Below are positions 1-64,000 of a stretch of DNA of 64,000 nucleotides, piece by piece. A model generated the notes under the pieces. That model did not search any database. It saw only the letters and a program-made list of their open reading frames with translations, and had not been told where the DNA came from. This stretch comes from Methylophilus sp. 14 (lineage in GTDB: Bacteria > Pseudomonadota > Gammaproteobacteria > Burkholderiales > Methylophilaceae). Position 1 is the stretch's first letter; every line of letters starts with the position of its first letter. The stretch lies in the NCBI RefSeq assembly GCF_015354345.1, contig NZ_JADKYS010000001.1, forward strand, positions 372,001 to 436,000, written 5' to 3'. The position numbers and the translations under genes are program-made.

Positions 1-2279
1 CATTATTGCTGCTGTCTCCTGTTGTATCGTCTGCCGAATCGGCAATCAAGGATGGCGACAACACGCTGCAACTGTCACCTGTAGAAGTCGTGCAGGATAA
101 GCAGGCGACCGATAGCCGCTTTAAAGGGGACGTCGTGCATGCTAACGGCATTCAGCGGCAATCCGTTAACACCAGTGATACTGCCAAACTATTGGAAGAC
201 ATCCCAGGCGTCAGCACATCTGCTGCCGGGGGGATTTCCAGCTTGCCTACCATACACGGCTTTGCGGATGACCGTAACCGTACGCTGGTGGATGGCATGG
301 ACTTGATGAGCGCTTGCCCAAATCATATGAATCCGGCCTTGTCGTTTGTAAATCCTGGCCAGGTGAGAAGTATCCAGGTCTACACCGGAGTAGCGCCTGT
401 GAGCGCAGGCGGCGACAGTATCGGTAGTACCATTCAGGTCAATTCAGCACGCCCACGCTTTGCCAATGATGATCAAGACTTTTTGACCTTTGGCCAGTTG
501 GGCACGTTTTACCGCAGCAATGGTGCAGCCAGAGGCGGCAATCTGGCACTGGGCGCCGCAACCCGCCAGTTCAGTCTGGCTTATACGGATTCTTATGCTG
601 ATGCCAATAATTATCAGGCTGCCGGGAATTTTAAAAAGCCCATTTTGCAAATCACGCCGACTGAGGATAGGCCGGGTGAAAAAGAAGTGGCAAGCTCTGC
701 CTTTCGCCGCTCTAGAAACCGTGAGCTAGGACTCGCCTGGAATTTGAATGACAAGCACCTGTTTGAACTAAAGTGGGGTGAACAAAGCCTGGATTGGGAA
801 GGGTTCCCAAATCAGCGTATGGATATGGTGTCGAGTGAGCCTGATCCGGATACAGGATCCTATCGGCTCAACACCAAAAAACCGGCCAACGTGAACAGAA
901 CCTTGAACTTTCACTATCTGGGTTCGTTTGATTGGGGAGAGTTTGAGACGCGTTATTTTCACCAGGATACGCATCACGCCATGGATATGTTGCGTAGCCG
1001 CTATATCGCCATGTATATGCCAATGTTAAGTGATGCAGAGACCGATGGCGGCACTGTCAAAGCCAATATTATTTTAAATCCACGTGACACTTTAAGAGTC
1101 GGTGCCGAATTTCAGAACTATCGTCTGGATGACTGGTGGCCTGCGCTGGATGCAGGCCCGTCCATGGGACCAAATAGTTTCTGGAATATCCGCAATGGTA
1201 AAAGAGACCGTTTAGGCATTTATGGCGAATGGGAAGCCGAATGGAACAAAGAGTGGATGACCTTGCTCGGTCTGCGCACGGACAGAGTCAGATCATCTGC
1301 TGGTCAAGTACAGGGATATTCTGCTTCGTATGATGCGGATGGCTTCGGTTTTGGCGCAACCCGGTTTAATCAGCGCGATCGCAGTCAGACCAATCAGCAT
1401 TATGATTTGACGGCATTGGTTAAATATCAGCCTGACCAAAATCAATCTTATGATCTGGGTTTTGCCAGAAAAACCAGGTCTCCCAATCTGTATGAGCGCT
1501 ATGCCTGGTCTGCCAACACCATGGCCGCCCTGATGAATAACTTTGTTGGTGATGGCAACGGTTATGTCGGTAATCCTGATTTAAAGCCCGAAGTGGCTTA
1601 TACCTTGAGCATTGGTAGTGACTGGCATGATGCCAACCATGAAAAATGGATGATTAAAACGACTGCCTATGCGACCTACGTAAATAACTATATTGATGCA
1701 AAGCGTCTGCAAAACAGTGTATCAGCCGGTAGTGGTTGTAATGGCAGCAACGTCACGGCCACCAATTGCTATGTGTTACTACAATATCAGAATGTAGATG
1801 CCATGCTCTATGGACTGGATCTCTCAGGCAGTTATCAGCTGGGTAGTGTGCCGCATGTTGGCAGTTTCTCAACCAGCGGGGTGATCAGCTATGTGCGTGG
1901 CAATAATGAGACTACCGGCGGGCATCTGTACCACATGATGCCTATCAACGCTAAAGCTGCGTTGCAACATCAATTAGGCAAATGGACGAACCGCTTTGAG
2001 GTACAAAGTGTGGCCGAAAAAGAGCGGGTGTCGGAAGTGCGTAATGAAATGGTGACGCCGGGTTATAGCATTTATCACTTACGTAGCAGCTACGAGTGGC
2101 AACATGCGCGCCTCGACTTATCTATCGAGAACCTTTTCAATAAATATTATTTGCTGCCATTGGGCGGTGCTTATGTGGCAGAAGGTAACTCCATGCGTAC
2201 CGGCGGCGCAGCCTATTACGGGATGAATGTGCCTGGGATGGGCCGTTCAGTGAATGTAGCGGTTAATTTTTATTTTTAA
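1..2279 (+). CDS. TonB-dependent receptor, OprC/NosA-like, probable copper receptor (5' partial)
   Basis: Outer-membrane TonB-dependent receptor, open at the left window edge; its signal peptide is cut off and only the hydrophobic end is seen. The plug follows, then a long beta-barrel ending in aromatic residues (NFYF). Counting from the TTG at base 6, a CxxxM motif (C104 to M108, CPNHM) lies in the plug and an HxM motif (H324, M326) in the barrel. The same pair of motifs is described as the copper site of Pseudomonas OprC, so import of copper is inferred. The next genes (CopUSP-type protein and PepSY protein) support this. A near-identical paralogue lies at 52810-55095. The family call is firm; the substrate is inference. 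Confidence 0.85.
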   Translation, partial: LLLLSPVVSSAESAIKDGDNTLQLSPVEVVQDKQATDSRFKGDVVHANGIQRQSVNTSDTAKLLEDIPGVSTSAAGGISSLPTIHGFADDRNRTLVDGMDLMSACPNHMNPALSFVNPGQVRSIQVYTGVAPVSAGGDSIGSTIQVNSARPRFANDDQDFLTFGQLGTFYRSNGAARGGNLALGAATRQFSLAYTDSYADANNYQAAGNFKKPILQITPTEDRPGEKEVASSAFRRSRNRELGLAWNLNDKHLFELKWGEQSLDWEGFPNQRMDMVSSEPDPDTGSYRLNTKKPANVNRTLNFHYLGSFDWGEFETRYFHQDTHHAMDMLRSRYIAMYMPMLSDAETDGGTVKANIILNPRDTLRVGAEFQNYRLDDWWPALDAGPSMGPNSFWNIRNGKRDRLGIYGEWEAEWNKEWMTLLGLRTDRVRSSAGQVQGYSASYDADGFGFGATRFNQRDRSQTNQHYDLTALVKYQPDQNQSYDLGFARKTRSPNLYERYAWSANTMAALMNNFVGDGNGYVGNPDLKPEVAYTLSIGSDWHDANHEKWMIKTTAYATYVNNYIDAKRLQNSVSAGSGCNGSNVTATNCYVLLQYQNVDAMLYGLDLSGSYQLGSVPHVGSFSTSGVISYVRGNNETTGGHLYHMMPINAKAALQHQLGKWTNRFEVQSVAEKERVSEVRNEMVTPGYSIYHLRSSYEWQHARLDLSIENLFNKYYLLPLGGAYVAEGNSMRTGGAAYYGMNVPGMGRSVNVAVNFYF

Positions 2280-2350
2280 TGTGGTGTAAATGACACCTGA
2301 TGAATCAGATTTTGATCATCAAATGTTTAATTGCTCAGGGAGAGTGATCA

Positions 2351-4423
2351 ATGAAAAAAACTAGAATCTGTTTGGCCATTTTGGCGGCGATGCCTTATCT
2401 GGCGCAGGCCGATCATGAAGGCACTGTACATCTTGATGAAGTCAAAGTGGTGGCAAAGAAAAACAAAGCGTCACTGACACAGCCGGATATTGAGACGGCA
2501 AAAGAAAACCTGTCTAAAACCGCAGGTGGCACCACAGTAGTCAATATGGAAACCGTGCGTGAGGGCCGCACCAGCAATATGCAGGATACGCTGGGCATGG
2601 CGGCTGGCGTCTTGGCGCAATCACGCTTTGGCGCCGAAGAAACCCGCTTGTCGATTCGTGGCTCAGGCCTGCAACGTACCTTTCATGGCCGTGGCTTAAA
2701 ATTAATGCAAGATGGCATGCCTACCAATCTGGCAGATGGCGGCTTTGACTTTCCGGCCATCGACCCGATGGCCACCGATTATATTGAAATTTATCGTGGT
2801 GCCAATGCCTTGCAGTACGGCTCAAGCAATTTAGGCGGCAGCATCAACTTTATTTCCAGAACTGGCTACAACGCACCTGCATTAGAAGTGCGCTCAGAGG
2901 GTGGGAGTTATGGATACTATCGGCTTGGCGTGAGTACCGGTGGCGTCAAAGATGATGTTGATTATTTTGTGACCGCCAGCAAGTATGGCACGAGCAGCTT
3001 CCGTGATAATGCACAACAAAGTGCGGATCGCTTAACCGGGAATGTGGGCATCAAGATCAGTGAAAAGGTTGAAACCCGTTTTTATTTTGGCTACACCAAT
3101 AACGACTCACAATTGCCTAGCGCATTAACAAAGTCACAACTGAAAACGGACCCCAAACTATCCACCGTCACTGGCGGACCACTCGCAGGGCAAGGTATTA
3201 ATGAGCGCGACATTAACGTCACCCGGGTGGCGAATAAAACCACGATTCTGTTTGATCAAAGCAAACTGGAGTTAGGTGCTTTTTACTCCAGAAAGAGCTT
3301 ATTCCATCCGATTATTGACCTGTTTGTTTTTGGTAATGACACTTTAGGCGTCATTGACCAGCAGTCCAATGATTACGGCTTATCTGCACGCTGGATCAAG
3401 GAGGGTGAGTTATTTGGCCTCAAAAACGAGTTTGTGGCAGGCATGACGCCGACCTATGGCCGCACCGATGCTAAAAACTTCCGCAACGTGAATGCAACTC
3501 GCGGGGCCAAAATAAATGATTTTGACCAAAAAGCGAGCAACTTTGAGGCCTATGCAGAAGACAGATTGAGTCTGGATGAGCAGTGGACGGTGATTGCCGG
3601 GCTGCAATACACCCGTTCAAAACGTGATTCTAAAGACCAGATGATTACCTCGTCTGGCGACCAAAGCTTTAATCAGACTTACCACCAAACTAGCCCCAAA
3701 CTGGGCGTGTTATATCAGTTGCAACCGCATGTTCAGTTGTTTGCGAATGTCTCCCGTAGCTTTGAGCCGCCAAGTTTTGGTGAGCTTAATGTGGCGGTGG
3801 CAAGGACGCTCAAAGCCCAAAAAGGGACAACATTTGAAGTTGGCTCAAGGGGCAACAGTGAATATGTCGACTGGGATGTGGCATTGTATTATGCACGATT
3901 GAAAGACGAGTTATTGGCCTTGGGGACCGTTGCCAGCCCGACGACGATTAACGCTGACAAGACGATTCATCGAGGGGTGGAGTTTGGACTGACTGCCCGC
4001 TTGCCATATAGTCTGCAGTGGCGCTCCAGTCTTTTAATCAACGATTTTAAGCTGGATGGCGACTCTTTATATGGAAGCAACAGACTGCCAGGCCTGCAAC
4101 GCTCATTACTCAGGTCTGAACTGATGTATCGCGGTAGTGAGTTGCTGGAGAATTTTTACTTTGGGCCTACCATTGAGTGGTCTCCACAACGTTATAACAT
4201 CGACTTTGCTGAGACTGTTTATGCCGATAATTATTTTATTTGGGGTTTAAAAGCAGGGCAAAAAGTGAATCAACATTGGTCATGGTTTGTGGAAGGCAGA
4301 AATTTGGCGAATCAAAAGTATGCCGCGACGACAGGTGTTGCCGGAAAGTGGGATGGTACAACTGCACTGTATTACCCTGGCGATGGCCGCACAGCTTACC
4401 TGGGTGTGACCTGGACTTATTAA
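2351..4423 (+). CDS. TonB-dependent outer-membrane receptor, second type
   Basis: A 690-residue TonB-dependent receptor with a clear signal peptide (cleavage probably after AQA near residue 20), a plug domain (about residues 50-170) and a C-terminal barrel ending in WTY. GGGAG lies just upstream of the ATG. It is not a close relative of the receptor before it and lacks the CxxxM motif. It follows that gene after about 70 bases on the same strand and ends at a strong intrinsic terminator, so the two receptors may be co-transcribed. The ligand cannot be told from the sequence; metal or a metal chelate is the contextual guess. Confidence 0.85.
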   Translation: MKKTRICLAILAAMPYLAQADHEGTVHLDEVKVVAKKNKASLTQPDIETAKENLSKTAGGTTVVNMETVREGRTSNMQDTLGMAAGVLAQSRFGAEETRLSIRGSGLQRTFHGRGLKLMQDGMPTNLADGGFDFPAIDPMATDYIEIYRGANALQYGSSNLGGSINFISRTGYNAPALEVRSEGGSYGYYRLGVSTGGVKDDVDYFVTASKYGTSSFRDNAQQSADRLTGNVGIKISEKVETRFYFGYTNNDSQLPSALTKSQLKTDPKLSTVTGGPLAGQGINERDINVTRVANKTTILFDQSKLELGAFYSRKSLFHPIIDLFVFGNDTLGVIDQQSNDYGLSARWIKEGELFGLKNEFVAGMTPTYGRTDAKNFRNVNATRGAKINDFDQKASNFEAYAEDRLSLDEQWTVIAGLQYTRSKRDSKDQMITSSGDQSFNQTYHQTSPKLGVLYQLQPHVQLFANVSRSFEPPSFGELNVAVARTLKAQKGTTFEVGSRGNSEYVDWDVALYYARLKDELLALGTVASPTTINADKTIHRGVEFGLTARLPYSLQWRSSLLINDFKLDGDSLYGSNRLPGLQRSLLRSELMYRGSELLENFYFGPTIEWSPQRYNIDFAETVYADNYFIWGLKAGQKVNQHWSWFVEGRNLANQKYAATTGVAGKWDGTTALYYPGDGRTAYLGVTWTY

Positions 4424-4431
4424 CCATTGTT

Positions 4432-4456
4432 ACCGGGGGCCGTGCTCCCGGTTTTT
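4432..4456 (+). terminator. Intrinsic terminator after second TonB receptor
   Basis: A nine-base stem (4432-4440 with 4444-4452, one G-T pair) with a three-base loop is followed by a run of T. It sits 9 bases after the receptor stop codon and directly upstream of the ribosome-binding site of the next gene, so it could also attenuate read-through into the CopUSP-type gene. Confidence 0.75.
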
Positions 4457-4466
4457 GGAGCGTGTT

Positions 4467-4955
4467 GTGAATCATTGGATCAAGTTAATGGTGTGTTGGT
4501 TGGCCTTATGGTGGCCAGCGGCGTTTTTGCATGCGCATACTGCTGCGGCTGAAGATGTGCAGTCTGTGGCCACAGAAATGCATGAAACCTGGGATAAGCC
4601 GAATCTGCCGCTGGCATTGCCGGTGATCGTGATTCATCAAGGCATGGCGATTGCTGACTGGATTCAAGGCGATAAAGGCGGGCGCGCGTTGTTGAAATAT
4701 CACCCTGCCCATCAGCATTGGCATACCCTGCTTTGTGGCGGAGCGGAATTGACTTCATCCCGCCAGTTGGAGGCGGCCGGGATGTCCTCTGCTGATGCCC
4801 AGGCACTTGCGGCCTTGCTTCAAAGTCACGAGAGGGATTTGACGGACGATCAGCGTCAACGGATAGACAGTTTTAACGGTGTGGTGAAGTTTAGCAAGGG
4901 TAAGCCAGTGTCATCGACAGCGCATGATACGCATGGAGATATGCATGGCCATTAA
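4467..4955 (+). CDS. Copper uptake system-associated secreted protein
   Basis: A small secreted protein of 162 residues. The GTG start is chosen because GGAG lies 6 bases upstream and the N-terminus then forms a good signal peptide ending at LHA, leaving a mature protein that begins with His. The body (ETWDKPNLPLALPVIVIHQG, then the ADWIQGDKGGRALL segment) matches what I recall of the family annotated as copper uptake system-associated protein. The C-terminus is rich in His and Met (AHDTHGDMHGH), consistent with metal binding. It overlaps the PepSY gene by 11 bases. The biochemical role is unknown; a periplasmic copper-binding partner of the receptor is the inference. Confidence 0.7.
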   Translation: MNHWIKLMVCWLALWWPAAFLHAHTAAAEDVQSVATEMHETWDKPNLPLALPVIVIHQGMAIADWIQGDKGGRALLKYHPAHQHWHTLLCGGAELTSSRQLEAAGMSSADAQALAALLQSHERDLTDDQRQRIDSFNGVVKFSKGKPVSSTAHDTHGDMHGH

Positions 4956-6423
4956 GCAGCCGTCGGTTAAACGCGGCTGGCTATTTTGGCATCAATGGAT
5001 AGGCGTGATTGCCTGTGTCGGCATGGTGTTGTGGGGCTTGTCCGGGGCATCGCATCCCATCATGAGCCGTTTGCAACCGGTCCCAAAACAGTTTATGCCG
5101 CCACTGGCGCCAGTCGATTTAAGCCAGGTAGTTTCTCTACCCGTGCTGTTACAGCAACAGGCGATCACGCAGTTTCAGCATATCAGCCTGGTGCAACTGG
5201 ATGGCCAGGCCTATTACCGCGTCGCATTGCCCGATGCGGTCAGGTATTTTTCGGTGGTCAATGGCGCTGAGCGTGCAAACGCCGAGCGTGACGCAGCGAT
5301 CAGTCTCGCCAATTATTACAGCGGGCGCGATGCATCGTCGGTGCGCACCGTCGAGGTTGTGACCGACTTTGCCCCTGATTACCATCCGGTCAACCGCTTA
5401 TTACCGGTTTGGCGGGTGGCATATGCCAGTGATGACGGTTTGCGCGCCTATGTCGATACCGAGCAATCCAGGCTGGCGACCTTGGTTGATGATCGTCGGG
5501 CCTTTTTGACCAAGGTCTTCCAGTTTGGCCATAACTGGTCGTTTTTGCAGGCGTGCAGCACCCTGCAATTGGCGGTGGCGACGCTGGTGTTGCTGTTGAT
5601 TCTTGCGTCGGCAATCACCGGGATCATTCTTTACATCAAGCAGCGCAAAACCGCGCCTTATCGCTTAAAGCGCTGGGGCTTGCAATGGTGGCATCGCGAG
5701 TTTGGCTTATGGGTGTCATCGCTGATTTTGCTGCTGGCTAGCACCGGCTTATTGCATTTGTGGATGTCGGATATGCAACAGCGCAGGTCGCCAGTGCAGA
5801 CGGCTTTTGTCAGCGATAGTGCTGCCTTAAGTGCGGACGCCTGGTCACAACTGGCTAACGGCCAGGTGCTGAAACTGGATATTTATGGCCGCGGCGCTAC
5901 GTTGTTCTGGCAAATCATCCCAGCCAAGGCTGGTACGCAGGGCTTGCCAAGTGCACAGGTAGCGGCCATGCATCAGCATCATGCCGGGATGGCCGCGGCG
6001 CCTGCTGCACCTGTGTTATGGCTCACCGGGCCGCATACAGTGACGGCGCTCACCCCTGAGGCGTATGCCACTGCCTGGCTCACACACATTGCCAACACAG
6101 CGCAGCCCGACATCGCATCTGTGCAGTGGGTCACGGCATTTGCCAATGAATATGGATTTATTTTCAAACGCTTGCCGGTACTCAAAGTGCAAACCACGCA
6201 AGCGCAACACGCGCGGTTTTATCTGGAACCTGCCACCGGTGCGTTGGCTGCCCGCGTTGATGACAGTGATGGCTTGGAAGGCTTTATGTTTGCCTATCTG
6301 CACAAATGGAGTTTTCAGTCTGTGAGTAAAGATGTACGCGACGTGCTGGCGATTGTTGCGGCGCTGGCGGTCAGCCTGACGGGCTTGCTGGGCGCTTATC
6401 TGTTTGCCAGAAAGCGTAGTTAA
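4945..6423 (+). CDS. PepSY-associated transmembrane protein
   Basis: An inner-membrane protein of about 492 residues with the typical PepSY_TM layout: one helix near the N-terminus, a periplasmic PepSY region, two helices in the middle and one near the C-terminus. ATG 4945 is preferred over in-frame ATG 4924 because GGAG lies 6 bases upstream. Conserved His residues in the first helix region (WHQWIGV) and later (WWHREFGLWVS, LHKWSF) fit the heme- or metal-reductase-like PepSY_TM proteins that accompany TonB receptors. A His/Met-rich loop near residue 342 (MHQHHAGM) suggests copper contact. It is coupled to the preceding gene by overlap. Confidence 0.75.
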   Translation: MAIKQPSVKRGWLFWHQWIGVIACVGMVLWGLSGASHPIMSRLQPVPKQFMPPLAPVDLSQVVSLPVLLQQQAITQFQHISLVQLDGQAYYRVALPDAVRYFSVVNGAERANAERDAAISLANYYSGRDASSVRTVEVVTDFAPDYHPVNRLLPVWRVAYASDDGLRAYVDTEQSRLATLVDDRRAFLTKVFQFGHNWSFLQACSTLQLAVATLVLLLILASAITGIILYIKQRKTAPYRLKRWGLQWWHREFGLWVSSLILLLASTGLLHLWMSDMQQRRSPVQTAFVSDSAALSADAWSQLANGQVLKLDIYGRGATLFWQIIPAKAGTQGLPSAQVAAMHQHHAGMAAAPAAPVLWLTGPHTVTALTPEAYATAWLTHIANTAQPDIASVQWVTAFANEYGFIFKRLPVLKVQTTQAQHARFYLEPATGALAARVDDSDGLEGFMFAYLHKWSFQSVSKDVRDVLAIVAALAVSLTGLLGAYLFARKRS

Positions 6424-6433
6424 GTGGTGCGGT

Positions 6434-6462
6434 GCCCTGGAAGCCGGAGATTGTTCCAGGGC
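6434..6462. terminator. Hairpin between convergent genes
   Basis: A perfect nine-base stem (6434-6442 with 6454-6462) lies between the stop codons of the convergent PepSY and HD-GYP genes. There is no clear T tract on either strand, so its role as a bidirectional terminator is only suggested by position. Confidence 0.4.
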
Positions 6463-6470
6463 CGTATGCT

Positions 6471-7754
6471 TTAAGACGTCGCGTAAATCTTGTCCAAAAA
6501 GTAGCTGGTACGTTGTTTTAAACGCAACCTGTTTTGCAGCAGGTTAGGCAACTGTTCTGGTTTCAGGCACTGGATAATGTTGATGTCCAGTGCTTCCCTG
6601 AGGTCGATAATATCGCCTTCTTCTTCGCGGTCATCGCTCAGCATTTGAATAAATGGACGCAAAGGTTGTTGCGGATTGGTCGACAACACGGTGGCCAGTT
6701 TCTGGTCTGACAGGCGAATCACGCTACCAGGCGGGTAAATGCCCAGGCATTTGATAAAGCGTCGCAGAATGGTTTGGTCAAACTGGTGGCGCTGCTGTGC
6801 AAACATGACACTCAAGGCTTCGTAAGGCGTTTTTGTGTGTGCCGGATTAGACGGGTTGCACAGATTATCGTACATATTGGCAATAATCAGGATATGCGAT
6901 AACGGGTCGATCTGGTCACAATGCAGGCCTTTGGGGTAGCCCGTGCCATCCGCAAACTCATGGTGTTGCGAAATCAGCGTCAATATTTTTCTGGGCACCG
7001 CGACATCTCGCAGCATGTTCATGCCAAGCAAGACATGGGTTTGATAAATCGCCGTTTCACGTACACTCAGCGGGTCTTTTTTGAGCAGGATTTTGTCACT
7101 GATCTGGCGCTTGCCGATGTCGTGCAGAATAGCCGACATACCTAAAATCACCAGGTCTTCCTCAGTGATATCCAGATTTTTAGCCAGCAACATGGCTACC
7201 ACCAGCGTGTTCAGTTCATGCTGATAGTGCTGGTCACTGACACGGTGGCCATTCATGGCATGAATCGCGATGTCGCTCTCGGTCAAGGTGCTGGTGACCA
7301 GATCGCCTACCAGCTTGGAGGCCATGCCATAGGCCTGCTCCGGCTGTTCAGTCGACAGCTTCTGGATGTTTCTCACCTCGGTGCTGGTTTTCATAAACTT
7401 CTGTTCACTCTCGGCAATCGCTTGCCTGAGCGCCAGTTGTTTTTTCTGCGCCTGGCTGAGCTCCGGGATTGCATCAATGATCTCCACTTTAGGCTCGGGC
7501 GCTTTTTTCAGCGGAAACTCCACCACATTTTGCAGTGGTGCGGTGCGCAGTGGCATGCTCGAGCTGCGTCTAGGGTCATAACGCAGCTGCTTCAATCCTA
7601 ACGACTTGATGGTCTCAATCTGCGCGTCATCCGTGACTTTGAAATTGCTGACTGAAAATGGATGATCCATCCAGCCCAAATCGAGGTGGATGTACAGACC
7701 GACCTGTAGCTGGTCTATGTCTATGTAGTAGGTGTCTGAGGCGTGATTAGGCAT
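6471..7754 (-). CDS. HD-GYP domain c-di-GMP phosphodiesterase
   Basis: A 427-residue cytoplasmic protein with an N-terminal DUF3391-type domain (about 1-130) and a C-terminal HD-GYP domain (about 150-350). The catalytic motifs are intact: H211-D212 in HDIGK, the HHE motif at 264-266 and DGTGYP at 269-274. The family hydrolyses cyclic di-GMP to pGpG or GMP. It overlaps the upstream PAS-GGDEF-EAL gene by 8 bases, so both are translated from one message and probably tune the same c-di-GMP pool. The output pathway is not visible. Confidence 0.92.
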   Translation of the reverse strand: MPNHASDTYYIDIDQLQVGLYIHLDLGWMDHPFSVSNFKVTDDAQIETIKSLGLKQLRYDPRRSSSMPLRTAPLQNVVEFPLKKAPEPKVEIIDAIPELSQAQKKQLALRQAIAESEQKFMKTSTEVRNIQKLSTEQPEQAYGMASKLVGDLVTSTLTESDIAIHAMNGHRVSDQHYQHELNTLVVAMLLAKNLDITEEDLVILGMSAILHDIGKRQISDKILLKKDPLSVRETAIYQTHVLLGMNMLRDVAVPRKILTLISQHHEFADGTGYPKGLHCDQIDPLSHILIIANMYDNLCNPSNPAHTKTPYEALSVMFAQQRHQFDQTILRRFIKCLGIYPPGSVIRLSDQKLATVLSTNPQQPLRPFIQMLSDDREEEGDIIDLREALDINIIQCLKPEQLPNLLQNRLRLKQRTSYFLDKIYATS

Positions 7755-10689
7755 GGCGTTTAATTTTTCTTTGATTATTGAGTACTAATAACTGTAAAAA
7801 GTCGTCCGAGTTCACTGGATAAGCATACAGAAAGCCCTGTGCGGTCTGGCAGCCCAGTCGCTGTAAAAACTTTTCCTGTTCTTCGGTTTCGACGCCCTCG
7901 GCAACAACAGTAAATCCCAGTTGCGTCGCCATCGCGTAGATCGCGCTGGTGATGGCGGCATCATCTTTATCATCTGGCAGGTCTTTGACAAAACTACGGT
8001 CAATCTTGATCTGATCCAGCGGTAAGCGTTTCAGGTGCGACAGCGAGGAGTAGCCGGTGCCAAAGTCGTCAATGGCAATGCTGACGCCCAGCAGTTTTAA
8101 CTGGTTAAAAGTGTCGACCACATGCTGGGTATGCTGCATCAGCGTGCTTTCGGTGATTTCCAGCTCGATGATAGATGGGTCGCACTCGCTTTCCATGAGG
8201 ATGCCATACACTGTATCGGCAAACTTGCTCTTCATGATTTGTACACCGGAAACGTTGATGGCAATTTTCTTGAATTCCGGATGCGCTTTGTGCCAGGCGT
8301 GCGCTTGGCGCACCGCTTGTGCCAATGCCCATTCGCCTATGCTTAAAATCAAACCGGTTTCTTCTGCCAGCGGGATAAACTTGGCCGGGGAAATAATGCC
8401 CTGTACCGGGTGTATCCAGCGTATCAGGGCTTCTGCGCCAATAATCATGCCGGTTTTTAAATCGATCTGTGCCTGGTAGAACATTTTGAGCTGGTTTTTG
8501 GTCAGCGCCTGGCGCAACTCGGTTTCCAGCTGGAAGTGCTCTACGGCATTGCGGCTCAATGCCACGTCATAAAATGCGACATGGTTTTTGCCATTGTTTT
8601 TGACCTGGTACATGGCGAGGTCAGCCGCTTTAATCAGGCTTTCCACATCGTGGCCATCCTGTGGGTACATAGAGATCCCAATGCTACCTCCGACAAAGAT
8701 CTCATGATGGTCTATCATGAATTCGCGTCTGAGCGCGTCCAGAATGTCGTGTGCTTTTTGCGCCGCATCGGCTTTGCCATGCAGGTTTTCCAGCAAGATA
8801 ATAAATTCGTCGCCACCCAGGCGGCCAACAATATCAGACTCACGCAAAGCCGCGCGCAGTCGCTCGGTGACGCCCAGCAGTAACTGGTCGCCACAATAAT
8901 GTCCCAGGCTGTCGTTGATGTTTTTAAACCGGTCCAGGTCAATAAACAGCACAGCAGCCTGCTGTTCATTGCGGTTGGCGCGCTGAATGGCATGCGTAAA
9001 CAAGTGGTTAATCAACCTGCGGTTAGGCAGGCCAGTCAGCGGGTCGTGGTTCACCAGTGAATTGAGCTGCGTTTGTGAGCGTTTCATTTCACTGATATCC
9101 GCAAACACACCCACATAATTGGTAATCACATTGGCATGGTTGCGTACGGCGGTAATCGTCATCCACTCGGTATAGCTTTCACCATTTTTGCGGATATTCT
9201 CAATTTCGCCCGACCATTTGCCATGGCGTTTGAGTGCACCAAACAGGCCGCGTGGGCGTTGCCTGAAGATTTGCGGCTTGTGGCCCAGCACTTCAGATTC
9301 TTCATAGCCGGTAATCAGGGTGTAGCCCTGGTTAATCCCGACCAGCTCGCCAGCAGGGTTCACAATCATGATACCTTCAGTGGTGCTGTCAAAGGCAATT
9401 TTGGCCAGTTTGAGGTGTTTGCCGGTTTGTTCGCGGTCAATCGCCACACTCAAGGTACGGCCAATGGCCATTAACGAGCCCAACTCTTGCGAGCTGGTGT
9501 TTTCGGCATCGAAGCAACGCTCAATCACCATGGATCCCCACCACTCATCATCAATCATGAGTGGCACAATCACCAGGTTGACGGTGTCATGCGACTTGAG
9601 CAAGGCGCGCTCTGAGGCGGGCAGTGTCAGGGCGTCACACATCACCGGCTGACCTTTGGACAGCAGGCTATACCAGCGTTGCAGTTCAGGCGACAGGAAA
9701 GAAATTTTTTCCCAATGCTCGTAGGTGGTATGAAAGCCGTTCATCGCCCAGTGGAACAAGGCTTTGGAGCGGATATCCGTTTTTTTGCGGCTGGTGATGG
9801 TTTCGTGTTGCAGCAAAATGGCGCGGCTAAAGCGGAACGACAGGCAGCATTGCTGCAAGACATTTTCCGCCACGCTCTGCCAGCGTTCGGCCGAATGCAG
9901 CATCCAGTCGCAGGAAATCAGCGTGTCCAGCACTGCGCTGCGGTTAAGCAACTGGGTTTGGATAAACTTTTGTTCGCTGACATCGCGTGCCACGGTAATC
10001 AGATGGCTGGGTTGATCTTTCTGGTCGTGGTAGGCGACCTTATTCACTTCCAGCGTTTTGTAGCCACCTTGTGGTAAATGCACCAGTTCTTCGTTATGGT
10101 AGGCATGGCGTGATTTCCACACCTGCTGGTCGGATTTTTCGTGATGCTCGAAGCTATTGCGGAACACCGGGTGCAAGGTATCGGCAATTTGCAGGTTGTT
10201 TAAAAATTGATAGTCAAAACTATCAATTTGAAAGGTGTTCAGCATGTGCTGGTTGGCCATCATCCAGCGATTGTCATTATCTTTAATGCAAATCAGGTCG
10301 GGACTCATCTCAATCAGTGAGTGCACGATGGATTGCATGTGCAGCAATTGGTCGACCAGCGTGCGCTCTTCCTCTTCCAGCATGAGGCCAATCGCACGAC
10401 GGCCTGATTGTGGATAGAACAAGCGGCATTTGAAATCACGTTTTAAGCCATGAATCGGTGTGCTGATGTTTAATTCAGTTTTGCCTTCACGCATGGCTTC
10501 GACCAGCATCTGGCGAATCTCTTTGGGCAAGCCGTCTGCGAGCTCTCCCAGCAGATTTTTCGCGGTGGCGCTGAGCGCGAGACACTGTGCCCGGCGATTG
10601 ATGGCCAGCATAGGCATATCCGGCATGGTGACGGCCAGAGGCTGCAACCATGCTGTGCTATGATGATCAAAAACGGTTGGTAATGACAT
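7747..10689 (-). CDS. PAS/GAF/GGDEF/EAL dual c-di-GMP enzyme
   Basis: A 980-residue sensor-effector. A PAS-like N-terminus and a PAS domain (about 125-240) precede a GAF domain (about 255-420), another PAS (about 430-540), GGDEF (about 545-705) and EAL (about 725-975). GGDEF is intact at 625-629, with an inhibitory RxxD site five residues before it (616-619). The EAL signature starts at 753 (EALIRW). Both cyclase and phosphodiesterase domains look catalytically competent. No membrane segment is evident, so the sensor input is cytoplasmic. It heads a two-gene operon with the HD-GYP protein. Confidence 0.92.
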   Translation of the reverse strand: MSLPTVFDHHSTAWLQPLAVTMPDMPMLAINRRAQCLALSATAKNLLGELADGLPKEIRQMLVEAMREGKTELNISTPIHGLKRDFKCRLFYPQSGRRAIGLMLEEEERTLVDQLLHMQSIVHSLIEMSPDLICIKDNDNRWMMANQHMLNTFQIDSFDYQFLNNLQIADTLHPVFRNSFEHHEKSDQQVWKSRHAYHNEELVHLPQGGYKTLEVNKVAYHDQKDQPSHLITVARDVSEQKFIQTQLLNRSAVLDTLISCDWMLHSAERWQSVAENVLQQCCLSFRFSRAILLQHETITSRKKTDIRSKALFHWAMNGFHTTYEHWEKISFLSPELQRWYSLLSKGQPVMCDALTLPASERALLKSHDTVNLVIVPLMIDDEWWGSMVIERCFDAENTSSQELGSLMAIGRTLSVAIDREQTGKHLKLAKIAFDSTTEGIMIVNPAGELVGINQGYTLITGYEESEVLGHKPQIFRQRPRGLFGALKRHGKWSGEIENIRKNGESYTEWMTITAVRNHANVITNYVGVFADISEMKRSQTQLNSLVNHDPLTGLPNRRLINHLFTHAIQRANRNEQQAAVLFIDLDRFKNINDSLGHYCGDQLLLGVTERLRAALRESDIVGRLGGDEFIILLENLHGKADAAQKAHDILDALRREFMIDHHEIFVGGSIGISMYPQDGHDVESLIKAADLAMYQVKNNGKNHVAFYDVALSRNAVEHFQLETELRQALTKNQLKMFYQAQIDLKTGMIIGAEALIRWIHPVQGIISPAKFIPLAEETGLILSIGEWALAQAVRQAHAWHKAHPEFKKIAINVSGVQIMKSKFADTVYGILMESECDPSIIELEITESTLMQHTQHVVDTFNQLKLLGVSIAIDDFGTGYSSLSHLKRLPLDQIKIDRSFVKDLPDDKDDAAITSAIYAMATQLGFTVVAEGVETEEQEKFLQRLGCQTAQGFLYAYPVNSDDFLQLLVLNNQRKIKRHA

Positions 10690-10834
10690 AGTTAAATCTG
10701 TTTCTGTCCGGTGTGCGTTGTAGTGCGGATAAGTGGGTTATCGGCGCGAATGCAAGCAAACTTTAGCGACATTAACGCTTGATAATTAAGGTGAATTTAA
10801 AGATGCTTTTCATCAAGGCTCGGGTTGGGGCGTG

Positions 10835-12022
10835 ATGGTCCAATCGTGGATAAAATCTGTGTTGTGGCTGGCCTGTTTGCTGGTATTGCAGGCGGTGCAT
10901 GCGCATGAAACCCATCCCGAACACTCAGCCAGTGCATTGACTGTCAGCGTCACGGCCGATCATGGCGGCCGTGTGTGGTTGGCGCAGGTCAAGCAGGGCC
11001 AAGTTTTCGTGTCAGCCAGCGATGATGCGGGCAAGCATTTTATCACCGAAGTGGCGGTGAATCCTGTGCCGATGACGATTGCCGCCAAGGCCGAAGCGCG
11101 GCCAAATATTGCAGCAGGTGCTAATGGTGCGGTCTATGTCAGCTGGACGGAGGCGCTGCAAAAGAACCATGCAGGCAATATCTGGTTTGCACGTTCGCTG
11201 GATGGCGGCAAAAAGTTTGAGGCACCTTATATCGTGCATCAGCATCGCGAAGAAATCGCCCATCGTGATGATGCCATGCATGTCGCGGCAGATGGCACGA
11301 TTACCATCGCCTGGCTGGACAAGCACGATATGCTGGCGGCCAAAGCCGCTGGGAAATCCTATGACGGCGCTGCGATTTACTATGCGGTGTCGCGCGATCA
11401 AGGCAAAAGCTTTAGCCCTGAACAGAAGTTGGCCGATCACAGTTGCGAATGTTGCCGCATTGTTATGACCGGCAAGCCAGATGGCACTGTCGCCGTGTTG
11501 TGGCGGCATGTGTTCGAGGGCAATGAGCGCGATCATGCCATGGCGGAAATTGGCCCTGTGGGCAAGCCAGTGCTGGTACGTGCCAGTTATGGTCATTGGA
11601 AAATAGAGGGTTGCCCACATCATGGCGCTGCGTTGGCGGTGGGCGAAGGCTTTGGCTATCACCTGGCTTATTTTGATGGCGCGGGCGATAAGCCCGGTTT
11701 GCGTATCGCACGCATGGATGGCCAGGCCTGGGTAACTTCGCCGCCGAGACGCTTTGGCGATGCCAAGAGAAATGCCGGGCATCCGGCATTATTGAGTGTA
11801 GGCGACCAGGTGTGGCTGGCCTGGCAGGAGCATGACCAGCATGGCGCCGACATTGTGGCGATGGCGTCGTCAGATGGCGGCAGAACCTGGGGGGCGCAGG
11901 TGGTGATGCTACACAGCGCCAGCAAGCTCGATTATCCGCAATGGCTGACTTTGCAAGGCCAGGCAACTCTGGCGGTAAACAGTGCCGAAAAAGGGTTGCA
12001 ACTGCTGCCGTTCACGAACTAA
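10835..12022 (+). CDS. Secreted sialidase-like BNR-repeat protein
   Basis: An exported protein of about 395 residues with a signal peptide ending VHA and a mature N-terminus starting with His (HETHPEH). Four Asp-box/BNR motifs of the S-x-D-x-G type are visible (DDAGKHF, LDGGKKF, RDQGKSF, SDGGRTW), indicating a beta-propeller fold. A CECC cluster (SCECCRIV) is unusual for true sialidases and suggests metal or redox chemistry. GTG 10832 and ATG 10835 are both possible starts. It stands alone between the divergent c-di-GMP operon and clpB. Sialidase activity is not claimed; the fold is. Confidence 0.75.
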   Translation: MVQSWIKSVLWLACLLVLQAVHAHETHPEHSASALTVSVTADHGGRVWLAQVKQGQVFVSASDDAGKHFITEVAVNPVPMTIAAKAEARPNIAAGANGAVYVSWTEALQKNHAGNIWFARSLDGGKKFEAPYIVHQHREEIAHRDDAMHVAADGTITIAWLDKHDMLAAKAAGKSYDGAAIYYAVSRDQGKSFSPEQKLADHSCECCRIVMTGKPDGTVAVLWRHVFEGNERDHAMAEIGPVGKPVLVRASYGHWKIEGCPHHGAALAVGEGFGYHLAYFDGAGDKPGLRIARMDGQAWVTSPPRRFGDAKRNAGHPALLSVGDQVWLAWQEHDQHGADIVAMASSDGGRTWGAQVVMLHSASKLDYPQWLTLQGQATLAVNSAEKGLQLLPFTN

Positions 12023-12072
12023 ACCCCACGCATAAAAACGTTTCAAAGTCGCGCCTATTTGATCTGCATCTA

Positions 12073-12097
12073 TTGAAAACGCAAAAACCCACCGCAT
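12073..12097 (+). promoter_or_regulatory. Possible sigma-32 heat-shock promoter of clpB
   Basis: TTGAAA at 12073-12078 and CCGCAT at 12092-12097, separated by 13 bases, resemble the heat-shock sigma factor consensus (CTTGAAA, then CCCCAT). It lies about 55 bases before the clpB start, the expected place. The -10 half is imperfect. Confidence 0.45.
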
Positions 12098-12152
12098 TAT
12101 AGGGTTATCCAGCCGCACGCTGCGGCATGACTTTAACAATGAAAGGGTTTGC

Positions 12153-14735
12153 ATGCGTTTTGATAAACTCACTACCAAATTCCAACAGGCACTGGCCGAT
12201 GCACAGAGCATGGCCGTGGGTGCCGACCACCCCACCATAGAAGCCCCCCATTTGTTGCTGGCGATGTTAAACCAGGACGATAGCGGTGTGGCTGCGCTGT
12301 TGTCGCGCGCAGGCGCACAAGTCAGCGCGTTGAAAACCAGTTTGCAGCAAGCCATAGATGCGCTGCCAAAAGTCAGTGAAAACAGTGGCGATGTCGCCGT
12401 CTCGCGTGACCTCAATAATTTGTTGAATGTCACCGACAAGCTCGCGCAGAAGAGTGGCGATAGTTATATTTCCAGCGAGATGTTTTTGCTGGCGCTGGCT
12501 GATGATAAAGGTAATACCGGTAAGCTGCTCAAGCAGCATGGCGTCAACAAGACGGCGTTGGAGCAAGCCATCAAGGCCGTACGTGGCAATGACTCAGTCA
12601 ACAGCCAGGACGCCGAGGGCCAGCGTGAAGCCTTGAAAAAATACACGCTGGATCTGACTGAGCGTGCACGTGCCGGCAAGCTCGACCCAGTGATTGGCCG
12701 TGACGATGAAATCCGCCGCGCGATCCAGGTATTGCAGCGCCGCACCAAAAACAACCCGGTGCTGATTGGTGAGCCTGGTGTGGGTAAAACCGCGATTGTC
12801 GAGGGCCTGGCACAACGGATTGTGAATGGCGAAGTGCCGGATTCGCTCAAAAACAAAAAAGTGTTGAGCCTGGATATGGCTGCGTTGCTGGCCGGGGCTA
12901 AATACCGTGGCGAATTTGAAGAACGTTTAAAAGCGGTGCTCAAAGAGCTGGCACAAGACGAAGGTCAGACCATTGTATTTATTGATGAGATTCACACCAT
13001 GGTCGGTGCGGGCAAATCTGAAGGTGCCATGGATGCGGGCAATATGCTCAAGCCAGCGTTGGCGCGTGGCGAACTGCACTGTGTAGGCGCGACCACGCTG
13101 GATGAATACCGCAAATACATTGAAAAAGATGCTGCACTGGAGCGCCGTTTCCAGAAGGTCTTAGTCGATGAACCTAGCGTAGAGGCGACGATTGCCATTT
13201 TGCGCGGCTTGCAGGAAAAATACGAATTGCACCATGGGGTGGAAATTACTGACCCCGCTATTGTGGCGGCGGCTGAATTATCTAACCGCTATATCACGGA
13301 CCGCTTTTTGCCGGACAAGGCTATCGACTTGATCGATGAGGCCGCGTCACGCATCAAGATGGAAATCGACTCCAAGCCTGAAGTCATGGATAAGCTGGAC
13401 CGCCGCCTGATTCAACTCAAAATCGAGCGCGAAGCGGTGCGCCGTGAGAAAGACGAAGCCAGCCAGAAACGCTTTGGCCTGATTGAAGACGAAATCAGCA
13501 AACTGGAAAAAGAGTACGCGGACCTGGAAGAAGTGTGGAAGTCGGAAAAGGCCGCGGTGCAAGGCTCTGCGGGTGTCAAAGAGGCGATCGAAAAGATCAA
13601 GCTGGACATGGAAACCGCGACGCGCAAAGGTGACTGGCAGAAAGTGTCTGAGTTGCAATATGGCAAACTGCCACAGCTGGAAGCACAGTTAAAGCATGCT
13701 TCAACCGCCGAAGCCAACGGCGCAGTAAAACATAAAATGCTGCGCACCGAAGTCGGCGCAGATGAGATCGCTGAGGTAGTGAGCCGCGCGACGGGCATCC
13801 CGGTCAGCAAGATGATGACAGGTGAGCGCGAGAAGCTGCTGAGTATGGAAAGCCGCTTGCACGAGCGTGTGGTCGGCCAGGATGAAGCGGTGCGACTGGT
13901 GTCAGATGCGATTCGCCGTTCTCGTAGCGGCCTGAGTGACCCTAATCGTCCGTATGGCAGCTTCTTGTTTTTGGGGCCGACCGGCGTCGGTAAAACCGAG
14001 TTGTGCAAAGCGCTGGCTAACTTTTTGTTCGATAGCCCGGAGCACCTGGTACGCATAGATATGAGCGAGTTTATGGAGAAGCATTCTGTCTCCCGCCTGA
14101 TTGGTGCGCCACCTGGCTATGTGGGGTATGAAGAAGGCGGCACCTTGACCGAGGCTGTGCGCCGCAAACCGTATTCCGTGGTGTTGCTGGACGAGGTGGA
14201 GAAAGCGCACCCGGATGTGTTTAACGTGTTGCTGCAAGTGCTGGATGATGGCCGCCTGACTGATGGTCAGGGCCGCACGGTAGACTTTAAGAATACGGTG
14301 ATTATCATGACCTCTAACCTGGGTAGCCAGATGATACAAAGCATGGCCGACCAGGATTACCAGGTGGTGAAACTGGCAGTGATGGGCGAGGTGAAAACCC
14401 ACTTCCGTCCGGAGTTTATTAACCGTATTGATGAGGTCGTCGTGTTCCATTCACTGGGTGAGGCACATGTGAAGTCGATTGCTAATATCCAGTTGCAATT
14501 GCTGGCCAAACGCCTGGCTGCGATGGATATGCAGTTGGAGATCAGCGATGCGGCACTGGCCGAGATCGCCAATGCCGGGTTTGACCCGGTATATGGTGCA
14601 CGGCCACTCAAACGGGCGATCCAGAGTGAGATTGAGAACCCGTTGGCACGTGAAATCCTGGCTGGGCAGTTTGCGGCCAAAGACACTATTCGTGTCGATT
14701 TTCAGGCCGGGAAAATGCAGTTCCGCAAGGCATAA
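12153..14735 (+). CDS. clpB: ATP-dependent disaggregase ClpB
   Basis: An 860-residue Hsp100 protein of full length. Order: Clp N-domain (1-145), first AAA+ module with Walker A GEPGVGKT and Walker B VFIDEIH, a coiled-coil middle domain (about 400-530) typical of ClpB rather than ClpA, and a second AAA+ module with Walker A GPTGVGKT and [10 protein letters not shown]. It works with DnaK to recover aggregated proteins in the cytoplasm. AAAGGG lies before the ATG. It is a single-gene unit with its own terminator and a possible heat-shock promoter. Confidence 0.98.
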
Positions 14736-14770
14736 TCGATTCAGTGGCAGACTGAACCAGGTCGCAGATA

Positions 14771-14803
14771 AAAGGGTCATAGCGATATGACCCTTTACTT
14801 TTT
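14771..14803 (+). terminator. Intrinsic terminator of clpB
   Basis: A perfect 11-base stem (14771-14781 with 14786-14796) with a GCGA tetraloop is followed by a T-rich stretch, 35 bases after the clpB stop codon. Confidence 0.85.
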
Positions 14804-14826
14804 ATCGGGTGTAGAATGGGAACACT

Positions 14827-15348
14827 ATGCGTTACTCACACTCTTTGCGTTTAATTTCTATCACGTTTTTGTTAAGTGGGTTGGCGGGTTGCGCCTCGCA
14901 GCCACCACAGCCTTTGCAAATTGACCGCATTTCGCCTGAGCAGCTCGCTGCGCTGGTGCCGCCCGCACAATCCACCCTGACCCTGGAGCAGGTGGTGGCC
15001 TTGAGCAAACAGGGCAAGAGTGATGCCGAGATTATTGAAGCCATTAAACAGTCACAATCACGATACTCGCTCACGCCTTCAGGCGTATTGAGCTGGCACG
15101 AACAAGGGATTTCCAAAGGCGTGCTTGATTATATGCAGCAAGCCAACGCATTGGCCGAGCAGAATGCCATTGCTGATGAAATTAACAAACGTGAAAAAGC
15201 CCGCGTGGAGTCAGAAGCTAAGTTGAAACGCGAGCGCGATATGGCCAGATTGCGTAGTATGGATCCCTGGTTTTATGGCGGGCCTGGTTTTTACGGCGGC
15301 CCCTGGGGTTACCGGCCTTATTGGGGTGGCGGCTGGCGTTATTGGTAA
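14827..15348 (+). CDS. Putative lipoprotein with aromatic/glycine-rich C-terminus
   Basis: A 173-residue protein with a type II signal peptide; the lipobox is LAGC near residues 19-22. The middle is helical and charged (a stretch of alternating E, K and R about 115-140), and the last 30 residues are rich in Gly, Trp, Tyr and Pro (GGPGFYGGPW). It probably sits in the outer membrane as a lipid-anchored protein. I do not recognise the family. It is followed after 50 bases by the YjbQ gene. Confidence 0.75.
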   Translation: MRYSHSLRLISITFLLSGLAGCASQPPQPLQIDRISPEQLAALVPPAQSTLTLEQVVALSKQGKSDAEIIEAIKQSQSRYSLTPSGVLSWHEQGISKGVLDYMQQANALAEQNAIADEINKREKARVESEAKLKRERDMARLRSMDPWFYGGPGFYGGPWGYRPYWGGGWRYW

Positions 15349-15399
15349 AAGTCATTTGGCATCCCTTGTATAATCAGGGTTTTGCTTCTGGACTTCGCC

Positions 15400-15819
15400 A
15401 TGCGACAACAGCACGAAACCCTTTCCATCAATGCCCAGGGACGGCGGTTATACGACATCACGCCGCAAGTCCTGCAATGGGTGCAGCAATCCGGTATTCA
15501 AAGTGGTTTGCTCACCCTATATATCCAGCACACTTCCGCCAGTTTACTTATCAATGAAAACTATGACCGCGATGTGCTGGTGGACCTAGAAGCGTTTTTT
15601 AATCGCCTGGTGCCAGATGGCGATGATTTATTTATCCATACCGTAGAAGGCCCCGATGATATGCCCGCGCATGTGCGCACCGCGCTCACGCAAACCAGCC
15701 TGTCGATTCCCGTGCTGCAGGGCAGGGTGGCGTTGGGGCAGTGGCAGGGTATTTTTCTATTTGAGCATAGGCATTTGCCCGCCCGTCGCCGGGTGTTGAT
15801 GCATGTGATGGGCGAGTAG
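15400..15819 (+). CDS. YjbQ/UPF0047 family protein
   Basis: A 139-residue compact cytoplasmic protein matching the UPF0047/YjbQ family in length and motifs (HTSASL, then NYDRDVL, VEGPDDMPAH and FLFEHRH near the end). Members complement thiamine-phosphate synthase mutants weakly, hence the name secondary thiamine-phosphate synthase; the true role is unsettled. ATG 15400 is chosen because homologues start MRQ-like at this point; an in-frame TTG at 15382 is less likely. Confidence 0.88.
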   Translation: MRQQHETLSINAQGRRLYDITPQVLQWVQQSGIQSGLLTLYIQHTSASLLINENYDRDVLVDLEAFFNRLVPDGDDLFIHTVEGPDDMPAHVRTALTQTSLSIPVLQGRVALGQWQGIFLFEHRHLPARRRVLMHVMGE

Positions 15820-15849
15820 TGATTTTTTTTGATTGAGAAGTGTTGTGTG

Positions 15850-16110
15850 ATGAAGTCTAGTTTTGTTGTTGTTTTATCTGTGGTCTGTGCCATTGGTTTG
15901 GTGGCATGTGAAGGGGAACCCCCGGCTGAGGCGCCTGCTGCCTCAGATCAAACCGTTGCAGCACCAGCCACCACCACGGCCGGTGGCTATGAGCCTGCTG
16001 CTGACGAACGCGTGCCCGGCATTACCATGTCACAGGAGGAGTTGGACAAGATTTATGCCGAGGCCAGACGCAATATGCCACTCCCTGTCATTCCTGAAGA
16101 TGCGCGCTAA
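15850..16110 (+). CDS. Small putative lipoprotein
   Basis: An 86-residue protein starting MKSSFVVV with a short hydrophobic signal and a lipobox-like LVAC at about residues 17-20, then an Ala/Pro/Thr-rich linker and a short conserved-looking tail (ITMSQEELDKIYAEARRN). It is probably membrane anchored. ATG 15850 is taken as the start because it gives a normal signal peptide. Function unknown. Confidence 0.65.
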   Translation: MKSSFVVVLSVVCAIGLVACEGEPPAEAPAASDQTVAAPATTTAGGYEPAADERVPGITMSQEELDKIYAEARRNMPLPVIPEDAR

Positions 16111-16118
16111 AGACACGG

Positions 16119-16622
16119 TTAGGGCGTAGGCCAATCCTCCGCGTTGTGGGGGATGGCCTGCCTGAGGCGGTTAGCAAAAGATGCAATATCGCCACTCAGG
16201 ATAGCCGTTGTCTGATCGGCAAATTGTGCAGTGCCAGCATCCATGACCAGTTGTTGCCCGTGATAAATCGTTAATGTGTGCATGCCAGCGCCTGTCACTG
16301 GCGCTTGGCGTGCGACATTAGACTGCCTGGGCAAGGCCGAGAGGTGGTCAGTCTGTCGCCATTCGGCGAGTTGTATCAATATGTCTGCTGGTGCGGGCTG
16401 TTCGCGGTCGATTAATACTTCGTCCACGCAGGTGACGATCAATCTGATTTTTTCTGCATCAATGGTGACTTCAATATTGCGCTGATAAGGCGGCGGGATG
16501 GCGGGGCCTTGATAGCGGTAAACCAGGCGCGTCATGGGAGTGATCATTGGGTGAGGCCCTTCGCTGCCGAGCATGAGTGGAAGCAGTAGCAGCCAGTATT
16601 TTGGCACGGTTTTGTACCACAT
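16119..16622 (-). CDS. Hypothetical secreted protein
   Basis: About 167 residues from the ATG at 16622; a longer in-frame version up to 16676 is possible. The N-terminus (WLLLLPLML) is a likely signal peptide or anchor. The rest is beta-rich (VYRYQG, IRLIVTC, MHTLTIYHG) without recognised motifs. It converges with the small lipoprotein gene and lies downstream of the calpain-like gene on the same strand, so it might share its transcript. No function can be assigned. Confidence 0.55.
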   Translation of the reverse strand: MWYKTVPKYWLLLLPLMLGSEGPHPMITPMTRLVYRYQGPAIPPPYQRNIEVTIDAEKIRLIVTCVDEVLIDREQPAPADILIQLAEWRQTDHLSALPRQSNVARQAPVTGAGMHTLTIYHGQQLVMDAGTAQFADQTTAILSGDIASFANRLRQAIPHNAEDWPTP

Positions 16623-16699
16623 TTTAAGTGACTCAATGTGAGGTGCAACCCCTTTGCCAGCCGCCATGCTACACAATGACTGGCAAAGGGAGTGTCTAC

Positions 16700-17905
16700 T
16701 TACACGGTCACGCCTGAGGCGGCAAAGTATTTCTGGAAGGTGGCCGCTTTCATCGCAAACACGCCATTGCTGTTTAATGGAATGCTGGCCGCGAATGAAA
16801 TTTGCCTGGCTGTCCAGTTGCCGCTAATGGTATCGAGCACTGCATGGTGTGTCCCCCACGGATTGCGCAACACAATGTATTTTTCACTGTTGATGTATTC
16901 CCAGCCCAGGATGGAGTAAGCATGGTTAGCCACCACTTTGGCTGCACCATAGTTGGTGCCCGCGGGCTGGACATCATACGTCCACGCTACCATGGGGTTA
17001 ATGGTGCGTTTGCTCATGCAATGGCTGCGCACAAAGGTCCATAAATCATCCCCCGTTTTGCCACTGTGGCCAACATAGGTTTTTGCCCCGCTGATGATCT
17101 CAGCGCAGGCATTGACCGGATCGCCGCCAGCAATTGCAGGGTAGTTAGGATAGTCGGTCGTGTTGCCAGTGCGCCATTTAGCATAGGCTTTTTCCATCAC
17201 TGCTGGCCAGGTTTCACCTGCATCCAGTGACCTGGCATAGACCCAGTTATGCGCCGGTTTTGTGACGGGGACCAGTTCTGTCACCTCAACCGCTTGCGCG
17301 GCACCACTGCCAGACTTATAGAAATTGACTTTATGAATGGGCTGCTCTTCATTGCCCCAGGCCGAGGGGCGGATCATGTTGATAATGGCATAAGGCCTGG
17401 CCCAGGCTACCGATGCCAGGGCGGCAATAAAGTAACAGTCACCCAGGGCGCCCTGTATCGGATCATTCAGTTCTGCCACATCTTCAAAGTAGTCGCCCAT
17501 ATCTACCCAGTCTTTATCCGCCGGTGTCCACGGTGTGCCGACACCGCTTACATGCACCGTGGCGCGCATCAGGGTGTCCGAGATGACTGTGTTTTTCTGG
17601 ATAGTGGCTAATCTGAGCCGTTGTGCGGCGATAGACCTGGTGACTGGCACTGCTTGCGCTTGAAAAAAGTGGGTGACCCTGGCGGCAGCCTGCGCTTCCG
17701 ACAGCACTTTCAGGCTACCATCGGCGGCGAGTTCTGCGTCTGGCCTGAGGATAGGGTTGCGCAGGTCAAAGATTTGCTCTGCGCTCACGCCCAAAATCTC
17801 GGCCAGCATGGTTTGCGGTTCTGCGACTTGTTCCCAGTTGATTTTCTTTTGCGCAATGACTTCTGCGACGGCATAAGGGTTAATCACTCCAATATTCACT
17901 TCCAT
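16700..17905 (-). CDS. Calpain-like (C2 family) cysteine protease
   Basis: A 401-residue protein with the papain-fold calpain catalytic core. The Cys motif is QGALGDCYF with C157; the His and Asn motifs are NHAYSI with H328 and LRNPWG with N348. The triad is therefore complete. The first 130 residues have no recognised domain, and no signal peptide is seen. Calpains are calcium-dependent modulating proteases in eukaryotes; bacterial members are scattered and poorly studied. It is a single gene with a long AT-rich leader. Protease activity is a confident inference; the substrate is unknown. Confidence 0.85.
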   Translation of the reverse strand: MEVNIGVINPYAVAEVIAQKKINWEQVAEPQTMLAEILGVSAEQIFDLRNPILRPDAELAADGSLKVLSEAQAAARVTHFFQAQAVPVTRSIAAQRLRLATIQKNTVISDTLMRATVHVSGVGTPWTPADKDWVDMGDYFEDVAELNDPIQGALGDCYFIAALASVAWARPYAIINMIRPSAWGNEEQPIHKVNFYKSGSGAAQAVEVTELVPVTKPAHNWVYARSLDAGETWPAVMEKAYAKWRTGNTTDYPNYPAIAGGDPVNACAEIISGAKTYVGHSGKTGDDLWTFVRSHCMSKRTINPMVAWTYDVQPAGTNYGAAKVVANHAYSILGWEYINSEKYIVLRNPWGTHHAVLDTISGNWTARQISFAASIPLNSNGVFAMKAATFQKYFAASGVTV

Positions 17906-18102
17906 GGCTATTCTCCTAAACGATTGTTTTAATGAATAAAAACGAGTTAAGTTGATTGCTAGGGTAATGAGGGCTATACGAAATGACGCTGACAGCCTCC
18001 CGGCTACTTCCCGGAAGTTTGATGGTATCTCAATGTGTTAATAAATGATAATTAAATTTAAATTAATTTATAAATATTGGGGTGGCTGTTTGTTAAGTAG
18101 GC

Positions 18103-18132
18103 AAAAAGAAACCACCTCCAAGCTGAGGTGGT
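18103..18132 (-). terminator. Intrinsic terminator of envC
   Basis: An eight-base stem (18111-18118 with 18125-18132) is followed on the minus strand by a T-rich run (complement of 18103-18110). It lies about 35 bases after the envC stop codon. Confidence 0.8.
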
Positions 18133-18168
18133 GAGTGTGATTGAATGATTAGGCTAGACGGCGCAGGG

Positions 18169-19551
18169 CTAGCGCACGGTGCTCCATTGCAGCGGGTCAA
18201 AAGGAATACTGTTGCGACGTAACTCGTAATACACCCCATTCTCGGCATTGCCGCCGCTATTGCCGACGGCGGCGATGGTATCGCCGGATTTGACGCTTTG
18301 GCCAGAAGACTTGTAAAGCGCCTCGTTGTTACCGTATAGGCTCATGTAACCATTGCCATGGTCGACCACAATCAGGTTGCCAAAACCGCGCATCCAGTCG
18401 GCAAACACCACTTGTCCGCCTGCCACCGATTTGACTTCACTGCCTTCTTTGGCGCGGATAAAAATGCCTTTCCAGCTGACGCCGGTATCGGCGCGTGCGG
18501 TGCCAAAGCGGTTAATCACATCACCACGTACCGGCAGGCGCAGGCGCCCGCGCAACTGGGAAAAGTTTTCTTTATTGGCGTTGTATTCTGGCAGTGTTTC
18601 GTTTTTGGCGATGACCGTATTGCTTTGCGTGTTGCTCTCACTGTCTTCCACATTCGTTTGCGGTGACCGCTCAAACGTGCGTCCGCCGGACTTTTTCTTA
18701 CGTGCCAGTTCGGCCGCTTTTTTCGCCGCCGCTTCTTTTTCGCGCTTGGCTCTGGCCAGCGCTTCCTGTTCACGTTTTTTGGCTTCCGCCAGCAGGCGCT
18801 GGAACAACTGTGACAAGGCTTCTTCGTCTTTTTTCAGACGTACCATCTGTTGTTCTTGCGTTTCAATCTGCTTGGAAAGCTCGTTCAAGGCCTCAGTGCG
18901 GCGCGACTTTTCACCTTCCAGTTTTTGCGTGGTTTCGCTGTATTGGCTGGCCAGACGCTCGGTTTCATGCAGTTGCTCGGTGGTGGCTGAGCGCACGCGG
19001 TCTATCGCTTCCTGGTTATCTTGTAATGACTGAATCTGCTGTTGATGCGCGGCCGTGAGGTAACCCAGGTATTTCAGGTTGCGCGTGGTATTGGCCGGGT
19101 CTTGCTGTTGCAACAGCATTTGCAGCGGGCTGTTGTTGCCATGGCGATATTGCTGGTTGAGCTGCTGACTCAGGGCATTGCGTTGCTGGTTCACCTGGCG
19201 CTGCAACAGGGATAACTGCTTTTGCAGGTCCTGCAATTTGCCACGGTTTTCCTGTTGCGCATCCTGAATTTCGCGCAGTTTTTTACGCGAACTGCTGATG
19301 GCCGTTTCCGAGGCTTTTAGCGCCTCATGCGCATCTTGCTTGGCGACACGTGAGGCTTTCAGGGCGTTGGCCAGTTGCTGGATTTTTTCCTTGACCTGCT
19401 CCAGATCGCCTTTAGTCGTCTCGGCTTTATCATTAGCTGCGGCGTAGCCAGGCAGGGCAAAACTGCCCAGGCACAGCGCGAACCATGCAACCAGGCAATA
19501 GACCCATGGCCGTGTTGGCCGAGAGCTAATATGCGCGTCGAACTCAGGCAT
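18169..19551 (-). CDS. envC: Murein hydrolase activator EnvC
   Basis: A 460-residue periplasmic protein: signal peptide (to about residue 38, GYAAA), a long coiled coil (about 45-275) and a C-terminal LytM/M23 domain (about 345-455). The usual zinc ligands of active M23 peptidases are missing: the HxxxD position reads KGIFIRA and the HxH position reads YYELRR. This fits EnvC, which activates amidases at the division septum instead of cutting peptidoglycan itself. It lies 17 bases downstream of gpmI on the same strand, a common betaproteobacterial arrangement. Confidence 0.92.
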   Translation of the reverse strand: MPEFDAHISSRPTRPWVYCLVAWFALCLGSFALPGYAAANDKAETTKGDLEQVKEKIQQLANALKASRVAKQDAHEALKASETAISSSRKKLREIQDAQQENRGKLQDLQKQLSLLQRQVNQQRNALSQQLNQQYRHGNNSPLQMLLQQQDPANTTRNLKYLGYLTAAHQQQIQSLQDNQEAIDRVRSATTEQLHETERLASQYSETTQKLEGEKSRRTEALNELSKQIETQEQQMVRLKKDEEALSQLFQRLLAEAKKREQEALARAKREKEAAAKKAAELARKKKSGGRTFERSPQTNVEDSESNTQSNTVIAKNETLPEYNANKENFSQLRGRLRLPVRGDVINRFGTARADTGVSWKGIFIRAKEGSEVKSVAGGQVVFADWMRGFGNLIVVDHGNGYMSLYGNNEALYKSSGQSVKSGDTIAAVGNSGGNAENGVYYELRRNSIPFDPLQWSTVR

Positions 19552-19568
19552 GCACCAGCCGAGCCTGT

Positions 19569-21119
19569 TTAGGCCGCTGCATGGAGCGTGATCAGGTTTT
19601 TGCCCGTCATTTCGGCGGGTTGCGGTACGCCCATGAGCGATAGCAAGGTCGGGGCGATGTCAGAGAGTGCACCGCCTGATGTAATGGTGCCTGCACGGCC
19701 GATGTAAATGAATGGCACCAAGTTGGTGGTGTGCTGGGTATGCGCCTGGTCGCTGGCGTGGTCAAACATGCTTTCGGCGTTGCCATGATCGGCAGTGATA
19801 ATCACTTCTGCCCCCATTTTTTGCGCCGCAGCCACCACGCGCCCCACGCAGGTGTCTAGCGTTTCTACCGCTTTGATGGCTGCTTGCAGGTTGCCGGTAT
19901 GGCCGACCATATCGCCGTTAGCATAGTTGCAGATCACTGCCTGGTATTGCTGCGACTCAATCGCCGCCACCAGCTTGTCGGTGACTTCTGGCGCACTCAT
20001 TTCTGGTTGTAAGTCGTAAGTGGTCACTTTGGGTGACGGCACCAGAATACGGTCTTCGCCTGCAAACACGGTTTCTTCGCCGCCGTTAAAGAAGAAGGTG
20101 ACGTGTGGATATTTTTCAGTTTCGGCGATGCGTAGCTGTTTCAGCCCCAGATTGGACACATATTCGCCAAAGGTGTTGGGCACGGTAAACGGCGCAAATA
20201 CCGGTTCGGCCAAGGCCTGGTTTTTGTCGTATTGCGTCAGCGTAAAGTAATGGCTGAAGCTAGGCACGCGGCTGCGTTCAAACCCGCTGAATTGCGGATT
20301 GAGCAGGGCATCAGTTAACTGGCGCGCGCGGTCACTCCTGAAGTTCATAAACACCAGGCAGTCACCATCTTCCATGCGTACTGGTGCCGCATCGGCGTCA
20401 CGAATCGCCGTGCATTTGACGAATTCATCACTTTCATCACGCGCGTAAGCTTGTTGCAAAGCGGTCAGGCTGTCAGGCGCAATGTAGTCAGAGGTGCCGT
20501 TGACCAGCAGTTCATAAGCAACCGAGACACGCTCCCAACGCTTATCCCTGTCCATGCCGTAAAAGCGGCCGCCCACAGAAGCAACTTTGCCTACGCCCAG
20601 TGTTTTCAGGTGGTCTTCCAGTGCTTGCAGGTAAGGCTGCGCACTTTTTGGCGGCGTGTCACGGCCATCAAGGAAGGCATGCACATAGACTTTGCTCATG
20701 CCTTGTTGTTTGGCCATCTCCAGGATGGCATGAATATGTGGCTGGTAGCTGTGTACGCCGCCGTCAGACAGCAAACCGAGGATGTGCAGCGCTTTGTTGC
20801 TGGCCTTGAGTGCCTGCATGGCATTTACCAGGGCAGGCAGTTTAAAGAACTCACCGCTGCTGATGCTGTTATTAATACGTTCAAAGTCTTGAAAGACAAT
20901 ACGTCCCGCCCCAATATTCAAGTGGCCTACTTCAGAGTTGCCCATCTGCCCATCTGGCAAACCAACGTAATGCTCAGAGGCATTGATCAATCCGTGTGGA
21001 TGCGTGGCTTTCAAGCGGTCCAGATTCGGGGTGTTGGCTTGCAGCACGGCGTTGAATTCAGTGGTCTCGCTGTGACCAAAACCATCGAGGATGAGCAAAA
21101 TGACAGGTTTGATAGACAT
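19569..21119 (-). CDS. gpmI: 2,3-bisphosphoglycerate-independent phosphoglycerate mutase
   Basis: A 516-residue glycolytic enzyme interconverting 3- and 2-phosphoglycerate with two Mn ions. The metal motif LDGFG is at the N-terminus and the phosphorylated Ser is S62 in GQMGNSEVGH; the C-terminal metal motif ITADHGNAE is present. The start is placed at ATG 21119 (MSIKPVI); an upstream in-frame TTG is unlikely. It is followed by envC in the same orientation. Confidence 0.97.
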   Translation of the reverse strand: MSIKPVILLILDGFGHSETTEFNAVLQANTPNLDRLKATHPHGLINASEHYVGLPDGQMGNSEVGHLNIGAGRIVFQDFERINNSISSGEFFKLPALVNAMQALKASNKALHILGLLSDGGVHSYQPHIHAILEMAKQQGMSKVYVHAFLDGRDTPPKSAQPYLQALEDHLKTLGVGKVASVGGRFYGMDRDKRWERVSVAYELLVNGTSDYIAPDSLTALQQAYARDESDEFVKCTAIRDADAAPVRMEDGDCLVFMNFRSDRARQLTDALLNPQFSGFERSRVPSFSHYFTLTQYDKNQALAEPVFAPFTVPNTFGEYVSNLGLKQLRIAETEKYPHVTFFFNGGEETVFAGEDRILVPSPKVTTYDLQPEMSAPEVTDKLVAAIESQQYQAVICNYANGDMVGHTGNLQAAIKAVETLDTCVGRVVAAAQKMGAEVIITADHGNAESMFDHASDQAHTQHTTNLVPFIYIGRAGTITSGGALSDIAPTLLSLMGVPQPAEMTGKNLITLHAAA

Positions 21120-21240
21120 GGCTAACAATCTTTAAAGTGGTGACGGAACGTCGGATTGATGAATTCGTCTATTATAATCGCAACCGCAGGCGACGCCTAC
21201 CCAGCAAGGGCGCCGCTTCGTGTAAACATGACGAGAACAG

Positions 21241-21663
21241 GTGAGTGTACAAGTGGAGTTTTTTAGACAGAATGTATTATTAATCGGCCTGGCCATTGGC
21301 TCTGGTCTGGCCTTGTTGCTGCCTATGCTGAGCCGCTCGGCGGCAGGGATCTCTGTGCTTTCAGTCACTGAAGCGGTGATGCTGATGAGCAGAAAATCTG
21401 CGCTGGTGCTGGATGTGCGTGAGCCTGACGAATTTGCCCAGGGCCATTTGCAAGGCGCGCGTAATGTACCGTTATCGCAATTATCTGCACGCCTTAAGGA
21501 ACTGGAAAAGTTTCGTGATAAACCGGTGCTGGTTGTCTGTGAACGTGGCAGACGCGCCAATACGGCGGCCAAATTGCTCAAGGCGCAAAATTTTACCGCC
21601 TTGAATGTACTCAAAGGCGGCATGCAGGCCTGGATAGACGCCAAGATGCCGAGTAGTAAATAG
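21241..21663 (+). CDS. Membrane-anchored rhodanese-like protein
   Basis: A 140-residue protein with one N-terminal membrane helix (about 12-32) and a single rhodanese domain. The active-site loop VVCERGRRA carries C100. GTG is the start. It opens the cluster rhodanese-grxC-secB-gpsA, conserved in beta- and gammaproteobacteria, and probably handles sulfur transfer or thiol redox at the membrane. A TATAAT -10-like box lies at 21173-21178 upstream, without a clear -35. Confidence 0.9.
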   Translation: MSVQVEFFRQNVLLIGLAIGSGLALLLPMLSRSAAGISVLSVTEAVMLMSRKSALVLDVREPDEFAQGHLQGARNVPLSQLSARLKELEKFRDKPVLVVCERGRRANTAAKLLKAQNFTALNVLKGGMQAWIDAKMPSSK

Positions 21664-21690
21664 AGTAGGGTTGTTTTTAAAAGGAATTGT

Positions 21691-21948
21691 ATGGCTAAAG
21701 TCGTGATGTATACCTCCGCAGTATGCCCTTATTGCATCAATGCGGAGCGTTTGCTGAAGAACAAGGGCGTGACCGAGATTGAAAAAATCCGCGTTGATTT
21801 GCAGCCAGAGTTGCGTGCTGAAATGATGGAAAAAACCGGCCGTCGTACCGTGCCGCAGATTTTTATCGGCGAGCAGCATGTGGGTGGCTTTGATGACTTG
21901 CACGCACTGGATGTACAAGGCGGCCTGGACCCATTGCTGGCGGCTTAA
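21691..21948 (+). CDS. grxC: Glutaredoxin 3
   Basis: An 85-residue glutaredoxin with the dithiol active site CPYC (C12, C15) and the GSH-binding TVP and GG-D motifs (RRTVPQIF, VGGFDD). It reduces protein disulfides with glutathione in the cytoplasm. It is 27 bases downstream of the rhodanese gene and precedes secB. Confidence 0.95.
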   Translation: MAKVVMYTSAVCPYCINAERLLKNKGVTEIEKIRVDLQPELRAEMMEKTGRRTVPQIFIGEQHVGGFDDLHALDVQGGLDPLLAA

Positions 21949-22044
21949 ATTACATTGTTTTTTGTCACAAAAAACACATAGTCAGGCCGGGGATGTCCGG
22001 TTAGAATAGCGGCTTTGTGTATTGATAATTATTAAGGATAATTC

Positions 22045-22521
22045 ATGGCTCAGGACTCACAGAACCAAACAGAACAAAACGCAGCACCGATTTTCAGCAT
22101 TGAAAAATTGTACGTACACGATGCTTCAATTGAAGTGCCAAATGCGCCTGCCATTTTCACTGAGCGTGCAACCCCACAAATCAACGTAGAGCTGGGCAAC
22201 AGCGCACAACAAATCGAAGACGGCATTTTCAATGTGTCTATCAAAGTGACCGTGACTGCCAAAATCGAAGACAAAACCGCCTTTTTGGTGGAAGTGACAC
22301 AGTCTGGCATTTTTGCTATCCGCAACGTGCCACAAGAAAACATGGAGCCTATCCTGGCTGTGGCTTGCCCGAACATCTTGTTCCCATATGCGCGTGAAGC
22401 GATTTCTGACATGGTGACACGCGCAGGCTTTATGCCAGTGTTGTTGAACCCAATCAACTTCGAAGCGTTGTACCTGCAACAACAGCAACAAGCTGCGCAA
22501 GCTGCTGGCGCACCTAACTAA
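22045..22521 (+). CDS. secB: Protein-export chaperone SecB
   Basis: A 158-residue SecB of standard length. It keeps preproteins unfolded and hands them to SecA. Recognisable stretches include [14 protein letters not shown] near the N-terminus and the [18 protein letters not shown] segment. It lies between grxC and gpsA as in many proteobacteria. Confidence 0.98.
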
Positions 22522-22579
22522 TTGATTCAATTAAAAGTACATCACTGATGCGTTCGGTGATGCTTCTGGATAAAGTCAA

Positions 22580-23572
22580 ATGAGTAAGGTCGCAGTTTTA
22601 GGAGCCGGTGCCTGGGGTACCGCGCTCGCCATGCATATCGCCCTGCAGCACGATGTCGTGCTGTGGGCGCGTAATAGCGGGCACGTTTCCGGCATGCGTA
22701 AAGCGCGTGCCAACCCGCTCTATCTGGGCGATTTCCCTTTTCCTGAAAAACTCACGGTAGACGATGACCTGGCTGCTGCCGTGCAGGGCGCAGATTTAAT
22801 TCTGTCGGTCGTGCCTACGGCTGGTTTTCGGCCTATTTTGCAGCAACTCAAAGCCTTGGGTATCACGCAGCCTTTGATCTGGGCCAATAAAGGCCTGGAA
22901 CCGCAAACGGCAAAATTACCTTTTGAAGTGGCGCAAGAAGAGTTAGGTGCTGATTACCCATGGGGCGTATTAAGCGGCCCCAGCTTTGCCGCTGAGTTGG
23001 TGCGTGGTTTGCCTACGGCCATTACACTGGCGGCGAATCACCGTGAACTGGCGCAACAGGCGGCGCAACTGATTCATGGCGGCTGCTTGCGTGTCTACGA
23101 TAGCGTCGATGTCGTGGGGGCTTCTGTGGGCGGGGCCGTGAAAAACGTGATGGCGATTGCCGCGGGTATCTCGGATGGCATGGGTTTTGGTAACAACGCC
23201 CGTGCCGCCATGATTACGCGTGGTCTGGCCGAGATTACGCGCTTTGGTATGGCCTTGGGCGCCAAGCCAGAAACATTTATGGGCCTGGCTGGCGCAGGCG
23301 ACCTGATTTTGACCTGTACCGGTCAATATTCACGTAACCGCGAAGTCGGCTTGCAACTGGCTTCCGGCAAATCGCTCGAAAGCATTCTTGCTGGCTTGGG
23401 CCATGTGGCCGAAGGTGTGAACACCGCGCGCGAAGTGATGCGCCGCGCTGAAACCATAGGCGTGGAAATGCCGATTACGTTTGAAGTCAATCAATTGCTG
23501 ACTAACCAGAAAACAGCGCAAGAGGCGGTGAGCGCCTTGCTGGGTCGCGGTCAGCGTCAAGAATCTGTTTAA
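22580..23572 (+). CDS. gpsA: NAD(P)-dependent glycerol-3-phosphate dehydrogenase
   Basis: A 330-residue cytoplasmic enzyme that makes sn-glycerol-3-phosphate for phospholipids. The nucleotide-binding GAGAWG motif is at residues 8-13, and the conserved GPSFAAE and VKNVMAIAAG segments are present. It is the last gene of the rhodanese-grxC-secB-gpsA cluster. Confidence 0.97.
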   Translation: MSKVAVLGAGAWGTALAMHIALQHDVVLWARNSGHVSGMRKARANPLYLGDFPFPEKLTVDDDLAAAVQGADLILSVVPTAGFRPILQQLKALGITQPLIWANKGLEPQTAKLPFEVAQEELGADYPWGVLSGPSFAAELVRGLPTAITLAANHRELAQQAAQLIHGGCLRVYDSVDVVGASVGGAVKNVMAIAAGISDGMGFGNNARAAMITRGLAEITRFGMALGAKPETFMGLAGAGDLILTCTGQYSRNREVGLQLASGKSLESILAGLGHVAEGVNTAREVMRRAETIGVEMPITFEVNQLLTNQKTAQEAVSALLGRGQRQESV

Positions 23573-23591
23573 TTTCTGTCTTGTTTACCAC

Positions 23592-23619
23592 TTAAGGCAG
23601 CAGTTTTTTGCTGCCTTAA
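23592..23619 (+). terminator. Hairpin after gpsA
   Basis: A perfect ten-base stem (23592-23601 with 23610-23619) encloses a loop with six T. No T tract follows on the plus strand, so it is only a probable terminator or mRNA-stabilising hairpin. Confidence 0.5.
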
Positions 23620-23699
23620 CGGTTAATTACATCGGCGCTGGAACTCGGCGCAAGCAATTGAGTCAGCCTTAAGGTGTTATTCATCAGGTTGAACAAAAC

Positions 23700-24617
23700 G
23701 TGCAGTATCGAAGCAAGTGGATATTTAAAGCGGGCGCCATTGTAGGCATGTTGGTGGCACTCGCCTCAGCCCTTTACGTCATGAAAGCCGAAGCGTTGGC
23801 ATGGCATCTGTGGCACCAGTTACATCGCCCAGACCATCATGGGCTGGACCTTTCCCACTACCAGGTGGCGATTGAGGCCAAGCCGCTCTCTCATTATAAA
23901 AACACCTCTGGCCTGACTTTTAATCAAGAGACAGGCACATTGTTTACCGTGCTCAATGATATGGGCCTGATTGTCGAGTTGAGCCGTGATGGCACGCCGC
24001 TGCGTGAAATTCAGGTACATGGCAGTGACGACCTGGAAGGGATCACACACGTTGAACAGGATTATTATGTGGTGGCTGATGAGCGGGATAGCCAGTTGTG
24101 GCTGCTGCAAATTAAAGCAGACACCCGTGAAGTGTCATTGAGCGATGCCAGATTGCTGAAGTTTGGCATGAATGAACGCGGCAATAAAAACTTTGAAGGG
24201 GTGTCCTGGGATAGCGTCAATCACCGGTTGATCGTGGTCAAAGAGCGTGATCCCAAATATGTATTGTCTGTGAGCGGGTTGTATCATGCAGACAATCACA
24301 TACAAAACAGGATAGAAGTTGAGCGATTGAAACAGTTTGATGGCGCACTCAAATGGGCGCTGCGGGACTTGTCTTCGGTCACTTATCATGAGCAATCTGG
24401 GCATCTGTTTCTACTCAGTGACGAATCAAAATTGTTGAAACAGTTTAATGAGTCCGGGCAGACCATGGGGTCGCTCGCTTTATGGAAAGGCTTTCACGGC
24501 TTACATCAAAGCGTGCCACAGGCTGAAGGCGTTTCGATTGACGAGCAGGGCAATATTTACATCGTCAGTGAGCCGAATTTGTTCTATGTATTCAAGCCGC
24601 AGCCCCAGCAGCTTTAA
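23700..24617 (+). CDS. SdiA-regulated (YjiK-like) domain protein
   Basis: A 305-residue protein with one N-terminal membrane helix (about 8-28) and a six-bladed-propeller-like SdiA-regulated domain. Typical stretches are SGLTFN, DLEGITH, KNFEGVSWD and QAEGVSIDEQGNIYIVSEPN. The domain faces the periplasm. It starts with GTG. Members are of unknown function; phytase-like or esterase-like propellers are the closest folds. It ends at a bidirectional terminator shared with the FKBP gene. Confidence 0.8.
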   Translation: MQYRSKWIFKAGAIVGMLVALASALYVMKAEALAWHLWHQLHRPDHHGLDLSHYQVAIEAKPLSHYKNTSGLTFNQETGTLFTVLNDMGLIVELSRDGTPLREIQVHGSDDLEGITHVEQDYYVVADERDSQLWLLQIKADTREVSLSDARLLKFGMNERGNKNFEGVSWDSVNHRLIVVKERDPKYVLSVSGLYHADNHIQNRIEVERLKQFDGALKWALRDLSSVTYHEQSGHLFLLSDESKLLKQFNESGQTMGSLALWKGFHGLHQSVPQAEGVSIDEQGNIYIVSEPNLFYVFKPQPQQL

Positions 24618-24632
24618 GCCCAAGTGAGGTCA

Positions 24633-24662
24633 ATAAAAAAACCGCCGCAGCGGTTTTTTATT
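24633..24662. terminator. Bidirectional terminator between convergent genes
   Basis: A GC core (CCGC/GCGG) flanked by A6-7 on the left and T6 on the right gives a hairpin with a T tract on both strands. It lies between the SdiA-regulated-type gene (+) and the FKBP gene (-). Confidence 0.85.
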
Positions 24663-24680
24663 GACTGGATCCAGTACGTG

Positions 24681-25295
24681 TTACTCAATGCCCAGTAACT
24701 CAACTTGGAACACCAAGGTAGCATCCGGACCAATCACCGGGCCGCTGCCATTCGCGCCATAGGCCAAATGTGCTGGAATCGTCAGCTCAAACTTGCTGCC
24801 GACATTCATCAGTTGCAAGCCTTCTACCCAGCCTGCAATCACACCGGTGACCGGGAACACAATCGGCTCGCCACGCTCATAAGAGCTGTCAAATACCGTA
24901 CCGTCAGTCAGCGTGCCGTGGTAGTGTACTTTCACGCGATCGCTAGTGGTTGGCTTGGCGCCGTTACCTGCTTCCAGTTGTTTGTATTGCAGGCCGCTGG
25001 CGGTGGTCGTCACGCCTTCTTTCTTGGCATTGTCTGCCAGATAGGCTTCTCCTTCCGCTTTGTTTTTAGCCAGCGCAGCGGTACGTCTTTCCTGGCTCTC
25101 TTGTTGCACTTGTTCAACCGCGCTTCTTTTTTCATCATCCGTTAAGCGAGATGGCTGGTCGGACATGACATCTTTCACCGCGAGTGCGACTACTTCTGCG
25201 TCCAGTGCCAGGCCATCATTTTTCAGTTGATGTGCCAGGTTTTCGCCCACGATATAGCTTAGGCGCTGAGTGAGTGTGGTTAATTGATCTGTCAT
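24681..25295 (-). CDS. FKBP-type peptidyl-prolyl isomerase
   Basis: A 204-residue FklB/FkpA-like isomerase: a helical N-terminal dimerisation domain (about 1-90) and a C-terminal FKBP domain (about 100-204) with VKVHYHGTLTDGTVFDSSY and the terminal TLVFQVELLGIE. There is no signal peptide, so a cytoplasmic location like FklB is favoured. It catalyses cis-trans isomerisation of proline bonds. Transcribed alone, downstream of groEL but separated by a terminator. Confidence 0.92.
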   Translation of the reverse strand: MTDQLTTLTQRLSYIVGENLAHQLKNDGLALDAEVVALAVKDVMSDQPSRLTDDEKRSAVEQVQQESQERRTAALAKNKAEGEAYLADNAKKEGVTTTASGLQYKQLEAGNGAKPTTSDRVKVHYHGTLTDGTVFDSSYERGEPIVFPVTGVIAGWVEGLQLMNVGSKFELTIPAHLAYGANGSGPVIGPDATLVFQVELLGIE

Positions 25296-25378
25296 GGTGG
25301 TGATGTGCTTTCGAGATTTAAGTGACGCCCGGTTGGACGTAAGTTTGAATTCGTCATTATGACTGAGAGTATTGGATA

Positions 25379-25410
25379 AAACAAAACCCGCGCGAAGCGG
25401 GTTTTGTTTA
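25379..25410 (-). terminator. Terminator between groEL and the FKBP gene
   Basis: A near-perfect inverted repeat around ACCCGC/GCGGGT with A-rich and T-rich arms. On the minus strand it follows the groEL stop codon by about 125 bases and precedes the FKBP gene. Confidence 0.75.
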
Positions 25411-25414
25411 AATG

Positions 25415-25530
25415 CTGCTTAGGGCATTTTGCGTTAAGCAGGAAAGTGAGACAAGGCGACGCAAGTCGAAGACAATACAATCAGTATGGCAAGACTTGCA
25501 CAACGCAGTATCACTGAACTGCTTAAATGC
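25415..25530. repeat. Imperfect palindromic element downstream of groEL
   Basis: A non-coding stretch with inverted arms: ACGCAAGTC at about 25460 pairs with GACTTGCAC at about 25493, and a wider TTAAGCAG/CTGCTTAA pair encloses it. It resembles the palindromic filler between groES and groEL (27233-27348). Its function is unknown; a REP-like or mRNA-stabilising element is possible. Confidence 0.45.
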
Positions 25531-25534
25531 AAAA

Positions 25535-27172
<1,638 letters not shown>

Positions 27173-27232
27173 TTAAATTCTCCTAAATTCTTCAATAGAT
27201 TTTACTAGACACTGTTTTTAAACCATGACGTG

Positions 27233-27348
27233 CTGAAACGGGATGAGTGCAAGGCGCATAAAACGGATTGGGCGAAGGCAGTACATAAAGTACGACTAGC
27301 CAAAACGGCTTTATGCAACGCAGCAATCGCCCGTTGCAAGCCGTCAGA
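27233..27348. repeat. Palindromic element in the groES-groEL spacer
   Basis: A non-coding spacer with inverted arms GCATAAA (near 27255) and TTTATGC (near 27310), and an inner AGTACataaaGTAC palindrome. It could modulate groES versus groEL mRNA stability. A similar palindromic stretch lies on the other side of groEL. Confidence 0.45.
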
Positions 27349-27636
27349 TTACTCAACAATCGCCATGATGTCTTCTTCGCGCATGACCAACAGCTCTTCG
27401 CCGTTAACCTTTACAGTCTGGCCTGAGTATTTGCCAAACAACACTTTGTCACCGACTTTGACGTCCAAAGGAATTGCTTTGCCGTTGTCGTCTTTTTTAC
27501 CATTGCCTACTGCCTGCACCACACCTTGGTCTGGTTTCTCGGTAGCGCTGTCTGGAATCACAATGCCAGAAGCGGTTGTGCGCTCTTCAGCCGCGCGTTT
27601 AACGATCACTCGATCGTGCAATGGACGAATACTCAT
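27349..27636 (-). CDS. groES: Co-chaperonin GroES
   Basis: A 95-residue Hsp10 with the standard start [10 protein letters not shown], the mobile loop ([15 protein letters not shown]) and the C-terminal [12 protein letters not shown]. It caps GroEL. It is the first gene of the groESL operon and is preceded by a CIRCE element. Confidence 0.99.
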
Positions 27637-27716
27637 GAATGTCTCCTTGGAGTTTTCTTAAAGTGTTATTAGGTTAAATGTGGGGTACAACAAATTCAAT
27701 AAAAGCGGTACGCATT

Positions 27717-27743
27717 TTAGCACTCGCGCACCTTGATTGCTAA
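27717..27743 (-). promoter_or_regulatory. CIRCE operator (HrcA binding site) of groESL
   Basis: TTAGCACTC (27717-27725), nine bases, then GATTGCTAA (27735-27743). This is the CIRCE inverted repeat with one mismatch to the consensus right arm GAGTGCTAA. It lies about 80 bases upstream of groES, so HrcA repression of groESL is expected. Confidence 0.9.
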
Positions 27744-27806
27744 TTGGGGATAGGCTTTTTTGATTTCAAGAGCAAACGCGCAAATTTTTTGTGGATATAT
27801 GTTGCG

Positions 27807-27854
27807 TGTTGTCGTTTGTAATTCAACTCGAGATTTTTGTAATTCAAGTCGAGA
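27807..27854. mobile_element. Candidate end of the Tn7-like element with transposase-site repeats
   Basis: Two direct repeats of 19 bases (27815-27833 and 27836-27854; 18 of 19 identical) have a 21-base period, the size and spacing expected of TnsB-binding sites. A TGTTGTCG just outside (27807) offers the 5'-TGT terminus typical of Tn7-like ends. It sits between groESL control DNA and the AT-rich island. I found no matching inverted end on the right side, so the call is tentative. Confidence 0.45.
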
Positions 27855-27951
27855 GTGTCATTTCAATAAAATCATATAGTTAATAGGCAACGTAATCGAA
27901 AATTTACAACAAGAAGGTGTTTGGGGAGAGTTCGAGATTTGGCTTGTTAAA

Positions 27952-28245
27952 TCATTTATCGTTTTGAAGCGCATGCTCAAAGGTTGAATTACTGAGAGAG
28001 CAGAATGCTTTTTCACCGATCACAAATTCACGTAATCGATCTAGAAGTGCTATTAGTGTTGTGGGTTTTGAGCAAATCTCGGGTCTAGTAAATACTTCGT
28101 TTACCACTGCTAGCTTAAGAGCCATCTGTAAATTGCCTACATGTGCCAGGATATGGCCTAGTTTGAGACATTGTTCTCTCCGTAAAATTATCTTTATACT
28201 GTATGCAATTGAGGTATCAAAACTTTCTCTACGCACATAAACCAA
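27952..28245 (-). CDS. Hypothetical protein, doubtful
   Basis: An open frame of 97 codons (TTG start, or GTG at 28236) divergent from the OLD-nuclease gene. The translation looks helical (LKLGHILAHVGNLQMALKLA, then LIALLDRLREFVIG) and could be real, but there is no clear ribosome-binding site and no recognised motif. It may be a remnant at the island edge. Confidence 0.3.
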   Translation of the reverse strand: MVYVRRESFDTSIAYSIKIILRREQCLKLGHILAHVGNLQMALKLAVVNEVFTRPEICSKPTTLIALLDRLREFVIGEKAFCSLSNSTFEHALQNDK

Positions 28246-28271
28246 AAATAAAGGAATGCGAGTCCTAGGTT

Positions 28272-30425
28272 ATGCACATTTCTAAAATGACGGTAGTTAA
28301 CTATCGTAACTTCAAAAATACTACTTTAGCCTTTAACAAAGGCGTCAACACTATTATTGGTGAGAATGGTTCCGGTAAAACAAATATATTCAGAGCAATT
28401 CGTTTGTTGCTCGACAATAATATGCTTCGTTCTGCATACAGACTGGATGAAAGCGATTTTCATCGAGGGCTGGGCGCTTGGCAAGGACATTGGATAATAA
28501 TCAGTTTAGAGTTTGATGATATTGGACCAGATGAATCTATTCAAGCGTTATTCCTACATAGTACAGGCGTAATGGGTGAAGAGGCTGCAGGTGCACCAGC
28601 GGTTGGGAAAGCAACTTACAATTTGATATTCAGGCCCAAAAAAGAGATCCGGACAAAGCTCTCACAACTTGAAGTAGGTAACTTTGCTGGCCTTGAGAGG
28701 ATAAGGCAGAGTATAACAATTGATGACTATGAAACTATTCTGACAGGCAGAAGTAGCGCAGATTTTAATAATGAAGCTTTCTATAAAACCCTGGCAGGAG
28801 ATTTTGATAGCTGTACTTTTAGTCGAGAGACTGAGCATCCAGAAATAGGAGCAAAAGTACCTCATTTTCTAACATTGACAGATGAGGTTTCATTTACCTA
28901 TATCCAAGCATTACGAGATGTTGTAAGTGAGTTCCATAACAATAGAACAAACCCATTGTTAAGACTTCTCAAAATCAAGAGTGGGGAGATATCAGATGCA
29001 ACAATGTTACCTATTGTTACTAGAGTGAAGGAGCTAAACAACTCCATTGAAGCATTGGAGGATGTGCAAACAGTTCGCTCAAATATTCGGGATACCATAA
29101 AGGATGCAGCTGGCGAAACCTATTCTCCCAGCTCTCTTTCCATCAAATCAGATTTACCTGATGAGGCTGACAAGCTGTTCCAGTCATTAAGACTCTTCGT
29201 TGGTGAATCAGATGAAAATTACGAGGGAGCAATTCATGAGCTGAGTCTGGGCGGAGCAAACTTGATATTCCTTACTTTGAAGCTACTTGAATTTAAGTAC
29301 CAAAGAGATAAGAAGTCAATTGCTAACTTTTTATTAATTGAAGAGCCAGAAGCACATATTCATACCCACATTCAGAAAACGTTATTCGATCGTATTTCTT
29401 ATTCAGACACCCAGATTATCTACTCAACTCATTCAAATCACATTTCAGAAGTAAGCAAGGTTCAGAGCGTCAATATTTTAGGAAAAAGAGGAAGTGAATG
29501 TGAAGCCTATCAGCCTACAACAGAACTAAAGCCAGAAGAAGTTACTACTATTCAGCGTTATTTAGATGCTGTCAGAAATAACCTCTTGTTCGCAAAAAGT
29601 GTCGTCTTAGTTGAGGGTGACGCTGAGGAAATTCTTATTCCAATACTATTTAAGAAAGTGTTAGGAGTAAGTTTAGACGAACTTGGAATCAGCCTAATTA
29701 ATATACGAAGTACTGGTTTCAAAAATGTAGCTCTTCTTTTCCATGACACAAGAATTAAAAAGAGATGTAGCATCATTACTGATTTAGACTCAGCATTTAT
29801 AGACACTACGCTTATTCCTGGAGAGCATGAAAATATAGCAAACTACAAAAAGAAATGCGAGAACTCAGCCGTTGTAGGCGCAAGAAGAAAAGTTGCACTT
29901 GATGAATTTATAACGGGAAATCAATGGCTCTCAGCTCAATATGCACAGCATACATTTGAAGTGGACTTTGTTGCTGCTGGCAATAGTGCCCTAATCGCTT
30001 CATTGATCCCCGAAGTTTATTCAGATGAATTAGTTAAAATATTAGCAAATGCCGAAATTACTTCCGGCGATAAAGCTAGATTCGGTCCGAGAGTAATCAC
30101 AATGGCTAAATCACAGGGTAAAGGGTGGTTTGCAATCCTTTTAGGTGAGATTATTGATCATAAAGTTGTCATACCTGAATATATCCTCAAAGCCATATTT
30201 TTTGCGAGACCAACGTTAACTAGTGAGCTTTTTTACAATATATATAGTTATCGAATTAGATCTGCACTTGCAAGAGGAGATATACCTCAGGCGGTTTCAG
30301 ATGCCGGCATGATAGCTCTTAATGATTTTAGAAAAGGAAGCGTTGATTTAGCAACACTTAAAACAGTGATGGGACCTACACTGCCTGGTGATTTGATTCA
30401 TAACATTTTGGCACCTATAGTTTAA
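28272..30425 (+). CDS. OLD-family ATP-dependent endonuclease, GajA-like
   Basis: A 717-residue protein with an ABC-type ATPase and a C-terminal TOPRIM nuclease domain. Walker A is GENGSGKT (30-37), the signature is near LSLGGAN, and Walker B with D-loop is LLIEEPEAH (E357). The TOPRIM residues are E448 in VLVEGDAEE and D504/D506 in ITDLDSAF. OLD class 2 nucleases of this kind pair with a UvrD helicase in the Gabija anti-phage system, and the next gene is exactly that, overlapping by one base. The protein is longer than typical GajA as I recall it. Defence function is inferred. Confidence 0.85.
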   Translation: MHISKMTVVNYRNFKNTTLAFNKGVNTIIGENGSGKTNIFRAIRLLLDNNMLRSAYRLDESDFHRGLGAWQGHWIIISLEFDDIGPDESIQALFLHSTGVMGEEAAGAPAVGKATYNLIFRPKKEIRTKLSQLEVGNFAGLERIRQSITIDDYETILTGRSSADFNNEAFYKTLAGDFDSCTFSRETEHPEIGAKVPHFLTLTDEVSFTYIQALRDVVSEFHNNRTNPLLRLLKIKSGEISDATMLPIVTRVKELNNSIEALEDVQTVRSNIRDTIKDAAGETYSPSSLSIKSDLPDEADKLFQSLRLFVGESDENYEGAIHELSLGGANLIFLTLKLLEFKYQRDKKSIANFLLIEEPEAHIHTHIQKTLFDRISYSDTQIIYSTHSNHISEVSKVQSVNILGKRGSECEAYQPTTELKPEEVTTIQRYLDAVRNNLLFAKSVVLVEGDAEEILIPILFKKVLGVSLDELGISLINIRSTGFKNVALLFHDTRIKKRCSIITDLDSAFIDTTLIPGEHENIANYKKKCENSAVVGARRKVALDEFITGNQWLSAQYAQHTFEVDFVAAGNSALIASLIPEVYSDELVKILANAEITSGDKARFGPRVITMAKSQGKGWFAILLGEIIDHKVVIPEYILKAIFFARPTLTSELFYNIYSYRIRSALARGDIPQAVSDAGMIALNDFRKGSVDLATLKTVMGPTLPGDLIHNILAPIV

Positions 30426-32221
30426 TGTTTTCTTGGACTGAGCAAGACTTAAATCCGGAGCAAAGCGCTGCAATATTACAGCCTGATAGCGTTTTTCTGG
30501 TTGCCTGTCCTGGAAGTGGGAAAACAAAAACACTCACCTATAAGATTGCTTATGAGCTATCTTGCCTTGAGTCCGAAAGAAATTATGTAATAGCAATTAC
30601 ATATACCAATCGCGCAGCAGACGAAATACATGAACGTATTGAGAGTTTAGGGGTTGATGCTTCACAATTATGGATTGGCACTATTCATTCATTTTGTCTT
30701 GAATGGATTATTAAACCGTACGGCATCTATCTTCCAGAGTTGGAAAGAGGTTATCGGGTCATAGATCAACATGAAAGAGAAAGGCTACTAGAAAGGTTAT
30801 GCCTACCTTATGCAGATCAGCGGATAACCTACTATGATTGTGATTACTATTATTCGGACGCAGGATATTCTCTTGGCTGTACAGATATAAGTAAACATCC
30901 GGCAATTAACATAATACTCGGGCAGTACTTTCAAACCCTGACTCAGAATAAGGAAATAGATTTTGAATTAATTCTTTGGTATGCATTAAAGCTAATAAAT
31001 CAGCACCAACCAATAAGCTCTTTGTTATCTAAGATCTTCCCAATCATCTTAGTGGACGAGTATCAAGACACAAAGCAAATTCAATATCATATCCTTGGAA
31101 AAATACTTCGCTCTGGTCAGGGAAACACCAGGTTATTTATGGTTGGAGATCCAAATCAAGCAATTTATGGGTCACTTGGTGGGTATCCAATCCCTTTAGC
31201 AGCCCTTAGAGCCTTGACTAATATAACAATAGTGGAGCTTGCGTTATCACAGAACTATCGTTCATCCGATAGAGTTGTTCAATATTTTAGCAACTTCAAT
31301 GTATATGAAACCACATGTGACTCTGCTGGCGATCACAGAGGCTATCCTAGTCTTATAACGTACAACAACACCATTCATCGTGAGGATTTAGTAGCTGAAA
31401 TTGCAAGACTCATCCGGTTCAGCATAAATAACCTAGGCATAGCTCCAAATGAAATTTGCGTGCTTGCTCCACAATGGATACACCTTGCCTCAATGACTAG
31501 AAGTTTAGTGGTCAATATGCCGGAGTATAGTTTCGATGGACCTGGGATGGTGCCTTTTGCAAGAGACATTGAAAACTTCTGGTACAAGCTTTCTAAGCTA
31601 GCTTTGACTGAGCCTTCACCTTTGATGTATGTGAAAAGGCTGAGATGGGCTGGGGAAGTAATAAAAGACCTTCAGGATGCAGGTGTCTCCATTACTATGT
31701 CGCGCCGTTCTATGCTGCGAGAGTGCAATTCGATTAATGTAATTGAACCAGATGGTTTGGAATATTTGCGGCAGTTCTTTAATACGCTTTGTAATCGACT
31801 TGGTATACGTTTAGAGGATTTTGCTCAACTATCAGAAAGTCATCGCGCTTTTTTTGAAAGTTCTCAAGCCAGAATTACCCGCCTACGATCAGAAGGAGTG
31901 GAGGCGATTAGCGATATAAGTTTCTTTAGAAAAGTCTTTCAAAATCGAAACGGTATAACGGTATCGACAATCCATGGTGTCAAAGGTGCCGAATTCGATG
32001 TTGTGCTTGCATATGCGTTGCTTGAAGGCATGGTCCCTCATTTTAGCGATGCAAATGGAGATGAAAGCGCAAAAAAAATGCTTTATGTCGTGGGGTCTAG
32101 AGCTCGTAAAAATATACATTTATTTTCCGAGAGCGGAAGAGCTAGAGGGCGCAGTCGACAATATTCTCCCACCGAAGTGTTGCTAGCATGCGATTTTGAA
32201 TATGACACAATTGTTGATTGA
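30425..32221 (+). CDS. UvrD/Rep-family helicase, GajB-like
   Basis: A 598-residue superfamily 1A helicase with all core motifs: Q-motif NPEQSAAI, Walker A ACPGSGKT (28-34), TYTNRAADEI, GTIHSF, DEYQD (211-215), GDPNQAIYG, LSQNYRSSDRVV, TIHGVKGAEFDVV and the arginine-finger motif LYVVGSRARKN. It overlaps the OLD nuclease gene by one base (TAATG), indicating translational coupling. In Gabija, GajB senses DNA ends or nicked DNA and cooperates with GajA. It is slightly longer than the GajB proteins I recall. Confidence 0.88.
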   Translation: MFSWTEQDLNPEQSAAILQPDSVFLVACPGSGKTKTLTYKIAYELSCLESERNYVIAITYTNRAADEIHERIESLGVDASQLWIGTIHSFCLEWIIKPYGIYLPELERGYRVIDQHERERLLERLCLPYADQRITYYDCDYYYSDAGYSLGCTDISKHPAINIILGQYFQTLTQNKEIDFELILWYALKLINQHQPISSLLSKIFPIILVDEYQDTKQIQYHILGKILRSGQGNTRLFMVGDPNQAIYGSLGGYPIPLAALRALTNITIVELALSQNYRSSDRVVQYFSNFNVYETTCDSAGDHRGYPSLITYNNTIHREDLVAEIARLIRFSINNLGIAPNEICVLAPQWIHLASMTRSLVVNMPEYSFDGPGMVPFARDIENFWYKLSKLALTEPSPLMYVKRLRWAGEVIKDLQDAGVSITMSRRSMLRECNSINVIEPDGLEYLRQFFNTLCNRLGIRLEDFAQLSESHRAFFESSQARITRLRSEGVEAISDISFFRKVFQNRNGITVSTIHGVKGAEFDVVLAYALLEGMVPHFSDANGDESAKKMLYVVGSRARKNIHLFSESGRARGRSRQYSPTEVLLACDFEYDTIVD

Positions 32222-32349
32222 TCAGAAAGCTCTCTCCTGACAATCGGTCCAAAATCAATTCGTACAAACATACTTTGATGAGTGGATTTGATTTTTTCCA
32301 GCAGCGAGTCATGTCAATCCGATCCACCAATTTCCAACCGAGTTATTCC

Positions 32350-33123
32350 ATGACTATGAATAGTTGTTGTTATATGTGCGATCTTCCTGGAACAACAGTT
32401 GAGCATGTGCCTCCTCGCTCGATATTCCCTGAGTCCAAGGATGTTGGAGGCCAAGATTACAGAAAAAATTTAATCACAGTACTTTCATGTCCTGCGCACA
32501 ATAATCAAAAATCACATGATGATGAGTTTCTGATGGTGAGCCTTGCTGGAATTATTGGCAATAATTCTATTGGCTATCAACATAAGTTCACTAAGGTTGA
32601 TCGAGCAATTCGACGAAGTGCCAACACTCTTCTCAATAAGGCTGTTACAAAAAAGCAAAAGGTAACAAAGATTAGATTGGACAATAATAGGTTCATCGAT
32701 GTCATATCTGGAACTCCAGACGTGACAAGATTACTTCAATGTTTTGATCGCATAGTAAGAGGCCTCCATCAACATCATTTCAGTCAGCAGTTAAAAGGGG
32801 AGGTTCAAGTCCTTCTTGGATACCTTTTTTACTCCGATCCAAGCTCAAAAAACTTCACTCAATTTGTAGCAGACAAAGTTGTTTTAGAGCTTGATGGAAA
32901 GCCACGGTTTGGAGAAAATCAAGAGGTCTTTTACTATCAGATCACGGATCCTGACCAATACAACCTATTTCTTTTTCGACTATGCTTTTATGGTGGGTTG
33001 AATATATATGCAGCCGTCCTTCCGGAAGGGGTCAAGCGTCCTTTTGACCTTGGATCTGAACTTATTAATTTAGGTGTTAAGACGATAATCACCCTGGGGG
33101 AGAAGTCTTACGAAATAAACTAA
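32350..33123 (+). CDS. HNH-like zinc-site protein linked to the OLD/UvrD pair
   Basis: A protein with an N-terminal HNH-type site: CYMC, then EHVPPRSIFP, then a Cys followed by AHNNQKS. This is the CxxC, EHxPP, CxxHN pattern of small HNH endonucleases. The remaining 200 residues are unrecognised. The start is uncertain: ATG 32350 puts the zinc motif at the N-terminus; ATG 32278, or a TTG at 32218 overlapping the helicase stop by four bases, is also open. Same strand as the OLD/UvrD pair, so it may be a third component. Confidence 0.6.
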   Translation: MTMNSCCYMCDLPGTTVEHVPPRSIFPESKDVGGQDYRKNLITVLSCPAHNNQKSHDDEFLMVSLAGIIGNNSIGYQHKFTKVDRAIRRSANTLLNKAVTKKQKVTKIRLDNNRFIDVISGTPDVTRLLQCFDRIVRGLHQHHFSQQLKGEVQVLLGYLFYSDPSSKNFTQFVADKVVLELDGKPRFGENQEVFYYQITDPDQYNLFLFRLCFYGGLNIYAAVLPEGVKRPFDLGSELINLGVKTIITLGEKSYEIN

Positions 33124-33214
33124 ATATCAATCAGCCTATGAAGTTTTATCGGAATATTCACTTCTAAGGGATTATTGAGTAAATCATCTCAAGCTATATT
33201 CGCCTGACTGAAAA

Positions 33215-34156
33215 CTAGTAAGGTCCTAGAAATCTTGAGCCGTTAAAGTGAACCATGTGAGTAGGGGCATCTGATACCCAAACCTCGGTTTCCCAAGAAA
33301 TTTCAGGCAGATATTTAAGAAAGATTTTTTTATTCGGAAAAGCAGAGACAAAAATCAGTCCTGCCGTACACCCTTTGAATAAAGTCGATAGTTCGCTGTG
33401 GCGTTTTGAGTCAACTGGCCCATGACTTGTTACTGACTCAATTAAAATCAACCAATTTCGCTTTTCATCATACAAAACGACATCTGGCAATTTTCCGTGG
33501 TTATCTAAAACAACTCCAAGGTTTTTTAGCAAATCGATATCAAAGTAACCATGTTTATCGCCCGTATCCCCAACGTATACTAGTTTACTATCAGGAGCGA
33601 AGATGGGACCAAACACATCGACAATTTCTTTGATTAACTGAGAGTGCAGGCCTGGTGAGAGTTTTATTTCATGGCCGTCTTTCAGTATCAGTGGAATCAT
33701 TACTGCATCCCTAGCTTTTGCATATTTTTCTGCCAAACTTTCTCGCACCGACAAGAATAGCCCCATATTCTCATCAAACTTATCTGTTCCATAAGTTCTT
33801 AGCACTTCGAGAAGATTGGGTTCAATTTGGTAGATGGCTTTAGGGCTGTTCACCGGTCTTTCTGGGTCATCGGGATTGTATAAACAAAGTCCAGCATCCA
33901 TGAGCTGATGCATGGACTGTCTTCTAAATGTTTCTCTTGTGTTTGGAGCGTAATTCTTTTCGTAATTATCACGTGACCAATCCATAATAGGTGTAATGCC
34001 AACCAATGGGTCGGTAGCATCACTCCAATTTTTGGATGGTGGCAAATCAAGCAAACATAGTAAACAAAGTGCCGTTCTTTCATTCAATTGTGCTCTTGGC
34101 ATACCAAGAAGTTTCAGTATTTGAATGGCCTCATCAATCTTTTGCTGGATTGTCAT
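33215..34156 (-). CDS. BsuBI/PstI-type type II restriction endonuclease
   Basis: A 313-residue protein matching the BsuBI/PstI restriction family: an N-terminal helical domain and a C-terminal nuclease domain with YVGDTGDKHGYFD (about 194-206) and the PD-x(n)-E core (PD at 224-225, E240 in LILIESVTSHGP). Family members cut CTGCAG, but this site is not proven here. Its start overlaps the methyltransferase stop by one base, so enzyme synthesis is coupled to the protective methylase. Confidence 0.85.
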   Translation of the reverse strand: MTIQQKIDEAIQILKLLGMPRAQLNERTALCLLCLLDLPPSKNWSDATDPLVGITPIMDWSRDNYEKNYAPNTRETFRRQSMHQLMDAGLCLYNPDDPERPVNSPKAIYQIEPNLLEVLRTYGTDKFDENMGLFLSVRESLAEKYAKARDAVMIPLILKDGHEIKLSPGLHSQLIKEIVDVFGPIFAPDSKLVYVGDTGDKHGYFDIDLLKNLGVVLDNHGKLPDVVLYDEKRNWLILIESVTSHGPVDSKRHSELSTLFKGCTAGLIFVSAFPNKKIFLKYLPEISWETEVWVSDAPTHMVHFNGSRFLGPY

Positions 34157-35598
34157 TATTTAAAACTTTCAACAATAGAGTCTATTTGTTGCTGGTTCAT
34201 CTCCGGCGAATATTTCTCTCCCATTGCCTCGAGCAGATCTTTTGATGGGAAGAGCATATTCCGAAGATCTGTAGCATTAACTTGTGTATGCCCTGAGAAT
34301 ACCCTAAAGTAATTATCAACTTCCATCGAGTTTAAGAAGCAAGTAAGACCAGTTGCAATCGACTTCTGTAAACCATGCTTCTCAAAATGTAGTACGTTCC
34401 AACCGTTTTCAAAGGCAAGAAGGCTCGATTCAAAAGAGGTAGGTGTTACAAGATATGCGACAACCCTTCGCTTCTCCTCTTTCGAAGAAAAGCGCTTAAT
34501 CAATACGTAGTATCCTGATGGCCAAAAAGATTTGGAAAGTTTTTCCGTCTTAAGAATGGCATTAGGATATTTCTTATGTTGTTTGGGATATTCAATTATT
34601 CCATTAACAAAATGATGCGGGTAAGGCATTGGAATAATAGGTAAGGTAGTGTCCTTGAGATCCTTTATCAGAGACGATTTCTCTCTGAAGTCTACAACTG
34701 GTCCTGTACTTACCTTGATACCCAAATCTAAGAGAGAATGTTTAAACAGTTTGCTGTTTTGAATGAACTTAGCCTCACTGGGAAAGCGAATGAAGCTTTC
34801 AGGATCATGTTCAATAATAATTTCTGAAGTTTTGAAGGTGTTTAGTTCAATATTCTCAAGGTCGTCGGAGTTTGAAGTTGATATTACAACCTCACTAATA
34901 GAACGCCCTTTAACCAAACTAATTATGATGTTTTCCTGAAGAACGTCATCATCCTGAAATGTCGAAACTCGTGAGTCGAATAAATGAAGCTTATTTATTG
35001 AGCAATGCTCAAGCATTAACTTTCTAAAAGGTCTGTAATAAGTGCCGTTGCAAAATGAGCGAGGAACAATTGCAACAATACGCCCACCATCTTTCATTAA
35101 AAGAATAGTTAGTGCAATAAAGGCTGTATATAAGTTAACAGTTTCAATTCCAACCGATCTCAAGAGTTTTCTATAACTGGAATTACTGTTAATTTTCTTG
35201 TAAGGTGGATTTAATATGGCGTGAGTGAAACGCGTACCAGTATTATTTTTAATGTTATTAACAGCATCTTCAATAAAGTCTGAGTAATGGGTCAGGAAAG
35301 GTAACCCAAGGGCTCTTGTATTGCTCTCAAGATAGGGCTTCATAATGGGATCAATTTCCCATTGTTCAATCGACTGGATATTTTTAATACAATGAACTGC
35401 GGCAGATGTTAATGTTCCAACGCCCGCACCACAGTCGAGCAAATTTGGCTCTTCAGTCACGCTCCCCTCGCTTAGCATTTTTGCCATGAACATTGCTACT
35501 TTGGCAGGGGTCATGAATTGACCAAACAAGGACTTATTGTTGGGATCAAGTTTTGTGTTGGCTTCAAGCCGAATACTATCAATCAAAGCCAGGTTCAT
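34156..35598 (-). CDS. N6-adenine DNA methyltransferase of the BsuBI/PstI-type system
   Basis: A 480-residue class I methyltransferase with motif I LLDCGAGVGT (SAM binding, about 53-62) and the catalytic NPPY at 130-133, diagnostic of N6-adenine methylation. The C-terminal half would be the target-recognition part. It precedes and overlaps the restriction gene. The SEC-C gene stops 72 bases upstream on the same strand, so it could share that operon and its XRE regulator. Confidence 0.88.
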   Translation of the reverse strand: MNLALIDSIRLEANTKLDPNNKSLFGQFMTPAKVAMFMAKMLSEGSVTEEPNLLDCGAGVGTLTSAAVHCIKNIQSIEQWEIDPIMKPYLESNTRALGLPFLTHYSDFIEDAVNNIKNNTGTRFTHAILNPPYKKINSNSSYRKLLRSVGIETVNLYTAFIALTILLMKDGGRIVAIVPRSFCNGTYYRPFRKLMLEHCSINKLHLFDSRVSTFQDDDVLQENIIISLVKGRSISEVVISTSNSDDLENIELNTFKTSEIIIEHDPESFIRFPSEAKFIQNSKLFKHSLLDLGIKVSTGPVVDFREKSSLIKDLKDTTLPIIPMPYPHHFVNGIIEYPKQHKKYPNAILKTEKLSKSFWPSGYYVLIKRFSSKEEKRRVVAYLVTPTSFESSLLAFENGWNVLHFEKHGLQKSIATGLTCFLNSMEVDNYFRVFSGHTQVNATDLRNMLFPSKDLLEAMGEKYSPEMNQQQIDSIVESFK

Positions 35599-35670
35599 CG
35601 TTTTCTGCTACCTTCAGTTAAGGCGGTAATTATAAGTGCATTGCCGACTTCAAAATACAAATTAAAGTGG

Positions 35671-36528
35671 TCAGATAGCCAACTCTATTGGCCTATGAGT
35701 CGCTAATATTTTAATATGATCGGTTTCTATAAATGCTTTCGTGATACAGCAATTCTTGAACTTCTTATTACTGCCGCATAAACATATCTTGTTACGACCA
35801 TAGTTCTTGTATTCTGGTTTGAGAGATTGTACTTTCGAAATCTCTAAACCAGTAAAGTCTGAAATTTGAAATTTATTAGATGTGAGCAGTGTTGCCAAAT
35901 AGCTCACAGCATTGAATGCCTCATCTGTGTCGTTATATTTAACTACACATCTCTTATCGTGAGGATTGTGTGTCATAGCAATATGATCTATTTGCATTAT
36001 GTTCTTTCCGATAGACTTTGCCATTTCTCCAGAATATAAGTTGCCGGGGAGATGAATGCAGTTTGGGGAGTCGATATGGTGCCCACAAATGCTGCATTCG
36101 AAATATTCAACCACCATGCCAACTGAGAAAAATACATTGTAGGGATACAATTTCTCAAGAGCTAATAGCTGTTGTTCAAAAAACTGAACATTGATTTTCG
36201 AGAATTTTTTAATCGCACGTATTAAATCGAAACAGCTCTGTAAATAATCCCACGAGCTTACGAATTGATTAGCTGTTATTTTCTCCCAGGTTCTACCGTA
36301 AGCATCTATTAATTGAATAAAGCAATTTAAGACCCAAATATCGTTGAGGAGGTTAGGATCTTCAGAAATGGTGGCTTTAAGTTCTTTTATGAACTCTTGA
36401 AGCGCATTTATTAATTCTTGAGCTTTTTTAAATTGATGACGGTTATGATCTATTAATATTGATCGGAAGATAGGCTTTAACTCATCAAATAAATGATCGG
36501 CTTTGGCGGTAGATAGGTAATTACTCAT
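35671..36528 (-). CDS. SEC-C motif protein of a four-gene operon
   Basis: A 285-residue protein, helical for the first 130 residues, with a CSICGHH cysteine pair in the middle and a C-terminal SEC-C zinc motif (CLCGSNKKFKNCC). SEC-C modules bind zinc and occur in SecA and in many toxin or defence-linked proteins. It overlaps the preceding gene by 8 bases. The rest is not recognised, and its role in the operon is unknown. Confidence 0.6.
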   Translation of the reverse strand: MSNYLSTAKADHLFDELKPIFRSILIDHNRHQFKKAQELINALQEFIKELKATISEDPNLLNDIWVLNCFIQLIDAYGRTWEKITANQFVSSWDYLQSCFDLIRAIKKFSKINVQFFEQQLLALEKLYPYNVFFSVGMVVEYFECSICGHHIDSPNCIHLPGNLYSGEMAKSIGKNIMQIDHIAMTHNPHDKRCVVKYNDTDEAFNAVSYLATLLTSNKFQISDFTGLEISKVQSLKPEYKNYGRNKICLCGSNKKFKNCCITKAFIETDHIKILATHRPIELAI

Positions 36529-37051
36529 CTAGAAATCTGTTTAGGTCCAAACGTTTAATCACCTTTTGAAGGGAATTTACATCGCCTTCAAAATCAAACC
36601 TCTTAGTGATGCCCCTGGGTTTATCCTCAAATACAACGCTGAAACGTGCGTGAACCTTCTCTCCCTCAAGAAGGCCTTTCATTTTTTCATATAAGTAATT
36701 AGAAACTATATTTAGATAAATAGGGAATGATATGTCACTAGCTAGAAAAACTAGCGGAAGGAAAACGTCATGTGAGTGTAAAACCAGCTTGGGTTTTTCA
36801 GGGTCCAAAACAACATCAATTTCGTGATAGTTATTTTTGATCCATTTCGCAAAATGTCCTGCTTCAGATTTAACAGTCAACTGGTTGCAGAATGGAGTCT
36901 CTTCAGGGGCTATTAAAATTCCACATTGTTTTGTTGATAAGAAGTGTTTAAAACTCTCATCCTCTTTGAGTGTTTTTATTTCAGCAATATCTCGTTGACC
37001 TAAATGTGCATCTATCAAGATTCCCCCCCTTGGATTACTAAAAACATGCAT
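36521..37051 (-). CDS. Hypothetical protein, second-last gene of the XRE/TM/SEC-C operon
   Basis: A 176-residue soluble protein (MHVFSNPRGGILIDAHLGQR...). Alternating strands and helices and a conserved-looking core (LVLHSHDVFLPLVFLASD) suggest a folded domain, but I recognise no family. It lies 18 bases after the membrane-protein gene and overlaps the SEC-C gene by 8 bases, so all are co-translated. Confidence 0.55.
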   Translation of the reverse strand: MHVFSNPRGGILIDAHLGQRDIAEIKTLKEDESFKHFLSTKQCGILIAPEETPFCNQLTVKSEAGHFAKWIKNNYHEIDVVLDPEKPKLVLHSHDVFLPLVFLASDISFPIYLNIVSNYLYEKMKGLLEGEKVHARFSVVFEDKPRGITKRFDFEGDVNSLQKVIKRLDLNRFLDE

Positions 37052-37069
37052 GTTTAGCTATTCGCAACA

Positions 37070-37690
37070 CTAATAATCGGTAATGTTTTCTATATGTTTC
37101 AAGATAACCTCTTTTTTATAAGAAAAATCATGCAAAAGAGATATCAGTGTACCAATTATGAGTCCAATACCTGTCGACTGAATAATGGTCACTAACCCCG
37201 CCTGAGCGATAAAGATTATCCAGAACACACAACAGCCAGAAATGGCTGCAATCGAAAAAGCTAAAATGTTTGCGACATCTGGCTGAATCGGCGCGGAATG
37301 AACAGTGATGTCGCCATCGTCAGAAATCTTGATCAGACCTACTGACATCAAAAATGGGATCGTCCTTTTTTCCAGGATTTGGCGTTCGATTAGTTTACGA
37401 CGGTACCAGTCAGCGAGCTTTTGGATATAAGCAAAAACAACATAAATTGAGCTACGAGGTGTTGAACTGGCTATGATGTTAGGATTACTTTTCGGGACTA
37501 CTTCAAGTAATGGTTTGTCAACTATGTTTTTATTCAATGCTCGGGATTGACGATATTTTCTTAATCTTAGGACAGGTTTTCTAAACCATATCTTTTTAGT
37601 AATAAAAGACCAGCGCGAACTCTCCTCCTGGTCATGGATATCCCCAAGCCGTACTACGGCATCAATTAATTCCTCAACACCTTTATTCAT
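37070..37690 (-). CDS. Two-helix membrane protein of the XRE/TM/SEC-C operon
   Basis: A 206-residue protein with a basic N-terminal cytoplasmic part and two adjacent membrane helices near the C-terminus (about 135-190; rich in I, A, G, F), ending in a short charged tail. It overlaps the XRE gene by 8 bases. A small effector with two terminal helices beside a regulator and soluble partners is a layout seen in abortive-infection systems, but no named family was recognised. Confidence 0.55.
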   Translation of the reverse strand: MNKGVEELIDAVVRLGDIHDQEESSRWSFITKKIWFRKPVLRLRKYRQSRALNKNIVDKPLLEVVPKSNPNIIASSTPRSSIYVVFAYIQKLADWYRRKLIERQILEKRTIPFLMSVGLIKISDDGDITVHSAPIQPDVANILAFSIAAISGCCVFWIIFIAQAGLVTIIQSTGIGLIIGTLISLLHDFSYKKEVILKHIENITDY

Positions 37691-38096
37691 TTGAGCTCTT
37701 CGTTAAATTGTCTTGTGCCATTGAAGTGGTGAGTTGGGAAACTAGTAAGGTAAACATTAAATAACGCTTGTCGTCATCCATGTTTCCCAGTTCCGCTTCG
37801 TTCTTTGCCAAGAGGCTGAGTGCTTTTTTCTCAATCTCTTTTTTTTGCCAATCTTGCACGTCAATACTGTTGGTTCTCACACCAAACAAAACGTATTGAA
37901 TATCTATACCAGCCGGAATGATTGAGCTTATATATTTCAATGTCGGGAGATTAGTACCTTTTTCATATTGGAATTGAGTCATCTTCCCAATCCCTGCCAG
38001 GTCAGCTAATTCCATTTGAGATAACCCAATCTTTTTTCTCTCCTCTTGGAGTCGAGTTCCGATTCCATCTTTCAATGGCATGTTTAATTTTGACAT
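37683..38096 (-). CDS. XRE-family transcriptional regulator
   Basis: A 137-residue protein with an N-terminal helix-turn-helix (about 10-65: RLQEERKKIGLSQMELADLA) and a helical C-terminus. It is the first gene of the minus-strand operon and faces a second small HTH gene across a 97-base AT-rich divergent intergenic region. It probably represses its own operon. It could also act as a controller for the restriction-modification genes downstream. Confidence 0.8.
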   Translation of the reverse strand: MSKLNMPLKDGIGTRLQEERKKIGLSQMELADLAGIGKMTQFQYEKGTNLPTLKYISSIIPAGIDIQYVLFGVRTNSIDVQDWQKKEIEKKALSLLAKNEAELGNMDDDKRYLMFTLLVSQLTTSMAQDNLTKSSNE

Positions 38097-38193
38097 AGGA
38101 AAATGATAATAAGTGTTTAATCAAAACTCAACAAAATTATACAAATTACATATTTATGATATTTAGTTATTTAAATATGATATATTTAGCCTT
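38097..38193. promoter_or_regulatory. Divergent promoter region of the XRE operon and the small HTH gene
   Basis: A strongly AT-rich 97-base gap between two divergent HTH genes; it must hold both promoters and probably operators. A -10-like TATGAT occurs at 38176-38181 for the rightward gene. No convincing -35 box could be fixed. Confidence 0.4.
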
Positions 38194-38436
38194 ATGAAAC
38201 CTACCCAAGAATCTATTGAGAAAGTAAAAGACGAGTTTGCTGAAAATGGCATTTCCATTTCAGAGTGGGCTCGCGTAAATGGCTTTTCCGCTAGTCTGGT
38301 ATATCAAATACTTGAAGGGCGTCGGTCTTGCATACGTGGTCAAAGCCACAAAATCGCTGTTGCCTTGAAGTTAAAGACAGGGAAGGTTTCTGAAGTAACT
38401 GAGTTGTTCAGTTTTAAAGCTTTGAAGGAAAGCTGA
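38194..38436 (+). CDS. Small HTH DNA-binding protein upstream of tnsA
   Basis: An 80-residue protein with a helix-turn-helix core (ISISEWARVNGFSASLVYQI) and a basic tail, of the kind found in phages and integrative elements (Ner/Nlp-like). It precedes the transposition genes but is separated from tnsA by a hairpin. A role in repressing or timing transposition is a guess. Confidence 0.65.
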   Translation: MKPTQESIEKVKDEFAENGISISEWARVNGFSASLVYQILEGRRSCIRGQSHKIAVALKLKTGKVSEVTELFSFKALKES

Positions 38437-38455
38437 AAGGAATATATGAAATAAA

Positions 38456-38494
38456 AAAACCGGAATCATCATTTAAGAATCATCCGGCTTCTTA
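38456..38494 (+). terminator. Probable terminator after the small HTH gene
   Basis: An imperfect hairpin whose arms carry ACCGGA and ATCCGGCT with ATCAT repeats, flanked by A7 on the left and TTCTT on the right, 20 bases after the HTH gene stop. Confidence 0.5.
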
Positions 38495-38604
38495 CCGCTT
38501 ACAGCGGAGGTACAACTTGTTGGCGCTTGTAGTATCTCTCAGTGAGTGGGTGAAGTCAAGGCTTTGTGTTGCCGTCAATTTCATTCATGTTTTTGGGAGA
38601 GATT

Positions 38605-39531
38605 ATGAAAGAACCATCCAAAAAATCGAGCAACTCTGCTCGAAACCTTAAGAAATCCGTACCTCATCGAACCGTTGGTGGGTTTAACGTCCATCACATT
38701 AACCCGTTTCCAGTGGAGTATGAGTCATACAACGAGCGCAACACCACCTTGCTACTAGCGCTCTGTCATGATGTATCGAGTATCAGAAGCCAACCCGTTG
38801 TATTTGACTATGTTGATAAGCAGGGAAAGCATCGCAAGCATACGCCAGATTTTGAAGAGACATCCATTACTGGAGAGCCTCTCTATTTAGAAGTTAAAGC
38901 TCTTGAAGATTTGCTCAAACCACAGAATATCGCCAAATACATCCCAATCGCGAAAGAGTATTACAGGCAAGGGGTATATTTTCGGTTTCTCACTAATATT
39001 CAGATTGAAAACCAGCCAGTTTTTCAGGCAGTAAAGCTTTTATTCCGTTACGTGAACTCAGTTTCCTCACTGGTTCATTTGGAACGAGCTCAGCATTTCC
39101 TTAATGATGGAGCAATGCCAATCGTGGCCTTGATGGAAAAAGCCCAGATGGAGTTACGCGATGTGTATACGTTAATGGCCAAGCGGCAAATCACTTTCGA
39201 TCTTAGCAAACCACTGAATAGAAATTCCTATATCAGTTTGCCCAATCAACCATATGGAGGAATCACCCTTGAGGCAATACTATGTTCAACCCGGTATGGT
39301 GATCTTCTACAAAAGCTGGCTTTGGGTCATCAACCGACGGATAAATCACTCCTGGCAGCTGCGAAGAATTGGCGACAATCTAATAACCATGCTGACGTTT
39401 GGTCAGTGGTCGGAGATTTCGCAGAGCTCCCGCCTCTCCGTGATGCCAGCTCAAGTGGCTTTCTACGAGGCCCTAAGCTCAGAAGAGCTTTCGCGCCTGG
39501 TATCTATCATCCGCAAATCACAGTTGAGTGA
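38605..39531 (+). CDS. tnsA: Tn7-like transposase endonuclease subunit TnsA
   Basis: A 308-residue TnsA-type endonuclease, which nicks the 5' ends of the element so that it leaves by cut-and-paste. Restriction-fold residues are visible: E44 (YNERNT), D82 (HTPDF) and K98 in LEVKA. ATG 38605 is chosen for its GGGAG five bases upstream. It is the first gene of tnsABC-tniQ-tniQ. The last 100 codons overlap a protein-like frame (39254-39583), so a frameshift or dual coding near the 3' end is possible. Confidence 0.85.
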   Translation: MKEPSKKSSNSARNLKKSVPHRTVGGFNVHHINPFPVEYESYNERNTTLLLALCHDVSSIRSQPVVFDYVDKQGKHRKHTPDFEETSITGEPLYLEVKALEDLLKPQNIAKYIPIAKEYYRQGVYFRFLTNIQIENQPVFQAVKLLFRYVNSVSSLVHLERAQHFLNDGAMPIVALMEKAQMELRDVYTLMAKRQITFDLSKPLNRNSYISLPNQPYGGITLEAILCSTRYGDLLQKLALGHQPTDKSLLAAAKNWRQSNNHADVWSVVGDFAELPPLRDASSSGFLRGPKLRRAFAPGIYHPQITVE

Positions 39532-39539
39532 GGTGCCAC

Positions 39540-41543
39540 ATGCGACCATTTCAAATTTCCAAGGGCCTCGTCATTTTTACTGACGGCGAGCAATATGAGT
39601 ACACCGATCGTGCTGCAACTGAGCTTTATTTTCAGTCGCTGGAATCCGGCAAACGCAAGATCATTAAAGAACCTGAGTTTTGGCCGGGGGTTCAGGAAAA
39701 GTCGATTGCTGTATTGCATTCGATTGTTACAGACAAAATTGTAGAGTCGAAATTTGCTGATCAAAGCCAATTAAAATTTATCAGCGAGCTAAAAGCTAAA
39801 CACTTTAGTGACCTACAAAGGCGTTTGCACTATGTCATTGGCTTGAAAAAAGAAGGCATCTCTCGTGGTTGTCGCAAAACCATTGCCAGCGTTCTCCCCA
39901 AGCTTGCGGCGTCTCTCAATGACTCCAATCCGCCCTCTGCATCCACAGTGCAGGCATGGATGCGCCAATATGAAACAAGTGATGATCCGAATGTTTTTTT
40001 GGTTACCGGTAATGCATTTCGAGCAAAACCAGAACGTGTCGATACTGAAAGCGAACTGTTTTTACAGAATCAACTTCAACTTCATTACGCATCAATTACA
40101 CGGCCTAGCATTACCACCGCCTATAAAGCTTATCGAAATGATCTCAAGCAAGAAAATCTCAGGAGAGAACGAGATGAAGCCAGTCTGTTACATCCGGTGT
40201 CTGAGAAAACCTTTTACAACCGTATTAAGGATTTGCCTCAGAAAGAATTATTGATTGCGCGCGAGGGGTATGAGGTTGCGCGCAAAATGCTTAAGGTTAG
40301 CAAGGGGAATCTTCCAGCTGATTACCCTCTGGATGTGGTGGAAATTGATCATACGCTGATGAACCTATATGTAGTCGACGATCAATCATTTTTGCCTCTA
40401 GGACGTCCCTGGATCACTGCTATCAAGGATCGATATTCCAATATTCTGTTGGGATTTTATATTTCATTTCATGCCGGTGGCCTCAGATCAATTTTCGGAG
40501 CAATCAAGCATTCACTTTACTCACATCAACGTGCATATGAGCGATGGCCCGACATCGAAAATCCCTGGCCAGCCTTTGGATTAGGGGTTGTTTATTGCAG
40601 TGACCGTGGTTCAGACTTCATGTCTCAGCAATACCTGAGTGCGATTCTGGACCTTGGCGCTAGCTATGAGTATTGCGAACGCCGAACACCGTGGCTCAAA
40701 GGGTCGATTGAACGGTTTTTTGGCACTCTTGAGAGCACATTTTTCGAGACCATGCCGGGCAAAACATTTAATAGCCTCGCTAACCGAAAAGACTATGAGC
40801 CTAACAAGCATGCTGTCATACGTTTTAGTTCGTTAATTTATCTCATCCATAAATGGGCTGCTGACTACCATAATGTCACACCGCACTCACGCAAAATGGC
40901 CTCACCTATGGAGCTGTGGAATGAAGGAATTGAGATTGCGCCGCCGCGTTATCCAGCCTTTCCTAATGCCTTAGACGTGATTCTGGGATTGAGAAATAAA
41001 GGCACACTCCAAAATGAGGGCATTCAGCACCTAGGGTTGCATTATGCCGATGCGGGGCTGCAAGCGCTGGTTGATGATATTGGCAAAAAACGTGAAGTTG
41101 AATTCATCGTTTCACCAGAGAATCTGGGCTACATCCATGTCAAGGACCCAAGGACTGGAGAGTACATGCGAGTTAACTGTACTCGACCAGACTATGCACA
41201 CGGATTAACGTTATTTCAGCATAAGTATTTGCGGCATGAAGCCAAACTTCACTCGCAATCTGTCAGATCTGTGGATGAGCTTTTGAGTTTTCGGGATACC
41301 GTTGCGTTGAAAGTCAACGAAGAGATTAGTCAAAAAAATAATCATCTAAAAAAACAATTGGCACGGGCTGCGGATATTAATTCAAATGCGGTTCTTGATG
41401 GAGAAACTCGGACTACTAACGACGTGTTCGGAAATGTAGGCAGGACACCGCAATCATCTGTAAATGAGGAAAGCAGTGTTAATACAGATGACGATACTGT
41501 ACCTTTTACTGATATTCCAACGTATAAGTTCCGAGCAGCATGA
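39540..41543 (+). CDS. tnsB: Tn7-like DDE transposase TnsB
   Basis: A 667-residue DDE transposase that binds the end repeats and joins 3' ends to target DNA. Counting from GTG 39528, the triad is D274 (VEIDHT), D359 (CSDRGSDF) and E395 (GSIERFFG), i.e. DD35E spacing. A small N-terminal KOW-like segment and HTH region precede the core; a Mu-type C-terminal domain follows. ATG 39540 is chosen because GAGG lies six bases upstream; the GTG at 39528 overlapping the tnsA stop is the alternative. It overlaps tnsC by four bases. Confidence 0.93.
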   Translation: MRPFQISKGLVIFTDGEQYEYTDRAATELYFQSLESGKRKIIKEPEFWPGVQEKSIAVLHSIVTDKIVESKFADQSQLKFISELKAKHFSDLQRRLHYVIGLKKEGISRGCRKTIASVLPKLAASLNDSNPPSASTVQAWMRQYETSDDPNVFLVTGNAFRAKPERVDTESELFLQNQLQLHYASITRPSITTAYKAYRNDLKQENLRRERDEASLLHPVSEKTFYNRIKDLPQKELLIAREGYEVARKMLKVSKGNLPADYPLDVVEIDHTLMNLYVVDDQSFLPLGRPWITAIKDRYSNILLGFYISFHAGGLRSIFGAIKHSLYSHQRAYERWPDIENPWPAFGLGVVYCSDRGSDFMSQQYLSAILDLGASYEYCERRTPWLKGSIERFFGTLESTFFETMPGKTFNSLANRKDYEPNKHAVIRFSSLIYLIHKWAADYHNVTPHSRKMASPMELWNEGIEIAPPRYPAFPNALDVILGLRNKGTLQNEGIQHLGLHYADAGLQALVDDIGKKREVEFIVSPENLGYIHVKDPRTGEYMRVNCTRPDYAHGLTLFQHKYLRHEAKLHSQSVRSVDELLSFRDTVALKVNEEISQKNNHLKKQLARAADINSNAVLDGETRTTNDVFGNVGRTPQSSVNEESSVNTDDDTVPFTDIPTYKFRAA

Positions 41544-42487
41544 TGATAGAAAGTCTACTTGATGATGCTCCAATCATCGTTCCAGGCACTTCCAGAACTA
41601 GCGTCACTCGCGAGGAGGCTCTTGAAGGCTCTCCAGAACAAAAACAACATTATTTTTTAGATGTGAAAATCGAGGTCGACGGATTCACTCAAGCCAGCAA
41701 ATTTGTTGATGCATTACTGGATCGGGGTAAACGGAGACTTAAGCCCGGAGGCCTGTGGGTGATTGGCGAGGGCGGTGTAGGTAAAAGTTTTATATTGGAT
41801 GATATCTATAAACGGTACCCCCATCTGGATACAAGTATTGCAAGAATTACCCCGTTGATTTGTCTTAGTTTTAGAAGCCGGCCTTCAGCCTCAGATCTCT
41901 TGTGCACGATGCTTTTTCAGTTAGGACAAGATTCTGGGCTCATGAAAAACAAATCCAATGACGACTTGGAAGATAGCTTGATTGAGTCATTAAAGTCTTG
42001 TGGAACGCTAGGCATCATGTTTGATGAGGCGCATCACCTCTGGTTGAACTCTAGTGGCAGGATTAAGGACCGGGTAGGCGGTCCTATTGGGGATCTTCTT
42101 AAGCGAATGTATGACAGAACAAATATTGCCTACATCTTTTCAGGTACACCAGGGCTGATAAATACAGTTTTTGTTGATAAACAAGTAAGGACTCGCTGGG
42201 CAGGTGTTATCACACTGAAAGAGTTTGAGCTGGATGCTAGATTTTATGGACTATTGAACGCCCTGGATAGTGCTATCCCATTACCTAAGGAGTCTGGACT
42301 AGGACAGCGGCGGAAACTTGCAGAAAGCATTTACGCGTCTACTTTGGGGAATTTCAGGCTAATCAAAGATTTATTAGGAGAGGCTGTATTTCTAGCTGCC
42401 AAAGATAATTCACCGAAACTTGAAGTCCATCATTTGGCAGAGGCACATTTCAGACTGTTCTGCGATCGAGAGAATCCCTTTGTATGA
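41540..42487 (+). CDS. tnsC: Tn7-like AAA+ regulator TnsC
   Basis: A 315-residue AAA+ ATPase with Walker A GEGGVGKS (76-83) and Walker B IMFDEAHH (D162-E163). TnsC/TniB proteins assemble on DNA, link the targeting protein to TnsB and confer target immunity. It is coupled by four-base ATGA overlaps to both tnsB and the first tniQ. It is shorter than Tn7 TnsC (555 residues) and nearer TniB size. Confidence 0.93.
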   Translation: MMIESLLDDAPIIVPGTSRTSVTREEALEGSPEQKQHYFLDVKIEVDGFTQASKFVDALLDRGKRRLKPGGLWVIGEGGVGKSFILDDIYKRYPHLDTSIARITPLICLSFRSRPSASDLLCTMLFQLGQDSGLMKNKSNDDLEDSLIESLKSCGTLGIMFDEAHHLWLNSSGRIKDRVGGPIGDLLKRMYDRTNIAYIFSGTPGLINTVFVDKQVRTRWAGVITLKEFELDARFYGLLNALDSAIPLPKESGLGQRRKLAESIYASTLGNFRLIKDLLGEAVFLAAKDNSPKLEVHHLAEAHFRLFCDRENPFV

Positions 42488-43494
42488 ATATTCTGAGCAG
42501 AGTAACTCATCGTCTTGAACCAAATGCTGATGAGAGTGCTATCGGTTTTATGATGCGGGTGGCTCATAAGAATCGACTCAAGTCAGCACCAGAGCTTTTG
42601 AAAAGAGTTTTGGGCAGCGAGTCCCCAGTCATTCTTCATCAGAGAATTCCTGATTTGGCATTTTTCTGTCGAAACACTATTGATGAATTTCAGCAGCTTT
42701 CAGGATTCGAGAAGTGGTGGGACGCGGAACCACATTGGGTAATTCAGGGTGAATGGCTAACCAAGTCTGTTTTTATCCAGAATCAGTTATCCAGAGCATG
42801 CCCAATGTGTCTGGATCAGTCACCATATATAAGAGCTTTGTGGAGTCTCAGCTTTTACAAATATTGTGCATGGCATGAGTGTGCATTAATTGATCGTTGT
42901 CCAAAGTGCCATCGAACGCTTGACTGGGACAGATCGCGCCCCGAGTTTTGTAATTGTAATCAGTATCTTGGAGAGCACAGTCTAGAACTACCTCAACCAG
43001 AAAGTTTGCTACTGTCCAAAGTGATTGCCTATCGGCTCACACAGGATCAGTCGCTCATACAGACGCAGAGTAATCAGTTGGTTGAACAGTTAGCTGCATT
43101 AAGTGTTGATGGATTATGTAAAACCATATGGTTTTTAGGACACTGTATTCCTGAATTAGGCCAATACTCTACTGGACATGGTAGAAAGCGACCTAATGAC
43201 CAGGTGTTTGCAAATATGCTGCAATCTGCTTTCGCTTTATTGAGGAACTGGCCAGAATCACTAGGGCGCATCCTGGATAAGAGTATTCATCAAGAGCTCC
43301 ATCCTCAGTTCTCAGCAGTTGCTTTTCATTATCTTCTGAGGCCTCTTGATCATTATTTAAAGTCGAGTTTGGATAGCCCTGAACTTGCTTTTATCGGGCA
43401 TATGTATGAGCAGTATTTACATCAGATATGGCTAAAGTCTGGTCGCAGAAATAGCGGCTCTCGATATGAAAAACAATTGAGGCTGGAGTTTTAA
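42484..43494 (+). CDS. tniQ: TniQ/TnsD-family targeting protein 1
   Basis: A 336-residue TniQ-domain protein with two zinc-knuckle pairs: CPMC (about residue 103), then a HEC motif and CPKC, and later CNC. TniQ/TnsD proteins choose the insertion site by binding DNA or a partner and recruiting TnsC. It overlaps tnsC by four bases. It is shorter than full TnsD, so it may act with the second TniQ or with a partner. Confidence 0.88.
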   Translation: MNILSRVTHRLEPNADESAIGFMMRVAHKNRLKSAPELLKRVLGSESPVILHQRIPDLAFFCRNTIDEFQQLSGFEKWWDAEPHWVIQGEWLTKSVFIQNQLSRACPMCLDQSPYIRALWSLSFYKYCAWHECALIDRCPKCHRTLDWDRSRPEFCNCNQYLGEHSLELPQPESLLLSKVIAYRLTQDQSLIQTQSNQLVEQLAALSVDGLCKTIWFLGHCIPELGQYSTGHGRKRPNDQVFANMLQSAFALLRNWPESLGRILDKSIHQELHPQFSAVAFHYLLRPLDHYLKSSLDSPELAFIGHMYEQYLHQIWLKSGRRNSGSRYEKQLRLEF

Positions 43495-43496
43495 CA

Positions 43497-44429
43497 ATGG
43501 TCAGTATGCTGCAGGTAAGAGAAATTGAGCAGAGGTTACGCTCACAACAACGTTCACTCCCTTATTTGAATATCGACGGCGCCAGAAGACTGCTGGGGCT
43601 GCCTGTGATTCACTCAGATGAAGTATTCAGCTCCTGGATAGTCAGGATCATGTTGAGCCGTAAAATCAATAAACGAAAGTTACTGGAAGAGATCAACTGG
43701 AAAGAGGCGATCCATCTGGCTGACTTGAAACCTGCCTCTTTCAATCTGAAGCATCTGGTATTGCGCTTCAACCTCATACAAATCGAATTGTTGGAGCGGA
43801 GTTTTCTGCAATTTGAGATGCCATTTGTTGATTCTCTGTGCCTGACCACAGATATTTTAAATCGAAAGCCTATTTTCCGATTTTGCCCTTATTGTATTGC
43901 TGAAGAGCCGTATATTAGAAAGTCTTGGCGATATGCATTTTCATATGCCTGCCCAGATCATGGTTGTTTATTGTTAGAACAATGCACGCAGTGTGGTGAA
44001 TCAATCGATTTTGAAAAGCTCAATATTTCAAAAATGGATGAGTTGAGTATTCACGACTTAAGCAGTTGTTTATCTTGTGGTACTGGATTGTCATCTCAGC
44101 AGCCACATAGAATATCTGATAGAGCGATGAACATAGTGCTTGATAGGCAGGCATCAATGTTTCGTGAATTAAGCAGCGGTGTAAGAATCAATAATTACAT
44201 TGCTCAGATACGCTATTCCGAAAACGGGCTTCTGAACTGTTTAAATGTTGGCGTAAGTGGCAGTTTGATCTTCAAAGAGGATGCGGACGAAGTTCGTACT
44301 GCTTTTCGCAAAGCAGGTATTTTTTCTACGTCATATTGGCAGCCATCGGGTTGTATTCCGGTAACCAAAGGCGTCGGAAAAGTTAAACGCGCAAAACAGT
44401 GGGTGATTAAACACCGAGAACAGCTTTGA
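43497..44429 (+). CDS. tniQ: TniQ/TnsD-family targeting protein 2
   Basis: A 310-residue TniQ-domain protein, distinct from the preceding one. Its zinc pairs are CPYC (about residue 129), CPDHGC, CTQC and CLSC. The N-terminal part contains the typical SWIVRIMLSRK segment. It begins two bases after the first tniQ stop. Two TniQ proteins can mean two target pathways or a heteromeric targeting complex; which applies here cannot be told. Confidence 0.88.
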   Translation: MVSMLQVREIEQRLRSQQRSLPYLNIDGARRLLGLPVIHSDEVFSSWIVRIMLSRKINKRKLLEEINWKEAIHLADLKPASFNLKHLVLRFNLIQIELLERSFLQFEMPFVDSLCLTTDILNRKPIFRFCPYCIAEEPYIRKSWRYAFSYACPDHGCLLLEQCTQCGESIDFEKLNISKMDELSIHDLSSCLSCGTGLSSQQPHRISDRAMNIVLDRQASMFRELSSGVRINNYIAQIRYSENGLLNCLNVGVSGSLIFKEDADEVRTAFRKAGIFSTSYWQPSGCIPVTKGVGKVKRAKQWVIKHREQL

Positions 44430-44496
44430 CTGAATTTAAACCTGTGCGACTCAACATACAACGTTGGGATTGCTGAACCTGGAATGGATATTACCT

Positions 44497-44706
44497 ATGA
44501 AAATTAAATCCGAATATTCTGCCAATCAGGCCCATATTCTTGAATTGGCAATAGACACCTTTGGCTCTCAAGAGACCGCTGAGGCGTGGATGAACGATTA
44601 CAACCGCATGTTAGGCGGTACACCCTTGACCATCGCGGAGTCAGATACAGGGATGCAAGAAGTCAAAAAAATATTAGGTGCGATAAGTTATGGTGGGGTA
44701 GCTTAA
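44497..44706 (+). CDS. Small DUF2384/MbcA-ParS-like protein
   Basis: A 69-residue protein resembling the toxin-binding half of Xre-MbcA-ParS antitoxins: a helix, then FGSQETAEAWMNDYNRMLGG, then TPLTIAESDTG and a final helix. The N-terminal HTH of full antitoxins and the partner RES-type toxin are both absent. It follows the second tniQ by 67 bases on the same strand, so it may belong to the transposition unit. ATG 44497 is used; an in-frame TTG lies at 44464. Confidence 0.6.
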   Translation: MKIKSEYSANQAHILELAIDTFGSQETAEAWMNDYNRMLGGTPLTIAESDTGMQEVKKILGAISYGGVA

Positions 44707-44812
44707 AACTCTTTAATGTCAGTAATCTTTGTACTTAGAACTCAATGTCACTACTACGCTTTTATATCGCTGATGGATTGGTTAAATAAGAGTTAAAAAG
44801 GAAAAGTTAACT

Positions 44813-44911
44813 ATGCTAAATGTAGCTATTTTCTTAAGTATTATTGGTACTGTCTTTGCGATAGCCTTGGCAATTTTTACTTATAAACAGCACAAATCAA
44901 AAAAGAAATGA
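44813..44911 (+). CDS. 32-residue single-helix membrane microprotein
   Basis: A short frame, MLNVAIFLSIIGTVFAIALA and then a Lys-rich tail (KQHKSKKK). It has an AAGGA-like ribosome-binding site eight bases upstream. The composition is that of a one-pass inner-membrane protein with a positive cytoplasmic tail. Small toxins and small membrane regulators look alike at this size, so no function is assigned. Confidence 0.5.
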   Translation: MLNVAIFLSIIGTVFAIALAIFTYKQHKSKKK

Positions 44912-44949
44912 CTTGTAGCAAGTTATGTGGGGCCAAGTAGCAAGTACAT

Positions 44950-45906
44950 CTAACGCTGTAGCGGCTCAATCAACATTTCCCAGAATAATTCTGCTGCACC
45001 CTCGTTACTCAGAAGTTGATTAGTATGACCTCTGAAAGCCATCCCGATTGGTTTAAAGCCTAAAGTGTAACCATCATCAGATAAAGTCATACATTCGTTA
45101 TAACTGTTTTGACTTACGCCACTGGAGCTAAAAAAGATATCTCCGCCTCGTCCATCAGCTGTCCATATACCGCATCTTGATTTACGTTTACCTTGAACAT
45201 AAATTGCTGCTTCAAAACTATTTGCATCAATCCTTCGAAACTCACATTCAACCTCCGTATTCCTGGCAGCTAACTCGTTTAAGGAATTTTCAAAATAGCC
45301 TGAGATGTACTCATAAGCTTGAATTCTTGCTTTGTCTTTTTCTCTATCCGTAAATGTTTTTCTAACTCTAAGATTACTAGATCGCTCAATATTCTCTTCA
45401 ATCATCTGACTGGGGAGAAGGCGTGATTCAATTGAATCAGTATCCAATCGTGATTTAACGTTGGCACTAGGTGTCCTTTTTAATGCATTCTTGATAGATT
45501 TAACAACCTCCAGAAATCCATCATCATGTGTCGGAAAATGCACTATCGGTTTACCATCCGTTGTCGCGGCCATTAATTTACCAAATGGCAATTCATGCCA
45601 ATCACACGGTCTAAGGATTACAGGAATAACAATGGCCTCTTTAGACTCGTGACGAGCTAACGATTTCGTCATTTCTATGTTGTAGCAATAGTCTGAAGCA
45701 ATGAAATCCGGACTAACCAACAAAAGTACTATATCGGCATTTTCAAAATGCTGATCAATTTGATTCGCGAATTCTTCCCCTGTCTTAATCCGCCGGTCGT
45801 GCCAGGTGTCAATCAGGCCTTGCCGTTTCAGGCCTGCGAGATGTGTTTCTAATTCATTCCTTAGCGATTCATCTACATGTGAGTATGAGAAAACTAAAGT
45901 AGTCAA
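44950..45906 (-). CDS. TIR-domain protein with unknown C-terminal domain
   Basis: A 318-residue protein with an N-terminal TIR domain (about 1-145): VFSYSHVDE, the DADIVLLLVSPDFIASDY-like core (NADIVLLLVSPDFIASDY) and the putative NADase glutamate E78 (CYNIEM). Residues 180-318 form an unrecognised domain. Bacterial TIR proteins often degrade NAD+ or make signalling nucleotides in anti-phage defence. It is followed upstream on the same strand by a 145-residue unknown. Confidence 0.82.
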   Translation of the reverse strand: MTTLVFSYSHVDESLRNELETHLAGLKRQGLIDTWHDRRIKTGEEFANQIDQHFENADIVLLLVSPDFIASDYCYNIEMTKSLARHESKEAIVIPVILRPCDWHELPFGKLMAATTDGKPIVHFPTHDDGFLEVVKSIKNALKRTPSANVKSRLDTDSIESRLLPSQMIEENIERSSNLRVRKTFTDREKDKARIQAYEYISGYFENSLNELAARNTEVECEFRRIDANSFEAAIYVQGKRKSRCGIWTADGRGGDIFFSSSGVSQNSYNECMTLSDDGYTLGFKPIGMAFRGHTNQLLSNEGAAELFWEMLIEPLQR

Positions 45907-45925
45907 AATTCTTTCCTTGATTGCG

Positions 45926-46363
45926 TTAAATTTCTAAGGGTTTTTGGAGCGCTAAACAAATGAAATGGGTGATGATTTCTATCGCATTGTATTCAAGTGT
46001 AACTGGAGCATCTCCGCTGGGCGGTTCAAAGTCAGTAACGCCTTGACCGTTAAAACTGATCACTCCAAGAATGACTTTTGACTCGGAAAACCTAGGGCTC
46101 TCTTTCGAGCAATAAATAGTGCCTGAAAGTGAATTGTCTTCTTTCACAAGTATAGTAAATTCAAAGCGCAGTCGAATGCCTGAATATAAGACATCGAAGT
46201 AGTCACGATCAAAGTTTTCTTCAAAAGATAAATTTTGCAAGCCTGCAGCAGGTTCTGCCAAATATTGACCAGCTTTAAAAAACTCAACGAAGCGTGTCTG
46301 CATTACTTGGTAGCGCTTACCAGCTTGAAGTGCCTGGTTGAAAGCATTTGATACGAGTTTCAT
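45926..46363 (-). CDS. Hypothetical protein beside the TIR gene
   Basis: A 145-residue soluble protein with a helical N-terminus and a beta-rich rest (LRFEFTILVKEDNSLSGTIY). It lies 19 bases upstream of the TIR gene on the same strand, so the two are probably co-transcribed, and it may be its partner or regulator. No family was recognised. Confidence 0.55.
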   Translation of the reverse strand: MKLVSNAFNQALQAGKRYQVMQTRFVEFFKAGQYLAEPAAGLQNLSFEENFDRDYFDVLYSGIRLRFEFTILVKEDNSLSGTIYCSKESPRFSESKVILGVISFNGQGVTDFEPPSGDAPVTLEYNAIEIITHFICLALQKPLEI

Positions 46364-46495
46364 ACCTTGCCCGAGTTGTTTAATGTATTTCTAGCATACT
46401 AAATGAAAGTAACTTAGAACAGAGGATGTGCTCAAATGCAGCCCAGCAAGGAGAAACTAGAATACGAGATCTGATGTGAATAGCTATTGAGGGAC

Positions 46496-47380
46496 TTACA
46501 TTTCAGCAATCAGTTGTAATTGCTCTAGATACTCTTTATTGCTCTTGGATAGCCAGTTAATGACGCGTGCATTGTTCAGAATCGTTTTGATATGTGTTTT
46601 GATAATGGTCAGTTGAAGGTTGTCAGGGCCGTAGCTTTCTTCTAAGAGTTTCGTGTCGGCCTGAACCAAGGCTAATTCTTTTTCCAGCTGTTGAAGACTT
46701 TCAAGAGCGCTACTGTTTTTTGCAGCTTTTAGTTTATTGCTTTCTACGAGCTGGTCGGGCGGAGTTGCATGAAGCATCGCCATGGCGAACTTCAAAGAGT
46801 AATTATTCAGATTGATCATGATGTTCGCAACATCTATCTGCCGGAAAGCTTTCATGCACTTAAGGACAGGAAACACTCTTTTTGGCACGGGCTTATCGGC
46901 CAGCAGGGTTGCAACCTCGTCACAAATGCCATTCAGTAATCGAAAGCGCTCACGAATAGCATCCACTGAAATGCCGAGTGCTGCAGCCAGAGTTTTTGCA
47001 TCGACGCCATTTTCATGCGCCTGTACGATCATTCGATGTTCCTGAATGGACGAAAGCCGATTGACACTTTTGTTATAGGTATACCCCTCATCGTCCTTGG
47101 AAATCAGGCATGTCGCTTCCTGAATATTCAGGTCTTTCATTGCCTCAGCGCGAAGGTGCCCATCCAACAGCAGAAATTTATCTTTATGTTCCGGATGCTG
47201 GATCACAACGAGAGGTTCGACCAGGCCAATCGCTTTGATGGAGATTTTTATTTGCTGATACTTGGTGCCGTTCTTGATCGTAGGCGCTAATGGTTGAGAG
47301 TAAATCAATCGATCAACTGGGATCTTGATCGTGTGATTTTCAAAGCCCAGATGCACCTGTTTTTGAGATGGCTGGGTCAT
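46496..47380 (-). CDS. ParB-like protein with RepB C-terminal domain (second of two)
   Basis: A 294-residue ParB/RepB-type protein. The ParB N-terminal domain has LLDGHLRAEAM in place of the usual GERR box, then an HTH (AAALGISVDAIRERF), and a RepB-like C-terminal helical domain. It overlaps the first ParB-like gene by four bases. Classical ParB works with ParA in plasmid or chromosome segregation; no ParA is present here, so another role, possibly with the recombinase, is likely. Confidence 0.8.
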   Translation of the reverse strand: MTQPSQKQVHLGFENHTIKIPVDRLIYSQPLAPTIKNGTKYQQIKISIKAIGLVEPLVVIQHPEHKDKFLLLDGHLRAEAMKDLNIQEATCLISKDDEGYTYNKSVNRLSSIQEHRMIVQAHENGVDAKTLAAALGISVDAIRERFRLLNGICDEVATLLADKPVPKRVFPVLKCMKAFRQIDVANIMINLNNYSLKFAMAMLHATPPDQLVESNKLKAAKNSSALESLQQLEKELALVQADTKLLEESYGPDNLQLTIIKTHIKTILNNARVINWLSKSNKEYLEQLQLIAEM

Positions 47381-48264
47381 AGGTGACCTCCGCTGCGCGC
47401 AAAGTCCAGTAAGGGTTTTGGCACACGATTTAGACTCTCTGATTTAAGCAGCTCGCAAAACTCCTTATCAGCATAAAGCTCTTTGAAAATTTGTTGAGCA
47501 AGCAAGATGGTGTTTTTTGCATGCTCGGATTTTTTCTGAATGAGTCTGTGCCTCTCGGTATCTTCCTGGTATAGCTTGGCTAATTCTTCTGTACTCAGTT
47601 TTTTTGATGGTTTGTTGAGGCCGAAGGCTCCAATGGGTCGACTCTTGCCACTACGAATACGCTGTTCCAGGATTCGACGCGCAGCACTGATTTTCTTACC
47701 TTTGAGTTCGCCTCGTTCATAGGCTTCAAGCAAAAGCATTTGAGCATCTGAATCACTCACACGTGATATTTCAACAGCGAGATTCAGGGGGATGTGACCC
47801 GCTTCTGCGGCAGCCAAAAGTCTTCGTTCACCCTTTTCCAGAAGAAGGGTCACGTTATTGACCCAGGCTGTTGTGTAGCCAATTTTCCTGGCGATATCAG
47901 CATCACCGTATCCACGTTTTTGCAAGTTACTGATCTGGTCCATCATTTCACTGGCTCTTGGTGTGCGACGAGCAATATTTTCAACAATACTCATCACATA
48001 GCCGGTCTCACTATCAACATCAATAATGATGGCGGGGACCATTGCTTGCCCTAACATCTGGAAAGACTCTAATCTTCCCTGGCCACATACCAGAGCATAG
48101 CGCTCATCGGCAGGGTCTCCCAGTCGTCTCACCGTGATTGGTCGTTTAAGACCAACCTTGTCGATGTTTTCCGTGATTGACTTATGAATTCTGGCATTCC
48201 GGACCCTAGGATTCGCAATCTTTATTGAGTCGATCGGAATCATTTGTATGGCGGTTTTAGTCAT
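47377..48264 (-). CDS. ParB-like protein (first of two)
   Basis: A 295-residue ParB-domain protein with the box II-like CGQGRLESF, the ENIARR motif and an HTH (DIARKIGYTTAWVNNVTLLL). The C-terminal third is charged and helical. It overlaps the serine recombinase by one base and the second ParB-like gene by four. It is only distantly similar to its neighbour, which argues for two specialised subunits and against a recent duplication. Confidence 0.82.
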   Translation of the reverse strand: MTKTAIQMIPIDSIKIANPRVRNARIHKSITENIDKVGLKRPITVRRLGDPADERYALVCGQGRLESFQMLGQAMVPAIIIDVDSETGYVMSIVENIARRTPRASEMMDQISNLQKRGYGDADIARKIGYTTAWVNNVTLLLEKGERRLLAAAEAGHIPLNLAVEISRVSDSDAQMLLLEAYERGELKGKKISAARRILEQRIRSGKSRPIGAFGLNKPSKKLSTEELAKLYQEDTERHRLIQKKSEHAKNTILLAQQIFKELYADKEFCELLKSESLNRVPKPLLDFARSGGHL

Positions 48265-49835
48265 TAAGCAACCTCCTTGAGAGCTTCACGACTGGTCAAT
48301 TGATAAAACAATTCCAGTGTGTCGACGCGGTAAACATCCAATGTAAAAGTGTTGAACTCGTTGAAAGGGAGAGTTTCTGGGGAGAAGTCCGTAAGGGGCA
48401 AAACGTAATAATCAAATATCGTTGTATTGCATGGAGCCATTCGCACCACAATGGTTATGTCAGGTTTAAGGCTGCTATCTAACCTGATGATCCAACGGTT
48501 TCTGCCATTCTGGCCAAGCTTGCATCTCGCTATGACTAGCGAGATCGTGAGTTCACCATTGACCGTAAACAGGCCGTTATCAGTGTTTGAGGTAACCCAG
48601 CCGCCACGGTTTTCGATGTTGGATGTTATTTCTGAAATCAGATCTGGGTATCGTTTACGTAATGTCCGATTGATTTCAAGGTACGCGTAATCACGACGAG
48701 GATGGAATCCGATCAGGCTGTATGCACGTAACAGAGTGCCAAAGCGATTACGGTAAGTCATGCTCGATGGAGCGTCATCCTCTTCATCAATAATGATCGC
48801 GGACAGCGCGCCATGACGCGCCAAGATGGCTTTCAGGATATCAAGCATATGGCTGTCATCCAGGTGTTTGGACCTTTTCTCAATGACAGCCTGAACTTTC
48901 CAGAATGTTTCAATCGGAACGATTGCTTCAAAAGCGCCATCTTTGCGAACCCATTTCGATGGGTCATTTTTCTCAAGCCTCATTTTCAGTTTGAATGAGA
49001 TGCGATTGAAAACGTTATTGCCTATGTACTTTTCATTGGTAAGTATTTGGTGGACTACCGCACGGGTCCACGGTCGCCCCGTTTCTGAAATGATTTTTTG
49101 ATTATTGAGGAGGTTGGCGATATCACGCTCGGGCATGCCATCGTGAAGAAATAACCGATATATGAAATTTACTGTTTCTATTTCTTCAGGTGGCCCCGGG
49201 ACAAGTAATATCCGGTCAGTTTGAATGCTCTTGTGTTCGCCACGTTTCAGCATTCCCTTTATGTTGTGATTTTCATCAACAAGCTGACGACGCAGACCAT
49301 AACCTGGGGATCCGCCTTGGCGGTAGCCTTTTTTAATCAGTGTGGTTTGACCGACGAAAACCTTGACTGACAGTTCGCGCGAATATTCCGCAGCCATACT
49401 ACGTTTGATATTTTTGATAATGGTGGATTGTAGAGAGCCATCATTACTAAACTGCTCAGCACAATAAATGACTTGAATCCCATTTCTTTTGCAGGTTTGT
49501 TCATACATCGCGGCTTCATCAGGGTCGGGAAATCGCCCCCATCTGCTGACGTCATAAACAAGAATGGCACGGTATTCAATATCAGGCTTCTGGACATCAC
49601 TCAGCAGTTGCTGAAGCTGCTGTCGACCATCAATTCTAAGACCGCTTTTACCAGCATCCGCATAAGTCTTGATGATACGCATCCCATGGCGCCTAGCGTA
49701 ATCGGCAATAGCAAGTTGTTGGTTCTCTGTGGAGTAACGCTGATGTTCAGTCGACATGCGTACATACTGCGCAACTGGTATGTCAGCATCGGCTCTGTTT
49801 TCTATACTGCTTATGTTGTTTTGGTAAGACACCAT
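48264..49835 (-). CDS. Large serine recombinase
   Basis: A recombinase of about 523 residues. The N-terminal resolvase catalytic domain has S28 in YVRMSTEHQ and the VYDVSRWGR motif; a recombinase domain follows (about 185-300: GYRQGGSPGYG, DIANLLN). There is no visible Cys-rich zinc ribbon; the C-terminal 150 residues differ from phage integrases. GGAG lies a few bases before ATG 49835 and the adjacent GTG. It is first of an operon with two ParB-like genes. It could integrate or invert DNA; its site is unknown. Confidence 0.88.
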   Translation of the reverse strand: MVSYQNNISSIENRADADIPVAQYVRMSTEHQRYSTENQQLAIADYARRHGMRIIKTYADAGKSGLRIDGRQQLQQLLSDVQKPDIEYRAILVYDVSRWGRFPDPDEAAMYEQTCKRNGIQVIYCAEQFSNDGSLQSTIIKNIKRSMAAEYSRELSVKVFVGQTTLIKKGYRQGGSPGYGLRRQLVDENHNIKGMLKRGEHKSIQTDRILLVPGPPEEIETVNFIYRLFLHDGMPERDIANLLNNQKIISETGRPWTRAVVHQILTNEKYIGNNVFNRISFKLKMRLEKNDPSKWVRKDGAFEAIVPIETFWKVQAVIEKRSKHLDDSHMLDILKAILARHGALSAIIIDEEDDAPSSMTYRNRFGTLLRAYSLIGFHPRRDYAYLEINRTLRKRYPDLISEITSNIENRGGWVTSNTDNGLFTVNGELTISLVIARCKLGQNGRNRWIIRLDSSLKPDITIVVRMAPCNTTIFDYYVLPLTDFSPETLPFNEFNTFTLDVYRVDTLELFYQLTSREALKEVA

Positions 49836-49853
49836 TACTCCACACACCAGCAA

Positions 49854-50414
49854 AAGAGCCTCTTATGCTTCCATCGTTTAATGATATTTAGATGACGGTT
49901 TGATGAAGGTTGGTGATGACTCAATAAAAGATGAAAAGTGGTAAGTTTGTCCTACAAAACTCAAATATGCTGAATTGATTTTGCGATGTATAAATTTTTA
50001 ATCAATTCTAACAGCTTGAGTTATACCTAGCCTTTTGCTATCGCCGCGACCGAGCGAGAGTTGATTTCGATATCAACATGCTCACCATTCCCACAAAATA
50101 TCATTTAAAGAAGCTACCTAATAATGCTTGAAAGGGATCACTCCATATGGCACAAAATAGTCACCTTCGTTTTAGCATCAGCTCCATATGTAGAAAATGT
50201 AAAGATGTGAAAATAAATCCTCTTTAGTTTTCAGAGTCTTTAGGCCTTACGTTCCATGAATTTTACTTATTTAATTTCCAAGGGACTCGATAAATCAACT
50301 TTGAAACATCATGTAACTTAAAAGGCGTCATTGCAAAATGTTGCCTCAAACATCTTTTTAATGGACCAGTCAGGCCATGTAGATAAATCGCAAATACATT
50401 ATTAATATGCGAGG
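49854..50414. other. Island edge: intergenic region without genes
   Basis: About 560 bases, mostly AT-rich, between the divergent recombinase and DUF2946 genes. The only structure I see is an imperfect inverted repeat around TTGAT/ATCAA at 50062-50078, a possible recombinase or regulator site. The right border of the accessory island must lie here or close by. No transposon end matching 27815-27854 was found. Confidence 0.5.
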
Positions 50415-50849
50415 ATGTTTACAAAGGCGCTCACAAAAGTCGTTGCTAAGCTCGCAGTAGCGGCGATGCTTATGGTGAGTCTTGTGCCTACGCTCACCCT
50501 TGCATTTCCTGCACAAAATAGTAAGAGTTTTGCCCAAGAGATCTGCTCCAGACAATCTGGCAAGTTACTAATTACAGTCATCACCACTCAAGGCAAGCAA
50601 CGACCAACTCTGATTGACTACCAGCCCTCACAAAAGCCTGTCTCACTCTCTCATCACTTGAACCATTGTCCATTTTGCTACATGGCCTTGGATAACATTT
50701 TTATCCCCGAAGCAGATCCCACCGCCTCACTTTTTCAGCAACCGCAAGCGAATAACACATTCAGGCACTATCAAGCACCTTCTTCTCCCAGTGTTTATCA
50801 GACTGCGAATAGTCCCCGGGCTCCACCCCTCACTCTAGTTTCGATTTAA
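50415..50849 (+). CDS. DUF2946 family protein
   Basis: A 144-residue secreted or membrane-anchored protein: hydrophobic N-terminal segment (about 12-32) and the family's CPFC motif preceded by His residues (HHLNHCPFC), ending RAPPLTLVSI-like. DUF2946 genes are usually found beside copper receptors and copper resistance genes, which fits the receptor locus downstream. The CPFC/His cluster is a likely metal site. Confidence 0.75.
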   Translation: MFTKALTKVVAKLAVAAMLMVSLVPTLTLAFPAQNSKSFAQEICSRQSGKLLITVITTQGKQRPTLIDYQPSQKPVSLSHHLNHCPFCYMALDNIFIPEADPTASLFQQPQANNTFRHYQAPSSPSVYQTANSPRAPPLTLVSI

Positions 50850-50913
50850 CGCTCCACTGAGAGTGGAGGGATTTGAAGCTGCGTCTCTATATGGGCGCTG
50901 ATGGAGTTATCAC

Positions 50914-51141
50914 GTGATTTTTATCAACCTAGAGGCCATGATTTTTGCCAAGCAGGTGGAGTGGAATCGCCACATCACTATAAAAGAGATTGCTGAGGCG
51001 ACCGGCATCAGCCGTACAACTCTGCATCGCATATCTACAAATCCCCATCACAACACTTGTACTGATCACATCGCCAAACTTTGTGTGTACTTTGGTTGTG
51101 ACATCAATGCTCTGATCAGTTGGAAGTCGAATCAAGATTAA
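50914..51141 (+). CDS. Small XRE/HTH regulator
   Basis: A 75-residue protein consisting almost wholly of a Cro/C1-type helix-turn-helix (ITIKEIAEATGISRTTLHRI) and a short tail (CVYFGCDINALISW). GTG 50914 is the start because related single-domain regulators begin at that distance from the HTH. It might regulate the secreted-protein and receptor genes downstream. Confidence 0.75.
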   Translation: MIFINLEAMIFAKQVEWNRHITIKEIAEATGISRTTLHRISTNPHHNTCTDHIAKLCVYFGCDINALISWKSNQD

Positions 51142-51216
51142 TGCTTGCGATATCAACTTTAGTAGCTAAAGAAAAATTGCTAACAACAACGATAAAAATT
51201 TGAGGATAAGTTCAAT

Positions 51217-51972
51217 ATGAAAAAAACACTATTAGCCCTGGCATTGCTCGGTTTAACCCAAAGCGCCTGGGCGCATTTAAGTTATACCGGCCGTGATTTT
51301 GGCACATTCTCAGGTCTGGCTGATGCCAGCAATAGCATCACCACAACTGCCACCAACAACTATGCCTGGGCAGATGCCGCCAGCGGTAACTTGGGTGACA
51401 GCCATGGTGCTCGCGCCTTTCGTTTTACCTTGCAGAACGCAGCATGGGTAGATTTCACTGTCGATGCTGTTTCAGCGGATTTACTGCCTGCATTCTCCAT
51501 TTATGCTGGCCTCGGTGCTGTGCGCACAGGCGGTGTGTGGCCGGGCACACAGACCAGTGCTGATTATGACAGCTCGGCAGCTTCTACCGTCTGGCGTGAT
51601 GGTTGGGCACAAGCCAACCTGGGGGCAGGTAAAACCTCTGCGGACACCGATGGTGTCTGGAACGCACTGGGTGATTGGAAAATGGGCGGTGACGGTGATG
51701 CTGCCGGTGATGACAGCGTGCTCAGCAGTTTTGTTTATCAAGGATCTGCTACCACGACGACTGACATTGTGACTGGCCGCTTTTTGCTAGGTGCCGGTGA
51801 CTACACCATCATGATCGGTGGCAATAACAGCAACATCGTGGCTGGCCCATTTAGCTATAGCGCATTGCTGAATGTCTCTGCCGTACCTGAGCCTGAAAAC
51901 ATGGCATTGATCATGGCTGGCCTGTCTTTGGTCGGGTGGCAAGTGCGTCGTCGTCAACAGGTGAGCAAGTAA
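51217..51972 (+). CDS. PEP-CTERM sorted secreted protein 1
   Basis: A 251-residue exported protein with a signal peptide ending AWA, so the mature chain would begin with His (HLSYTGRDF). The C-terminus is a full PEP-CTERM signal: VPEPEN, a hydrophobic helix and RRRQQ. Such signals are processed by an exosortase. The body is Gly/Ala/Ser/Thr-rich and beta-structured. AGGA lies before the ATG. It precedes a second PEP-CTERM gene and a copper-type receptor. Confidence 0.82.
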   Translation: MKKTLLALALLGLTQSAWAHLSYTGRDFGTFSGLADASNSITTTATNNYAWADAASGNLGDSHGARAFRFTLQNAAWVDFTVDAVSADLLPAFSIYAGLGAVRTGGVWPGTQTSADYDSSAASTVWRDGWAQANLGAGKTSADTDGVWNALGDWKMGGDGDAAGDDSVLSSFVYQGSATTTTDIVTGRFLLGAGDYTIMIGGNNSNIVAGPFSYSALLNVSAVPEPENMALIMAGLSLVGWQVRRRQQVSK

Positions 51973-52029
51973 GTGTTTAAATCCGGGCAGGAGCATGATG
52001 CTTTTGCCCATCAACTTTGGAGAAGAAAA

Positions 52030-52749
52030 ATGACTTTTTTGAAAAAAACATTAGCGCTAGGCCTACTTACATTGGCTACCTCACCGGCTTTTGCGGCGGT
52101 ATCAACTTATAACGTTACCACCACCTGGTTTGAGCCCGATACGCAACCAAAGAACTCAATTTTTGAGGGTTCATTTAGCTATGACTCTGTGTCTAAAACA
52201 ATTACTAGCCTGGCGGGTAAATTGAGTGAGTCAATGACCGGCAGTAATGCTTCCAATATGACCTGGCTTGATTTGAATTACCAGTTGGTGTCCTGGTATG
52301 ACGCGACGTTGGGCGGTACTTTTGCGGCGACGTTTAAAAACAACAGTACCAGTACCTTCTGGACTGGCGCAGGTGGCAACGGCTGGTCACCAGAGTCCGG
52401 CATTGCCAACGGCGGCGTGTATGCGGGTTTTCCACGTGCGGGCAATAACCCAGGCAATGCCTATGCATTAATTTTTGTGCCAGACAGCCCCTTAACCACA
52501 TTGACTCAGGCGCAAATCAACAAACTGGCTTATGCCGATTGTGCACCGGGCGGCATGATGGGTGCAGTCTGTATGACAGGCACCTCGGCTGCAGGCTACG
52601 GTGATGTTGGAACTATGAGTGGTTACCCAGTAAGCCAGGTGATTTCACTGGTGACTGTACCCGTTCCTGAAGCGAGTTCTTATGCCATGTTGAGTATTGG
52701 GTTGGCAGTGACTGGCATGATGGTACGCCGTCGTCGCGAGCAGGTATAG
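52030..52749 (+). CDS. PEP-CTERM sorted secreted protein 2
   Basis: A 239-residue exported protein: signal peptide ending AFAA, a beta-rich Gly/Thr/Ser body, and a PEP-CTERM-like tail (VPEASS, hydrophobic helix, RRRREQV). In the motif the usual P of PEP is followed by E and A, a common variant. ATG 52030 is taken because it begins the signal peptide. It lies between PEP-CTERM protein 1 and the receptor; function unknown. Confidence 0.78.
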   Translation: MTFLKKTLALGLLTLATSPAFAAVSTYNVTTTWFEPDTQPKNSIFEGSFSYDSVSKTITSLAGKLSESMTGSNASNMTWLDLNYQLVSWYDATLGGTFAATFKNNSTSTFWTGAGGNGWSPESGIANGGVYAGFPRAGNNPGNAYALIFVPDSPLTTLTQAQINKLAYADCAPGGMMGAVCMTGTSAAGYGDVGTMSGYPVSQVISLVTVPVPEASSYAMLSIGLAVTGMMVRRRREQV

Positions 52750-52766
52750 GCTCGTATTGTTGTGAT

Positions 52767-52798
52767 AAATGGCAAATGCAAATGCATTTGCCATTTTT
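52767..52798 (+). terminator. Hairpin/terminator directly before the second receptor gene
   Basis: A perfect 13-base stem (52767-52779 with 52784-52796) with a four-base loop is followed by T residues. It ends only 11 bases before the receptor ATG. As well as terminating the PEP-CTERM transcript it could control access to the receptor's ribosome-binding site. Confidence 0.7.
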
Positions 52799-52809
52799 AT
52801 GGAAAAACA

Positions 52810-55095
52810 ATGAAATTATTCATATCACTAGCATGCGTATGCCAGCTGTTTCCTGTATTGACCCATGCCGAACTTAATACGCATGGGGAAGAAACAATAG
52901 AGCTCATGCCCGTAGAGGTGTTAGAAGGCCGTGTGTTTAAAGGGCGCGTGTTGAACGCAAAAGATATTCAGCGACAGTCCGTAAATAGTAGCGATACCGC
53001 TAAGTTGCTGGAAGAAATTCCGGGAGTTAGCACTTATAGCGCAGGTGGTATTTCCAGTTTACCCGCCATTCATGGCTTTGCCGATGACCGCAACCGCACG
53101 CAGGTGGATGGCATGGACTTAATGAGTGCCTGCCCCAATCATATGAATCCTGCCTTGTCGTTTATTAATCCTGGCCAGGTCAGGAGCATTCAGGTGTATA
53201 CAGGCGTTGCACCTGTAAGTGCTGGCGGTGACAGCATCGGCAGTACGATACAGGTCAATTCAGCTCGCCCGCGTTTTGCGAATGATGACCAGGATTATGT
53301 GACTTTCGGCCAGTTGGGTACGTTTTACCGCAGCAATGGGGCGGCCAGAGGCGGCAATCTGTCTATGGGGGCAGCAACGCGACAGTTCAGCCTGGCTTAT
53401 ACGGACTCTTACGCCGATGCTAATAATTACCAGGCCGCTGGAAAGTTTAAAAAACCCATTCTGCAAACGACACCAACGGAAGACAGGCCCGGCGAAAAAG
53501 AGGTGGCAAGTTCTGGCTTTCGTCGCTCACGTAATCGTGATCTAGGCCTAGCCTGGAACCTCAATGACAAGCACCTGTTTGAACTCAAGTGGGGTGAGCA
53601 AAGCATAGACTGGGAGGGATTCCCTAATCAGCGCATGGATATGGTCTCTAGTGAGCCGGACCCAAGTACGGGGTCTTATATGCTGAACACTAAAAAACCC
53701 GCCAATGTGAACCGTACTTTAAATGGCCACTATCTGGGTGCCTATGACTGGGGCGAGCTAGAGGCGCGCTATTTTCACCAGGATACCCATCACGCTATGG
53801 ATATGCTGCGTAGCCGTTACATCGCCATGTATATGCCCATGTTGAGTGATGCAGAGACTGACGGCGGTAGTCTGAAGGCCAATATTCTTTTAAATAGCCG
53901 CGATACACTGAGAGTGGGGGCTGAGTTTCAGAATTATCGACTGGATGACTGGTGGCCAGCTTTGGATGCCGGTCCTTCCATGGGGCCGAACAGTTTCTGG
54001 AATATCCGCAATGGTAGAAGAGATCGCCTCGGTGTATATGGCGAGTGGGAATCGGTTTGGAATGAAGAGTGGGTGACTTTGCTGGGCTTGCGTACCGATA
54101 GAGTCAAGTCCTCTGCGGGCCAGGTGCAAGGGTATTCTGCGACTTATAACCTGGACGGTTTTGGATTCGGTGCGACTAGATTCAACAATGGTGATCGCAG
54201 CCAAACCAATCAGCACTACGACTTGACGGCCTTGCTTAAATATCAGCCTGACCAGAGCCAGTCTTATGAGCTGGGCTTTGCCAGAAAAACACGATCCCCC
54301 AATTTGTATGAGCTATATGCCTGGTCTGCCAATACCATGGCGGCTTTGATGAACAACTTTGCCGGGGACGGCAACGGATATGTCGGCAATCCTGACTTGA
54401 AGCCAGAGGTCGCCTACACCCTGAGTCTAGGGGCAGACTGGCATGATGCCAGCCGCGAAAAGTGGTTCGTCAAAACAACTGCCTATGCGACGTATGTGAA
54501 TAACTATATTGATGCAAAGCGTTTGCAAAACAGTGTATCGGCTGGCAGCGGTTGCAACGGTACGAACGTCACGGCTACCAATTGCTATGTGTTACTGCAA
54601 TACCAGAATGTAGATGCCATGCTGTATGGGCTGGATCTCTCAGGCAGCTACCAACTTGGCAGCCTGCCGAATATAGGCAGCTTTTCAACGACAGGCGTCG
54701 TTAGTTATGTGCGTGGCAATAACGAGACTACAGGCGGCCACCTCTATCACATAATGCCGATCAACGCTAAAGCGGCATTGCAACACCAGCTAGGTAAATG
54801 GACTAACCGTTTTGAAGTGCAAAGTGTTGCTGAAAAAGAAAGAGTATCAGAAGTGCGTAACGAAATGGTGACGCCAGGTTATAGCATTTATCACCTGCGT
54901 AGCAGTTATGAGTGGCAACATGCACGTCTCGATTTTTCTATTGAAAACCTTTTCAATAAGTTTTATCTACTGCCATTGGGTGGGGCTTATGTGGCCGAAG
55001 GGAATTCCATGCGCACTGGCGGTGCAGCCTCTTATGGGATGAACGTGCCAGGTATGGGGCGTTCAGCCAATATTGCAATCACCTTTTTTTACTAG
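52810..55095 (+). CDS. TonB-dependent receptor, OprC/NosA-like, probable copper receptor (paralogue 2)
   Basis: A complete 761-residue receptor with signal peptide (LTHA), plug and barrel ending in FFY. It is nearly identical through most of its length to the partial receptor at 1-2279, with the same CPNHM (CxxxM) plug motif and the same HHAMDM (HxM) barrel motif. The N-terminal 40 residues differ. ATG 52810 is chosen because earlier in-frame codons fall in the hairpin. The gene stands last after DUF2946, HTH and two PEP-CTERM genes, probably a copper-responsive set. Confidence 0.9.
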   Translation: MKLFISLACVCQLFPVLTHAELNTHGEETIELMPVEVLEGRVFKGRVLNAKDIQRQSVNSSDTAKLLEEIPGVSTYSAGGISSLPAIHGFADDRNRTQVDGMDLMSACPNHMNPALSFINPGQVRSIQVYTGVAPVSAGGDSIGSTIQVNSARPRFANDDQDYVTFGQLGTFYRSNGAARGGNLSMGAATRQFSLAYTDSYADANNYQAAGKFKKPILQTTPTEDRPGEKEVASSGFRRSRNRDLGLAWNLNDKHLFELKWGEQSIDWEGFPNQRMDMVSSEPDPSTGSYMLNTKKPANVNRTLNGHYLGAYDWGELEARYFHQDTHHAMDMLRSRYIAMYMPMLSDAETDGGSLKANILLNSRDTLRVGAEFQNYRLDDWWPALDAGPSMGPNSFWNIRNGRRDRLGVYGEWESVWNEEWVTLLGLRTDRVKSSAGQVQGYSATYNLDGFGFGATRFNNGDRSQTNQHYDLTALLKYQPDQSQSYELGFARKTRSPNLYELYAWSANTMAALMNNFAGDGNGYVGNPDLKPEVAYTLSLGADWHDASREKWFVKTTAYATYVNNYIDAKRLQNSVSAGSGCNGTNVTATNCYVLLQYQNVDAMLYGLDLSGSYQLGSLPNIGSFSTTGVVSYVRGNNETTGGHLYHIMPINAKAALQHQLGKWTNRFEVQSVAEKERVSEVRNEMVTPGYSIYHLRSSYEWQHARLDFSIENLFNKFYLLPLGGAYVAEGNSMRTGGAASYGMNVPGMGRSANIAITFFY

Positions 55096-55333
55096 ATCGA
55101 ATAAACTGCCTAGATTAGCTATCCTAATATCCAGCGAGAGAGGCAAAATTACGGCTTACCAGTGTTTAATAAATTCGTGGCGATTCATACAAAATTAGTG
55201 GTGACTCAAAAATCAATCGATCAGGCATTTACACGAATTTTATGACTGTCTCGCATAATATATACAATTTTTTTACGTCATTTAATTAAGAATACGGCTC
55301 CCTAAAGAAATTAAGTATGGTGAGGTGTATTAA

Positions 55334-56431
55334 ATGCGGTGTTCAATTTCAAGTTTTCTTCTTGGCTATGTCATCTTCGCCTCATGTGGCAGCCATGCGG
55401 ATGAGATGCCGAGTCTGGCGGCAGACAGGTTTAAAATTTCCGGCTATCTTGAAGCCTATTACAGCAAGGATTTTAATCAACCAGCATCACAAACACGACC
55501 AGGCTTCATCTACAGCTATAACAAGGACGATAGCACACAGATCAACCTTGCGCTGATCAAGGCCGCGCTGGATATGGACCGCGTCCGTGCCCGTTTAGGC
55601 ATAGGTTCAGGCACTTATATGCGGGCCAACTATGCGGCAGAAAATGGCTATGTGCGCAATATCTATGAAGCAAATGTAGGCTTTAAACTCCTTGACCGGC
55701 ATGATGTCTGGCTGGATGTCGGTGTCATGCCTTCGCATATCGGTTTTGAAAGCGCCATTGGTGCCGAGAACTGGACGCTGACCAGGAGCATGATGGCGGA
55801 TAATTCACCCTACTTTGAGACCGGGGCCAGGGTGTCCTATACCTCTCCCGATGGCAAATGGTACGTGAGCGGTGTCGCCGTCAATGGCTGGCAGCGTATC
55901 AACCGGCCGGATGGCAATAGCACGCCTTCATTCGGTCACCAGGTGACCTATAAGCCTCACGATAAGCTGACGCTCAACAGCAGCTCCTTCATCGGTAACG
56001 ACAAATCTGACCAGGACCGGCAGATGCGCTATTTCCATAACTTCTACGCCCAACTGGCACTCGATGACAACTGGGCGGTGACGACGGGTTTTGATATAGG
56101 TGCCGAGCAGCGCCTGGATGACAGAGGCCGCTACAATGTCTGGTATACGCCAAATGTGATCGTCAGATATCGTTACTCCGATCGCCTGAGTGTTTCTGCC
56201 AGGGCCGAGTACTACCGTGATAAACAGGGCGTGATCATCAGTACCAGCACGCCTGACGGATTTAATATGCAGGGGTATTCGGTCAATATGGATTACAAGT
56301 TATATCCATCCATTCTGTTGCGCGCAGAGCTTAAACAATTCATCAGCAAAGATCGGTTCTTTGACACGGATGACAATGACCTTTCCCGTCGCAGTCTGCT
56401 GGCAACCACCGCACTGGCTGTTTCCTTCTAG
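55334..56431 (+). CDS. Outer-membrane beta-barrel (porin-like) protein upstream of kdp
   Basis: A 365-residue exported protein with a signal peptide (SHA) and many alternating amphipathic strands; the C-terminus ends in an aromatic (LAVSF), as barrel proteins do. Stretches such as LEAYYSKDF and ENWTLTRSMMADNSPYFETG match the BBP2-type porins. It directly precedes kdpFABC on the same strand and may help potassium or other ions cross the outer membrane; that is inference from context. Confidence 0.75.
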   Translation: MRCSISSFLLGYVIFASCGSHADEMPSLAADRFKISGYLEAYYSKDFNQPASQTRPGFIYSYNKDDSTQINLALIKAALDMDRVRARLGIGSGTYMRANYAAENGYVRNIYEANVGFKLLDRHDVWLDVGVMPSHIGFESAIGAENWTLTRSMMADNSPYFETGARVSYTSPDGKWYVSGVAVNGWQRINRPDGNSTPSFGHQVTYKPHDKLTLNSSSFIGNDKSDQDRQMRYFHNFYAQLALDDNWAVTTGFDIGAEQRLDDRGRYNVWYTPNVIVRYRYSDRLSVSARAEYYRDKQGVIISTSTPDGFNMQGYSVNMDYKLYPSILLRAELKQFISKDRFFDTDDNDLSRRSLLATTALAVSF

Positions 56432-56593
56432 ACAGGTTCCTCAACCTCAACACCTCCCATCCTGGCTGGCGTATTTACAGAATTTTTATACGCCAGCATT
56501 TTTTCATTACAACTTCTTTATTTCCGACCGCGTAATCTTGACCATGGAGTCATAGATTTTTTTGACGTTTTTGAAATTGCAGAGGTACGACAC

Positions 56594-56677
56594 ATGATCT
56601 ACATCATCGGCGGAGTCACAGCAGCGTTCCTGTTCGTGTATCTCATCTACGCCCTTATTAATCCGGAGCGCTTCTAA
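56594..56677 (+). CDS. kdpF: KdpF small subunit
   Basis: A 27-residue single-helix membrane peptide ([20 protein letters not shown], then LINPERF). The length, hydrophobicity and the final NPE-F match KdpF, which stabilises the KdpABC complex. The kdpA start follows immediately, one base after its stop codon. Confidence 0.9.
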
Positions 56678-56678
56678 T

Positions 56679-58457
56679 ATGTTTACAGATGGATTCATAC
56701 AAGTGGGTTTGTATATGCTTGTCCTGCTGTTGCTGACCAAGCCGACAGGACAATTGATATACAAAGTAATGGAGACGCGATGCCTGCAGGATCACGCATG
56801 GCTGGGTGCGCCGGAACGATTGATCTATCGCTTGTCTGGTGTGGACCCGAAAAGCGAGATGGGCTGGAAAAGCTATGCAGTGGCACTCTTGCTATTCAAT
56901 GTCATAGGCGTGTTTTTCGTTTTTATGCTGCAACTATGGCAGGCCTGGTTGCCACTCAATCCGGAACAACTGGCCAGCGCGACGTGGGACTCTGCTTTTA
57001 ACACCGCAGTGAGTTTCGTCACCAACACCAACTGGCAGGGATATGGCGGCGAGACCACCATGAGCTATTTTACGCAGATGACAGGCCTGGCTGTGCAGAA
57101 CTTCGTATCCGCAGCCACTGGCATTGCGGTGGTGATTGCCCTGATTCGCGGTTTTGCCCGCAGCAACACTGACCGGATTGGTAATTTCTGGGTTGACCTG
57201 ACCCGCTGTACCTTGTATTTACTGGTGCCGATCTCGCTGGTGCTGGCCACGATCTTCATGCAGCAGGGCGTGATCCAGAACTTCAGTCCTTATGTGGATG
57301 CACGGACTGTGGAATCCACGCAATATGAAGTGGCTGTGGAAGGCAGCGATACCCCTGAACAGGCCACCACACAAACCCAGCACATTGCCATGGGGCCTGT
57401 GGCTTCTCAGGAAGCTATCAAAATGCTGGGGACTAATGGTGGCGGCTTTTTTAACGTGAACTCGGCACATCCGTTTGAAAACCCAACTCCGCTGACCAAC
57501 TTCATCCAGATGCTGGCTATCTTCCTGATCCCGGCTGGCTTGTGTTATGCCTTTGGCATGATGGTGGGTGACCGCAGACAAGGCTGGGCAATCTTTGCTG
57601 CCATGGCCATCCTGTTTGTGGTGATGGCCGGGGTCACCATCCGCTCCGAACTGATTGGCAACCCATTATTGGCCAGCGCTGGAGCGGAAACGGCCTCCAG
57701 CCTGGAGCAGGCAGGGGGCAATATGGAAGGCAAAGAGACACGTTTCGGCGTCGTGACCTCGGCCTTGTTTGCTACCATTACGACCGCTGCATCGTGTGGC
57801 GCAGTGAATGCCATGCATGATTCCTTCACCCCCATCGGCGGCATGATACCGATGTGGTTGATGCAACTGGGTGAAGTCGTGTTCGGCGGGGTCGGCTCAG
57901 GCTTATACACCATGCTGACCTATGCGGTGATTGCTGTGTTTGTGGCCGGGCTGATGATAGGCCGGACCCCGGAATACCAGGGCAAGAAAATTGAAGTGTT
58001 CGAGATGAAAATGTCGGCCCTGATCATCCTGGTCACGCCTTTATTGGTGCTGCTGGGTACAGCGATCTCCCTGATCGTGCAGCCCGGCCTTGCCGGGATC
58101 GCAAACCCTGGCGCACATGGGTTAAGTGAGATTCTGTATGCCTACTCTTCGGCAGCCAACAACAACGGCAGCGCTTTTGCCGGCTTATCTGCCAACACCC
58201 CGTTTTATAACCTGATGCTGGCCACTGCCATGTGGTTCGGGCGTTTTGGCATCATCGTGCCGGTGCTTGCCATCGCGGGCTCGCTCGCCGCCAAGAAACG
58301 TATTGCGCCAGGCCTGGGCACTTTACCCACCCATGGTCCCTTGTTTATCGGTTTGTTGATAGGCGCAGTGATCCTGGTAGGGGCACTGACCTATATTCCG
58401 GCACTGGCATTAGGCCCAGGGATTGAGCATCTGATGCTGTTTTCACAACAACACTGA
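56679..58457 (+). CDS. kdpA: Potassium-transporting ATPase subunit KdpA
   Basis: A 592-residue polytopic potassium-channel-like subunit. The four selectivity-filter regions are recognisable: [45 protein letters not shown] and [10 protein letters not shown]. Slightly longer than E. coli KdpA (557 residues). It carries K+ in the high-affinity KdpFABC pump of the inner membrane. Confidence 0.98.
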
Positions 58458-58492
58458 TGCGAATTGAAGAAATTGAGAGAGTGAGTAGAGTG

Positions 58493-60562
58493 ATGGCTAC
58501 AAATACTGTTAGCAACTTACCAAAGATGGCGCAACTGAAAACAGCGTTCGCCCAGTCCATCGTCCGTTTGTCGCCACAAGTGCAATGGCGTAACCCGGTG
58601 ATGTTCGTGGTGTACCTGGGCAGTCTGCTGACCACCGGCCTTTTTTTGAATGGCTTGTTTTCAGAATCAGGCGGACAGTCTGGCTTTGTCGGCCTAATCA
58701 GCCTGTGGCTATGGGTCACCGTGATTTTTGCCAATTTCTCCGAAGCCATTGCGGAGGGCAAAAGCAAGGCACAGGCCGCTAGCCTGCGCAGTTCGAAGAA
58801 GAATGTACCCGCTAAGAAACTGGCCAGTGCCAGCAAGTCGGCCAAGGTCAGCCTGGTCGATAGCCTGTCGCTGCGCAAGGACGATATCGTGCTGGTGGAA
58901 GTGGGGGATACGATTCCGGCCGACGGTGAGGTCATTGAGGGGATCGCCTCTGTCAACGAAGCGGCGATCACAGGGGAATCCGCGCCGGTGATCCGTGAAT
59001 CCGGGGGTGACTTCAGTGCGGTGACGGGCGGTACCCAGGTACTCTCTGACTGGATCATCGTGCGCGTCACCGTGAATCCGGGGGAAGCATTCCTGGACCG
59101 GATGATCGCCATGGTAGAAGGCGCCACCCGCCAGAAAACCCCCAATGAAATCGCATTGACCATTCTACTGGTATCCCTGACCATCATCTTCCTGCTGGCG
59201 ACAGTGACCCTGTTACCCATGTCGATTTTCAGCGTACATGCGGCCGGGGCGGGCGAGCCGGTGTCTATCGTGGTGCTGGTGGCGTTACTGGTCTGTCTGA
59301 TCCCGACCACCATTGCCGGCTTGCTATCCGCGATTGGTGTGGCGGGGATGAGCCGCATGTTGCAAGCCAATGTGATTGCCGTGTCTGGCAAGGCCGTTGA
59401 AGCGGCAGGTGATGTGGATGTGCTGTTGCTGGACAAGACCGGCACCATCACTTTGGGTAACCGCCAGGCGTCGGCATTCTTCCCGATTGCAGGTATCAGC
59501 GAAGAGGCGCTGGCTGATGTGGCACAACTGTCATCACTTGCGGATGAAACCCCCGAAGGACGCAGTATTGTGGTGCTGGCAAAGAACAGATTCTCCATCC
59601 GGGAACGCGATATGCAGTCCCTGGGGGCGGTGTTCGTGCCTTTTTCTGCCCATACCAAAATGAGTGGTATCAACCTGGGCAATCGCCAAATCCGCAAAGG
59701 GGCAGCGAGTGCCATTAAACAGCACGTCATTGGCCTGGGTGGGCTCTTTCCTGATGAGCTGGTGAAGATTGTGGATGATATTGCCAGGCGCGGCAGCACG
59801 CCACTGGTGGTCGCAGACGATGAAAAAGTACTCGGTGCGGTAGAACTCAAAGACATCGTCAAAGGGGGGATCAAGGAGCGTTTCGCCGAATTGCGTAACA
59901 TGGGCATCAAGACTGTGATGATCACTGGCGACAACCGTCTGACGGCGGCATCGATTGCCGCCGAGGCTGGCGTAGATGATTTTCTGGCGGAAGCGACCCC
60001 CGAAGCCAAATTGCAGTTGATCCGGGAGCATCAGGCCGAAGGCAAGCTGGTCGCCATGACGGGGGATGGTACCAATGATGCCCCGGCCCTTGCGCAGGCC
60101 GATGTGGCGGTGGCGATGAATACGGGTACCCAGGCGGCAAAAGAGGCCGGTAATATGGTGGATCTGGACTCCAACCCTACCAAGCTGATCGAGATTGTCG
60201 AAATTGGCAAACAGATGCTGATGACGCGCGGCTCACTCACCACGTTCAGTATAGCTAACGATATTGCCAAGTATTTTGCAATCATTCCGGCTGCCTTTGC
60301 CAGCACCTATCCTGCACTGGGTGCCTTGAACATCATGGGGCTGGGCTCGCCCAATTCTGCGATTTTATCTGCGGTTATTTTCAACGCGCTGATTATTGTG
60401 GTGTTGATCCCGTTAGCCTTGAATGGCGTGGCCTACCGTGCCATCGGGGCGGCGGCGCTATTAAGACGCAATATGCTGATTTATGGCTTGGGCGGCATCA
60501 TTGTCCCGTTTATCGGGATCAAGGCAATCGACGTCCTATTGGTTGCCATCGGTATCGTTTAA
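58493..60562 (+). CDS. kdpB: Potassium-transporting ATPase ATP-binding subunit KdpB
   Basis: A P-type ATPase of about 689 residues. The phosphorylation motif [12 protein letters not shown], the TGESAPV actuator motif and [10 protein letters not shown] are intact. It powers KdpA transport. ATG 58493 follows a purine-rich GAGAGAGTGAG; ATG 58457, overlapping the kdpA stop, is the alternative and gives 701 residues. Confidence 0.97.
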
Positions 60563-60582
60563 TCAGAAGAAAGGTTAATTTC

Positions 60583-61158
60583 ATGAGCAATATAGTACGT
60601 ACATCTTTGGTGATGTTTCTGGGTCTGACGATTGTCACCGGGGTCGCTTACCCCATCGTAGTCACCGGCATCGGCCAAACCCTGTTCCCTGAGCAGGTCA
60701 ATGGTTCGCTGATCAAAAAAGACGGTAAGGTGATGGGTTCAGCATTGATCGGCCAGCATTTCAGTGATGCAAAATACTTCTGGGGCAGACCCTCTGCCAC
60801 CAGCCCTTATCCCAACAATCCGGCGGCTTCATCCGGATCTAACCTGGGGCCACTCAACCCTGCCTTATCAGAAGCCGTGAATGCACGCGTAAAGGCTCAG
60901 CAAACTGCGGCCGACACCAGGAATCCGGTGCCTGTGGATCTGGTGACCACGTCTGGTAGTGGCCTGGATCCCGAGATCAGTCCGGCAGCTGCACTGTATC
61001 AGGTGGACAGAGTGGCAAAGGCCAGACACCTGGACAGTGAAGTGGTCAAAGCGCTGGTGACGAAGCATGTCGTCGGTCGCCAATGGGGCATATTGGGTGA
61101 GCAACGTGTCAATGTGCTTCAGCTTAACCTGGCGCTGGATGAAATGAGCCACACGTAG
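60583..61158 (+). CDS. kdpC: Potassium-transporting ATPase subunit KdpC
   Basis: A 191-residue subunit with one N-terminal membrane helix and a periplasmic domain containing [13 protein letters not shown] and [11 protein letters not shown]. It stabilises the nucleotide interaction of KdpB. AAAGG lies before the ATG. Normal length. Confidence 0.97.
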
Positions 61159-61203
61159 GAAATGCGCTAGCAATAAAATACGCTACAAGTGGAGGAAAGT
61201 TGC

Positions 61204-61485
61204 ATGTTTCGGTTTTTCCAAAAACACACGCCACAACCGGCAGTGAAAAAGACTCAAACATCCATAGCGCTCTACGCACAAAAAGACAGTGTAGAATTGG
61301 TTAAGAAAGTGGTTTTTTCAATTTGCGGTGAAAACACCCCTATTTTCACCATCGAGCATGGTCAAGTGAATGGGCTGACGCACATGATGTTTGATGTCCC
61401 AACCAGTCTGGCGGATAAAGTCACCGTCCATATTATTTTATCTTTACCGGGTAACCGCCTGCATGGCCTCAATCAACTACATTGA
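61204..61485 (+). CDS. Hypothetical 93-residue protein between kdpC and kdpD
   Basis: A small soluble protein (MFRFFQKHTPQPAV...) of 93 residues; ATG 61204 is preferred because GGAGG lies eight bases before it. No signal peptide, membrane segment or known motif; the chain is mixed alpha/beta (SIALYAQKDSVELVKKVVF). It lies 45 bases after kdpC and 31 before kdpD, in the kdp transcript. No function can be given. Confidence 0.65.
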   Translation: MFRFFQKHTPQPAVKKTQTSIALYAQKDSVELVKKVVFSICGENTPIFTIEHGQVNGLTHMMFDVPTSLADKVTVHIILSLPGNRLHGLNQLH

Positions 61486-61516
61486 GGCCATTGTCCTCCC
61501 ATACCAATGATGATTT

Positions 61517-64000
61517 ATGAATAAGTCCCCGGTACGCCCCAACCCAGACCAGTTGCTGAAGCAGCTGGATCTGGAAAATCAGAAAAGCCTGCGAGGCAAA
61601 CTGAAGATCTTTTTTGGCAGCTCGGCTGGCGTGGGCAAAACCTGCGCCATGCTCAATGCCGCACATACCCTGCACAAAGAACATGTCCATGTGTTGGTTG
61701 GCGTGATTGAGACCCATGGGCGCTCAGAAACCGCTTTGCGCGCACAAGGGCTGCCCAGTTTACCGCTCAAAGAGATTTTATATCGCGGTAAAAAACTCAA
61801 AGAGTTTGATATTGATGAGGCCTTGCGTAGCCATCCCACGGTCATTCTGGTGGATGAACTAGCCCATTCCAACGTCGAGGGCTCAAGACACAAGAAGCGG
61901 TGGCAGGATGTTGAAGAATTGCTTTCTTCGGGCATTGATGTGTATACCACCGTCAATGTGCAACATATCGAGAGTTTGAACGATATTGTTGCCCAGATTA
62001 CCGGTGTCAAAGTGCAGGAGACCATTCCGGATAGTGTGTTCGATCTGGCCGATGAGGTTGTCTTGATTGATTTGCCGCCTGAGGAATTGCTGCAGCGGCT
62101 GGATGAAGGCCGGATTTATATTCCCGAGCAAGCACAAAAGGCAAGCAAGCACTTTTTTCGCAAAGGCAATTTGATCGCCTTGCGTGAGTTGGCGTTAAGG
62201 CGCACTGCTGATCGTGTCGATGCACAAATGCAGGAATATCGCCAGGATCAGGCGATCCAGCATGTCTGGCAAGCGAATGAGCGGATACTGGTGGGCATAG
62301 GGCCTAGCAAAGCATTTGAGAGCTTGATCCGCACGGCGGCCAGACTGGCGCAAAATATGAAAGCCGACTGGCTGGTGGTCTACGTGGAGACACCCGCACT
62401 ACAAAACATCAGCATGGCATCACGCAAGCAAATCACCGAACTCTTGAGATTGGCGCAGTCATTAGGCGCAACGACTGCCAATTTAAGTGGGGATTCGGTC
62501 ACCCATAAACTGGTGGAGTATGCGCAAAGCCATAATGTTTCACGCATTGTCATCGGCAAGCCCACCCGCTCCATCCTCTCCCGGTTTTTCCATCCCAGTG
62601 TCAGTGATGAGCTGGCCAAGGTCGTCAGTGATATTGACGTGCATATTGTGATGCGGGGGCGCGAGAAGGCGGTCAAAGGCAGCAAGGCCAGGCCGGGGTT
62701 GGACATGCGCGCGCATTTCAGTGATGAGAAAAAAAAGGGCTATGTCTGGGCATTGATCATTAGCGCCATCACCTCATTGGTGGCAAGCGTCTTGCTGCCT
62801 TACTTCGAGCTGGCAAATATCATCATGCTGTATCTGCTAGGTGTGATGCTGATTTCTATCCGTTATGGCAGAGGCCCAGGTATTGCTTCTTCATTCCTCA
62901 GCGTGTCTATCTTTGACTTTTTCTTTGTGCCACCCCGCTTTTCGTTCACGGTTGCAGATACACAATACTTACTCACCTTTGCCATTATGCTATCGGTGGC
63001 ATTGGTGATCAGCAATCTGACTTCCAGCCTCAGAAAGCAGGCCATCGTTGCTAATTATCGCGAGAGACGGAGCCTGGCACTTTATGAGGTCGGTAAGGAG
63101 CTGGCCTCCGCGTTGACGACCGGCCATATCGTGGAAGTCAGTACGCATCATGTGGCCAAGATATTTAATTCCAAAGTGGCTATTCTGACGCCTGATGCAA
63201 ATGAGCAATTAGAGGTTGCGCAAACAAACGAATCCAGCAATGCTGCCTTGCAGGAGACGACCCTGCTGGATGTCGATTTGGGGATTGCGCAATGGACCTA
63301 TGATAGACAACAGCAATCCGGACTGGGCACGGACACTTTGCCTTCCAGCAAAATCTTGTACATCCCGCTCAAAGCGCCCATGCGCACCAGAGGCGTGCTT
63401 GCGATCTCCCCAGAAAATAACCACGACATTTATCTGCCTGAACACAGGCAGTTGCTGGATACGTTTGCTTCCCAAATCGGCTTGGCCCTGGAGCGCAAGC
63501 ATTATGTGGAAATTGCCAGGGATGCAGTGATCTCCATGGAGACCGAGCGGCTGAGAAACTCCCTCCTGAGTGCGATCTCTCATGATCTTAGAACGCCGCT
63601 GACAAGCATCATCGCCACCACCGAGCAGTTGAAAGAAACCATCAGTGCCAGAACTCATGCCTTCAAAATGCTCACAGGGCTGCACGATCAGGCAATCAGG
63701 ATGCAAAACCTGGTCCTGAATCTACTTGATATGGCCAGATTGCAATCGGGTACCGTCAAATTAAACAGTGAATGGCATCTTTTGGAAGAGATCGTAGGAT
63801 CGGCGATCAATGGCTTGCAGACGACATTGCAGCAGCATCGTGTGGTTGTCACGCCGATGGAGGATATTCCGTTACTTTATGTAGATGCTATCCTCATCGA
63901 AAGAGTGTTGAGTAATCTGCTGGATAACGCTTGCAAATACAGTGATGCTGGTACCACCATCACCATTTCGGCAAAACAACAGGGCGGCCAGGTGTCAGTC
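61517..64000 (+). CDS. kdpD: Osmosensitive potassium channel sensor kinase KdpD (3' partial)
   Basis: The first 828 codons of KdpD, running off the window. The N-terminal KdpD domain has Walker A GSSAGVGKT (34-42) and the VDELAHSN motif; a universal-stress-type domain follows (about 250-375), then four membrane helices (about 410-510), a GAF-like region and the histidine kinase. The phospho-accepting His is H689 in SAISHDLRTPLTS, and the N-box (NLLDNACKYSD) is reached near the end. It senses K+ limitation and would act with KdpE, outside the window, to control kdpFABC. Confidence 0.97.
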   Translation, partial: MNKSPVRPNPDQLLKQLDLENQKSLRGKLKIFFGSSAGVGKTCAMLNAAHTLHKEHVHVLVGVIETHGRSETALRAQGLPSLPLKEILYRGKKLKEFDIDEALRSHPTVILVDELAHSNVEGSRHKKRWQDVEELLSSGIDVYTTVNVQHIESLNDIVAQITGVKVQETIPDSVFDLADEVVLIDLPPEELLQRLDEGRIYIPEQAQKASKHFFRKGNLIALRELALRRTADRVDAQMQEYRQDQAIQHVWQANERILVGIGPSKAFESLIRTAARLAQNMKADWLVVYVETPALQNISMASRKQITELLRLAQSLGATTANLSGDSVTHKLVEYAQSHNVSRIVIGKPTRSILSRFFHPSVSDELAKVVSDIDVHIVMRGREKAVKGSKARPGLDMRAHFSDEKKKGYVWALIISAITSLVASVLLPYFELANIIMLYLLGVMLISIRYGRGPGIASSFLSVSIFDFFFVPPRFSFTVADTQYLLTFAIMLSVALVISNLTSSLRKQAIVANYRERRSLALYEVGKELASALTTGHIVEVSTHHVAKIFNSKVAILTPDANEQLEVAQTNESSNAALQETTLLDVDLGIAQWTYDRQQQSGLGTDTLPSSKILYIPLKAPMRTRGVLAISPENNHDIYLPEHRQLLDTFASQIGLALERKHYVEIARDAVISMETERLRNSLLSAISHDLRTPLTSIIATTEQLKETISARTHAFKMLTGLHDQAIRMQNLVLNLLDMARLQSGTVKLNSEWHLLEEIVGSAINGLQTTLQQHRVVVTPMEDIPLLYVDAILIERVLSNLLDNACKYSDAGTTITISAKQQGGQVSV

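What the first reader, a model, noticed from the sequence alone, without database searches (positions are those of the whole stretch)
46496..49835. Serine recombinase in a tight operon with two different ParB-like proteins and no ParA
Three genes overlap by one and four bases, so they are made together. The recombinase has an intact catalytic Ser and the two ParB-like proteins keep DNA-binding and box II-like motifs but differ strongly from each other. A ParB pair without ParA cannot run normal segregation. I infer the ParB-like proteins load on DNA near a site and direct, or count copies for, the recombinase. The recombinase C-terminus is also not the usual phage type. I know of no described mechanism for this trio.
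Basis: partly seen in the sequence, partly recalled or inferred. Interest (0 to 1): 0.7.

Follow-up and report, generated by a model that had tools for sequence, protein, structure and literature searches.

The report
Recombinase with two ParB-like partners
A DNA-rearranging enzyme and two DNA-binding partner proteins form one fixed gene trio that rides as extra cargo in viruses, plasmids and genomic islands of many bacteria, and it does not look like a chromosome-sorting system.

Summary
The trio is real: a large serine recombinase (LSR) with its catalytic Ser, then two different RepB/ParB-family proteins, minus strand, overlapping by 1 and 4 bases. It is conserved: all three genes were found in 125 of 125 relatives with room upstream (74 genome, 51 viral; six LSR frames broken), and none of 130 full trios has a ParA motif nearby (27 of 27 ordinary ParB loci do). 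None of 123 LSRs has the CxxC motifs of the usual zinc ribbon; the second RepB protein has lost the usual CTP-site motifs. The trio is usually not its carrier's only integrase: 28 of 41 long viral records hold another, in 15 an LSR 40 kb or more away. It behaves as cargo; here it lies at the right edge of a defence island. In 70 of 126 trios a new covarying structured RNA, absent from Rfam, follows; the same RNA also lies beside prophage tail genes without a trio, and the window lacks it. Best reading: a three-protein recombinase complex carried as cargo that acts on other DNA. Target and purpose are unproven.

The parts
48264..49835 (-). Large serine recombinase (LSR); ORF open from TTG at 49853
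47377..48264 (-). PB1, RepB/ParB-family protein with ParB_N and HTH region
46496..47380 (-). PB2, RepB-family protein with degenerate ParB_N
49854..50194 (.). Noncoding stretch between the LSR start and the latest position of the island's right edge
27882..50194 (.). Low-GC island that holds the trio (edges approximate, from comparison with same-genus genomes)
38566..44429 (+). Tn7-like genes: TnsA-like, TnsB-like, TnsC/TniB-like, two TniQ; neighbours, not part of the conserved trio
44950..45906 (-). ThsB-like TIR protein next to the trio; neighbour

Best explanation
The trio is one horizontally moved module: a serine recombinase core that works with two RepB-family DNA-binding partners. PB1 (ParB fold with HTH, partly kept nucleotide motif) recognises a DNA site; PB2 (degenerate ParB-fold partner with a long C-terminal helix) bridges or gates; together they stand in for the zinc-ribbon part that the LSR lacks and bring the LSR to the site for cleavage and strand exchange. 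It is carried as accessory cargo by prophages, plasmids, islands and a Tn7-like element, most of which have their own mobility genes, in places where lysogenic-conversion and defence genes also sit. Its likely job is therefore to act on other (incoming or competing) DNA or on the cargo slot, not to partition replicons or to integrate its carrier. Shown: conservation, fixed order, congruent distances, no ParA, no CxxC zinc ribbon, cargo position, other integrases in most long carriers. Inferred: complex formation, site recognition by PB1 and PB2, the reaction and its purpose.
For: All three genes: called automatically in 71 of 74 genome and 50 of 51 viral loci with more than 2.7 kb upstream; the four exceptions also hold LSR, PB1 and PB2 sequence. 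Six of the 125 have a broken LSR frame (L078, L100, L104, L111, L113, L120). Pairwise distances of the three proteins agree (Mantel r 0.855, 0.851, 0.933; best of 500 permutations 0.127; 123 trios with the window). 93 of 118 LSRs are 514 aa from a common start. No CxxC in the last 330 aa of any of 123 LSRs. LSR model (pLDDT 80, pTM 0.51) matches SPbeta, phiC31 and Bxb1 integrases (TM at most 0.41). PB2 model (pLDDT 86) matches ParB, Noc and KorB (TM at most 0.33 over the query), weakly sulfiredoxin and free serine kinase. In 41 of the 80 viral loci (all contigs of 34.6 kb or more), 17 records hold a second LSR (15 of them 40 kb or more from the trio) and 11 others a tyrosine recombinase: 28 of 41 (hand tally; L173 and L174 are identical). 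Other carriers: island after guaA with its own tyrosine integrase (L104); Sphingobium plasmid slot that in relatives holds ars or nhaA genes; Agrobacterium plasmid near AbiEii and Fic genes; Rhizobium plasmid near type I R-M; window near Gabija, R-M and ThsB genes.
Against: No activity, binding or expression data. No PADLOC model matches the trio, and defence genes nearby were not counted against a background. The loci are the best 80 of at least 539 genome relatives and 80 of 85 viral ones, so distant relatives may break the rule. IMG/VR records are biased to phage neighbours and often fragments; 13 of 41 showed no other integrase. Congruent distances follow from joint inheritance and do not prove contact.
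Confidence: 0.42

Rival explanations
1. The trio is a nested, self-moving integrative cassette (hitch-hiker): the LSR with its partners inserts a 3.5-5.5 kb unit into cargo slots of larger elements, in some lineages next to the structured RNA.
For: L080 (Maliponia) and L082 (Paracoccus) are 93% alike only from near the LSR start to the end of the RNA. Sphingobium plasmids differ by presence of the unit at one place, and the left junction in pSF1 and pNIN3 shares CGGCCGTG with the unfilled site of a relative. In one phage family the RNA is present with the trio (L144, L132) and without it (L315), with the DNA downstream 89-90% alike.
Against: No clean pair of ends, no target duplication and no second copy was shown. 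The pSF1 case can also be recombination between two plasmid backbones; in L144 against L315 the stretch between RNA and tail genes also differs by about 300 bases. Defence genes too move with unrelated flanks.
Confidence: 0.3
2. The trio is the integrase system of the element in which it lies.
For: LSRs are usually integrases and the window LSR matches the integrase family phrog_95; the trio is often near one end of a viral record, and in the window within about 340 bases of the island's right edge.
Against: 28 of 41 long viral records hold another site-specific recombinase; the guaA island has its own tyrosine integrase and a split trio LSR; the window's island has its own Tn7-like genes.
Confidence: 0.1
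3. It is a replicon maintenance system: RepB proteins bind a centromere-like site and the recombinase resolves dimers.
For: PF07506 is the domain of plasmid RepB; 49 plasmid records carry PB1 relatives.
Against: No ParA motif in 130 full-trio loci against 27 of 27 control loci; many copies are chromosomal or in prophages; PB2 lacks the CTP motifs.
Confidence: 0.08

Closest known systems
Large serine integrases of phages (SPbeta, phiC31, Bxb1), some with a recombination directionality factor
   Same: Catalytic and recombinase domains and fold matches; a partner protein in the known complexes (titles).
   Different: No CxxC zinc ribbon in 123 of 123; C-terminus modelled as helices plus a small beta domain; two RepB-family partners in a fixed operon; not the only integrase in 28 of 41 carriers.
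RepB/ParB partition proteins (repABC RepB, ParB, Noc, KorB)
   Same: PF07506 in both partners; PB1 profile finds Spo0J, Noc and ParB; PB2 model resembles ParB, Noc and KorB.
   Different: No ParA nearby; paired with an LSR; PB2 has DGxxR and almost never ENxxR.
Dehalococcoides ssrA-island integration module (PMC3146451, passages seen)
   Same: A serine recombinase gene (DsiB) in one module with a ParBc-domain gene.
   Different: One ParBc protein of about 210 aa, with DsiA, RecF and Mom homologues, in the island's own integration module; those passages describe no RepB pair.
Integron cassettes, IS607/TnpB and IS110 bridge-RNA elements (recalled)
   Same: A recombinase near a structured nucleic-acid element on the 3' side (70 of 126 trios).
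   Different: The RNA is not universal and also occurs without the trio; no guide or folded-site role has been shown.

Membership tests
ParABS partition system | ParA ATPase in the set | tested here: not met
   0 of 130 full-trio loci (2.15 Mb held) have an ORF with the ParA-type motif; control 27 of 27 chromosomal ParB loci.
ParABS partition system | ParB CTP-site motifs (GERR, ENxxR; names recalled) | tested here: inconclusive
   PB1: GxGR 121 of 123, GERR 5, EN..R[RK]-type 80 of 123 by a strict pattern. PB2: GERR/GxGR 0, ENxxR 1 of 123.
ParABS partition system | parS site bound by ParB | not testable with these tools
   Needs binding data; no shared upstream site seen by eye.
RepB (PF07506) family | PF07506 domain above cut-off | tested here: met
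   PB1 2.9e-16, PB2 6e-30.
Large serine recombinases | Resolvase + Recombinase domains and catalytic Ser | tested here: met
   PF00239 and PF07508; R-x-S motif in 119 of 123.
Large serine recombinases | Zinc ribbon of phage integrases | tested here: not met
   No CxxC in the last 330 aa of 123 of 123; no zinc-ribbon family listed at E 1.
Large serine recombinases | Coiled coil that controls direction | not tested
   Only the secondary structure of the model was seen.
Phage or island integrase | Only recombinase of its carrier | tested here: not met
   28 of 41 long trio-bearing viral records hold another.
Anti-phage defence system | Matches a described defence model | tested here: not met
   No PADLOC hit for any of the three window proteins at E 0.01.
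Anti-phage defence system | Protects against phage or plasmid | not testable with these tools
   No bench data.
Tn7-like transposon component | Linked to tns genes | tested here: not met
   With the window's proteins as queries, tnsA, tnsC and tniQ hits only in L032 and TnsB hits in 3 of 171 loci; diverged tns genes could be missed.

The most novel reading that the evidence does not exclude
The structured RNA element (R1) marks a cargo slot at the tail side of many prophages, and the LSR-RepB-RepB trio is the recombinase that loads and exchanges cargo there: an integron-like system built from a serine recombinase, two ParB-family proteins and a folded nucleic-acid site or RNA cofactor. In the comparisons made R1 has a sharp left edge, is joined there to trios, to other cargo or to other DNA, and keeps its structure by compensatory changes with and without the trio.
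Probability: 0.12. Interest if true: 0.92.

Novelty: new variant of a known kind. Interest (0 to 1): 0.62.

Why it matters
A fixed, widely transferred recombinase module with two ParB-family partners was not found described in the papers searched. If the partners replace the part that sets site choice in known serine integrases, it shows a new way to control these enzymes, which are used as DNA-insertion tools. The RNA that accompanies one large lineage is a new structured RNA candidate that also marks the tail-side border of prophages, so it gives a handle on how phages take up cargo genes.

Tried and rejected
Partition system: rejected (no ParA, PB2 motifs lost). Carrier integrase: rejected for 28 of 41 long viral records. 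Tn7 link: the Piscinibacter plasmid L032 also has tns genes next to the trio, but with the window's queries only L032 showed the set among 171 loci; rejected as a rule. Ends of the window's island: exact shared words between 27.6-28.3 and 49.7-50.5 kb were at most 10 bases, the repeat finder showed none that pair the two ends (each region searched alone); relatives put the left edge near 27881 and the right edge at or before 50194, and no empty site was found. R1 in the window: no credible match with filters off (best 3.6 bits, E 3.1); of 80 sources without an earlier match, the window among them, 1 matched (L034). Single-sequence folding of R1 was not better than shuffles (z +0.68, -0.07, -0.66, -1.07), so R1 rests on covariation. 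My first thought that the border about 220 bases after PB2 is an att site gave way to the RNA, whose last hairpin ends there. A claim that R1 belongs only to the trio was dropped. Two other downstream clusters were not resolved: 9 loci that look coding to me, 5 loci with hairpins not modelled. Unit borders at -4660 proved to lie at neighbouring genes. An inverted arrangement in L070 against L083 was not worked out.

Full report
Observation. The three genes are as described: LSR 48264-49853 (in-frame ATG at 49835), PB1 47377-48264, PB2 46496-47380, minus strand, overlaps of 1 and 4 bases. Pfam gives Resolvase + Recombinase for the LSR and the RepB domain PF07506 for both partners; ParB_N is clear in PB1 and below cut-off in PB2. 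The LSR keeps its catalytic Ser motif. In the window's 3.0-Mb genome PB1 occurs once; a second, weak hit (27% identity) looks like the chromosomal ParB (inferred).

Surroundings. The trio lies at the right edge of a low-GC island. Same-genus genomes share the left flank up to about 27881, just after groES, and one shares the right flank down to about 50194. Inside lie Gabija genes (28272-32221), a type II R-M pair (33215-35598), Tn7-like genes with two TniQ (38566-44429) and a ThsB-like TIR protein (44950-45906). The TnsA-like gene had no family test; it matches the annotated TnsA-domain gene of L032 at 25%. No repeat that marks the island's ends was found.

Conservation. In 187 genomes of the family two others have a close PB1 relative, both with the trio at 35-51% identity (their LSRs are cut by the locus ends); in 369 genomes of the class one more. 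So the trio is rare. Plasmid records gave 49 hits and phage records 1. A genome-contig scan with a PB2 alignment found at least 539 relatives, the best 80 kept; a viral scan found 85, 80 kept. With more than 2.7 kb upstream, PB1 and LSR were called in 71 of 74 genome and 50 of 51 viral loci; the four exceptions also hold all three. Six of these 125 have a broken LSR frame, which may be decay or sequencing error. The commonest overlap is 4 bases. Distances of the three proteins are congruent (Mantel r 0.85, 0.85, 0.93; best of 500 permutations 0.13), which excludes reshuffling but does not prove contact. In several carriers an HTH-like gene precedes the LSR in the other direction (seen; read by eye, not counted); the window has none.

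Proteins. None of 123 LSRs has CxxC in its last 330 residues, so the usual zinc ribbon is missing. The AlphaFold model (pLDDT 80, pTM 0.51) shows resolvase and recombinase domains, then helices and a small beta domain, and matches serine integrases at TM 0.41 or less. PB1 is nearest to Spo0J, Noc and ParB but has GxGR in place of GERR. PB2 (pLDDT 86) resembles ParB, Noc and KorB, weakly sulfiredoxin and free serine kinase; DGxxR is kept in 123 of 123, ENxxR in 1. One plasmid record (L035) has PB1 and PB2 in one open frame.

It is cargo. Of 41 long viral records with the trio (all contigs of 34.6 kb or more among 80), 17 hold a second LSR and 11 others a tyrosine recombinase, 28 in all; in 15 the second LSR is 40 kb or more from the trio (hand tally). 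Records are fragments in part, so absence in the other 13 means little. In L163 and L144 the trio converges on phage genes downstream, one of them a tail protein by PHROGs (L163). L104 lies after guaA in an island with its own tyrosine integrase. In Sphingobium plasmids the unit occupies a slot that in relatives holds ars or nhaA genes. No ParA-type motif was found in 130 full-trio loci, against 27 of 27 control loci.

A new RNA. Among 125 untruncated pairs of trio loci above 85% identity, homology ended 190-230 bases after the PB2 stop in 57. That stretch is a conserved hairpin-rich element, present in 89 of 156 PB2 loci with 150 bases downstream, and in 70 of 126 full trios (46 of 70 genome, 24 of 56 viral). 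In 36 representatives under 90% identical, 30 predicted pairs are 96.6% paired; 17 pairs changed on both sides, 71 cells against 14.7 in shuffles (0 of 500) and 4-7 in slid controls; the structure was derived from the same alignment. Rfam gave no match at gathering scores in the window or six trio loci, only a tRNA in a seventh, and none up to E 1 in one element. Single sequences do not fold better than shuffles. The window and the trios nearest to it lack it. A scan of 349 genomes of the phylum gave 27 hits in 18; 12 of the 18 hold no PB2 relative. Of 20 hits fetched, 5 lie next to trio genes, some broken or cut; of the other 15, 12 have a tail protein on the opposite strand 141-1082 bases on. 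L296's tested neighbour matched nothing; L304 and L305 (26 bits) show no phage gene by eye. Fifteen elements without an adjacent trio, folded afresh, gave matching helices with 13 of 21 pairs changed on both sides; they had been found with a model that includes the structure. In viral contigs an exact pattern hit 45; of 38 with 250 bases upstream 33 have PB2 adjacent and 5 do not. So the RNA is real but neither exclusive to the trio nor required by it.

Interpretation. The best reading is a three-protein recombinase complex carried as accessory cargo, the RepB pair taking the role of the missing LSR part. Whether it serves defence, cargo exchange or its own spread is open; the self-moving cassette is second. 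Membership in partition systems and carrier integrases fails on tested features. No paper on the trio was found, nor on the RNA (listings; passages seen in PMC9203015, PMC3146451, PMC12445526 and PMC8224337); most subscription journals are not in that library.

Noticed in passing
window 27882-50194: A defence island with Gabija, a type II R-M pair, Tn7-like genes with two TniQ and a ThsB-like TIR protein, directly after groES; the same-genus genomes compared have other DNA after groES.
   Followed up: partly
L086:10902-11123 and 91 other loci, downstream of PB2: New covarying structured RNA after the trio in one large lineage and, without the trio, next to prophage tail genes in other families; no Rfam match.
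   Followed up: yes
window 50415-55095 and genome contig C1 369640-372501: The genes right of the island (a TonB-type receptor and small exported proteins, read by eye) have a paralogous copy at 77-78% identity that overlaps the window's left end.
   Followed up: no
window 49874-49889 and 50096-50111: A 16-nt inverted repeat pair (88%) between the LSR start and the island edge; possible binding site, or chance.
   Followed up: no
L035 (NZ_CP110863.1): A record labelled Lactiplantibacillus plantarum plasmid holds a GC-rich trio with PB1 and PB2 in one 594-aa frame and a TIR gene like the window's; the label may be a contamination.
   Followed up: no
L187, L190, L192, L193, L169, downstream of PB2: Another conserved hairpin-rich stretch after PB2, different from R1; perhaps a second RNA type.
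   Followed up: no
L070 and L083: The same trio unit with neighbouring sequence in inverted arrangement, which suggests a rearrangement at the unit's edges.
   Followed up: no
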